Origin: Synergistaceae bacterium
Lineage (GTDB): Bacteria > Synergistota > Synergistia > Synergistales > Aminobacteriaceae
Length of the DNA: 43,570 nucleotides
Reading direction: 5' to 3'
Assembly: GCA_031272035.1 (NCBI GenBank)
Contig: JAISUO010000115.1
Location: forward strand, 1 to 43,570
The notes under the pieces are model-generated. The model searched no databases, was not told the origin of the DNA, and was given only the letters and a program-made list of their open reading frames with translations. This document shows positions 1 to 43,570 of the stretch, piece after piece. Numbering within the stretch: position 1 is the first letter of the stretch; every line of letters starts with the position of its first letter. The translations under genes were made by a program, and so were the position numbers.

Positions 1-411
1 AGACTTGGCAAGGACCCAACCTACGGGCCGGATTTCGTGAGGCCGCCTTATAAACTGTTTGGTTATTTGCCGGAAAAACTCGATATGAAAGAAGCCGCAT
101 TACGGTATATACAGGAAACCATCAGTAAAAAGCTGGCCGTTTTTCCGCTGCGGTTCGTTTTCAGGATGGATGACGACGGAAAGTTCCGAAAAATTATAGA
201 ACCGACCAGCCTGCTTTCCGCCATGTGGTATCAGTTTTACCTGGCATTGACCGGGGAAATCCGTCTGCGCCGCTGCTCTATATGCGGGAGATGGGAAAAC
301 ATGGAAGGACACAGAGAAACCTGGAAGAAACACGCGAACTGCGCGAACTACGGCAGAGTGAAACTCGCCCGGCTCAAGAAAAAGTTACGCAAGAGATCAT
401 TGGAGGATTAA
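1..411 (+). CDS. Hypothetical protein of the integrative element, C-terminal part, zinc-finger-like
   Basis: The frame is open from base 1, so the gene most likely begins outside the window; a GTG at 37 is the first start codon inside it but has no convincing ribosome binding site. The C-terminal 45 residues hold a Cys-x-x-Cys-Gly-Arg-Trp motif, then an Arg, a Trp, His and Cys, and a strongly basic tail rich in Lys and Arg. This resembles the treble-clef or CGNR-type zinc fingers that end many small nucleic-acid-binding proteins, but I do not recognise the family. It converges on the integrase gene with a 38-bp gap and lies on the element side of the tRNA attachment site, so it is probably element cargo. 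Function unknown. Confidence 0.6.
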   Translation, partial: RLGKDPTYGPDFVRPPYKLFGYLPEKLDMKEAALRYIQETISKKLAVFPLRFVFRMDDDGKFRKIIEPTSLLSAMWYQFYLALTGEIRLRRCSICGRWENMEGHRETWKKHANCANYGRVKLARLKKKLRKRSLED

Positions 412-449
412 TAGCCCTTTTTCTCGACCTGCCCAATCAATCTCATCAA

Positions 450-1637
450 TTACTGACGAAGCCCATCCAGCCAGTCAGCCCACGCCTGCATCATCTCCCG
501 ACGTTCGGGCAGCCTCTCCGCGTGATTGTAGGCGGCACGAACCGCGTTGCTTTCCACATGCGAGAGGGACAACTCCACCACATCGCGATTCCATCCCTGT
601 TCGTTCAGGTTGGTGGAAGCGAGGGCGCGGAAGCCGTGAGCGGTCATCTGCTCCCTCGTGTATCCCATCGACCGGAGCGCCACGAGGATTGTGTTCTCGG
701 ACATGGGAATCTTTTTTGAGCGGATCGTCGGAAAAACGAAAGACGAATCGCCCGTCAGGGGAGAGAGGCGCTGCAGCAGTTCCAAAACCTGACGGGACAA
801 GGGGACGACGTGGGGCAGTCCGTTCTTCATGCGTTCATCGGGAATACGCCAGAGTTTTGCGTCAAAATCCATCTCTTCCCATGCCGCGCCTCGTATTTCT
901 CCCGGACGTTGGAAAGTGTAAAGTGAAAACCACAAAGCAAGCCGAACGACAATGCTTCCGTTGTAAGCCTCAATGCGCGTCATCAGGTCCGCTATGTCTT
1001 TTGGCGCGGTCAGAGCCGCGAAATGACGCTTTTGCCTTGGCTTCAACGCTCGCTTGAGGTTCTGTGTGATGTCGAGATCGGCGTCGCCCCGCGCTATGGC
1101 GAACTGAAAAACCTGTCCGATGATGATCTTTGATTTATACGCGGTTTCGGGCGTCCGCAATTCTATGTTCAAAAGCAGGTTCAAAACTTCCTGCGTCGTT
1201 ATTTCCCTGAGAGGACGATCTCCAAGTTTTGGGAGGAGATAGGCCCTCAGTTTATGGCTCACGTCCGTACAGTGGGAAGCGGACCAGCTTCCTTTCTGTT
1301 GGGCATACCACTCTTCCGCGACTTTGGCGAAGGTCGTGGATTTGATCACTTCCGCTCTGGCCGCGGCCTCTTTCTCGGCTCGTTTCCTTTCCTGCGGATT
1401 ACCGCCCAGGGCAAGTTCGCGCTTGAAAGCGTTCTTCAAATCCCTCGCGTCGGCCAATCCGATCACAGGATACTTCCCCAGTCCGGCGCGCTTTTCCTTT
1501 CCGCCTGTCCAGTACCTGAGAATCCAACTTTTCGCGCCGGTGCTTTTGATTAAAAGAAGAAGCCCGTCGCCGTCGGAAAGAGAATAATCTTTTTCACGAG
1601 CCTTCGCGCTTCTGATGGCTGTTTCCGTCAGGGTCAT
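450..1637 (-). CDS. int: P4-type tyrosine integrase
   Basis: Site-specific recombinase of 395 residues, expected to insert and excise the element at the neighbouring tRNA-Ser gene. The N-terminal 90 residues match the arm-binding domain (DUF4102) of P4-family integrases, followed by a core-binding helical domain and the catalytic domain. The active-site set is complete: Arg244 (in QRPGEIRG), His334 and Arg337 (in HGFR), His360 (in LSHVE) and nucleophile Tyr370. The ATG at 1637 is chosen because a GGGAGG sequence lies 7 bases before it; an ATG eight codons upstream lacks a binding site and falls inside a CCGTACA repeat. The gene reads away from the 3' end of the tRNA, the usual arrangement in tRNA-integrated islands. 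Confidence 0.93.
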   Translation of the reverse strand: MTLTETAIRSAKAREKDYSLSDGDGLLLLIKSTGAKSWILRYWTGGKEKRAGLGKYPVIGLADARDLKNAFKRELALGGNPQERKRAEKEAAARAEVIKSTTFAKVAEEWYAQQKGSWSASHCTDVSHKLRAYLLPKLGDRPLREITTQEVLNLLLNIELRTPETAYKSKIIIGQVFQFAIARGDADLDITQNLKRALKPRQKRHFAALTAPKDIADLMTRIEAYNGSIVVRLALWFSLYTFQRPGEIRGAAWEEMDFDAKLWRIPDERMKNGLPHVVPLSRQVLELLQRLSPLTGDSSFVFPTIRSKKIPMSENTILVALRSMGYTREQMTAHGFRALASTNLNEQGWNRDVVELSLSHVESNAVRAAYNHAERLPERREMMQAWADWLDGLRQ

Positions 1638-1653
1638 TTTCAATCCCTCCCAA

Positions 1654-1854
1654 CCGTACATCGTTTTTTTCGTACACCGTACATCAGGACATTCTCAACC
1701 GTACATCATTCGTTTTCACCGTACAGCGAAAGCCCCGCTACCGTACAGCGAGTTTGCCTCGCAGGGCTTTGCAGCCACCGCCTAAAATCATTTTACCGTA
1801 CAACAAAAAGAGTTGGAAGTCCCTTCATAAAGTAATGTACGGTTCAATGTACGG
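1654..1854. repeat. CCGTACA iteron array between int and the tRNA
   Basis: Six exact CCGTACA copies in one orientation start at 1654, 1677, 1699, 1719, 1741 and 1796. Two inverted copies (TGTACGG) start at 1836 and 1848, and a degenerate copy lies at 1670-1676. The first five are 20-23 bp apart, about two helical turns, so they lie on one face of the DNA. The first is only 17 bp from the int start codon. Likely roles are arm-type binding sites for the integrase or its excisionase, or operators controlling int; the sequence does not decide between them. Confidence 0.8.
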
Positions 1855-1908
1855 TTGCAGTCTTGAAAAGGGTATATTTGGTCAGAAAATCACAGACACA
1901 TGAAAAGC

Positions 1909-1936
1909 AAAAACCCCGCTTTTCAGCGAGGTTTTT
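1909..1936 (-). terminator. Rho-independent terminator of tRNA-Ser, possibly bidirectional
   Basis: An inverted repeat of A-run, CC, then CGC pairs with GCG, GG and T-run around a six-base loop, with one C/A mismatch. Read on the minus strand it lies 42 bases past the tRNA 3' end and its stem ends in a run of Ts. The symmetric A and T tracts would let it work in both directions. Confidence 0.65.
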
Positions 1937-1977
1937 CGACTTCCTTGGACTTGTTCAAACTCTCTTTGGTCAAAAAC

Positions 1978-2020
1978 TGGCGGAGACGTAGAGATTCGAA
2001 CTCTAGGAGCATTGCTGCTC
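1978..2020. other. Probable attachment site (att) in the tRNA-Ser 3' half
   Basis: Integrases of this family usually recombine within the 3' half of a tRNA gene and restore it with sequence carried by the element. The integrase and its iterons lie directly on the 3' side of this intact tRNA. The partner direct repeat would be left of base 1 and cannot be seen, so the exact core is not known. Confidence 0.5.
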
Positions 2021-2065
2021 AGACGCTCTCCAAGCGCCCGCCTTCGACCACTCGGCCACGTCTCC
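1978..2065 (-). tRNA. tRNA-Ser(GGA)
   Basis: On the minus strand the sequence folds into a complete class II tRNA: acceptor GGAGACG/CGUCUCC, D-arm GCC/GGC, anticodon stem GGCGC/GCGUC with loop UUGGAGA, a long variable arm typical of serine tRNAs, T-arm UAGAG/CUCUA, discriminator G and an encoded CCA. The anticodon GGA is at 2029-2031 on the plus strand (tcc). It reads UCC and UCU codons. Its 3' half is the probable integration target of the adjacent element. Confidence 0.96.
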
Positions 2066-2081
2066 GCAAAAAACAGAAGCA

Positions 2082-2087
2082 ATTATA
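2082..2087 (-). promoter_or_regulatory. -10 element of the tRNA-Ser promoter
   Basis: On the minus strand a perfect TATAAT lies 16 bases before the mature tRNA 5' end. The -35 region 17 bases further upstream (TTCCCT) is poor. The rest of the 2066-2406 gap shows only AT-rich sequence here and the promoter of the next gene. Confidence 0.55.
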
Positions 2088-2350
2088 CACGAGGCATCCC
2101 AATTAGGGAAGCGGGTATTTTTTATTTCAAAAAAAGTTTTGCTCTGTCAGGAGTTTTTTGACTGCAGGATGTCAGAGGGCACTGATTATAGAAGAGACTT
2201 GCAATCTCCCTGCCTCTGGCATAAACTGCTGATATTTGTTCCGGACTCGGTCTCTTTCTGTTTTCTTTTTCTGTCTGTTTTGAGGAAATCGCAGCGATGA
2301 GATTGGGTCGGCGCCTGTACGGATGGACGTTGAATGCCCTCCCGTGATGC

Positions 2351-2378
2351 GTGACGCGGAGAGGCTGACGCATATAAT
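2351..2378 (+). promoter_or_regulatory. Sigma-70-type promoter of the FAH-family gene
   Basis: A perfect TATAAT at 2373-2378 is preceded by GTGACG at 2351-2356 (four of six bases match TTGACA) with a 16-bp spacer. It would start transcription near 2385, just before the GGAGG that precedes the ATG at 2407. Confidence 0.6.
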
Positions 2379-2406
2379 CGTCAAATCGTGGGAGGAACCG
2401 GAAGCT

Positions 2407-3204
2407 ATGAAAGGAATGAACGTGAACGGCGTCGATATGTCAGGGTTGAAGGAGGGGACGCTGTTTGTCCGCTTCGAGAAGGACGGGGAGATCCGCTGCG
2501 GGCGGCTCGCGGACGGCGTGGTGGAGGAGCTGGGGGGAAACTCTCCGACGGGGAAAAAATATGACCTGAAAGATCTGACGCTCATGACGCCGCTGGATCC
2601 CGTCAAAATCTGGTGTATCGGCCTGAACTATCGCGAACATGCGAAAGAAGCGAATATGAAGATACCCGAAGAGCCCTGCATTTTTATGAAACCCCGAACC
2701 TGTCTGATCGCTCCGGAGAAGGCCATCCGTCTTCCTTCCTGGACGGGAAGGGTGGATTACGAGGGAGAGCTTGCCGTCGTCATCGGAAAAAACTGTCGGA
2801 ACGTAAGCGAGGAAAACGCGACGGAGTACGTCCTGGGCTATTCCTGTTTCAACGACGTATCCGCGAGAGTCCTGCAGCACAAAGACGGGCAGTGGATCCG
2901 ATCCAAGGGTTTCGACACCTTCGGCCCCTTCGGCCCGGCTCTTCTGGTGACGAAAAAGATGCCGGACAGCGCGAAGCTGACGACGCGCCTGAACGGCAAA
3001 GTCGTACAGCAGGGACATTTTGGAGACATGATTTTTTCCGTTTCCGCCATTGTCGCCTGTCTCAGTCGTTTTGCCACTCTGGAACCGGGAGACGTCATCG
3101 CCACCGGCACGCCCAGCGGTGTGGGGCCGCTCAGCCCGGGAGACACGGTCGAAATCGAAACAGAGGGCGTTGGCATCCTCAAAAATCCCGTTGCGGGGGA
3201 GTGA
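2407..3204 (+). CDS. Fumarylacetoacetate hydrolase (FAH) family protein
   Basis: A 265-residue enzyme of the FAH superfamily, whose members hydrolyse, decarboxylate or isomerise 2-oxo and beta-diketo acids using a divalent metal. Visible landmarks are the CIGLNYREHAKE segment, the metal ligands in DYEGELAVVIGK and the Asp of FNDVSAR, the KGFDTFGPFGP loop, and the GTPSGVGPL motif near the end. Start: the ATG at 2407 has GGAGG 11 bases upstream and lies after a TATAAT promoter; an ATG at 2323 would lie upstream of that promoter and has no binding site. The substrate cannot be told from the sequence or the neighbours. It is the first gene on the chromosome side of the tRNA. Confidence 0.88.
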   Translation: MKGMNVNGVDMSGLKEGTLFVRFEKDGEIRCGRLADGVVEELGGNSPTGKKYDLKDLTLMTPLDPVKIWCIGLNYREHAKEANMKIPEEPCIFMKPRTCLIAPEKAIRLPSWTGRVDYEGELAVVIGKNCRNVSEENATEYVLGYSCFNDVSARVLQHKDGQWIRSKGFDTFGPFGPALLVTKKMPDSAKLTTRLNGKVVQQGHFGDMIFSVSAIVACLSRFATLEPGDVIATGTPSGVGPLSPGDTVEIETEGVGILKNPVAGE

Positions 3205-3252
3205 CCCCTGAATAAAATATGATAATCTTATAGCGTCACGGTCCGGTGGCGG

Positions 3253-3295
3253 AAAATGAAGTCGAAAAATGAAATCAGGAAATGAAATATGGAAA
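3253..3295 (+). repeat. Short imperfect direct repeats at a gene junction
   Basis: Three copies of an AAAATGAA(G/A)T-like unit start at 3253, 3265 and 3279, followed by a decayed fourth. They fill part of the 199-bp gap between the FAH gene and the helicase. No gene or convincing promoter is seen in this gap. Confidence 0.55.
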
Positions 3296-3403
3296 TTGCT
3301 GTGTAAAAATTGTTACGTAAACTTGGAGGCCAAAAATCGACGGAATTCCGGCGGATGAAAGTTTCGGAAAGAGTGTGGTTTCAGGCCTGAGGGAGTTCCG
3401 AAT

Positions 3404-4981
3404 TTGGAAAAGATTGAATTTTACGGGTGGCAGCTGGAGGCTTACTCCCGCATAAAGGAGGAAAGCGCGGTGTTGTCCGCCCCCACCGGCGCGGGAAAAA
3501 CCCTGGTGGCCTATCTCTGGGCGGGGCTGCTGGATGAAGAGGGCAATGTTACGCAGCCCACAGCGGGACGAGTGATTTTTACGGCTCCCATCAAGGCTCT
3601 GAGCAACGAACGGTACATGGATCTGAGGCGGATGGGTTTCGACGTGGGCATCGAGACCGGCGATTTCAAGCGCAACGAAGGCGCCCGGATTATCTGCTGC
3701 ACTCAGGAAATTTACACGATGAAGTACACGGGACAGCCGGGACAAATGCTGATTGTGGACGAATTTCATTACATCTTCAACGATTCGGATCGGGCCCGGA
3801 CCTACATCGACGGAATAAGAGGCACCCATAAGGATACGTCGATTCTTGTGATGTCCGCGACTCTCGGTGGAGTGAAAGCCGTTGGGCGTTATCTCTCGGA
3901 AAGCTGTTCCCGTCACTTTGTGATCTACGAAAGCCGGGAGCGGATGACCCGTCTGATTTTCACGCCGGATAAACCGGCGGAGCTTCGCGGAGTGCACGAT
4001 GCGCTGCTTTTTTTATTTTCGCAGAAGGGTGCTTCCGATTTGGCTTTCAGTGTCGCGAGAACCCGCCGTCGGCTGGAGCGGAGACAGTTGGATCGGCTGA
4101 ACGAACTGGCCGAAATTTTGGAAGTGACAAAGATAGCGCCGCCTCTTTTGAATGGAGTGGGGATTTATCACGGAGGAATGTTCCCCAAGGAAAAACTGCT
4201 GGTGGAGTCCGCCTTTCGGGAACGCATTCTGGACGTGGTCTGTGGAACGAACGCTCTGGCCCTGGGGGTGAACCTTCCCGCTCAGTCCGTCGTATTCGCC
4301 CAGCTGGTCCAATACCATCACGACGAACCCATCACGAGGAACGAGTTTTTGCAGATGGCCGGGCGGGCCGGGCGGAAGGGGCTTTTCGACCCCGGATTCG
4401 TCACCTGGCTGGCGGATTCTCCCTTCGAGCGCCGGGGCTTCAATACGGGAGAGGTCTTTAAAATGCTGGCGGACGGTTCTCCGGAGCCGGCTGCCGTAAC
4501 TCTGCGCCCCTCTTATGGTCGGCTGCTGCGAAAACAGGTTCTGTTCGAGGTGGAGGCCGAATATATTGCCGAGTACTCCCTGCCTCGGGCGAACATCGCT
4601 CTCGTGACCAACTTTTTGCACGCGGGGCTGAAAAAGATCGACCGGGTCGTGCGCAAACTGATGCACGGCAGCGACCGCAATCGTTATCGCTCGATACTCG
4701 CCGCGATATGGTACGATGAAATGGAAATCGATGAAAACCTGGAAATGGCGATGCTCTTTTTCGAGGAAGCGACGCCCAGCGCGCTGCTGGCGGCTCAGAT
4801 GATTCTGCCCTATGAACGCAACTATCTGCAGGCGCTTCTGAAGGTGAAGCGTTTTTCCAATCATCTGCCGAAGGGGTATCGCTTCCGGGCGATGGACGAA
4901 CTGAACGACACGGTGGACGAAATCGATCCGACGATTTATGGTTTCGAGGAAAAACTGGGCGAGATCGAGACGAGCAGATGA
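3404..4981 (+). CDS. Ski2-like DEAD/DEAH-box helicase
   Basis: A superfamily 2 ATP-dependent helicase of 525 residues. Motif I is SAPTGAGKT (residues 25-33), motif Ia is APIKALSNER, motif II is DEFH (from Asp119), motif III is SAT, motif V is in the GTNALALGVNLPA segment and motif VI is QMAGRAGRKG (from Gln317). The DEFH box and the motif VI wording place it near Ski2/Hel308-type enzymes rather than RecQ or RhlE. The C-terminal 150 residues have no domain I can name. Start is a TTG at 3404 with GAGGGAG about 9 bases before it. It is shorter than archaeal and eukaryotic Ski2 proteins; RNA or DNA as substrate is not decided. Confidence 0.85.
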   Translation: MEKIEFYGWQLEAYSRIKEESAVLSAPTGAGKTLVAYLWAGLLDEEGNVTQPTAGRVIFTAPIKALSNERYMDLRRMGFDVGIETGDFKRNEGARIICCTQEIYTMKYTGQPGQMLIVDEFHYIFNDSDRARTYIDGIRGTHKDTSILVMSATLGGVKAVGRYLSESCSRHFVIYESRERMTRLIFTPDKPAELRGVHDALLFLFSQKGASDLAFSVARTRRRLERRQLDRLNELAEILEVTKIAPPLLNGVGIYHGGMFPKEKLLVESAFRERILDVVCGTNALALGVNLPAQSVVFAQLVQYHHDEPITRNEFLQMAGRAGRKGLFDPGFVTWLADSPFERRGFNTGEVFKMLADGSPEPAAVTLRPSYGRLLRKQVLFEVEAEYIAEYSLPRANIALVTNFLHAGLKKIDRVVRKLMHGSDRNRYRSILAAIWYDEMEIDENLEMAMLFFEEATPSALLAAQMILPYERNYLQALLKVKRFSNHLPKGYRFRAMDELNDTVDEIDPTIYGFEEKLGEIETSR

Positions 4982-5041
4982 TGCCAGTTTGGCGGGAAGA
5001 TCGCCTGATTTGGCGCCCCTGAGCCTGAGCGATTTCTTTCG

Positions 5042-5064
5042 GGACGGGAAAATTCCCCGAGTCC
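5042..5064 (+). promoter_or_regulatory. Imperfect palindrome before iadA
   Basis: GGAC-GGGAA at 5042-5050 pairs with TTCCC at 5053-5057 and GTCC at 5061-5064, with a three-base bulge. It lies 22 bp before the iadA start, just ahead of the ribosome binding site. It could be an operator or an mRNA hairpin. There is no T-run, so it is not a standard terminator. Confidence 0.3.
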
Positions 5065-5086
5065 TGAACGTTTTGGAGGAGAATTC

Positions 5087-6292
5087 ATGGAACCTGTGGT
5101 CCTGCTTTTGAAAAACGGAGATCTGTATTCTCCCGACTATGTGGGGGTCGTGGACGTTCTTGTCCTGAACGGAAAGATCGCCATGATCGGGAGAGGGCTC
5201 GATTTCAACTGTACCGGTCTCGACGTGAAGGTTCTGAACCTGCGGGGAATGCATCTGGTCCCGGGGTTCATTGACAATCACGTTCATATCATTGGCGGCG
5301 GCGGCGAAGCCGGGTTCCACAGTCGAACCCCGGAGGTGATGCTGTCCTCCATAACGCAGAGCGGCATAACGACCGTGGTGGGCGTAATCGGCACCGACGG
5401 GACCACCCGCCACCTGGAAACGCTTCTGGCGAAGGCGAGGGCGCTGACCCAGGAGGGCATAACGGCCTACATCTACACCGGATCCTACGAACTGCCCCTG
5501 ATCACCCTGACGGGGTCCACGCGGCGCGACATCGTCCTTATCGACGAGGTGATCGGCACGGGAGAAATAGCGATTTCCGATCATCGCTCCTCTGTTCCCA
5601 CCGTCGAAGAGCTGACCCGTATCGCCTCGGATACCCGGGTGGGCGGCATGCTCTGCGGCCGGACGGGAGTGCTGAACCTGCATATGGGCGGAGGCAGGGA
5701 GGGATTCAGCAATATTTTCAGAGTGCTGAAGGACACGGAAATTTCCATTCGACATTTTTTGCCGACCCACATCACGCGCAGCCGGGATCTTTTTGAACAG
5801 GCGAAAATTTTCGCGACCCTGGGCGGCACCATCGATATGACCGCCGAAATGGACGAAGCCCACGGATTTGCCGGAGCCATTGGAATCAGCGACGCCGTGA
5901 ACTCCTGTCTCGAAAACGGTATCCCCATCGAAAATATCACCATCAGCTCCGACGGCAACGGCAGTATGGCCGTTTTCGACCGGGAGGGACAGGTGAAGCG
6001 CCTCATCGTCACGAAGCTGAACGGCCTGTACAACGAGCTGAAGGCGCTGGTCGTCAGCGGACTGGACCTCTCCGCGGCTCTTCGCCCCATCACCTCCAAC
6101 GTGGCGAGGGCTCTGGGGCTTCCCGAAAAAGGCCGCATCGCCGTGGGCTGTGACGCTGACATCACGGTTCTCGACGGCGACATGCAGGTAAACGCCGTTA
6201 TCGCCAGAGGCCGGATGATGGTGGAGGGGGGACTCCCCGTGGTGAAGGGAACTTTCGAGGACCTGAACGACGAGCGGGATTCCGCGGAATGA
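5087..6292 (+). CDS. iadA: Isoaspartyl dipeptidase (beta-aspartyl peptidase)
   Basis: A 401-residue member of the amidohydrolase superfamily that splits isoaspartyl dipeptides formed from damaged or degraded protein. The metal-binding His-x-His is in DNHVHIIGGGGE, followed by the family block AISDHRSS, LPTHITR, and the catalytic-Asp region ISSDGNGS; the C-terminal beta-sandwich closes with KGTFEDL as in E. coli IadA. A GGAGGAG binding site precedes the ATG. In E. coli the two metals are bridged by a carbamylated Lys within VIGVKCAISDHRS; here the same stretch reads VIGTGEIAISDHRS, so a Glu seems to take its place. The role may be peptide recycling in an amino-acid-fermenting organism (inference). 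Confidence 0.92.
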   Translation: MEPVVLLLKNGDLYSPDYVGVVDVLVLNGKIAMIGRGLDFNCTGLDVKVLNLRGMHLVPGFIDNHVHIIGGGGEAGFHSRTPEVMLSSITQSGITTVVGVIGTDGTTRHLETLLAKARALTQEGITAYIYTGSYELPLITLTGSTRRDIVLIDEVIGTGEIAISDHRSSVPTVEELTRIASDTRVGGMLCGRTGVLNLHMGGGREGFSNIFRVLKDTEISIRHFLPTHITRSRDLFEQAKIFATLGGTIDMTAEMDEAHGFAGAIGISDAVNSCLENGIPIENITISSDGNGSMAVFDREGQVKRLIVTKLNGLYNELKALVVSGLDLSAALRPITSNVARALGLPEKGRIAVGCDADITVLDGDMQVNAVIARGRMMVEGGLPVVKGTFEDLNDERDSAE

Positions 6293-6381
6293 TTTTTTGG
6301 GCGCCTCTCAGGCCCGAAGTCTTCTGAGGTCCCCGCTGAAAGAAAACAGGACTGAACTGAAAATATGACTGAGCCGAAGAC

Positions 6382-7884
6382 ATGACCAAGCCCAATATAG
6401 CGGCCATTTTGAAAAACCTTCCCGACCGGCCCGGCGTGTATATCATGCGGAACGCCGAAGGAGAAGTCCTTTATGTCGGTAAAGCCAAACGCCTGAAACG
6501 CAGAGTTTCCTCCTATTTCCGCCACTCGAATTTCGCCTCGCCGCGTCTGCGGAAGCTGGTGGAACTTGTGGAGGACATTTCCATTCTCAGAACCGACAGC
6601 GAGGCTGAAGCCCTGATCGTGGAGAGCAGACTTATCCGGCGCTATTCCCCGTTTTTCAACGTGGACCTCAAAATGTCCGATCGCTACCCCTGGATTCGCA
6701 TCACGAACGAACCCTTCCCCCGCCTGGCGGTGACCCGCAAAAAAGAGGAGGACGGCTCGGCGTATTTCGGCCCTTACGTGAGCGCGGGCAACATTCGCAC
6801 CCTCCTGCGCCTGGTCGAGCGCTACTTTCCCCTGAGGTCCTGCCGGATGGAAATTCTGAAGGGGAAACCCGACCGGCGTCCCTGTATCGAGCACGCTCTC
6901 GGACGCTGCATGGGGCCCTGCGCGGATCTTTGCACCGAGGGAGAGTACCGGGAACGGGTAAACGACGTTATCCTGCTGCTGCAGGGGCATACCGCCGAAC
7001 TGGTGGAGCGCATGAGACGGCGAATGGACGCGGCGGCGAAAGTCATGGCCTTCGAGGAGGCAGCCCGTTACCGCGATACCATCCGGGCGGTGTGGAAAGT
7101 TTCCCGGCAGCGCGTTTCTGCGACTTTACAGGAGGATCTGGATTCGGAAACCTGGCAGGTTCTGGTTCACCTGCAGGAGACGTTCGGTTTGAAAACGCTT
7201 CCCTGGAGGATCGACGCTTTCGACATCTCCCACATGTCGGGACATGAGACCTACGGCTGCTGCATCGTATTCGAGCAGGGGAAGCCCAACCCCTCGCTCT
7301 ATCGCCGCTTTAAAATACGTTCTCTGGCGGAAAACGAGATCGATGACTTTCGGTCGATTCAGGAAACGGTTCTGCGTCGCTACCGTCATCTGCTGGACCA
7401 CGCCGAGCCCCTGCCGCAGTTCACCGTCATCGACGGAGGGCCGGTACAGCTTGAATTCGCGATGAAGTCCTTCGAGGAGCTGAAGCTGGACATTCCCGTC
7501 GTTTCCCTGGCCAAACAGGAAGAGCTGGTTTTTCTCCCCGGCCGTCCCGAACCTCTGCGGCTGTCCTTCGACGACCCCGTTCTGAAATTGCTTCAGCGTC
7601 TGAGGGATGAAGTTCACCGCTACGCCATCACCACCCACCGCAACGCGAGAGCCGGTCGTCTTCGCCGATCCGCCCTGGAGGAAATTCCCGGAATCGGCAA
7701 AAACCGGGCGGCTCAGCTCATCGTAAAATTTGGAAGCGTTCAGCGCATCGCCCGGCTCACTCCCGAAGAACTCGGCGCGGTCCCCGGACTGGGAAAGGCC
7801 CTCGCGCAAAAAATCGTCGACCATCTCAGAGGGGAACGAAAAGGCGAAGAAAATCCGGAGGAAAACACGCGTCACGAAGTATAA
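6382..7884 (+). CDS. uvrC: Excinuclease ABC subunit C, shortened form
   Basis: Nuclease of nucleotide excision repair, acting with UvrA and UvrB to cut on both sides of a lesion. Domains in order: GIY-YIG nuclease (residues 13-95, GVYIMRNAEGEVLYVGKAK), Cys-rich segment, UVR motif that binds UvrB (about 206-240), RNase H-like nuclease starting at Asp281 (DISH) with further catalytic residues in DDFRSI, VIDGG and the His of RDEVHRYAITTHR, and two helix-hairpin-helix motifs at the C-terminus. At 500 residues it is about 110 shorter than E. coli UvrC. The loss is between UVR and RNase H: about 41 residues here against about 160. All four catalytic positions of the second nuclease remain. The binding site before the ATG is weak. 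Confidence 0.93.
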   Translation: MTKPNIAAILKNLPDRPGVYIMRNAEGEVLYVGKAKRLKRRVSSYFRHSNFASPRLRKLVELVEDISILRTDSEAEALIVESRLIRRYSPFFNVDLKMSDRYPWIRITNEPFPRLAVTRKKEEDGSAYFGPYVSAGNIRTLLRLVERYFPLRSCRMEILKGKPDRRPCIEHALGRCMGPCADLCTEGEYRERVNDVILLLQGHTAELVERMRRRMDAAAKVMAFEEAARYRDTIRAVWKVSRQRVSATLQEDLDSETWQVLVHLQETFGLKTLPWRIDAFDISHMSGHETYGCCIVFEQGKPNPSLYRRFKIRSLAENEIDDFRSIQETVLRRYRHLLDHAEPLPQFTVIDGGPVQLEFAMKSFEELKLDIPVVSLAKQEELVFLPGRPEPLRLSFDDPVLKLLQRLRDEVHRYAITTHRNARAGRLRRSALEEIPGIGKNRAAQLIVKFGSVQRIARLTPEELGAVPGLGKALAQKIVDHLRGERKGEENPEENTRHEV

Positions 7885-7930
7885 TATTCTCTGTGACATA
7901 AAATGTTTTGCTCGGTCGGACCGAAGCGAA

Positions 7931-9055
7931 ATGGAGCTGTGTAATGCGATGGTGTCAAAACGCGGACTGGATGAATATGGAATGAGCCGCGCGCTGTCTC
8001 TGGCCCGACGGGGGATGGACGGAGCCTGCCCCAATCCCATGGTGGGCTGCGTTCTCATGAAGGACGGGCGCGTCGTGGGCGAGGGGTGGCATGCCCGCTG
8101 CGGCGGCGACCACGCGGAAATCGCCGCTCTGAAAAACGCGGCGGCCAGGGGAGAAACAGTCCGCGGAGCTACGGCCTTCGTCACGCTGGAACCCTGTTCT
8201 CACTTTGGAAAAACTCCTCCCTGCGCGCCCCGGCTGGTGGAAGAAGGCATTGCCCGTGTGGTCGTCGGAACGACCGACCCCAACCCGAAGGTGAACGGCG
8301 CCGGTATAGAAATACTGAAAAATGCCGGAGTGGAAGTTTCCGTTCCCTGTCTGGAGGAGGAATGCCGGTGGCTGAACCGCGGGTTCATTCGAAGCAAAAC
8401 CCTCTCGCGTCCGTGGATCACCCTGAAGGCCGCTTTGGGGCTGGATGGAAGAATGGCGGTCAAGAGCGGGGAAAGCAACTGGATTACGGGGACGACGGCG
8501 CGAGTGTGGGCTCATCTTCTGCGCTCCGGGCATCAGGGGCTTCTGGTCGGCGCGGGAACGATCCTGCGGGACGATCCTGAACTGACGGTGCGCCACACTT
8601 GCGGGAAATCGCCTTTACGCATAATATTGGATACTGATCTTTCGACGTCTCCGGAAGCGAAGGCCCTGCGGGGAGGGTGCCTCGTTCTGACCTGCAGCGA
8701 AAACGCGGAAAGAAAACATCGCCTGGAGGCTGCGGGGGCAGAGGTTTGCCTCGTTCCGCGAAAGGACGGGCGTGTTGATCTGAAAGCCGCCCTGAGGGAG
8801 ATTGCTTCCCGGGACGTACAGATGCTGATGGTGGAGGGCGGCCCGACGGTTCTGTCGTCTTTTATGCGCGAGGAACTGTGCGACGCCGCGGCCTTTTTCG
8901 TCTCGGGGGTCCTGATGGGTTCCGGCCCCGGCCCGGCCGACGGGCTGAGCTTCGAGTCCATGAAGGACGCGGCGCGCCTGAAAAATCTGCGGGTGCGTCG
9001 GGTGGACGGCGATATGCTTGTGGAGGGAGTTTTTCGATGTTCACCGGACTTGTAG
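7931..9055 (+). CDS. ribD: Bifunctional riboflavin deaminase/reductase
   Basis: Second and third steps of riboflavin synthesis: deamination of the pyrimidine, then reduction of its ribosyl side chain. The N-terminal deaminase has the zinc site HAE (His61) and PCSHFGKTPPC (Cys89 and Cys98); the C-terminal reductase begins at PWITLKAALGLDGRMA and contains SNWITG and the MVEGGPT motif. Start is uncertain: ATG 7931 gives 374 residues, while an in-frame ATG at 7949 has GGAG 12-13 bases before it. The 46 bp after uvrC are too short for an FMN riboswitch. The last 19 bp overlap ribE, pointing to translational coupling. Confidence 0.93.
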   Translation: MELCNAMVSKRGLDEYGMSRALSLARRGMDGACPNPMVGCVLMKDGRVVGEGWHARCGGDHAEIAALKNAAARGETVRGATAFVTLEPCSHFGKTPPCAPRLVEEGIARVVVGTTDPNPKVNGAGIEILKNAGVEVSVPCLEEECRWLNRGFIRSKTLSRPWITLKAALGLDGRMAVKSGESNWITGTTARVWAHLLRSGHQGLLVGAGTILRDDPELTVRHTCGKSPLRIILDTDLSTSPEAKALRGGCLVLTCSENAERKHRLEAAGAEVCLVPRKDGRVDLKAALREIASRDVQMLMVEGGPTVLSSFMREELCDAAAFFVSGVLMGSGPGPADGLSFESMKDAARLKNLRVRRVDGDMLVEGVFRCSPDL

Positions 9056-9681
9056 AGGCGGTGGGGACGGTGCGGGATCTTCGAAGGACGGGAAGCGTTT
9101 TTCGTCTTTCTCTGGAGTGTCCCCGACTGGCTCCGGAGCTGTTTTTTGGTCAGTCCGTGGCGGTCAGCGGCGCCTGCCTGTCCGTGGTGGCCCTCCAGGG
9201 CAATGTCTTCGAGGTGGAGATGATGCCCGAAACGGCCGATCGAACTCGTTTTTCCACCCTTGCCAGAGGAAGCCGGGTCAACCTGGAACGGGCCCTGCGC
9301 CTGGGAGACCGACTGGACGGTCATCTGGTTCTGGGTCATGTGGACGGAACGGCGACGGTGCGGGACATCACCGGATCGCGAGAGACAAAAAAAGCCTGGT
9401 TTCGGACGTCGGAGGACGTCATGCGTACAATTGTGGCGAAGGGGTCCGTGGCGGTGGATGGAGTCAGCCTGACGGTCATTGACGCGGAGTCCGGAGGTTT
9501 TTCCGTGGGACTGATCCCGACCACTCTGAAGAACTGCACGCTGGGACAGCTTGAAGCGGGAGAAACAGTGAACGTGGAAACAGATATAATTGGCAAGTAT
9601 GTAGAGAAGCTGCTGGCGCTTCGACCTTTGAAAGGAAGCGGCGGCCTGACTTTGGAGGAGCTGGGCAATCTTGGATACTGA
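9037..9681 (+). CDS. ribE: Riboflavin synthase, alpha subunit
   Basis: Last step of the pathway: two lumazine molecules are dismutated to riboflavin and a pyrimidine. The 214-residue protein shows the two lumazine-binding barrels of the family, starting at [10 protein letters not shown] and at the [12 protein letters not shown] segment near residue 95. The ATG at 9037 is the family's standard N-terminus and has GGAGGGAG 7 bases upstream, inside the end of ribD. It overlaps ribBA by 11 bp. Confidence 0.95.
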
Positions 9682-10963
9682 AAAAACGGAGACGACTGCG
9701 CTTATTACCGGAAATCAGTGCAGCCCGGACGACTTCCCGGAGTCCGGAGACATTAAATTTGACCTCATTGAGGATGCGATAGAGGATATTCGTCAGGGGC
9801 GCATGGTGCTGGTGGTCGATGATGAAAACCGCGAAAACGAGGGTGACGTCGTTATAGCCGCCGTTCACGCGACGAAGGAACGGATCAATTTCATGGCCCG
9901 TTACGCCCGGGGGCTCATCTGCGCTCCCGTATCCCCTGAAATCGCCGAAAGGCTGCGTCTGGACCCTCTCACGCGAACGGGAAACGACAGGCATGGAACG
10001 GCCTTTCTGATGACGGTGGACGCCAGAGAGGGGACGACGACGGGAATTTCTGCGGAAGAACGAGCGCTCACGGCGCGGCTTTTGGCCTCTGACGCCGCGC
10101 GACCGGACGATTTTTACAGGCCGGGGCATCTGTTTCCTCTGGCCGCGAGAAGAGGCGGCGTCCTGAAGCGTGCCGGGCATACCGAGGCGGCCGTGGATCT
10201 GGCGCGCCTGGCGGGGCTGCCCCCGGCGGGGGTGATCTGTGAGGTGATGAAGGACGACGGCGCCATGGCCCGTCTGCCGGACCTGGCCTCTTTCGCGAAA
10301 CAGTACGGACTGAGGCTGATTTCGGTTCAGTCCCTCATCGCCTGGCGCAGCGCCAGGGAAAGGCTGATCGAAAAGGTGGTGGAGGTCAGTCTGCCGACGG
10401 AGTTCGGCAGCTTCAGAGCCCATGCCTATCGCAGCACTCTCGAAAACGACGATTCTCACACCCACATCGCCCTGGTGAAGGGGAGTATCGCGGCATCGGA
10501 TGAAGTTTTGGTCCGTGTGCACAGCGAATGCCTGACGGGGGACGTGTTCGGCTCTCTGCGCTGTGACTGCGGCCCCCAGCTTCACGCGGCTCTTTCCATG
10601 ATAGAAAGGGAGGGTGCGGGGGTTCTTTTGTACATGCGCCAGGAGGGACGAGGCATAGGAATTCTCAATAAACTGAAAGCATATAAACTGCAGGAGGAGG
10701 GACTGGACACCGTGGATGCCAACCTCGCTCTGGGGTACGCTCCGGACCTGCGGGATTACGGAATTGGAGCGCAGATTCTGATGGATTTGGGGCTTCGAAA
10801 GATTCGGCTTCTGACGAACAACCCCCAAAAGATCGTCGGACTTGAGGGCTACGGGCTCCAGATCGTCGATCGGGTTCCCCTCGTCATTCCGCCGAACGAG
10901 TTCAACAAAGGTTACATGGACGCCAAGGAAAGCCGGATGGGACATTTGTTGCATTCTCTGTAA
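9671..10963 (+). CDS. ribBA: 3,4-dihydroxy-2-butanone 4-phosphate synthase / GTP cyclohydrolase II
   Basis: Supplies both precursors of riboflavin. The RibB half (residues about 34-228) makes the four-carbon unit from ribulose 5-phosphate and shows [18 protein letters not shown] and [22 protein letters not shown]. The RibA half opens the GTP ring; its zinc ligands are in [20 protein letters not shown], followed by [16 protein letters not shown] and LTNNPQKI. Start is a TTG inside the end of ribE with GGAGGAG about 9 bases upstream. An N-terminal extension of about 30 residues has no family counterpart that I know. Both halves keep their key residues, so both are probably active. Confidence 0.95.
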
Positions 10964-11023
10964 GTCTCTGGCGTTCTCTTTAAGAAGAGCAGGGTGAAGG
11001 TAAAAATGAGGAGGAGGACCTGA

Positions 11024-11527
11024 ATGCGGGTGATCGAGGGCAAACTGATAGGAACAGGGCTCTCCGTGGCGATTGTGGTGTCGCGGTTCAATGAGCTGAT
11101 CTCCAATAAACTGCTGGAGGGGGCGAAGGACGTTCTCATACGTCACGACGTTTCTCACAGAGATATTGATATATACTGGGTTCCGGGGGCCTGGGAACTG
11201 CCGCTGGCGTCCAAGGAAGTCGCCCTTTCCGGGAAATACGACGCGATTATCGCCCTTGGAGCGGTTATTCGGGGAGATACGCCCCATTTTGACATGGTGG
11301 CCGGGGAGATGTCCAAGGGATTGGCTCAGACGGGCCTGGAACAGCGGGTTCCCGTTCTTTTTGGCGTGCTGACCTGCGACACTCTGGAACAGGCTTTGCT
11401 TCGGGCGGGGAGCAAGGCGGGGAACAAGGGCGCGGACTGCGCCACCGGCGCCATTGAAATGGCCAACCTTTTGAAAAATATTCGACTGGGAGAAAAAAAC
11501 AGGGAGAAGGAAAACGGGGATGCTTGA
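11024..11527 (+). CDS. ribH: 6,7-dimethyl-8-ribityllumazine synthase
   Basis: Condenses the products of RibB and RibD into lumazine, the substrate of riboflavin synthase; family members form hollow shells of 60 subunits or pentamers. The 167 residues show the substrate-binding VSRFNELI, the [11 protein letters not shown] segment, the phosphate site [12 protein letters not shown] with the catalytic His, and the [11 protein letters not shown] motif. GAGGAGG precedes the ATG. It closes the ribD-ribE-ribBA-ribH cluster and overlaps serS by 8 bp. Confidence 0.95.
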
Positions 11528-12791
11528 TCTCAAATGGGTCCTGGCAAATCAGGAAGAAGTAAAAACTTTTCTCGCGAACAGGAAACATGACTTCGATCTG
11601 CAGGCGCTGGTCGCCCTGGACGAAGAACGCCGGGCGCTCATCGTCGAAACCGAGGAACTGAAAGCCCGGCGCAACGAAGGCTCCAAAAAAGTGGGAGAGG
11701 CCCGACGGACGGGAGCCAACGCGGAGGCTCTGATGGAGGAGATTCGAGTCATCGGTGAGCGGGCGAAGGAGATCGACGGAAAGCTCTCCGATGTGGAAAC
11801 CAAAATCGAGGAGATCCTTCTGACGATGCCCAACAGGGTTCATGAGACGGTTCCCGTGGGGGAGGATGAAAACGCCAATCCCACGGTGCGCGTCTGGGGA
11901 GAGCCGGGGAAATTTCCCTTCGAACCCAAAGCCCACTGGGACCTGGGGGAAGCTCTGGGGATCATGGACTTCGAAAAGGGAGCTCTGCTGGCCCAGAGCC
12001 GTTTCACCGTGCTGAGGGGTATGGGCTCGCGAATGGAACGGGCGCTGATCTCCTTCATGCTGGACCTGCACACGACGCAGCACGGGTATACGGAAATGGA
12101 GCCGCCCTTTATGGTGGGATCGAAGATTTTGCGAGGCACGGGACAGCTTCCCAAGTTCGCGGAGGACCTTTATAAAATTGAAGGGGAGGACCTGTGGCTG
12201 ATCCCAACGGCGGAGGTTCCCCTGACCAACATGCATCACGGGGAAATCCTGGAGGAAAAGGCCCTTCCAAAGTACTACACGGCCTACACGCCCTGTTTCC
12301 GCAGAGAGGCCGGAGCCTACGGCCGCGATGTGCGGGGTATGCTGCGTCAGCATCAGTTTGACAAGGTGGAACTGGTGAAACTTTGTACGCCGGAGACGAG
12401 CTACGAGGAGCTGGAAAAGCTGACGGCCAACGCCGAGCGGGTTCTGCAGATTCTGGAGCTGCCCTATCGGGTCGTGTCGCTCTGTACGGGGGACATCGGC
12501 TTCGGGTCCGCGAAGACCTACGATTTGGAGGTTTGGCTGCCCTCTCAGGGAAAATATCGAGAGATCAGTTCCTGCAGTAACTGTGAGGATTTTCAGGCCC
12601 GGCGCATGAACACGCGTTATCGTCCCGCGGACGGCGGAAAACCCCGTTTTGTTCATACGCTGAACGGTTCGGGGATCGCGATTGGCCGCACGCTCATCGC
12701 TGTCATGGAAAACTATCAGCGGGAGGACGGAAGTATCGGAATTCCCTCCGCGCTGATTCCTTATATGAACGGCCTTACTGAAATCAGATAG
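11520..12791 (+). CDS. serS: Seryl-tRNA synthetase
   Basis: Charges tRNA-Ser, including the tRNA-Ser(GGA) of this window. The N-terminal 110 residues form the long antiparallel coiled coil that grips the variable arm of the tRNA. The class II catalytic core follows, with motif 2 at [20 protein letters not shown] and motif 3 at [18 protein letters not shown]. Length (423) is normal. The ATG lies inside the end of ribH. Its TAG stop is part of an 11-bp sequence repeated 30 bp downstream. Confidence 0.97.
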
Positions 12792-12826
12792 AAATTAATT
12801 TTAGAAAAAAATTTTAGATAGAAATT
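12786..12826 (+). repeat. 11-bp direct repeat around the serS stop codon
   Basis: AGATAGAAATT occurs at 12786-12796, where it contains the serS stop codon, and again at 12816-12826. The rest of this 64-bp gap is almost pure A and T. Confidence 0.6.
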
Positions 12827-12855
12827 CAGATTAAATTTGGAGGTGTCGCTTTCTG

Positions 12856-14610
12856 TTGATCGTTTCCTACAGTCCGGGAATAATCTGGGGGTGCATCGGG
12901 GCGGCTGCCCTTTGCGTCGGGGTTCAGTTTTTGACGAAAAGATTTCTTGAAGAGCGTCAGTATGCTTATCTGCGCGATCTTCTTCTGGTTGGAACATGGC
13001 TGCACCTGGCACTTTGTTTCGGGTCGCCGATGTCCCGCTTTGTTCTGGGGGCGTCCGTCTTCGCGGGAGTGTTCGGTCTGGCGGAGCATTTGTGGCCTGA
13101 GCGTTCCTGGTGGTGGGGATATGTTCTGATCGGCTTTTTGTGCGCGACGCTGGGGCCTGTGATCAGTTTCATCACTTTGCTCGACGGAGAATACATCTAT
13201 CTGACGCCTCTGGTGTCCGTCGTGGTCACTACCCTGTGGTTTGCGATTTTTCCCCTCATCGTCCGGCAGCTGGACGCCATTCCGGGACTGGCGGGGCATA
13301 TTCTGGCGGTGACGTTTTCCCTGATGCTGATCTCCGTGGCCCTCACCTCTCAGGAAATGCCGGACGCCTTCTTCATGTCCTTTTCCGGCCTGCTGCTTCT
13401 CGGCGCGTTCTGGAGCCGTTTCAGCAATCTCTATCGTCAGGCGGGAAAGGCCCTGTCGGCCTTTTGGGGGACGCTGGTGGCGGGAACGGCGATTCTGGGC
13501 GTGAGCAAGGGGATCGTTTTCGGCTCCATGTTTTATCTTTCGCTGGGGCTGTTCGCCATTCCCATGGTGGAGTGTTCCCTGCATCTGGCGAGCCTGGTGC
13601 TGGCCGAAAACTCGCCGGGCACGGAGCGGATCTACCGGGGGCTGATCCGGCGGGGATGGGACCATCCCGACGTGGTGCGGCTCATCTCCTGGCTGTGCGC
13701 GTTCCTGGGGGTGCTGTCCGCTCTGTGGCAATATCCCTCTCCCGGTTACGCCACGCTGGTGTGGGGGGGGATTATGGTCATGGTCTCTCTGGTCGTTCTG
13801 GTTCCGCTGTTTCTGAAGTACCGGAACACGTCCCCCATGATCCACACGAAGCCGCGTCTTTGGGGTATCCATATCGACAACGTATCGATGAATTACGCCC
13901 TTTCCAGGGCCAGAGGGATGGTTTTGTCTCAGAAGGGAATGAAACTCGTGTCCACCGTCAATGCCCTGGGGATGGAAATGGCGGTTCAGGATCCGGAATA
14001 TCACGCCGTTTTGAGATACTCGGCTCTGGTTTTGTCGGATGGAGTCGGCCTTCTGTGGGGACTGCGCTTTCTCGGAATGCCCATTCAGGAGCGCGTCACG
14101 GGAATCGACTTCGCGGAGCAGCTCTGCCGGATGGCCTCAGTGGAGGGCTGGCCGGTGTATTTTCTGGGGGCACGGGGCAATACGGCCCGACGCTGCGCCG
14201 ACGTTCTTGCGGAGCGTTATCCCGGTCTCGTGGTGGCCGGAGCCCGCAACGGGTACTTCAGCATGGACGATCCCTCGGTGGCTTCTGAAATCGCCCGTTC
14301 GGGAGCAAAAATTCTTTTTGCCGCCATGGGAATTCCCCGCCAGGAAAAATGGCTTTCCCGCCACGGAAACGCCTTGGGCGACGTGCTTGCGGTGGGGGTG
14401 GGCGGCGCTTTTGACGTTCTGTCCGGACAGTTGAGGCGAGCTCCGCGAGCGATGCAGAAAATGGGGCTTGAATGGCTTTATCGACTTTGCCAGGAACCCT
14501 CCCGCTGGAGGAGAGACCTGAGACTGGCGGTTTTCGTTCTGCGCGTCCTGGCGACGCGACTGGGGCTCTACACCTGGAAGCAGACGACGCGGAAGGGGGA
14601 AAAGAGATGA
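12856..14610 (+). CDS. Membrane-fused WecG/TagA/CpsF-family glycosyltransferase
   Basis: A 584-residue fusion. Residues 1-325 form about ten hydrophobic segments with short charged loops and no family I can name. From about residue 334 it is a GT26 (WecG/TagA/CpsF) transferase, which typically adds an N-acetylmannosamine-like sugar to a lipid-linked carrier. Thr367 (VSTVNA) and Asp395 (LSDGVG) are 28 apart, matching catalytic Thr37 and Asp65 of Thermoanaerobacter TagA. The C-terminal Arg-rich appendage (QEPSRWRRDL) used in membrane docking is also present. Start is TTG 12856 with GGAGGTG 10 bases upstream. It probably acts in surface glycan assembly at the inner face of the membrane; the acceptor is unknown. 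The stop overlaps the next start. Confidence 0.85.
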   Translation: MIVSYSPGIIWGCIGAAALCVGVQFLTKRFLEERQYAYLRDLLLVGTWLHLALCFGSPMSRFVLGASVFAGVFGLAEHLWPERSWWWGYVLIGFLCATLGPVISFITLLDGEYIYLTPLVSVVVTTLWFAIFPLIVRQLDAIPGLAGHILAVTFSLMLISVALTSQEMPDAFFMSFSGLLLLGAFWSRFSNLYRQAGKALSAFWGTLVAGTAILGVSKGIVFGSMFYLSLGLFAIPMVECSLHLASLVLAENSPGTERIYRGLIRRGWDHPDVVRLISWLCAFLGVLSALWQYPSPGYATLVWGGIMVMVSLVVLVPLFLKYRNTSPMIHTKPRLWGIHIDNVSMNYALSRARGMVLSQKGMKLVSTVNALGMEMAVQDPEYHAVLRYSALVLSDGVGLLWGLRFLGMPIQERVTGIDFAEQLCRMASVEGWPVYFLGARGNTARRCADVLAERYPGLVVAGARNGYFSMDDPSVASEIARSGAKILFAAMGIPRQEKWLSRHGNALGDVLAVGVGGAFDVLSGQLRRAPRAMQKMGLEWLYRLCQEPSRWRRDLRLAVFVLRVLATRLGLYTWKQTTRKGEKR

Positions 14611-15074
14611 AGGTCACGACAGTGGGAGACCTGATGGCCCGGGATTTGACGATGGTGATGGAATCCAGCACCATTGGAGAGGCCATCGATATTTTTTACC
14701 ACCATCACGTTTCGGGGCTGCCGGTCGTCAGCGCGGACTGGAAGCTGGTGGGCTATCTTTCGGAGACGGACATTCTGAAGGCCGCCACGCCCTCCTATCT
14801 GGAGGTGCTCACTCACAGCGCCTTCATGAGCGGAGAAGAGGACGAGTTCGTTCGTCAGCTCAAAAACCTGGGACACCTTTCCGTGCGGGACTATATGACG
14901 AAATCTCCGGCCTTCGTGGAGCCCTGGGTGAGCCTCGTGTCCGCCGCGGATCTGATGATACGGAAGCATTTTCATCGCCTTCCCGTGGCGGAGGAGGGTG
15001 TTTTGGTGGGGATCATCGACCGCCGGACGCTGTGGGATTTTATGCTGGAAGAATATTATCGCGATGAAAAGTGA
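14607..15074 (+). CDS. CBS-domain pair protein
   Basis: A 155-residue protein made of two CBS motifs (about residues 6-60 and 92-150), the pair that commonly binds adenine nucleotides such as AMP or ATP and relays energy status. Typical CBS wording is visible: VSGLPVV followed by LVGYLSETDI, and RLPVAEEGVLVGIIDRR. It has no attached catalytic or DNA-binding domain. The ATG overlaps the stop of the glycosyltransferase gene (ATGA), and its own end overlaps the first V-ATPase gene by 11 bp, so it is translationally linked to that operon. A role in sensing adenylate charge for the ATPase is attractive but is inference only. Confidence 0.85.
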   Translation: MKVTTVGDLMARDLTMVMESSTIGEAIDIFYHHHVSGLPVVSADWKLVGYLSETDILKAATPSYLEVLTHSAFMSGEEDEFVRQLKNLGHLSVRDYMTKSPAFVEPWVSLVSAADLMIRKHFHRLPVAEEGVLVGIIDRRTLWDFMLEEYYRDEK

Positions 15075-15441
15075 CCCTGTGAATGTTTCCGACCCGCTGC
15101 TTGCGGTGGGCAGGGAACTGGAGGCTTTTCGCGCGGAACTGGAGAAGGACGCGGAGGAGAAGAAAAGGGCCTTCATGCGTTTCAGAGGGGAGACCCTGCG
15201 TCGGGTGGACGAAATGTGCGGCCGCACGATTGAGGCCGCCCGGCTGGAGGAGCAGAGCGTGGAGTCCCGCATCGCCGAAGACAGAAAAGCCATCGACGCG
15301 CGTATCGATGGATGGCTGCGGCGTTCGTCCCTGGCCCTGGAGGAAAGCGATGCCCTGGATCGCATTGCCGGAGAAGCCCTTCACCGTCTCATGCCGCCCG
15401 GAACAGGAAAAATATCGGACAGGGGAGGTAGAGACTTCTGA
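15064..15441 (+). CDS. V-type ATPase peripheral stalk subunit (H/G-like)
   Basis: 125 residues, rich in Glu, Lys, Arg and Ala over the first 100 and predicted to be one long coiled coil. Small proteins of this kind pair with subunit E to make the peripheral stalk (NtpF in Enterococcus, AhaH in archaea). The assignment rests on composition and on its place directly before subunit I, the same as in the enterococcal ntpFIKECGABD order. The sequence itself is too low in complexity to prove the family. The start overlaps the CBS gene and the binding site is weak, suggesting translational coupling. Confidence 0.7.
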   Translation: MKSDPVNVSDPLLAVGRELEAFRAELEKDAEEKKRAFMRFRGETLRRVDEMCGRTIEAARLEEQSVESRIAEDRKAIDARIDGWLRRSSLALEESDALDRIAGEALHRLMPPGTGKISDRGGRDF

Positions 15442-17354
15442 TAGAACGCATGGCCCGCGTGTCCATATGGGGGGTACGCAGTAAAAAATCGGTTATTGTC
15501 GGTCGGCTCTACGAGCTTGGCGTGTTGCATCCCGTCTTTCGTTCCGTTTCCGCCGAAGAAAAAGAAGAGGACGGCGAAAAAAAGCATCCTCTGCTGGAAC
15601 GGCTCAGGACGCAAAGAGGACAGGTTTTGGGCATGATCGAAGCCCTGTCCTGGGATGGATGGAAGCAGCTCACGGATGTTTGTATCGAAAACGTTCGTTA
15701 CAATCTCTCCGGAGATCTGGAATTTATGATGGACGAAATCGACAGGAGCCTCGACCGGATTCAGCTGCGCCTGAACCGGATCCGGGAGGACGGGGAAAAG
15801 GCCCAGAGGGATTTCGTGGAACTTCGCAGGATCAATTCCATTCTGTCTCACGCCAATGCCTTTCTGGAGCAGGAGCGGTCCGCTTTGGGAGAGGTGGTGA
15901 TCTGGAAGCTTTCCCGGCAGGGACAGCACGCCGTCATCACGAAGATTAACGGGGATTTGGACCTTTTGCCCAGCGGGCACGAAAAACCCTGGTTTCGCTA
16001 CCATTCCTTCGATCTGAAGGACGGGTCCTCTTACATGGTTACCAGCGCCTCTCCGGAGGTTCAGCCCGGGCTGGCCGCGGCGGTTCACAACGTCCAGGGA
16101 ATCCGGTGGAATCTGCCGGCTCACTTCGAAGGCCTTTCCCTGGCGGATGTTGTCGCGCAGATTCGTCAGCTTTTGCGCGGTTTGCCGGCTCGGCTGAGGC
16201 AGAATAAAACGGAGCTGAGGGTGCTTTCCTCCCAGTGGGGAGTGAATCTGGCCGCTGTTTATGTTTTGCTGGACGAGCGTCTGGAGCAGTTTTTGCTGGA
16301 AGTTTCCGCCGAGGATAACGAGGAATTTTTCACCCTGGAGGGCTGGATTCCCGAAAATGCCGTGGAAAGAACCCGCACGGTCCTGAAGGAGGATTTCGGC
16401 GACGCCGTTCTGATGCGCGCCAGAGAGGCGAGAGGCGATCTGGACGGGACGATTCCCACGGCTTTGCGGAACCGGTCCATCTTTCAGCCCTTCGAGCTTT
16501 TTCTGAAGCTGCTGCGTATCCCCGACTATCATGCCTTCGACCCCACCCCTCTGATCGGAATATTTTTTCCTTTTTTTTCCGGTTGCATGATTGGGGATCT
16601 GGGGTACGGTGTTCTCATTCTGTGGCTGGGGTGGTATCTGAAGCAAAAGTCGTCGAAAATATCACACGACATAGGGATTATCCTTATTTTCGTCGCCTTC
16701 TGGAGCGGAGTATGGGGAATCCTGTTCGGGGAGTTTTTTGGAGATGTGGGGCACCGCCTCCTGGGCCTGTCCTGGATATGGGTGGACCGGGCCCACGCCG
16801 TTTTGCCCGTCATGATCTTCACGGTTACCCTGGGATGCGTTCATGTCCTTTTGGGGCTTTTGATCGGGATGATCCAGGGCATACGGAACCGGCATCGGCA
16901 TCTCTGGATGGAGCGCGCGGGCACGCTGCTTTTTATCGTGGGACTGATTGCTGTTCTGGTTCTACTGCGTATGCAGCTGCCTTCTTCGTTTTTTTCGATC
17001 CCCGTCGTTCTGCTCGTATTTTCCCTCATTTTTCTTCTGGGCGGCGGCGGTGTGGGAGGAATCGTGGAATCTCTGGGGGCCGTGGGGAACATCGTCAGTT
17101 ACGTGCGTATCGCCGCCATCGGTCTCTCGTCGGCCATTTTGGCCATGGTGGCGAGTAAATTTGTGGATACCGTTCAGATCCCCATCGTAGGGCTTTTTAT
17201 GGCGTTTGCCATTCACCTGCTGAATTTTGTTCTGGCCCTTGGGGGATCCGCTTTGCACGCGGCGCGGCTCCATTACGTGGAGTTCATGGGGAAATTTTAT
17301 GAGGACGGCACGCTTGCGTATAAACCGTTCGCAAAAAGGAGGAGAGTCGGATAA
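15438..17354 (+). CDS. ntpI: V-type ATP synthase subunit I (a-subunit)
   Basis: Stator membrane subunit that forms the ion half-channels against the K ring. The N-terminal half (to about residue 345) is soluble and helical; the C-terminal half has about eight membrane segments, starting after the hallmark DPTPLIGIFFPFFSGCMIGDLGYG. The essential Arg lies in SYVRIAAIGL (Arg557). Start choice: the first ATG, at 15450, has GGGGAGG 21 bases upstream, which is too far. A CTG at 15438 lies 9 bases from it, overlaps the previous stop as CTGA, and adds Leu-Ile-Glu-Arg before Met-Ala, restoring the family's usual N-terminus. A conservative annotation would use 15450. Confidence 0.92.
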   Translation: MIERMARVSIWGVRSKKSVIVGRLYELGVLHPVFRSVSAEEKEEDGEKKHPLLERLRTQRGQVLGMIEALSWDGWKQLTDVCIENVRYNLSGDLEFMMDEIDRSLDRIQLRLNRIREDGEKAQRDFVELRRINSILSHANAFLEQERSALGEVVIWKLSRQGQHAVITKINGDLDLLPSGHEKPWFRYHSFDLKDGSSYMVTSASPEVQPGLAAAVHNVQGIRWNLPAHFEGLSLADVVAQIRQLLRGLPARLRQNKTELRVLSSQWGVNLAAVYVLLDERLEQFLLEVSAEDNEEFFTLEGWIPENAVERTRTVLKEDFGDAVLMRAREARGDLDGTIPTALRNRSIFQPFELFLKLLRIPDYHAFDPTPLIGIFFPFFSGCMIGDLGYGVLILWLGWYLKQKSSKISHDIGIILIFVAFWSGVWGILFGEFFGDVGHRLLGLSWIWVDRAHAVLPVMIFTVTLGCVHVLLGLLIGMIQGIRNRHRHLWMERAGTLLFIVGLIAVLVLLRMQLPSSFFSIPVVLLVFSLIFLLGGGGVGGIVESLGAVGNIVSYVRIAAIGLSSAILAMVASKFVDTVQIPIVGLFMAFAIHLLNFVLALGGSALHAARLHYVEFMGKFYEDGTLAYKPFAKRRRVG

Positions 17355-17575
17355 TGGGTGAGAAGGCTGTTATGGCTCTGGCCGCGGCTTTGGCCGTTGC
17401 CGTGCCCGCTCTGGCCACGGCTTACGCTCAGGCGCGCATTGGAAGCGCCGGGGCCGGAACCGTTGCGGAAAAACCGGAAACGTCGGGGACGATCATCATT
17501 TTGGAGGCCATTCCGGAAACGATGGTGATCCTGGGTTTTGTCGTCGCTATTATGATTATCATGAGGATCGTTTAG
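17354..17575 (+). CDS. ntpK: V-type ATP synthase subunit K (c-ring), single hairpin
   Basis: Rotor ring subunit of 73 residues with two membrane helices. It aligns without gaps to the second half of the four-helix NtpK of Enterococcus hirae: Gln26 falls on Gln110 and Glu55 on the ion-carrying Glu139, with the shared wording KPE-12 residues-ET-x-x-ILGFV. These residues bind Na+ in E. hirae, so a Na+-coupled ring is likely. The single-hairpin form gives one carboxylate per two helices, unlike the doubled bacterial type. The ATG overlaps the last base of the subunit I gene. Confidence 0.92.
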   Translation: MGEKAVMALAAALAVAVPALATAYAQARIGSAGAGTVAEKPETSGTIIILEAIPETMVILGFVVAIMIIMRIV

Positions 17576-17576
17576 C

Positions 17577-18218
17577 TTGCAGGATTCTTTGGAACAAATA
17601 CAGGACCTGTCGGACTTCAGGTCGGCGCTTTCCTTTCAGTTCGAGGAGCGCATCCAGACCCTGAAGCGCGCTGTGGACGAGGAAATGGCGGACATCATTA
17701 CGGCGCGTCGCATGGAGGTGGAGGGTATCGTCTACCGCCTGCGCCGCGCCGCCGCTCAACGGCTGAGTGACGGCCTGAGGGCCAACCGGCGCTATGGAGA
17801 GCGACGGGCAAAAGCCGGCGAGGTCGGGCTGAGAAGCGATTTGATGGGGCGGCTGGAGGCTCGAATCTCCGAAGGTCTGAGAGATTTCAGACGGACTTCG
17901 CCCCGGGAGTACGAAGAAGTTCTGCGGGCTCTGGCGGAGGAGGCATCGGAAGGCCTTGAGTCTCCTCTCGTGGCGCTGGTAGAAAAGGGAGACGCCGGTT
18001 TTTTGAAGGGGCGGAAGGAAATTTGCGATATTTGCGAAGTTCGCGAGGAGCTGGAGGACGTCTGGGGAGGACTTGTTCTCGTCGAGGCGGGGAAGGGAGA
18101 GAGCAGGCTTGTCGACAACACTTTTCGGACGCGATGGAGACGCCTTTATCCCGCCTTTCTTGAAGAGTTCCGGGAGTGCTTTGAGTTGCCTGAAAAACTG
18201 TCTTTCGCCGAAAGGTGA
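17577..18218 (+). CDS. ntpE: V-type ATP synthase subunit E
   Basis: Peripheral stalk subunit of 213 residues. The N-terminal 110 residues are charged and helical; the C-terminal head carries the family signature GGLVLVEAGKGESRLVDNTFRTR, which contacts the A3B3 head. Start is a TTG one base after the K stop, with a weak AGGA in the end of the K gene. Its end overlaps the C subunit gene. Confidence 0.9.
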   Translation: MQDSLEQIQDLSDFRSALSFQFEERIQTLKRAVDEEMADIITARRMEVEGIVYRLRRAAAQRLSDGLRANRRYGERRAKAGEVGLRSDLMGRLEARISEGLRDFRRTSPREYEEVLRALAEEASEGLESPLVALVEKGDAGFLKGRKEICDICEVREELEDVWGGLVLVEAGKGESRLVDNTFRTRWRRLYPAFLEEFRECFELPEKLSFAER

Positions 18219-19329
18219 AAATTACGACTGCGTCAACGCCCGAGTGAGGGCAAGAACCCGCTCTTTTCTGGATGCCGACGCCTATTTGCGCCTTGTTCGG
18301 GGCTCTCTCGGCGACATGGAGCGTTTTTTGCTGCAGGGACGGGCCTCGGAGTTTTTCAGGGCTCAGATGATCTCCGGAGAGACGCTCCTTCTTCGCCGTG
18401 TTCGGGCGGCCCTCATGTCGGCCCTTTCCTGTGGGCTGGGGAGCGTGCTGCGCATGGCGGAAGGCGAGACCCGGGACCTGCTGACGGTTTTATTTTCCGG
18501 GGCCGATCTGGATAATCTGCGTTTCATCCTGCGGGGTCTGCTTCGGAGGTCCGACAGAGAAAATCCCCCTCTGTGGCGGGGTTATGGAATTTTGTCCCCG
18601 CTGTTCTACGATCGCCTCTGGTCATCCTGTTCCTCGCTCCAGGAGGTTTGCGAGCTCTGTCAGGAGAATCCTCACCCTGTCGCAGGGATGATCGCCTCGA
18701 CTCTGGCGGGTTTTCTCGAAGGCGCGGAGGCCGCGGAGGCCGTAAAGATGACCGGCGGCGACGTGCGGCAAATGGAGCGGGCGCTGCTGTGTTCTTTTCT
18801 GGAGTACGGCTGCGCCGTGGTTCGCGACGTTTCCTCAGGCAACGGCAGAGCTCTGAGGCAGTATCTGCTTTTGCGGCGGGACGTCTGGAACATGGGGGTG
18901 TGGTTTCGGCACAGCGGCGGAGGAGATGGTGACCTCCTGAGGGACGTGGAGGCCCTGACGGCGCCGGAGCCGGAAACTCCGGCGGATCCTGGAAGGACCG
19001 GAAGGACGAGCCTGAAGGCGCTGAATTTCTCGGCAGCCTTTCTGTCCCTCTGGAACGATCTGAAAAGAGATTTGACCAGGGACGGAATCGTTCCTTCAAG
19101 GGGAGAATGGCATTACCGGCTGCGTTTTGGAGTGCTGGAGTGGCTCCGGAGTCTTTACAGAACGAATCCTCTGGGGATAGAGACGCTGATGGGTTACACG
19201 GGAATGGAGCTCATCGAATGGCACAACCTCAACGTGGTGGCTTCGGGGCTGGCTTTTTCCATGTTCCCGGAACGGATTTACTGCAGACTCATTCCCCTGG
19301 GGAAAATGCGGAGAGGAAATGACGTATGA
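18181..19329 (+). CDS. ntpC: V-type ATP synthase subunit C
   Basis: Funnel-shaped helical subunit that joins the central stalk to the K ring. The N-terminus has the family wording YDCVNARVRA followed by repeated three-domain helical sequence; near the end come the GIETLMGYTGMELIEWHNL segment and the basic tail. The start is uncertain. TTG 18181 gives 382 residues and overlaps the E gene by 38 bp, but its GGGAG is only 4 bases away; no better in-frame start exists before the conserved NARVRA. Confidence 0.88.
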   Translation: MSCLKNCLSPKGENYDCVNARVRARTRSFLDADAYLRLVRGSLGDMERFLLQGRASEFFRAQMISGETLLLRRVRAALMSALSCGLGSVLRMAEGETRDLLTVLFSGADLDNLRFILRGLLRRSDRENPPLWRGYGILSPLFYDRLWSSCSSLQEVCELCQENPHPVAGMIASTLAGFLEGAEAAEAVKMTGGDVRQMERALLCSFLEYGCAVVRDVSSGNGRALRQYLLLRRDVWNMGVWFRHSGGGDGDLLRDVEALTAPEPETPADPGRTGRTSLKALNFSAAFLSLWNDLKRDLTRDGIVPSRGEWHYRLRFGVLEWLRSLYRTNPLGIETLMGYTGMELIEWHNLNVVASGLAFSMFPERIYCRLIPLGKMRRGNDV

Positions 19330-19598
19330 CTGAGGAAGGACAGGTCCCGGCTGTGGTGGGACGACAGATTTTTGTCGATCTCTGGTCTCTTTTGGGTTTC
19401 GCATCGCTGGTCTGCGAGACTCCGGCGGAGTTTCCCGCGGTTTCGGGAAAACTGGAGGCGCTGGATCCCGCGCTGGTGGTCGCGGAAAAAAGATGGTTCG
19501 ACGGGCTGCACGATTCTCTGAAGCGTCGCCTGAAAGATTCCCGTTCGCCGGTTTGGCTGACCCTGCCGGATGCGGCTGACGAAACAGAGGAAAAATAA
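19326..19598 (+). CDS. ntpG: V-type ATP synthase subunit F
   Basis: Small central stalk subunit (90 residues; NtpG in Enterococcus naming) that binds subunit D and regulates rotation. It has the size, the early hydrophobic strand and the LLGFASLVCETPAEF segment expected of the family, but sequence conservation is low, so position between C and A carries much of the call. The ATG overlaps the C stop (ATGA). Confidence 0.82.
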   Translation: MTEEGQVPAVVGRQIFVDLWSLLGFASLVCETPAEFPAVSGKLEALDPALVVAEKRWFDGLHDSLKRRLKDSRSPVWLTLPDAADETEEK

Positions 19599-21455
19599 AT
19601 GTCTGAAAAAAATTATCGGCTCCTGGGGAGCCCGATGAAAGAGCCGAGGGGAGAATCGATTTCAAAATCTCCAAACAGAGGTGCCGTCAAAATCGTCTCC
19701 GGCCCCGTCGTTACCGCGAAAACGGATTTTTCCGTCCGCATGTTCGAAGTGGTTCGGGTGGGCGTTTTGGGGCTTTTGGGGGAGGTCATCCGGATTCGGG
19801 ACGGAGAGGCGGACATCCAGACCTGCGAAGACACCACAGGGCTTCGAGTGGGAGAGGAGATTCTCTTTACCGGCGAACTTCTCGGAATTGAACTGGGCCC
19901 CGGGCTGTTGGGCACGGTTTTGGACGGAACGGGCCGGCCCCTGCGCAAACTGGGGGAAAAGGGAATTTATTTGGAGCGGGGCGCTCAGGCTTCCGCCCTT
20001 TCTGACGACAAACTGTGGCGTTTTACCCCCGCGACGGAGACGGGGGAGGAAGCGGGGCCGGGAGACGTTCTGGGAACGGTCGTCGAGGGCAGTCGATTTC
20101 TGCATCGGGTGCTGTTCCCGGCGAATCTCCCCGGAGGACGGGTGTCCTGGATCGCTCCCGAAGGGGACCGGAGGGTTCGGGAGTGCATCTGCCGTCTCGA
20201 TAACGGCGCGGAAATCACCCTCAGTCAGCGATGGGAGCTTCGTGTTCCCCGGCCGGCGGGGAGCCGTCTGCCCTCGGACCGGCCCCTGCTCACGGGGCAG
20301 AGGGTGCTGGATACGCTGTTCCCTCTGGCTCTGGGAGGAACCGCCGTCCTTCCCGGCGGCTTCGGAACGGGGAAGACGGTGACGCAGCAGTCTCTGGCTC
20401 GATGGTGTAACGCCGACGTGATCGTTTACGTCGGCTGCGGCGAACGGGGCAACGAAATGACCGAGGTTCTGGAGGAATTTCCGACCCTGACGGACCCTCG
20501 ATACGGTACGCCCCTCATGGAGCGCATGGTCCTCGTCGCCAACACCTCGAACATGCCTGTGGCGGCGCGGGAGGCCAGCATATACCTTGGAATGACCCTG
20601 GCGGAATATTATCGCGACATGGGGTACGACGTGGCCGTCATGGCCGACTCCACTTCCCGCTGGGCGGAGGCTCTCAGGGAAATCGGAGGACGTCTCGAAG
20701 AAATGCCGGGAGAGGAGGGCTACCCCGCCTATTTGGGGTCGCGGCTTTCCCGCTATTACGAACGAACGGGGCGCGTGGAAGTTTTGGGACGGCCCAGGCG
20801 GCAGGGTTCCGTGACGGCCATCAACGCGGTTTCTCCTGCGGGGGGCGATTTTTCCGAACCGGTGACCCAGGCGAGCCTGAGACTGTCGGGAGCCTTTTGG
20901 GGACTTGACAAAAATCTGGCGCAGGCCCGTCATTTTCCGGCCATCAACTGGCGAGTCAGCTATTCCCTCTACGAAAACCTCCTCTCCGACGGAATGGAGG
21001 AAATGGCGGGGGAGAACTGGACGGCTCTCCGGGAGTATCTGAAGGGCGTTCTGCTTCATGAGAGAGAGCTTTCGGATTTGGTGCGCCTTCTGGGCAGAGA
21101 CGGGCTGTCGGAGGAAGATAAATGGGCTCTTTATCACGCTGAAAATTTGAAAATTCTCTATTTGCAGCAGAACGCTTACAGCCCGGAGGACGCCTGTTTC
21201 TCTCTGACGCGATCCGCCGCCCTGCTGAGCCTGCTGAGAACCCTGGACGAGAAGGCGAGAAAGGCCATTGCCGACGGGCTGTATTACGACGAGGTCGTCG
21301 CCTTTCCCATCCGTTCGGATTTGATGTCTCTCCGCGCTCTGCCGGAGAACGCCCTGTCCGAAAAGGCCGGAGAGTGGCTTTCCGCCATGGAGACGAAATT
21401 TTCGGCCGCAAAAGAAAAAATGGGGACGAGAAACGAGAGCCCTGTGGAGCGATGA
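19599..21455 (+). CDS. ntpA: V-type ATP synthase catalytic subunit A
   Basis: Catalytic subunit of the A3B3 head, 618 residues. It shows the N-terminal beta barrel (VKIVSGPVV), the bulge domain unique to A subunits (about 120-200), the Walker A loop GGFGTGKT (253-260), the GCGERGNEMTEVLEEFP segment with the catalytic Glu, and the Walker B region VAVMADSTSRWAEALREI. The P-loop differs slightly from the common GPFGSGKT or GPFGAGKT (Gly for Pro). GAGG lies about 9 bases before the ATG, which abuts the F stop. Confidence 0.96.
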   Translation: MSEKNYRLLGSPMKEPRGESISKSPNRGAVKIVSGPVVTAKTDFSVRMFEVVRVGVLGLLGEVIRIRDGEADIQTCEDTTGLRVGEEILFTGELLGIELGPGLLGTVLDGTGRPLRKLGEKGIYLERGAQASALSDDKLWRFTPATETGEEAGPGDVLGTVVEGSRFLHRVLFPANLPGGRVSWIAPEGDRRVRECICRLDNGAEITLSQRWELRVPRPAGSRLPSDRPLLTGQRVLDTLFPLALGGTAVLPGGFGTGKTVTQQSLARWCNADVIVYVGCGERGNEMTEVLEEFPTLTDPRYGTPLMERMVLVANTSNMPVAAREASIYLGMTLAEYYRDMGYDVAVMADSTSRWAEALREIGGRLEEMPGEEGYPAYLGSRLSRYYERTGRVEVLGRPRRQGSVTAINAVSPAGGDFSEPVTQASLRLSGAFWGLDKNLAQARHFPAINWRVSYSLYENLLSDGMEEMAGENWTALREYLKGVLLHERELSDLVRLLGRDGLSEEDKWALYHAENLKILYLQQNAYSPEDACFSLTRSAALLSLLRTLDEKARKAIADGLYYDEVVAFPIRSDLMSLRALPENALSEKAGEWLSAMETKFSAAKEKMGTRNESPVER

Positions 21456-21459
21456 GGTC

Positions 21460-22875
21460 ATGCCGATGAATCTTTTCAGAGAGGGAACGCGTGGAATCAG
21501 AGGAATATCCGGGCCGCTCCTTTTTGTGGAAAACGTGAAAGGAGCCGGCTACGGCGAGCTGGTGTCCGTGGAAACGAGTTCGGGTACCCGCATGGGGCAG
21601 ATTTTACAGGCCGGCGAGGATTTTTGCATCATCCAGGTCTTTGACGGGACCATGGGACTGGAGACGGGGGGGACCCTGGTCTGGCTGGAACGGGATGTGA
21701 TGAAAATCGGCATCGGGGACCATCTGCGGGGCCAGGTGCTGAACGGACGAGGCCAGCCTCTGGAGGGAGGTCGTCCGTCCGACTTCGAGGCCTTTCTTCC
21801 CGTCAGCGGGCTGCCCATCAACCCGGCCTGCCGCAGGAGTCCCAGCGCCCCCCTGGAGACGGGGATCTCCGCCCTGGATTTGATGAATACCCTGGTGCGC
21901 GGACAGAAACTGCCCGTCTTTGCGGGGCCGGGGCTGCCCGCCGCCGAGGTGGCCGTTCGGATTGCCCGGGATACGAGGGCTTTCAGCGTCCAGGAGGAAG
22001 ACTCCCGCTTTCTTCTGGTGTTCGCGGCCATGGGCGTTACCAATCGTGAGGCGGATTATTGCATGAGCGCCCTGCGGGATGGAGAGGACGCCGAAGAGAA
22101 TGGAATTTTCCTCCTGAACACCGCCGGAGACTCCGCCGCGGAACGTCTGCTGACGCCGCGCATCGCCCTGACGATCGCCGAGTATTTCGCCTTTGTCAAA
22201 GGATATGACGTTCTGGTGGTCATGATGGACATGCTCTATTACTGCGAGGCCCTGCGAGAAATCGGGGCGGCCCGGGAGGAGGTCCCAGGGCGGCGGGGCT
22301 ATCCCGGTTACATGTACTCCGACCTCGCCGAAATATACGAGCGGGCCGGCTGCATCGCCGGAGGGCCGGGCAGCGTGACGCAGATTCCCGTTATCGGGAT
22401 GCCGGACGACGACATGACGCATCCGGTTGTGGACCTGTCCGGATACATTACGGAGGGGCAGGTTGTTCTGGACCGCCGGCTGCATGAAATGGGGATTTTC
22501 CCTCCCGTGGACGTGCTGTCTTCCCTGTCGCGTCTGATGAATAAGGGCATCGGGCGGGGACGGACGTTCGAGTCCCACCGGGCGCTGGCCGATCAGCTTT
22601 ACGCCGCTTACGCGAAGGCCAGAGATCTGGATCGCCTGAGGCTCATTGTGGGGGACGACGGCCTGAACGACGTGGAAAAACGATATTTGCGCTTCGGCGA
22701 GCGTTTCGAGCAGGTTTTTCTCGGGCAGAAAGGCGACCGGGAAAAAACGGGAAATTCAGGAAGACGCACCTTCGCGGAGTCCGAAAACGCGGCCTGGGAC
22801 GTTCTGAGCCTGCTGCCCGCCTCGGAACTTTATCGCCTGCCCCGCGCCCTGCTGGAACGCAGACTGAAGGGATAG
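21460..22875 (+). CDS. ntpB: V-type ATP synthase subunit B
   Basis: Non-catalytic partner of subunit A in the head, 471 residues. As expected for B, the P-loop is degenerate (FAGPGLPAAEVAV). Other landmarks are the VFAAMGVTNREADY segment, the MDMLYYCEALREIGAAREEVPGRRGYPGYMYSDLAEIYERAG region (long and highly conserved), and IPVIGMPDDDMTHPVVDLSGYITEGQ. An alternative ATG at 21466 is equally plausible. Only four bases separate it from the A gene. Confidence 0.96.
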   Translation: MPMNLFREGTRGIRGISGPLLFVENVKGAGYGELVSVETSSGTRMGQILQAGEDFCIIQVFDGTMGLETGGTLVWLERDVMKIGIGDHLRGQVLNGRGQPLEGGRPSDFEAFLPVSGLPINPACRRSPSAPLETGISALDLMNTLVRGQKLPVFAGPGLPAAEVAVRIARDTRAFSVQEEDSRFLLVFAAMGVTNREADYCMSALRDGEDAEENGIFLLNTAGDSAAERLLTPRIALTIAEYFAFVKGYDVLVVMMDMLYYCEALREIGAAREEVPGRRGYPGYMYSDLAEIYERAGCIAGGPGSVTQIPVIGMPDDDMTHPVVDLSGYITEGQVVLDRRLHEMGIFPPVDVLSSLSRLMNKGIGRGRTFESHRALADQLYAAYAKARDLDRLRLIVGDDGLNDVEKRYLRFGERFEQVFLGQKGDREKTGNSGRRTFAESENAAWDVLSLLPASELYRLPRALLERRLKG

Positions 22876-22881
22876 GCGCGC

Positions 22882-23505
22882 ATGTCACGGCCGGCGACTC
22901 GCGAGCAGCTTCTGGACGTGCGGCGTCAAACGCAACTCGTTCTTTACGGCAAAGGACTGCTCGAAAAAAAACGCGACAGTCTGCTGCGGGCGCTGGAGGA
23001 AGAGCGGCGGTGTTTCAGAGAACGGGAAGCCGCTCTGAAGGAGCATATCGCGGCCCTGTGGCAGATTTACGGGCGTCTGTATCTCTTGGAGGGGGCGACG
23101 GTCTCCGCTCTGCTGCGCCCCGTTCTTCCCCGGAGGGTCCTGACCCGACTGGAGATGGTGATGGGATGCCGTTTTCCGGTTTTTACGCCCCATCCGGAAA
23201 CGCCCTTCGGCCCGCCTTCCTACGATCCGGCCCTGACCGCCCTGGATGCCGATGCCCTTGTGGAAAAACTGGGGCAAATCGACGACCTGCTGTGGACTTA
23301 CCTTAACGCAAAGGCCAAAGTTCAGGCGCTGGAAAGGGAGCTTTCGAGGACGCTGGCGAGAATCAACGTTTTGGAGCACACACTGCTGCCGGAGTTTCGG
23401 GAGGACGAGGTCCGCATCCGCAACACGCTTTCGGAACGTGAGCGGCAGGAACGATTCGCTCTGAAAAAACTGACCCGCGGAAAAAATAAAAATGCCTTGC
23501 CGTAA
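22882..23505 (+). CDS. ntpD: V-type ATP synthase subunit D
   Basis: Central stalk shaft of 207 residues, forming a long antiparallel coiled coil inside the A3B3 head and driving or driven by rotation. The N-terminus matches the family pattern (ATREQLLDVRRQTQLVLYGK then KKRDSLL), and the C-terminal helix contains LSRTLARINVLEHTLLPEF. It is the last gene of the ATPase operon and is followed by a hairpin. Confidence 0.93.
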   Translation: MSRPATREQLLDVRRQTQLVLYGKGLLEKKRDSLLRALEEERRCFREREAALKEHIAALWQIYGRLYLLEGATVSALLRPVLPRRVLTRLEMVMGCRFPVFTPHPETPFGPPSYDPALTALDADALVEKLGQIDDLLWTYLNAKAKVQALERELSRTLARINVLEHTLLPEFREDEVRIRNTLSERERQERFALKKLTRGKNKNALP

Positions 23506-23507
23506 AA

Positions 23508-23536
23508 AAACTCCTGTCATACAATCACAGGAGTTT
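23508..23536 (+). terminator. Hairpin after the V-ATPase operon
   Basis: A perfect 10-bp stem, AAACTCCTGT with ACAGGAGTTT, around a nine-base loop. On the plus strand only TTT follows before GC-rich sequence, so as a rho-independent terminator it is weak; an A-run before the stem would make it stronger in the opposite direction. It may act as an mRNA 3' end or processing stop. Confidence 0.5.
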
Positions 23537-23589
23537 CGCGATGAGCTTCCTGTTCCTGACGAACTCCTGACGAAAGGGAGCCGTGGACT

Positions 23590-23634
23590 TCGACAGTTAA
23601 AATTATTATTAGAATTATAAAGAATATATTTTGC
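23590..23634 (+). promoter_or_regulatory. AT-rich promoter region of ybaB-recR
   Basis: TCGACA at 23590-23595 and TATAAA at 23616-23621 resemble -35 and -10 elements, but the 20-bp spacer is long. The AT-rich tract between the hairpin and the GGAGG of ybaB makes a promoter here likely even though the exact boxes are unsure. Confidence 0.35.
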
Positions 23635-23647
23635 GGAGGCATTGTCG

Positions 23648-23959
23648 ATGAAAATCAATAACATGATGAAACAGGCCCAGAAAATGCAGGCTCAGATGAT
23701 GCAGATTCAGGAGAAGCTGGCGGAAGAGCGGGTCGAGGGCAACGCGGGGGGCGGAATGGTCCGCGCCCTGTTTACGGGGCAGGGTGACCTGGTTGAAATG
23801 CATCTCGATCCCGAGGTGATCAAAGCCGAAGAGGTGGAGATGCTGGAAGATCTGATCATGGTCGCGGTCAACGACGGCCTCCAGAAAAGCAGAGAACTCG
23901 CGAACTCTAAAATGGGTGTTCTCACCGGCGCGCTGGGGTCCCTCGGGCTGGGGTTTTAA
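23648..23959 (+). CDS. ybaB: YbaB/EbfC nucleoid-associated protein
   Basis: A 103-residue DNA-binding protein that forms tweezer-shaped dimers. The N-terminal helix is Met- and Gln-rich (NNMMKQAQKMQAQMMQIQEK), followed by the beta strands with GNAGGGMVRALFTGQGDLVEMHLDPEVI and a C-terminal helix, all typical. The ATG at 23648 is 8 bases from GGAGG; a TTG two codons earlier is too close. It lies next to recR, as in many bacteria. Confidence 0.93.
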   Translation: MKINNMMKQAQKMQAQMMQIQEKLAEERVEGNAGGGMVRALFTGQGDLVEMHLDPEVIKAEEVEMLEDLIMVAVNDGLQKSRELANSKMGVLTGALGSLGLGF

Positions 23960-24574
23960 GTGTCTCGATCGACTCGCGATCCCATTGGACGCCTGATCGA
24001 CTGCTTCAAAAATTTCCCCGGCGTTGGCAGCAAAAGCGCCAGAAGAATGGTGTTCTTTCTGCTTCGGCAGGATGAAGCCTTTCTTCGCGAAATGGGGGGC
24101 GCCATAACGGAACTGAAGGAAGGGCTCTTCACCTGCGGAGAGTGCGGCAACATTTCCGATTCCGACCCCTGTCCGATTTGCGGGGACATGCTGAGAGACC
24201 GGAAAACGCTGTGCGTGGTGGAAAGTATCGATGATCTCGTGTCCTTCGAGCAGGCGGGGATTTACAACGGCCTCTATCACGTGCTGGGAGGCCGGGTGTC
24301 GCCTTTGGAGGATCAGGAGCTGAGTTCCGGAAACATCGCGTTCCTTCTGGGTCATATCGATGCCCTTCAGGCGTCGGAGGTCATCATCGCCACCAATCCC
24401 CGGATGGAGGGAGATCTGACCTACTTTACCCTTCTGGAAATTCTGAAGGACAGGGCGGAAAGCGGCCTCAAAATTTCCCGGCTGGCTTTCGGGCTGCCCG
24501 TGGGAGGCTCCATAGAATTCGCGGACCGTATGACGCTCCACACCGCTCTCGAATCCCGGATTCACGCGAAATGA
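23960..24574 (+). CDS. recR: Recombination mediator RecR
   Basis: Works with RecO and RecF to load RecA at gaps. Residues 11-30 form the helix-hairpin-helix (KNFPGVGSKSARR), Cys-x-x-Cys pairs in CGECGN and CPICGD form the zinc finger, and a Toprim domain follows (CVVESIDDLVSFE), ending with the Walker-B-like LPVGGSIEFAD. Start is a GTG immediately after the ybaB stop. Confidence 0.96.
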   Translation: MSRSTRDPIGRLIDCFKNFPGVGSKSARRMVFFLLRQDEAFLREMGGAITELKEGLFTCGECGNISDSDPCPICGDMLRDRKTLCVVESIDDLVSFEQAGIYNGLYHVLGGRVSPLEDQELSSGNIAFLLGHIDALQASEVIIATNPRMEGDLTYFTLLEILKDRAESGLKISRLAFGLPVGGSIEFADRMTLHTALESRIHAK

Positions 24575-24589
24575 GGTTTGAGAAAACTG

Positions 24590-25783
24590 ATGAAGGAATT
24601 TTCTTTTCTTGTGGTTGCGGGGGGAAGCGGCAGTCGCATCGGCGGGCTGGAAAAGCAGTTTCGCTCTCTGGGGGACGGTCCTTTGTGGCTTTGGAGCGTC
24701 AGACTGGCAGAATCCCTGAAGAATGAGGGCGTGAGCGAGATCGTCCTGGTTCTGCCCGAAGGCCGTCATATTGAGAATTTTCCCTCGTTTTCCCTGCCCT
24801 TTCGCGTGGCCTCCGGGGGGGCCACCCGTTCGGAGTCCGTGCGAAACGGGCTCTCCCTCTGCTCCTGCGATTACGTCATGGTCCACGACGCGGCGCGCCC
24901 TTTCGCCTCACCGGGACTCCTGGCGGATTTGATGGAGCGTACCGGCGAAACCACGGGGGCCGTTCCCGTACTTCCCCTGACCGAGGCGGTCAAGCGCATC
25001 GAAAACGGTAAAATAACCGTTGTCCCCCGAGAGAATCTTTATGGAACGCAGACCCCCCAGTCCTTTTTTCGCAGCGCCCTTGAGCGGGTTCTGGAGGAAC
25101 ACGGAGCCGGAGTTCGGGACGAGGCGGAGGCCTGGCTTGCGGCGGGGCTGGAGCTGCAGTGCGTCGAGGGAGAGCGGCTGAACTTCAAGGTGACCTGGCC
25201 GGAGGATCTTCGCCTGGCGTCTCTTTTGGCGGCGGACATGGTGCGGAACGCGAGAAATGAGCGCGAGATGGAAAATGAGACGGGATTTGCAAATGAAATA
25301 AGAACGGGAATCGGATATGACGTTCATAGGCTGACCCCCGAACGTCCCCTCATTCTGGGGGGCGTGCGGATCGAGTCGCCCCTGGGGCTTTTGGGGCATT
25401 CCGATGCGGACCTGCTGGCTCACACGGTCTCCGACGCGATTTTGGGGGCGGCGGGACTGCCCGACATCGGAAACCTTTTCCCCGCCGACGACGAAAAATA
25501 CAGAGGCGCGGACAGCATGAAACTGCTGGGGGAGGTCGTGGAGAAGGTGAAGGGGGAGGGGTGGAGCATCGTCTGGGTGGACGCCGTTATCGAAGCGCAG
25601 ATTCCGCGCCTGAACGCCCATCTGCCCCTTATGCGGGAAAAACTTTCAGCCTTTTTGAACCCCCAGGGGGAGAACTGCGTGAACCTGAAGGCCAAATCCG
25701 CTGAGAAGACCGGCGACCCCGGGCTGGGACGATCGATGGTCTGCCGGGCTGTGGCGACCCTGCGGAGGTCGCGGGTGAAATGA
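24590..25783 (+). CDS. ispDF: Bifunctional IspD/IspF isoprenoid enzyme
   Basis: Joins two non-consecutive steps of the MEP pathway. The IspD half (about 1-215) attaches CTP to methylerythritol phosphate; it has VVAGGSGSRIGG, KQF and VHDAARPF. The IspF half (from GIGYDVHRL, about 242) makes the cyclic diphosphate; it has the zinc ligands DVH and the His of LGHSDADLLAH. The linker (NEREMENETGFANEIR) is low in complexity and shares an exact 13-base sequence with the end of tgt. ATG 24590 is preferred because the GAGG is only one base from the alternative TTG at 24578. The stop overlaps gltX (ATGA). Confidence 0.93.
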   Translation: MKEFSFLVVAGGSGSRIGGLEKQFRSLGDGPLWLWSVRLAESLKNEGVSEIVLVLPEGRHIENFPSFSLPFRVASGGATRSESVRNGLSLCSCDYVMVHDAARPFASPGLLADLMERTGETTGAVPVLPLTEAVKRIENGKITVVPRENLYGTQTPQSFFRSALERVLEEHGAGVRDEAEAWLAAGLELQCVEGERLNFKVTWPEDLRLASLLAADMVRNARNEREMENETGFANEIRTGIGYDVHRLTPERPLILGGVRIESPLGLLGHSDADLLAHTVSDAILGAAGLPDIGNLFPADDEKYRGADSMKLLGEVVEKVKGEGWSIVWVDAVIEAQIPRLNAHLPLMREKLSAFLNPQGENCVNLKAKSAEKTGDPGLGRSMVCRAVATLRRSRVK

Positions 25784-27198
25784 CGGAGACGAAAGCGATT
25801 CGCACGCGTTTTGCCCCGTCGCCCACGGGGGATCTCCACATCGGTGGAGCCAGAACGGCCCTCTTCAATTTTCTTTTTGCCCGAGGCGCGGGAGAGAAGG
25901 GCTGCTTCATCCTGCGCATCGACGACACGGACCGAGAGCGCTCCAGCGTCGAATACGAGGCGCGAATAATGGAAGATCTGCGCTGGCTGGGTCTGGAATG
26001 GGACCAGGGGCCGGGACGTCCGGATTTTTCGGGGAAAGGCCCCTGGAGACAAAGCGAGCGTGCCCGTTTTTACGAAGAGGCTCTCTCCGCCCTGAGGGAA
26101 AAAGACGCTGTTTATCCCTGTTTCTGCAGCGAGAAACGGCTGGAAGATCTGCGGGAACGACAGATGGCGAAAGCCCTGCCGCCCCGTTACGATGGGGCCT
26201 GTCGGGCCATTCCCCGTGAGGAAGCCCTTCGCCGGATCGAGAAGGGAGAGCGGTACTGCTGGCGTTTCGCCCTTCCCGACAGAACCCTCTCGTTTCACGA
26301 CCAGGCCAGGGGGGAGCTGTCCTTTGCTCCCAACATGGGGGATTTTGTGGTGACCCGAAGCGACGGACAGGCCACGTATCTTTTCGCCTCCGCGGTGGAC
26401 GATCGCCTGATGGAGATCACCCACATCATTCGGGGCGACGAGCACATTCCCAATACGGTGCGTCAGAAGGCGATCTTCGACGCGTTGGGCTGGCCCTTCC
26501 CCGACTGCGCCCACGTCCCGATGATTCTCTCCTCGGAGGACCATCGAAAACTCAGCAAGCGGACGGGCTCCACTCCCATAAGCGCTTATCGGGAAAGGGG
26601 ATTTCTTCCCGAGGCGATCTGCGCCTGTCTGGCCACCCTGAGCTGGACCCCTTCCGAGTCCGTTTCGCTTTTTTCTCTGAAGGGGATGGCGGCGGATTTT
26701 TCTCTCGATCGCCTTTCGGTTTCCTCCCCTGTCCATGACGAGGCCCATTTGCTCGCCTGGCAGAAGGCGGCTGTGGAGCGATTGGGAAGCGGAGTTCTGC
26801 TGGAGAAACTGAAAGAGCGGGATCCCCGGTTTGAAAAGTTCGATTCGAAGGAAATGAAGCTCCTGATTGAGGACCTGCTTGGGGAAAATCCCACGCTGCC
26901 TCTGCTGCGGAAGGCCCTGGAGGTTCTCTTTGAGAGGCCGCCCCTGCGGAACGAAGATCTGCCCTGGCTGTCCGGACTGAAGGAAACGCTGCGTTCAGCC
27001 GATCCATGGAATGAGGAGATGCTGAACGGAAAGCTGAGGGGTTATATGAAGGAACAGGGGCTGAAGGGGAAGGCCTTTTTCCACCCTTTGAGGCTGATCC
27101 TGACCGGGCGGGAAAGCGGTTCCCCCCTGCCGCTCCTGATGGGAGTGATGGGACGGGAGGAAACCCTGTCCCGACTGGGCGACGAAAAGAAAATCTGA
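25780..27198 (+). CDS. gltX: Glutamyl-tRNA synthetase
   Basis: Class I aminoacyl-tRNA synthetase of 472 residues charging tRNA-Glu (and in some lineages tRNA-Gln, which cannot be told here). The HIGH motif appears as HIGG in FAPSPTGDLHIGGARTALFN, the KMSKS loop as HRKLSKRTGS, and FILRIDDTDRERSS lies between. The C-terminal anticodon-binding helical domain is complete. No glutaminyl enzyme or gatCAB genes are in view. Confidence 0.96.
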   Translation: MTETKAIRTRFAPSPTGDLHIGGARTALFNFLFARGAGEKGCFILRIDDTDRERSSVEYEARIMEDLRWLGLEWDQGPGRPDFSGKGPWRQSERARFYEEALSALREKDAVYPCFCSEKRLEDLRERQMAKALPPRYDGACRAIPREEALRRIEKGERYCWRFALPDRTLSFHDQARGELSFAPNMGDFVVTRSDGQATYLFASAVDDRLMEITHIIRGDEHIPNTVRQKAIFDALGWPFPDCAHVPMILSSEDHRKLSKRTGSTPISAYRERGFLPEAICACLATLSWTPSESVSLFSLKGMAADFSLDRLSVSSPVHDEAHLLAWQKAAVERLGSGVLLEKLKERDPRFEKFDSKEMKLLIEDLLGENPTLPLLRKALEVLFERPPLRNEDLPWLSGLKETLRSADPWNEEMLNGKLRGYMKEQGLKGKAFFHPLRLILTGRESGSPLPLLMGVMGREETLSRLGDEKKI

Positions 27199-27229
27199 GC
27201 GTGAAACTGAAGCGAACATCTGCCGAATA

Positions 27230-27266
27230 AAAGCTGTATGAAAGCTGTATAAAAGGCTGTATAAAA
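27230..27266 (+). repeat. Three tandem AAAGCTGTATA-like units
   Basis: Units begin at 27230 (AAAGCTGTATG), 27241 (AAAGCTGTATA) and 27252 (AAAGGCTGTATA). They lie between gltX and the small gene at 27285, directly before its ribosome binding site. TATAAA within the units could also act as a -10 element. Confidence 0.6.
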
Positions 27267-27284
27267 AGAAGGAAGGAAAGTCCA

Positions 27285-27467
27285 ATGAGCGGCGTCTACA
27301 TTCGTAACGAACTGTGTGGAGATTTTCAGGGGCTTGCCGAGGAGGAGCTGCCTGTCCTGGAAGATGAAGTTTGCGCGGATCGGGCTTTGGAAATGTCCGT
27401 GGAGGATCGTTACGAGGCGGCAATCGAAAATTGCTGGGCGGACTTTATAAAGGACTTTTACGTTTGA
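27285..27467 (+). CDS. Small acidic hypothetical protein
   Basis: A 60-residue protein, strongly acidic (about 15 Asp and Glu), with two Cys in the first half, one more near residue 49, and several aromatic residues at the C-terminus (WADFIKDFYV). I do not recognise a family. Support for a real gene is the AAGGAAGGAAAG binding site at good distance before the ATG and its own intergenic space; codon use is normal. It lies between gltX and the nusA operon promoter. The stop codon sits in a repeated GTTTGACGCCG (27462 and 27474). Confidence 0.6.
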   Translation: MSGVYIRNELCGDFQGLAEEELPVLEDEVCADRALEMSVEDRYEAAIENCWADFIKDFYV

Positions 27468-27543
27468 CGCCGGGTTTGACGCCGATTTGAAGTCAAATCA
27501 AATCGAAGGCCGAGCGTCCCCAAAAAATATTTTGCCGCGGTGA

Positions 27544-27572
27544 TTGTTTTTTGGGAGAAGTGAGTGTATAAT
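27544..27572 (+). promoter_or_regulatory. Sigma-70-type promoter of the rimP-nusA operon
   Basis: TTGTTT at 27544-27549 and a perfect TATAAT at 27567-27572 with an ideal 17-bp spacer. Transcription would begin near 27579, giving a leader of about 157 bases before rimP. Confidence 0.75.
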
Positions 27573-27601
27573 AGGGTCAATTCACGGTAGATTTTGACTT
27601 G

Positions 27602-27625
27602 GAGAGTGGGTGTTCGCCCACTCTC
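27602..27625 (+). promoter_or_regulatory. Leader hairpin of the rimP-nusA-infB operon
   Basis: GAGAGTGGG pairs perfectly with CCCACTCTC (9 bp) around the loop TGTTCG, followed by TTTGTTTG. It starts about 23 bases into the predicted transcript. It looks like an attenuator: strong stem, short and interrupted T-run. Since NusA, a termination factor, is encoded in this operon, feedback through this hairpin is a plausible inference. Confidence 0.6.
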
Positions 27626-27632
27626 TTTGTTT

Positions 27633-27693
27633 GAATATCTGGTGAATATCTGGAATGAATGAATATCTGGAAGAATATCCGAGTGAATACCCG
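27633..27693 (+). repeat. Five GAATATCTGG-like repeats in the rimP leader
   Basis: Copies start at 27633, 27644, 27661, 27673 and 27684; the first three share ten bases exactly and the last two have diverged (GAATATCCGA, GAATACCCGA). They lie between the leader hairpin and the rimP ribosome binding site, in untranslated sequence if rimP starts at 27736. Confidence 0.6.
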
Positions 27694-27735
27694 AATTCCT
27701 GCCCGTTACCGGAGATGGGAGAGGAGGTTTGGCTG

Positions 27736-28275
27736 TTGAGTGACAGCAGTAAGGAAGCAATGATCCGCGAAATTGGCAGAACAGTGGAAGAACTGGGCTA
27801 CGAGTGTGTACACGCCGCTCTGACGACGGAATCCGGAAGACCGGTGGTGCGGGTGTTCATCGATTCTCTGGGGGGAATCGGCATCAGAGACTGCGAGGTG
27901 GTTTCAAAAGCGCTGAATCGTTATCTGGACGAAGCCGACTCTCCGGAGCTGACTGGCAGATATTACCTGGAGGTCAGTTCACCCGGCTTGGAAAGACCTC
28001 TTTTCACCCCCGCCGATTACCTGCGTTTCAACGGCAGGGAAGCGAGGATCAAAACGCTGGAGCTGATTGATGGTCGGAAGGTTCACACGGGGATTATCAA
28101 AGAATCCGACGAGGCGTCGGTCACTCTGGTCACCGAGGAGGGGCAGAGGGTGATCCCCTTCGGCCTTGTGGCCCGGGCGACGCTGGTTTTCAGAGGACTG
28201 GAACCCCAGGAGCCAAAGAAGAAGCCGGGCGGCAAAAAACGAAAAAACGAAGCAATACCGGCGAACAGAACATGA
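27736..28275 (+). CDS. rimP: Ribosome maturation factor RimP
   Basis: Needed for assembly of the 30S subunit. The 179 residues include the N-terminal alpha/beta domain (IGRTVEELGYECVHAAL), the signature YYLEVSSPGLERPLFTPADYLRF, and a C-terminal Sm-like barrel; the tail is Lys-rich. The TTG at 27736 is chosen because GGAGGT lies 8 bases before it and it gives the normal family N-terminus. An in-frame ATG at 27655 would add 27 residues encoded by the leader repeats (EYLEEYPSEYP) and has no binding site. Confidence 0.92.
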   Translation: MSDSSKEAMIREIGRTVEELGYECVHAALTTESGRPVVRVFIDSLGGIGIRDCEVVSKALNRYLDEADSPELTGRYYLEVSSPGLERPLFTPADYLRFNGREARIKTLELIDGRKVHTGIIKESDEASVTLVTEEGQRVIPFGLVARATLVFRGLEPQEPKKKPGGKKRKNEAIPANRT

Positions 28276-28288
28276 GGAGGAACATTGA

Positions 28289-29389
28289 ATGCAGTTGGGG
28301 CGCGATTTTTTACGTGCATTGAATCAGATAACGAAGGAACGTGGCCTTTCTGTGGAATTGATTGCCTCCAGCCTTGAGGCTGCGCTTATTTCCGCTTACA
28401 GAAAATACCAGGGGGGCAACCAGGAGGTCGAGGTTCACGTCGATTTCGAAAGCGGCAACGTCTCGGTTTCCGAACTGCGCACAGTCGTGAAGACCGTGGA
28501 GTCGGAGGACACGGAAATCACGCTGGCCGACGCGAAGAAGCTGGGCTACAAAAACGTCGCGGCGGGAGATGTCCTGCGCATCGAGAAGAACCCGGAGGAT
28601 TTTGGAAGAATCGCGGCGCAGACGGCGCGTCAGGTGATCATTCAGCGCCTGAAGGACGCCGAACGGCAGGTGATCTACGAGGAGTTTTCCGACAAGGTCG
28701 GCGAGATGATGACGGGGGTCGTGTTCAAATCCGAAAACAATCAGGTGCTCATCCGACTGAACGAGCGGACAGAGGGCATTCTCCCCAGAGAAGAGCGGAT
28801 CGCCGGAGAAAAGTACAATCCTGGCGATCGCATGAAGTTCTTCGTGCTGGATGTGCGGCAGACGACGCGAGGACCCCGTATTGTCGTCTCCCGGACTCAT
28901 CCGGGGCTTTTGCGCAAACTGCTGGAGCTGGAAGTCCCCGAAATCGCGGACGGCGTAATTGAGATCAAGAACATCGTGCGTGAGGGGGGCACCCGGGCGA
29001 AGGTGGCTCTGATGACCCTGGACGCCAACGTGGACCCTGTGGGGGCCTGCGTGGGAAACGGAGGGGCGCGGATCAAGGCGGTGAGCCGGGAGCTTGCCGG
29101 AGAGAAGGTGGACATCGTCATCTGGAGCAGCGAGCCTCTGGTCTACATCCGCAACTCGCTTTCTCCCGCCAGGGTGGCGAAGGTGGAGCCAGTGCTGGAT
29201 CAGGAGCGATCCGTGCAGGTGTACGTGTATCCCGATCAGCTTTCTCTGGCCATCGGCAAGGCAGGGCAGAACGTGCGTCTTTCCGCCCGGCTGACCGGCT
29301 GGAAGATCGACATCAGCGCCATTGAGGTCGATCGTATGCCCACCCTGTCGGATATCTTCCACGATTTTGTGGAGGAAAAAGCGGAGTGA
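28289..29389 (+). CDS. nusA: Transcription termination/antitermination factor NusA
   Basis: Binds RNA polymerase and RNA to control pausing, termination and antitermination. The 366 residues show the N-terminal polymerase-binding domain (to about 125), an S1 domain (GVVFKSENNQVLIRLNERTEGILPREE), then KH1 and KH2 domains with the GNGGARIKAVSRELAGEKVDI and IGKAGQNVRLSARLTGWKIDI motifs. The acidic repeats of E. coli NusA are absent, as in most non-proteobacteria. GAGGAGG precedes the ATG. Confidence 0.96.
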   Translation: MQLGRDFLRALNQITKERGLSVELIASSLEAALISAYRKYQGGNQEVEVHVDFESGNVSVSELRTVVKTVESEDTEITLADAKKLGYKNVAAGDVLRIEKNPEDFGRIAAQTARQVIIQRLKDAERQVIYEEFSDKVGEMMTGVVFKSENNQVLIRLNERTEGILPREERIAGEKYNPGDRMKFFVLDVRQTTRGPRIVVSRTHPGLLRKLLELEVPEIADGVIEIKNIVREGGTRAKVALMTLDANVDPVGACVGNGGARIKAVSRELAGEKVDIVIWSSEPLVYIRNSLSPARVAKVEPVLDQERSVQVYVYPDQLSLAIGKAGQNVRLSARLTGWKIDISAIEVDRMPTLSDIFHDFVEEKAE

Positions 29390-29394
29390 CGGTT

Positions 29395-30021
29395 ATGGCC
29401 GGCATCCCGAGACAACGGCCCCGTACCTGCGTCGCCTGCAGAGAGGAATCCTTTCGGAGGGCGCTGGTGCGAGTCGTCCGCTCGCCGGAGGGAACCGTCG
29501 CCCTGGATACCCGGGGCAAACTTCCGGGGCGGGGGGCCTACCTCTGCGCGCGAAGGGAATGCGTCGAGAAAGCGCGGAAAACCGGAGCCCTGTCCCGGGC
29601 GCTGAAAACGGAGGTCTCTCCCGAAATTTTCGAGAAACTGCTGGAGTACATCGAAACCGGCGGCGGCGGTCGGGACAGGGCGGAGATCCGGAAGGAACTG
29701 CATTCCATTCTGGGGCTGTCGCGCCGGGCCTCTTTGATATATATCGGAACCGATAGTGTAAAATCGCAGTGTAAGAAGGAACCCCTGTTGATCCTGACCG
29801 CCGCCGACGCCTCCGATTCCGTCGGGGCGATCGTCGGGGGAATCGAAGGCGGCGGGCACGTTCATCTTCGTATGCCTCTTTCCAGCGCGGAGCTTTCCGC
29901 GGCTCTGGGAGCGTCGAACGTACAGGCAATAGCTCTGCCGGAGCGCAACGGTCTGGCGGATAAGATAAAAATGTTGCTTAGAGAAGGGGGAATCGCCCTT
30001 GAGCAAAATGAGAGTGTATGA
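29395..30021 (+). CDS. rnpM: RnpM (YlxR)-L7Ae fusion RNA-binding protein
   Basis: Two RNA-binding domains in one chain of 208 residues. The first (about 1-80) is the YlxR/DUF448 fold with RTCVACREESFRRALVRVVR and GRGAYLC; YlxR is known as RnpM, a modulator of RNase P. The second (about 100-200) is an L7Ae/L30e domain (ILGLSRRASLIYIGTDSV), the counterpart of YlxQ. In Bacillus these are two adjacent genes between nusA and infB. ATG 29395 has GGAG 8 bases upstream; a GTG at 29386, overlapping the nusA stop, is the alternative. It overlaps infB by 23 bp. Confidence 0.9.
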   Translation: MAGIPRQRPRTCVACREESFRRALVRVVRSPEGTVALDTRGKLPGRGAYLCARRECVEKARKTGALSRALKTEVSPEIFEKLLEYIETGGGGRDRAEIRKELHSILGLSRRASLIYIGTDSVKSQCKKEPLLILTAADASDSVGAIVGGIEGGGHVHLRMPLSSAELSAALGASNVQAIALPERNGLADKIKMLLREGGIALEQNESV

Positions 30022-32014
30022 ACTGGCCAAGATTTTGGGTAAAAGTAACAAAGATTTAATGAAAATTCTGGAAGATCTGGGCATCGAAGTCAAAACGCAC
30101 ATGAGTTCCATTGAAAACGACGTGGCCCAGCTGGTTGAAGATGCGCTGTCGGAGAGCGTTCCGAAAACGCAGACGTCGGATGCGAATCCGGTGGAAAAGA
30201 AAAAAATAGAGTGGGGAGAGAAGAGTACGATTAAGTCAGTGGCGGAAAAAATTGGAATTTCCAGCGCGGATGCGGTAAAGGCGCTCATGTCGGCGGGGAT
30301 CATGGTTCCCGCTACCAGTCCGGTGGACGACAAAATAACGAAAGTTTTGGAAAAAGCCTTCGACGTTTCTTTTGTTTTCGAGGAAGCGCCGACGCCCGTC
30401 GAAACGAAGAAAAAAAGGGATAAAGAGCCCGAAAAGAAACCGGCTGAAGCGACGCCCGGCCCCCACGGGCAGAAACAGAAAAGCGGCGAAGAAGACGGTA
30501 AACGGGTTCCGCGCCCCCCCATCGTTACGGTGATGGGACATGTGGACCACGGCAAGACGACGCTGCTGGACACCATCCGTCACACCAACGTCACGGCCAG
30601 AGAGGCGGGGGGCATCACCCAGCACATCGGCGCTTACATCGTCATGCACGAAAAGAAGCCCATCGTGTTCCTGGACACGCCCGGTCATGAGGCCTTTACC
30701 GCCATGCGCGCCCGGGGGGCCAGCGTGACGGACATCGTTATTCTCGTGGTGGCGGCGGACGACGGGGTGATGCCCCAGACCAGGGAGGCCATCGACCACG
30801 TCAAAGCGGCGGGAGTGCCCATTGTGGTGGCGGTGAACAAAGTGGACAAGCCCACGGCGAAACCGGACCGAGTCCGTCAGCAGCTTTCCGACGCGGGGCT
30901 GGTTCCCGAGGAGTGGGGCGGCGACGTGATCATGGTGGACGTTTCGGCCAAAGAAGGCGACGGTATTCCCCAATTGCTGGAAATGGTCCTTCTTGTGGCG
31001 GAGATGCAGGAGCTGAAAGGCGACCCTGCCGCCTCTCCGGAGGGCGTCGTCATTGAGGCCCAGCTCGACAAGGGCAAGGGGCCCGTGGCCACGGTCATCG
31101 TGCAAAAGGGAACTTTGAAGCGCGGGGATATCGTGCTGTTCGGGTCCGCCTGGGGCAAAATCCGTGCGCTGATCGACACCACCGGAAAAAATGTGAACTC
31201 CGCCGGACTGAGTACCCCAGTGGAGATTCTCGGACTGGACGAGGTTCCTCAGCCGGGAGAGTTTTTCAGGGTGGTGTCCTCGGAGCGGGAAGCCCGTTCG
31301 GCTCTGGCCGAAAGCCGTTCTCTGCAGCGCGACGCCTCGGGAGCGCCCGTTCATCGGGTTTCCCTGGAGGACCTTTACTCTCAGATGCAGGAAGGGCAGA
31401 TTCCTCAGTTGAACCTGCTGATCAAGTGCGACGTGCAGGGGTCCGTGGAGGCTCTTTGCGCTTCTCTGGAAAAAATGGCCACCAGCGAGGTGGGCGTCAA
31501 TATCGTTCATCGCGGAGTCGGACGAATCGCGGAGTCGGACGTCATGCTGGCCTCGGCCTCCAATGCGGTCATTGTGGGCTTCAACGTCCGCCCCGACGCC
31601 AACGCGAAAAAAATCGCGGAGTCGGACGGAGTGGAAATTCGCATTTACAACATTATCTACGACGTGATCGACGACGTTCGGGCGGCTATGGAAGGGCTTC
31701 TGAAGCCCAGCCTCCGGGAGCAGATTCTGGGTGAGGCGCAAATTCGCTCGATTTTCAAAATTCCGAAGGCGGGAAGGGTCGCCGGCTGTCATGTGACGGA
31801 GGGTCTTGTGCGCCGCAACGCCAAAGTGCGCGTCGTGAGGGCGGGCATCGTTCTCTGGAACGGCAATATTTCCACGCTGCATCATTTTAAGGACGAGGCG
31901 CGGGAGGTCAAGGCGGGGTTCGACTGCGGCATCACCCTGGCGGGATTCCAGGACTTCGAAGAAGGCGATATTTTGGAGGCTTACGAGGTCGTTGAGGAAA
32001 AACGCACGCTGTAA
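29999..32014 (+). CDS. infB: Translation initiation factor IF-2
   Basis: GTPase that brings initiator tRNA to the ribosome. Two IF2 N-terminal modules are seen (residues 3-50 and about 78-125, the second preceded by [17 protein letters not shown]), then a charged linker, and the GTPase domain with [17 protein letters not shown] and NKVDK. Domains II, III (IF-2 specific) and IV follow. At 671 residues it is short, mainly because the linker is short. Start is a TTG in the end of the rnpM gene with AAGGGGGA upstream. The stop codon begins a 10-bp repeat array. Confidence 0.96.
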
Positions 32015-32050
32015 AAGATTGTAAGAAATCGTAAGAAATTGTAAGAAACG
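32011..32050 (+). repeat. 10-bp tandem repeat carrying the infB stop codon
   Basis: Four units of a GTAAGAAATT-like sequence start at 32011 (diverged, GTAAAAGATT), 32021, 32031 and 32041. Each contains TAA, at 32012 (the real infB stop), 32022, 32032 and 32042, so the 10-bp period puts a stop in each of the three frames. The rest of the 139-bp gap before rbfA holds no recognisable gene. Confidence 0.75.
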
Positions 32051-32153
32051 AGAAATGAGAGTTAAGGGCTGAGAATGGGGCATACCGTTATGGCCGCGAG
32101 GGAAGAACGCCGGAGGTTCGGAATCGTGGACTTTCGGCAGGAGGTGAACAGAT

Positions 32154-32582
32154 TTGGCAACGTTTCGCATGGCGAGGATCAATAAGCAGCTTCAACGGGA
32201 AATATCGCTGCTTCTGGAACAGCGAATCAAGAACGACGGAGCGAAAAACGCCATCATCACAGGAGTGGACTGCGCTCGAGATCTGGAGACCGCGCGGGTG
32301 TATTTTACGACGCTGGACCCCGCGATTCGCCCGGAAGTGCTGGTTGAACTGCAGAACGTGAAAGGCGCACTGCGTACGATGCTGGGACACGGATTGAAAC
32401 TGCGGCATGTGCCGGCCCTGGAGTTCCTGGTCGATCAGTCTCAGGAATACGGGCGGCATATTGATGATGTTCTGCGTCGGCTGGGGCTGGATTCTCACGG
32501 AAAAGAGGCCGAAGGAGACGACGACGCCGGGGACGAAGATGAAGACGGGGACGAGGAAACGGAGGAAGGGGGGCAATCATGA
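32154..32582 (+). CDS. rbfA: Ribosome-binding factor A
   Basis: Cold-shock and 16S rRNA maturation factor of the 30S subunit. The KH-like core covers residues 1-110, with the family N-terminus RMARINKQLQREISLLLEQ and the C-terminal core helix QEYGRHIDDVLRRLG. A strongly acidic tail follows (almost all Asp, Glu and Gly for the last 25 residues). The TTG at 32154 has GGAGGTG about 9 bases upstream. Its stop overlaps nrnA. The order infB-rbfA is common, but the small ylxP (DUF503) gene often placed between them is missing. Confidence 0.94.
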   Translation: MATFRMARINKQLQREISLLLEQRIKNDGAKNAIITGVDCARDLETARVYFTTLDPAIRPEVLVELQNVKGALRTMLGHGLKLRHVPALEFLVDQSQEYGRHIDDVLRRLGLDSHGKEAEGDDDAGDEDEDGDEETEEGGQS

Positions 32583-33586
32583 AAACCCTGAATCCGGAAG
32601 TCCTTTCGCAGGTCGCCCGCACGCTTTCCGAAGCCGCTTCATGGTACATTTTTTCCCATATGAAACTGGACGGAGACGCTCTGGGCTCCGGCTCGGCGCT
32701 GTTTGAGGCGGGGCTGCTGCAGGGGAAGAACGTCCGCTGGACGGGGCCCGACCCGGTGCCTCCCTCCTACGACTACCTTCCTAATGTGGAGAACTACCGT
32801 ATTCAGGAAAGCTACGTCTTTGACAGTCGGGAGATCCTTCACATCTTTTTGGACTCGGCTGACGAGGACAGGGGCGTAAAGGGACTGCGGGACGCCCGGC
32901 TTCCCCACGCGTTCATTCTGAATATCGATCACCACGAGGACAACAGCCTTTTCGGCACGATGAACTGCGTGGAGCCGGGAGTGTCCTCTGTGGCCGAGCT
33001 CCTGTGGCACATCATGCAGGCGGGAGGGTGGAACATCACGCCCCGGGTGGCCGAGGGCCTTTATACGGGTATCATCAGCGACACGGGGGGTTTCATGTAC
33101 AGCAACACCTCCCCCGAAACCCATCGGGTGGCGGCGGACCTCCTGTGCCGGGAGGTGGATCCGGCGAAAATCGACGCCGCCCTTCGCCAGAATCGATCTC
33201 TGGAGGGGATGCACCTGTGGGGGCTGGCCCTGAGCCGGATATGCCGCTTTGGGGTCCAGTCTCAGATCGCCATGACCTGGCTGTCCCGAAAAGATTTTGA
33301 AACCACGGGCGCCATAGTGGCGGATACGGAATCTCTCGTCAATCAGCTGCTGCTGATCCAGGGCGTTCGTTTCGCCGCCATGGTCACCGAGGGCGAAAAG
33401 GATGCGCGGGTCAGTTTTCGTTCCAGAGCCGGGGCGGTTACCGCCGCCTCTGTCGCCCGTTCCCTGGGGGGCGGAGGACACCCCAGAGCCGCGGGAACCA
33501 CGCTGCCCCTTCCTTTGGAAGACGCCATTCAAATCGTTCGGACCACCGTGGAGAATGCCTATGCCGAATGGTTTGCTGCTGATTGA
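32579..33586 (+). CDS. nrnA: DHH-family oligoribonuclease/pAp phosphatase (NrnA-like)
   Basis: Degrades very short RNAs and, in studied members, removes the 3' phosphate of pAp. DHH domain motifs are SHMKLDGDALGS, the Asp of LDSAD, DHH in LNIDHHEDN and the Asp of GIISDTGGF; the C-terminal DHHA1 domain ends with GGGGHPRAAG. Length 335 is typical. The ATG overlaps the rbfA stop (ATGA), so the two are probably translationally linked. Confidence 0.93.
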   Translation: MKTLNPEVLSQVARTLSEAASWYIFSHMKLDGDALGSGSALFEAGLLQGKNVRWTGPDPVPPSYDYLPNVENYRIQESYVFDSREILHIFLDSADEDRGVKGLRDARLPHAFILNIDHHEDNSLFGTMNCVEPGVSSVAELLWHIMQAGGWNITPRVAEGLYTGIISDTGGFMYSNTSPETHRVAADLLCREVDPAKIDAALRQNRSLEGMHLWGLALSRICRFGVQSQIAMTWLSRKDFETTGAIVADTESLVNQLLLIQGVRFAAMVTEGEKDARVSFRSRAGAVTAASVARSLGGGGHPRAAGTTLPLPLEDAIQIVRTTVENAYAEWFAAD

Positions 33587-34475
33587 CAAACCTGTGGGGC
33601 TCCGCAGCGCGGAGTGCGTGGCGAGGGTAAAAAAACATTTTGCCGGCGCCCGGGTGGGCCACGCGGGAACTCTGGACTCCACGGCTTCCGGCCTTCTCAT
33701 CGTCCTGCTGGGGCTGGCCACGCGTCTGTCGGATTATGTGATGAAGCTCTCCAAGGTTTACGAGGCCGAAGTTTGTCTCGGAGTGTCCACGGATACCTGC
33801 GACAGTTCGGGGCAGGTGGTGTTTCGCGGGGACGCGGCGAAGGTGGATGAAGCGGCCTTTGACAGTGTCCTTCGTTCTTTTTGGGGAGAGCGCATGCAGC
33901 TTCCGCCCGGCATATCGGCTCTGAAGGTGGGGGGAAAACCCTCCCATCGCATCGTCCGTTCCGGAGGGGCGGAGCGGCCGAAGGCGCGGCCCGTTTACGT
34001 GACTTCCGTGAAACGGTGTTCACCCCTTCGGGAGGGTCGGGTGCGGATTTCCGTGACCTGCGGAAAGGGAACCTACATCCGCAGCATCGTTCGGGACATC
34101 GGAGAGATCCTTCAGTGCGGGGCCTGCGTGACGGAGCTGCGCCGGCTTTCCACCGGACCTTTTCATGTGAGGGATGCCCTGCTGCCGGATGCGACTGAGG
34201 AAATGGAACTTCGCTTGCGCTCCCCCGCGGAGGTGGGCGCTCATTTTCACCGCGTTTCCCTTTCGCCGGACGCCGAACGGAGGCTGATGGACGGACTCTG
34301 CGTTCCTCTGGGAGAGGCGGGGCGTTATGTTCCCGGTTCCGTGTCTCTTTCAGGAGGGGTGTACGTGGAGGGAAAGAGGATGATCGGGTTTGCCGACATC
34401 GAGACGGGGGCGAAGGGCGAGCTCTGCCTGAGGCCGAAAACCAACATTATCGCCGGTCCGGAGGAACTTCGATGA
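33561..34475 (+). CDS. truB: tRNA pseudouridine-55 synthase TruB
   Basis: Makes pseudouridine 55 in the T-loop of tRNAs. The N-terminus is MPNGLLLIDKPVGL; the catalytic Asp is in VGHAGTLDSTASGLL; other motifs are YEAEVCLGVSTDTCDSSG and CGKGTYIRSIVRDIG. A C-terminal PUA-like segment is present. In ISALKVGGKPSHRIVRSGG the Tyr or Phe usually found after the Gly-Lys stretch is replaced by His. ATG 33561 has GGAG 7 bases upstream; another ATG two codons earlier is too close. It overlaps nrnA by 26 bp and ribF by 4 bp. Confidence 0.95.
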   Translation: MPNGLLLIDKPVGLRSAECVARVKKHFAGARVGHAGTLDSTASGLLIVLLGLATRLSDYVMKLSKVYEAEVCLGVSTDTCDSSGQVVFRGDAAKVDEAAFDSVLRSFWGERMQLPPGISALKVGGKPSHRIVRSGGAERPKARPVYVTSVKRCSPLREGRVRISVTCGKGTYIRSIVRDIGEILQCGACVTELRRLSTGPFHVRDALLPDATEEMELRLRSPAEVGAHFHRVSLSPDAERRLMDGLCVPLGEAGRYVPGSVSLSGGVYVEGKRMIGFADIETGAKGELCLRPKTNIIAGPEELR

Positions 34476-35422
34476 TTGTCGTTTTGGGATCCTTCGACGG
34501 ATTTCACAGAGGACACGCGCTTCTTTTCAAACACGCCGGAGAACTGGCGTCTTCCCGAAACAGGGATTGGGGTGTCATCACCTTCGATCCCCATCCGGGG
34601 CTTTTCAGACATGAACTGTCCGCGACGCTTTTCACCCTGAGGGAGCGGGAGCTGATTCGCCGCTTTTTGGGGGTTCCTCATATCGTCAACCTGAAGTTCG
34701 ACGATGAGCTGGTGCATTTCTCCCCCCGACAGTTTTGGAATTTTCTGAATGACGTGGTGGAGGTGGACGGCATCGTGGTTGGGGAGGACTACCGCTTCGG
34801 CTACCGGCGTACCGGAGACGTTCCTCTGCTGGAGGAGTACTGCCGGGAAAAGGGGATTCCCTTTCTTCCCGTGGCGGCCCTGACTTCCCGTGGCGTTCGC
34901 ATATCCAGCTCTCTGATCCGGTCTCAGATCGACGCCGGAGACTGCGAGTCGGCGGCGCGGTATCTGGGCTATCCCTGGTTTCTCTGGGGAGATGTCGTCC
35001 ACGGGTTCGGGCGGGGGAGAGAACTGGGTTTCCCCACGGCCAATCTGAACGTTCCCGGTGCGAAACTGCTGCCGGCGGAAGGAGTTTACGCCGTGGCCGT
35101 TCCGGTGGGCGGACAGTGGAAGGCCGGAGCTCTCTCCATCGGCAAAAATCCGACCTTCGACGACCTGGACGACGTGCGGGTGGAGGTCTTCATCCTCAGC
35201 TACGAGGGCAGCCTTTACGAGGCGAGTCTGCCCGTTTTTTTTCTCTCACGGCTTCGAAGACAGGAGCGGTTCAGCGATCCGGGCGCTCTTTCTCTGCAAA
35301 TTCAGGCGGACGTGGACCGCAGCCGGACGATCTTCGACAGGTCCCTGGCGGCGAAACCGGACTGTTACGGAGGATTTTTGATGGGCTATACCGAAATTCT
35401 GAAAAAACTGGGCTATAAATAA
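34472..35422 (+). CDS. ribF: Bifunctional riboflavin kinase/FAD synthetase
   Basis: Converts riboflavin to FMN and then FAD, using the output of the rib genes at 7931-11527. The N-terminal adenylyltransferase has the nucleotide-binding LGSFDGFHRGHALL and ISSSLIRSQIDAGD; the C-terminal kinase has VVHGFGRGRELGFPTANL and the GKNPTFDD-(V/E)EVFI segment. Length 316 is normal. The ATG overlaps the truB stop (ATGA). The truB-ribF pairing is widespread in bacteria. Confidence 0.95.
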   Translation: MIVVLGSFDGFHRGHALLFKHAGELASSRNRDWGVITFDPHPGLFRHELSATLFTLRERELIRRFLGVPHIVNLKFDDELVHFSPRQFWNFLNDVVEVDGIVVGEDYRFGYRRTGDVPLLEEYCREKGIPFLPVAALTSRGVRISSSLIRSQIDAGDCESAARYLGYPWFLWGDVVHGFGRGRELGFPTANLNVPGAKLLPAEGVYAVAVPVGGQWKAGALSIGKNPTFDDLDDVRVEVFILSYEGSLYEASLPVFFLSRLRRQERFSDPGALSLQIQADVDRSRTIFDRSLAAKPDCYGGFLMGYTEILKKLGYK

Positions 35423-35503
35423 AGCAGAGATCCCGTTTCCTTTATTAAATTTTAGATTATTTTTTGATTTTTCCCTGCCGGGCTATATAGTGGAGGCATC
35501 ATT

Positions 35504-37535
<2,032 letters not shown>

Positions 37536-37536
37536 A

Positions 37537-38505
37537 ATGAAAACGGAACGCCTTGCCGTGAACCGCTGGAACCCCGAAGCGCCCGTCATCCGTCGGGGAG
37601 CCGGTATGCTGCGGGAGGGGCGTCTGGTGGCCTTTCCCACGGAAACGGTCTACGGGCTGGGAGCGAACGGTTTGGACCCCGAAGCGGTGAAAAAAATTTT
37701 TCTCGCCAAGGGGCGCCCTTCGGACAATCCTCTGATTCTTCACCTGCGAGATCCGGAGGAGGCGCGGACTCTGGCCCGGGTGGACGACCGCGCCCGGTCC
37801 ATGATGCGGGCCTTCTGGCCGGGGCCTCTGACTCTGGTGCTTCCTTCGCTGCCGGTGGTTCCGCGGGAGGTGACGGCGGGCCTGGACACGGTGGCGCTGC
37901 GTATGCCCGACCATCCGGTGGCGCTGGCTCTCATTGAGGCGGCGGGGTTTCCTCTGGCGGCTCCCAGCGCCAATCGAAGCGGGCGCCCCAGCCCCACGGA
38001 CGCGGATGCGGTGATGGCCGATCTCGCGGGATGCGTGGATCTCGTTCTGGACGCGGGAGCCGTGGATGTGGGAGTGGAGTCCACGGTTTTGGACCTGACG
38101 GAAGAAAAGGCTGTTCTTTTGCGGCCGGGCGGGCTGTCCCTGGAGGAAATCGCGGACTTTCTCGGAGAAAAACCCGGAGGGGCGGACAGCCATTCGGCCC
38201 GACGATCGCCGGGAATGCGTTACAGACATTACGCGCCCTTCGTCCCCCTGCGCATCTGGGAGGGAGGGGAACTGCCGGAGGGACTTCATTCCTCCGCGGG
38301 TTTTATCGGGATGAACGTTCCGGATTTTCCTTTCGCGAAGGTGATCGTTTTCGACTCCGTGGAAAATTTCGCGCGGGGGGTTTTCGCGTCTTTCCGCCGT
38401 CTGGAGGCGGAGAAAGTTTCCCTCATCGTCGTCCAGTGGCCGGAGGCCCGGGGCGTCGGTCTGGCTCTGAGGGACCGCCTGCGCCGCGCCGCGTCGGCCT
38501 CCTGA
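37537..38505 (+). CDS. tsaC: L-threonylcarbamoyladenylate synthase (Sua5/TsaC2 type)
   Basis: Makes threonylcarbamoyl-AMP, used for the t6A37 modification of tRNAs reading ANN codons. The YrdC domain covers residues 1-200 with FPTETVYGLGANG, AKGRPSDNPLILHL, PGPLTLVL and the APSANRSGRPSPT segment. A linker with SPGMRYRHYAP and a C-terminal Sua5 domain follow, so this is the long form (322 residues). AAGGA lies before the ATG. tsaB, tsaD and tsaE are not in the window. Confidence 0.94.
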   Translation: MKTERLAVNRWNPEAPVIRRGAGMLREGRLVAFPTETVYGLGANGLDPEAVKKIFLAKGRPSDNPLILHLRDPEEARTLARVDDRARSMMRAFWPGPLTLVLPSLPVVPREVTAGLDTVALRMPDHPVALALIEAAGFPLAAPSANRSGRPSPTDADAVMADLAGCVDLVLDAGAVDVGVESTVLDLTEEKAVLLRPGGLSLEEIADFLGEKPGGADSHSARRSPGMRYRHYAPFVPLRIWEGGELPEGLHSSAGFIGMNVPDFPFAKVIVFDSVENFARGVFASFRRLEAEKVSLIVVQWPEARGVGLALRDRLRRAASAS

Positions 38506-38607
38506 GGGAGCGGAAAAGAGCGGCGGAAAAATCCCGCGTTTGCCAAACGTCGAATCTGTGAGTATTATGATGGAAGATGATTAGGAGCCAGGGGTTTCTA
38601 AATAATA

Positions 38608-38613
38608 TATAAT
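38608..38613 (+). promoter_or_regulatory. Possible -10 element of the zinc-ribbon/SH3 gene
   Basis: A perfect TATAAT in an AT-rich stretch 42 bases before the preferred start at 38655. No recognisable -35 sequence is found 16-18 bases upstream. The remaining part of this 149-bp gap shows nothing else. Confidence 0.35.
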
Positions 38614-38654
38614 TCTGGATGATTCACTCTTCTTGCAGTGATGGGGGTATGCGT

Positions 38655-40547
38655 ATGCGTTGGATAGTGCTGGCGTTATCACTGGGTACGGCGATCGTAT
38701 CGATAATCATCGGGGTAATCGGAGTGCTGTGGATGCTGTATACCCCCGATGCGGCGTCTCAGGCGGCGGGAATTGCAGGCAATGATTTTTCGTGGCTGAC
38801 GGCCATTGTGCTGTTCATTTCTGTCGTCCTGTCTCTGCCCGGGGGGATCATGGGCTTTCACAGACGCCGCGCGGGAGGTTTTTTCCTGATTCTCGCGGCG
38901 GGAGCGTGTTTTCTGGCCCGAGGAGCCCGGATATTCGGAGCTTTTTACCTGGCGGCCGGACTGCTCGCTTTTCTGCTGAAAAACCCTTCTTACAACTACA
39001 GAGACTATGAGGACGATGAGAGTGAAGACGACGACAGAGACGACGATTATGAAGACGAGGACCCCGAAGACAGAGGCGTCGAAGGCGATGAGGATTTCCT
39101 GGAGCGGAACGCCGGAAGAGGGCGGAGTTCTTCCCCGGGAAGTAATGGAATGAGAAGGAGAGAACGCGTTTTCGCGTCCAGAATGTTCAAAGAAGATAAA
39201 ACGGAACGTATGATCGACGAAGAAGATGAAATTTATACCGCCATTCCGGTGAGAAGACGGGCCTCCAAGGTCTGCCCGGCATGTGGAGCCAGCGTGGGAG
39301 TGGGGCATCGATTCTGCTTCGTGTGCGGAAAGGCTCTGCACACCAGGGCGGAGGATGCCGACGCCGAAACGGCCCGAAGAGAGGATTTCTCCCCGGAAGA
39401 AACGGATGGCCCGACCTCCGAGGAGCATGAGGGGACGAATTTCCGGGAAGTTCCGATTCGTTCGTTTTCCTCCTCTCAGAAAGCCGAATCCTGGCGGGCG
39501 GAAAGCGAGCCCGGGGAAGCGGAGGAAAGATACGGCGAGGAAGAATCTCATGGAGAAGGAGAGACGACCCCGGAGAATTTAGAGACGCCTTTCACGGAGG
39601 ACTCGGAAATTTCCTCGCCTCACAGAGTTTTCGTAAAGCCGACGAAAGAAGAGGGGGCCATTCCCAGGCGTCCTCTGCACATTGCGCCGGACAACTCTTA
39701 TAAGGAGTTTTCCCACTACACCCGCCGGCGTAAGCGCAAAAACCGCTCTCTGTTCCGCCGGATCCTGGGGCCTGTGGTTTTGCTGCTGGCCGTGGGAGGA
39801 GCGGCCTGGTTTCTGATGGGCGGTTTTCAGAGGGGTCCCAGCCCTCTGCCTCCCACCCTTCCCCCGACGCCTTCCACCCCGGCGGATCAGCAGAAGCCGG
39901 CCGTTCCCGACGAGCCGATCGTTCCCGTGAAGCGAGATCCTCTGACCGAGCTGCAGATTCTTGCTCCGAGCCGGGGCGTGGTCACGGGGAGCAACGTCAA
40001 CGTTCGTGCGGACCATTCCACGGGTGGATCGGTGGTGGCGCGTCTGAGCGCGGACGTGCGTCTCGACCTTCTGAACCGGTGGGAGGGAACCACGGGCACC
40101 CTGACCGGTCCCTGGTATCAGGTACGAACCGGAGGAAAAGAAGGCTGGATCTATGGACAGTACTTCCAGCCCCTGGACGCGCGACCGGCTTCCCTGCCCG
40201 AAGGTTATACGGACGTGCTGCTCAAAACCTTCGGAGCGAATAAAGAAGACGCCGTGAAGCATCTGGGCCGGCCCTCACGGGAGACCGCCTCGGCTTTCAC
40301 ATGGTCGGGGCTGACCATGAACTTCCGGGGAGAAAGCGACATTGCCCGCCTGCAGGTCACCTCGGCCCAGCACGTTTTACAGAACGGTCTGGCCATCGGC
40401 ATCACCGACGAGGCCCTTTACAAAAATATGGGTTATCCGTCGGAGTGGAAGGGCGGACAGCTCCGTTATCTCGAAAGCGAAGGGCGGGGCGTGGGGATTC
40501 GCATGAGAAGCGGCAGGGTTCAAAGTATCACGGTGGGCAATATTTAG
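38655..40547 (+). CDS. Membrane protein with zinc ribbon and SH3-like domain
   Basis: An unusual 630-residue protein. The first 110 residues hold about four membrane segments (starting RWIVLALSLGTAIVSIIIG). Then comes a very acidic stretch (SEDDDRDDDYEDEDPED), a zinc ribbon with CPACG and CFVCG, a long disordered acidic region, a basic patch (YTRRRKRKNRSL), and another membrane helix (LGPVVLLLAVGGAAWFLM). After a Pro-rich linker there is a bacterial SH3 domain (NVNVRADHSTGGSVVARL through GKEGWIYGQYFQPL) and a C-terminal domain of about 120 residues that I cannot name. The likely layout puts the ribbon in the cytoplasm and the SH3 domain outside, perhaps binding peptidoglycan. ATG 38655 is 7 bases from GGGGG; ATG 38619 and 38649 are alternatives. 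Confidence 0.82.
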   Translation: MRWIVLALSLGTAIVSIIIGVIGVLWMLYTPDAASQAAGIAGNDFSWLTAIVLFISVVLSLPGGIMGFHRRRAGGFFLILAAGACFLARGARIFGAFYLAAGLLAFLLKNPSYNYRDYEDDESEDDDRDDDYEDEDPEDRGVEGDEDFLERNAGRGRSSSPGSNGMRRRERVFASRMFKEDKTERMIDEEDEIYTAIPVRRRASKVCPACGASVGVGHRFCFVCGKALHTRAEDADAETARREDFSPEETDGPTSEEHEGTNFREVPIRSFSSSQKAESWRAESEPGEAEERYGEEESHGEGETTPENLETPFTEDSEISSPHRVFVKPTKEEGAIPRRPLHIAPDNSYKEFSHYTRRRKRKNRSLFRRILGPVVLLLAVGGAAWFLMGGFQRGPSPLPPTLPPTPSTPADQQKPAVPDEPIVPVKRDPLTELQILAPSRGVVTGSNVNVRADHSTGGSVVARLSADVRLDLLNRWEGTTGTLTGPWYQVRTGGKEGWIYGQYFQPLDARPASLPEGYTDVLLKTFGANKEDAVKHLGRPSRETASAFTWSGLTMNFRGESDIARLQVTSAQHVLQNGLAIGITDEALYKNMGYPSEWKGGQLRYLESEGRGVGIRMRSGRVQSITVGNI

Positions 40548-40611
40548 AGCCCATATTTTCCGTTCCGGCGGATTTGCGGATTGCAGGTTGAAGGTTGATG
40601 ATTAAAGATTG

Positions 40612-40638
40612 GAGGGGAGCTTCGGCTCCTCTTTTTTT
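40612..40638 (+). terminator. Rho-independent terminator
   Basis: GAGGGGAGC and GCTCCTCTT form a 9-bp stem (two G-U pairs) closed by a TTCG tetraloop and followed by seven Ts. It ends the transcript of the zinc-ribbon/SH3 gene. Short GATTG and GGTTGA repeats lie just before it (40571-40611). Confidence 0.9.
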
Positions 40639-40763
40639 GTGTCTCCGCCTTATAGTGAAATGCGTGATCACGTACTGAAAATAGCGTTCAAAAATTTATG
40701 ACTTTTGATTAAGATCTATACCTGACCTCTGATTTTTTATTGAATCCTGAAAGGAGTTTGTCT

Positions 40764-41432
40764 TTGAGTTTTCTTTCAAAATTTCTGTCTCTGTGTTCTC
40801 ACATGCTTTGGCCGGTTTCCTGCCCCGTCTGCGGAGCGGCGGCCAGTCTGCTCTGTCCCGACTGTCTGGAATATCTGCTGGAAAAGCCACAAATTCCCCG
40901 GTGCCTTCACTGTGGAGGTCCTATGCCCTGTCGGGTTCACGGAGAGGGAGCGGCCGTCTATGCGGGGGCCATTTATGAAGGCGTCATGCGGGATGTGATT
41001 CTTCGGCTCAAGTACGGGGGCCTCAAAGCCTGCGGCGTCCTCCTGGGCAGAGGGCTGGGCGAGTGTTTCGAGAATCCCGGCCTGGATGCCCTCGTTCCGG
41101 TTCCTCTGCATCTGGACAGTCCCCGCCGTTATAACCAGACGGAAGAAATCGCGCTGGGACTGGGAGACGTCTGGGGTGTTCCCGTGTGGAGAGCGGCCCG
41201 CTGGAGAAGTCGATCAAAAACTCAGGAGAGCAAGGGAGCGGCCGCAAGACGCGCTCTGTCCAGCGACGCCTTCGAGATCGACGAGAGCGTGAAAGGCCTT
41301 CGACTGGCCCTGGTGGACGACGTCTGCACCACGGGCTCGACCCTGGCCCGCATGGCGGAGGCCTGCCGTCTGAAGGGGGCCAGGGTGGTGGGGGCGTTTG
41401 TTCCGGCTCAAACCGCCACGGCTAAAGAATAG
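40764..41432 (+). CDS. comF: ComF-family phosphoribosyltransferase-like protein
   Basis: A 222-residue ComF/GntX-type protein; members are linked to DNA uptake and use of DNA as nutrient, though the biochemical role is not settled. An N-terminal four-Cys zinc cluster (CPVCG, LLCPDC, and CLHCGG) is followed by the LRLKYGG segment, VPVPLHLDSPRRYNQTEEIA and the phosphoribosyl-pyrophosphate loop VDDVCTTGSTL. The TTG at 40764 has AAGGAG 7 bases upstream; an earlier TTG at 40740 has none. The gene's last codons overlap the proposed flgM promoter. Confidence 0.92.
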   Translation: MSFLSKFLSLCSHMLWPVSCPVCGAAASLLCPDCLEYLLEKPQIPRCLHCGGPMPCRVHGEGAAVYAGAIYEGVMRDVILRLKYGGLKACGVLLGRGLGECFENPGLDALVPVPLHLDSPRRYNQTEEIALGLGDVWGVPVWRAARWRSRSKTQESKGAAARRALSSDAFEIDESVKGLRLALVDDVCTTGSTLARMAEACRLKGARVVGAFVPAQTATAKE

Positions 41433-41450
41433 CGAATAGTCGTCCGATAT
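41423..41450 (+). promoter_or_regulatory. Probable sigma-28 (FliA) promoter of flgM-flgN-flgK
   Basis: TAAAG at 41423-41427 and CCGATAT at 41444-41450 match the flagellar consensus TAAAGTTT-N11-GCCGATAA, with a spacer one base longer than ideal. The -35 part lies in the last codons of comF. It is 83 bp before flgM, a gene controlled by sigma-28 in many bacteria. Confidence 0.6.
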
Positions 41451-41532
41451 TGAGTGTGGACGAGGTGTATTGAGTCTATATCAGGAATGAAGCAAAAGCG
41501 CGCAGCAGGAACAGAAAAGGAGAGTGTTACCC

Positions 41533-41820
41533 TTGATAGAAAAAATTGCGGGCCAGTACAGTATCGACGCTTTGACTCAGGCCAAAGCGAAAAAAGGATA
41601 CGGAGCGGGAGAGGTCAAAAACGGGTCGGATGCGGCGGATTTCAGCCTGTTTGCCGTGGAACTGGCGCGTATCTCGGGAGAGCTGAAAAATATTCCCGAA
41701 GTACGTCAGGATCTGGTCGATGATCTGAAACAGAAAATCGAAGCGGGCGAGTATAAGCCGCCTCTGGAGAAAATCGCTCACAATCTCTTTTTGGCCGGAA
41801 TTCTGGACGAAGGGAAGTAA
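41533..41820 (+). CDS. flgM: Anti-sigma-28 factor FlgM
   Basis: Holds the flagellar sigma factor FliA inactive until the hook is finished and FlgM is exported. The 95 residues have a disordered N-terminal half and a C-terminal helical part with the family pattern VRQDLVDDLKQKIEAGEYKPPLEKIAHNLF. TTG 41533 is chosen: AAGGAGAG lies 9 bases before it, whereas a GTG at 41524 abuts the binding site. Confidence 0.92.
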   Translation: MIEKIAGQYSIDALTQAKAKKGYGAGEVKNGSDAADFSLFAVELARISGELKNIPEVRQDLVDDLKQKIEAGEYKPPLEKIAHNLFLAGILDEGK

Positions 41821-41826
41821 CGATTT

Positions 41827-42279
41827 TTGTTGTCCGCGAAGGCGCTTGTGGACGTTCTTTTGGACGAAGCCGACGTCATTGACGAGTTGGTCGACGCCAT
41901 CGTGGAACAAAGAGAAACCGTCAGGGAAAAAGACCATGCCCTGCTCCAGGATCAGATGAAATATGTTCAGGAAATTTTTTTCGATGTTCAGGCCCTGGAA
42001 GCGCGACGGGAACGCCTCGTTCAGGCTCTGGCCGGAGAGCTCAGGTGCCCGGGACGGCTTGCGAACCTGGTGAAGGCGCTCCCTGAAGCGGAAGGAACAG
42101 AGCTTCGGAGCGCCGGAGATCGTTTTGGACATTCCATTTTTGCCCTGAAGGCAGAAATGACGATCCTGAGCGGACTGATAGAACATAATGAGCGATTCAG
42201 CGCTCTGCTGCTTTCGGAGTGGCGCCGTCTCAGCGGCGACGGCTTTATGCAGTCGGAAGGGCTGGATTTCAGGGGGTAA
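41827..42279 (+). CDS. flgN: Flagellar chaperone FlgN
   Basis: Export chaperone for the hook-filament junction proteins FlgK and FlgL. 150 residues, almost wholly helical with long coiled-coil stretches, matching the FlgN family in size and pattern (a heptad-rich N-terminal half and the LKAEMTILSGLIEHNERFSALLL segment). The family call leans also on its place between flgM and flgK. TTG 41827 has AAGGGAAG about 8-9 bases upstream; TTG 41830 is an alternative. Confidence 0.85.
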   Translation: MLSAKALVDVLLDEADVIDELVDAIVEQRETVREKDHALLQDQMKYVQEIFFDVQALEARRERLVQALAGELRCPGRLANLVKALPEAEGTELRSAGDRFGHSIFALKAEMTILSGLIEHNERFSALLLSEWRRLSGDGFMQSEGLDFRG

Positions 42280-42374
42280 CAGGCTGTGATGACGAACAAA
42301 AAATCGAAAGACGGAACGGGCGTCCACCACGTCACCGCGGGACGTCCGATGATGATAGAGAGGGGCGGGCGTCC

Positions 42375-43570
42375 ATGCTGAACACCTTTGCGGGGCTGGA
42401 AATGGGGCAGCGCGCCCTCAATGCCTTCAGGCTGGGGATACAGACGGCGGGGCACAACATATCCAACGTCAACACCGAGGGGTATTCCCGTCAGCGGGTG
42501 AACCTCGCGACGACGTTTCCCTACGACTATCCTACCGCCGGTCAGGTCGGGACGGGCGTAAAGGCCACCGACATCATTCGCATTCGGGACGAGTTTCTGG
42601 ATTATCAATACCGGCTTGAGTCTCAGACCGCGGGATACTGGGAGAAGATCAACGAGTTTTACAACACCCTTCAGGTCTACTTCGCGGAGCCGGGAGGAGA
42701 GGGAGTGAGCAGCGCCCTCAACTCTTTCTGGTCGTCGCTGAACGACCTTCAGGTGAACCCTGAAAGCATCGCGATACGCGAGACGGTCGTTCAGAACGCG
42801 AAGACCCTGGGGAACATGCTGGATAATCTCATCAATAATATGGATAATTACGCGTCTTCCGTCAATAAGGAGATTCGCTCCGCCGTGGACGAGGCGAACA
42901 CCATATTGTACGAAATCGCGTCTCTGAATAAACAAATCGCCTTCGTTCAGGCAAGCGAGCAGAACCCCAACGATTTGCTGGACAAGCGCGATCTTCTGCT
43001 GGACAAACTGTCGAAGATGATCGATATCGACATTCAGGAGCCCTTCCAGAACGGGGACCTGACGGGCGAGTTTTTCGTCACGCTGAACGGTCGTACCCTC
43101 GTGCAGGGCGACAAGGTCCGCGAGCTGGTGGCCCATGCCTTCGAGTGGGGCGGAAAAGTCTATTACGACGTGCAGGTTCTGAACAACGAGTTCGACATCG
43201 TGGAGGATCCCCGGGTGGCTCTGGCTCTGGCCACGGGACCCGAAGGCGTGCATCAGCTGGTGGTGGACCGCATCTCCAACGGCGGGACCTGGAGCGTGGG
43301 GGGAAGCGACGCCCGATGCCTCAACCCCAACGGTTCTCTTAAAAACATATTGACTTCGCAGACTTTTGCGAACGGGATCGTCGCGCCCTCCGGAGATACA
43401 GGCACGTATAACTTTGACATCACATCGGGAGACTACACGGCGTCCTTTACGGTAACGGGAAGCGGAACCGACTGGACGGTGACGGCGACGATAACCGGAC
43501 CGGGCGGGACGGTGGTGGGCACTTACACGGGCTCTCCCATTGACAACAATGGAAGCGGTGAGCTCGTTCT
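42375..43570 (+). CDS. flgK: Flagellar hook-associated protein 1 (FlgK), 5' part
   Basis: First junction protein between hook and filament. The gene runs off the window after 398 codons. The N-terminal D0/D1 region is typical: FRLGIQTAGHNISNVNTEGYSRQRVNL, then LNSFWSSLNDLQVNPESIAIRETVVQ and the NDLLDKRDLLLDKLSKMI helix. From about residue 335 the sequence becomes rich in Thr, Gly and Ser beta strands (TGTYNFDITSGDYTASFTV), probably an inserted outer domain. GAGGGG lies upstream of the ATG. The 95-bp gap after flgN contains GGGCGTCC or GGGACGTCC three times. Confidence 0.95.
   Translation, partial: MLNTFAGLEMGQRALNAFRLGIQTAGHNISNVNTEGYSRQRVNLATTFPYDYPTAGQVGTGVKATDIIRIRDEFLDYQYRLESQTAGYWEKINEFYNTLQVYFAEPGGEGVSSALNSFWSSLNDLQVNPESIAIRETVVQNAKTLGNMLDNLINNMDNYASSVNKEIRSAVDEANTILYEIASLNKQIAFVQASEQNPNDLLDKRDLLLDKLSKMIDIDIQEPFQNGDLTGEFFVTLNGRTLVQGDKVRELVAHAFEWGGKVYYDVQVLNNEFDIVEDPRVALALATGPEGVHQLVVDRISNGGTWSVGGSDARCLNPNGSLKNILTSQTFANGIVAPSGDTGTYNFDITSGDYTASFTVTGSGTDWTVTATITGPGGTVVGTYTGSPIDNNGSGELV

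Follow-up and report, generated by a model that had tools for sequence, protein, structure and literature searches.

The window, i.e. the whole stretch of 43,570 bases that was analysed, carries an array of short repeats between a P4-type integrase gene (int, 450-1637, minus strand) and the 3′ end of a tRNA-Ser(GGA) gene (1978). The heptamer CCGTACA is found on the plus strand at positions 1654, 1677, 1699, 1719, 1741 and 1796, with gaps of 23, 22, 20, 22 and 55 bp, and on the minus strand at 1836 and 1848, 12 bp apart. The motif count confirmed the original prediction of six direct copies, five of them at 20-23 bp, and two copies on the opposite strand. Each of the eight copies extends to ACCGTACA, and this longer motif occurs in the window eight times, with every copy within 1653-1855, compared with a mean of 0.22 in shuffled sequences. 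The array was also thought to fill the space between the two genes; it does lie between them, but about 120 bp remain between its end and the 3′ end of the tRNA gene. The features of the locus, in window coordinates, are given below; L020, L065 and L081 are the loci of close relatives.

450-1637, minus strand: P4-type tyrosine recombinase Int, 395 aa (Pfam: Arm-DNA-bind_3, Phage_int_M and Phage_integrase)
1653-1660, plus strand: extra putative arm-type copy 1, in the int leader, 16 bp upstream of the start codon
1670-1676, plus strand: degenerate ninth copy, TCGTACA, with one mismatch
1676-1683, plus strand: extra putative arm-type copy 2
1698-1705, plus strand: extra putative arm-type copy 3
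1718-1725, plus strand: extra putative arm-type copy 4
1740-1747, plus strand: extra putative arm-type copy 5
1790-1795, minus strand: candidate int −10 box TAAAAT, weak, proposed from its sequence; abuts the 1796 copy
1795-1802, plus strand: inverted member of the predicted canonical P′ trio, kept in L020, L065 and L081 about 40 bp from the pair
1836-1843, minus strand: predicted canonical P′ pair, member 2
1848-1855, minus strand: predicted canonical P′ pair, member 1, 12 bp from member 2
1909-1936, minus strand: intrinsic terminator, element-borne, just inside the element end and downstream of tRNA-Ser
1976-1998, minus strand: predicted att core at the tRNA-Ser 3′ end, TGGCGGAGACGTAGAGATTCGAA; 23 bp identical at attR of the L065 element
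1978-2065, minus strand: tRNA-Ser(GGA), the attachment gene

The integrase has an Arm-DNA-bind_3 domain at its N-terminus and a tyrosine recombinase domain at its C-terminus (Pfam E-values of 7.9e-22 and 5.9e-24, respectively). The solved arm domains nearest to it are those of a CP4-like integrase (3jtz/3rmp) and 3ju0, with values of about 1e-16 for 3jtz and 3ju0. The start of Int is best placed at 1637, which corresponds to residue 1 of the homologs, and not at the ATG at 1661 of the open reading frame list. The copy at 1654 is therefore located upstream of int, and the earlier placement of the copies in the int upstream region, with this one preceding the start codon, agrees with the homologs. 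The promoter scan of the window detected none on the int strand. It missed the candidate TAAAAT box, which is also present in the corresponding region of L020 and is not conserved at the same place in the relatives.

The 12-bp direct pair 1848/1836 and the inverted copy at 1796 make up a trio. A 12-bp direct pair followed by an inverted copy was found in 54 of the 94 non-redundant regions upstream of related integrases, against expectations of 1.4 in shuffled sequences and 1.0 in real control DNA taken from these loci, and no other pair spacing exceeded 9 among the 94 regions. The two distal copies, described earlier as inverted, are indeed on the opposite strand, but they constitute the direct pair of the P4-type trio. 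One inverted copy is present in 43 of 48 clean trios; the window contains six and not the single one typical between the pair and int, and six is the most seen. Expanded sets of copies were also found in the more distant L044 and L071. As judged by the homology of layout, it is close to certain that the trio represents canonical arm sites. Two direct copies 12 bp apart and an inverted one ahead of int would mark P4-type arm sites despite the change of motif, and this rule allows arm sites, and hence attP, to be predicted from sequence for uncharacterised islands.

The motif itself appears to change together with the protein. Across 47 loci, motif dissimilarity was correlated with the divergence of the arm domain when catalytic divergence was controlled (partial r 0.27, p 0.0005), while the reverse comparison, with catalytic divergence and the arm domain controlled, gave a partial r of 0.10 (p 0.12). 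On modest and indirect grounds, it seems that the arm domain reads the motif, and the comparison yields a set of naturally varying arm domains, each with its target motif. It is very likely, from these sequence comparisons, that the array represents the P′ arm, on the attL side, of an integrative P4-type element in tRNA-Ser(GGA), and that ACCGTACA is the arm-type site of Int. The assignment of the copies to a recombination protein, made in the original prediction, is favoured by the P4-like trio, its recurrence among the homologs and the tracking of the arm domain by the motif.

The occurrence of arrays beside close integrase homologs had been set beforehand as a test, and equivalents with a slightly shifted motif were found in L065, L020 and L081. 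The L065 integrase is 75% identical, and its array, with the motif GTTATACGG, occupies the same place at the same tRNA-Ser. In L020 (71%) and L081 (65%) the array motif is TATACGG and the insertion is at tmRNA. Since the target differs (tRNA-Ser or tmRNA) and the array stays, the array is part of the integrase system rather than of the target. The exact CCGTACA is absent beside the genome-contig homologs first checked because the motif has drifted to CCGTATA; the arrays in relatives were revealed by seeking each locus's own repeats. A scan of viral contigs for three spaced CCGTACA gave 120 stretches, which were rejected as arm arrays: all but L170 lack a recognisable Int relative, and the copies of L170 are part of a regular short tandem repeat located well away from int on that contig.

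In L020, L065 and L081 the trio is set off from int, with the inverted copy about 40 bp from the pair, and extra leader copies are present, four in L020 and about two each in L065 and L081. The close relatives thus share the extra block of the int leader, which reaches its largest copy number in the window. The window's genome contains a second P4-type integrase, 43% identical (L018, G000:C70:411-1592 and upstream), at a tRNA-Lys in a seven-tRNA cluster, with an expanded array of its own that comprises nine TGTGGAC-like copies. Head-to-tail pairs of P4-type integrase genes, 60-71% identical to the window Int and with weak or no arm arrays, were observed in Synergistaceae MAGs (L021, L022, L023, L024 and L025, also L067-L070); no tRNA gene was found in loci L021-L025.

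Cores repeated at both element ends were found for L065 and L248 (23 bp, tRNA-Ser) and for L020 and L057 (tmRNA). The complete 16.4-kb element of L020, designated L064, has its tmRNA core repeated at the far end (L057), where TATACGG and TGTACGG lie 12 bp apart just inside the core. The 19-kb stretch contains six TATACGG copies, all of them at one or the other end of the element, and the DNA between the ends is motif-free except for one stray TGTACGG. The far end of the L065 element, L248, comprises the 23-bp tRNA-Ser core (attR, about 1575-1597) and two TTATACGG copies 12 bp apart. Both relatives, at L057 and L248, possess a second arm-repeat pair on the other (P) arm. The L064 element (1549-17900) encodes a MobA/VirD2 relaxase, a NikA-like protein, a DUF6088/AbiEi-like regulator, a WYL regulator and an SLFN_AlbA_2 protein, and therefore looks like an integrative mobilizable element. 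A truncated L065-type left end was also detected at a different gene, tRNA-Ser(CGA) (L247, 161-380), which suggests relaxed target choice among serine tRNAs.

An intrinsic terminator of its own, just inside the att core, is present at L020 (1223-1251) and at the equivalent places of L065 and L081. The left-end terminators of this clade may serve to restore termination of the invaded tRNA or tmRNA gene.

The remainder of the element is absent because the window begins at a contig end. The only CCGTACA tandem pair of the window's genome outside the array is located on contig C47 (59922-59940, spacing 12), about 60 bp from a tRNA-Ser-like 3′ end, TGGCGGAGAAGGTGGAG, and 2.1 kb from the end of C47. 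The C47 core departs from the tRNA-Ser(GGA) 3′ end after 9 bp. It is plausible from the sequence that this pair is the P arm of the window's element or of a sibling. A search of relatives for an empty site linking the C47 pair with the window's element gave no informative match. Immediately outside the candidate attR, C47 carries an ORF6N (phage antirepressor-like) gene (L254, 2348-2824), which suggests a second adjoining element.

It might be supposed that the five extra copies at 1654-1747 are a neutral tandem duplication and that only the trio matters. The flanks of neighbouring copies are alike (CCGTACATC three times, CCGTACAGCGA twice), which is compatible with duplication, and the number and spacing of the extra sites differ between relatives; however, the five 8-mers are all intact in DNA that has diverged between them, and the relatives all retain leader copies, which start about 51-57 bp away from the trio. 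This variant, which is compatible with the best explanation, seems somewhat unlikely. Far less credit can be given to the view that the copies are operators for an element-encoded repressor or a recombination directionality factor (RDF; Vis/TorI-like) controlling int, with Int bound elsewhere. The five extra copies do all run in the same direction, and RDF sites are often direct repeats in attL near the int promoter, the TorI sites being an example in the available part of the source (PMC2951348). Nevertheless, the extra copies are identical to those of the trio, whose layout matches the arm repeats of P4 Int, the motif varies between homologs in step with the Int arm domain, and the L064 proteins scanned included no recognisable AlpA-type RDF. 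That the array consists of iterons for replication of the excised circle is highly improbable: regular direct repeats look similar and the P4 crr repeats are close to attP, but the L064 motif stands at both ends beside the att cores with a single stray exception, none of the L064 proteins scanned was recognised as belonging to a replication initiator family, and the P4 origin repeats are distinct from the P4 arm repeats.

Of the six direct copies, five keep approximately the same helical phase (Rayleigh p of about 0.04 at 10.5 bp, a post hoc value), and the sixth is about half a turn out. The spacing of about two turns is a property of the window only; the relatives are irregular (55/18/15/13 in L020, 57/45 in L065), which lends no support to the originally proposed helical phasing as a design principle. 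Cooperative binding on one face of the DNA is not established because the phasing is marginal with five sites and the relatives are without it. Phasing of the pair-to-inverted distance across the family was considered and rejected (Rayleigh p 0.20).

Under the arm-site explanation, the N-terminal domain of Int would bind the ACCGTACA copies. The trio (1848, 1836 and 1796) and a second pair at the far end (P arm) would then form the intasome, in which Int would bridge arm and core sites for recombination, as in P4, KplE1 and ICEMlSymR7A. Int on the five copies at 1654-1747 would span its own promoter and leader, so that int would be repressed while the element is integrated; the five copies may also strengthen loading of the P′ arm. 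In these respects we infer the binding of Int to the copies, the repression of int and the role of the extra five. If the copies are arm sites, it is rather probable that the extra five autoregulate int. More tentatively, a separate multi-copy Int-binding array in the leader, distinct from the trio, could possibly act as an Int-concentration sensor by cooperative autorepression in the Synergistota integrase clade. The earlier idea that one protein could control both recombination and int fits the location of the putative Int arm sites upstream of int. The extra leader block offers a case in which the autoregulation of an integrase through multiplied sites could be tested.

The P4-type kind of arrangement is already known. 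The record of phage P4 (GenBank X51522) annotates five copies of an "attP arm sequence repeat": a tandem pair (3942-3953 and 3954-3965), an inverted copy at int (3915-3926), and a second tandem pair on the far side of the core (4151-4174). P4 and the window are alike in the 12-bp direct pair with an inverted copy beside int (P′ arm). An array of this regularity had been taken as unfamiliar for P4-type elements, but 1836/1848 and 1796 correspond to the canonical P4 trio, and the unusual part is the block of five further copies at 1654-1747 in the int leader. The window also differs from P4 in its motif (ACCGTACA instead of TTGGGGGCAT), in the position of the trio, about 150 bp back from int with the five extra copies between, and in its P arm, which is only a candidate (C47), whereas that of P4 is annotated.

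In ICEMlSymR7A, five IntS arm motifs in attP are all required for integration, and Int at attP limits intS transcription (PMC11963761). Its arm motif, TGKTGGTATC, differs from that of the window, and the available part of this source reports no extra leader array (PMC11963761). KplE1 (CPS-53) is unlike the window in its conserved arm motif TAAA and in the TorI RDF sites within the same attL, and an array resembling the extra block is not reported in the available part of its description (PMC2951348). The attL of KplE1 contains IntS arm sites overlapping the int promoter at the tRNA, with negative autoregulation, and Int represses its own gene in both KplE1 and P4 (PMC2951348). According to the same part of that work, autoregulation is predicted where int lies downstream of a tRNA gene and on its strand, and KplE1, like the window, has its tRNA and int on the same strand (PMC2951348).
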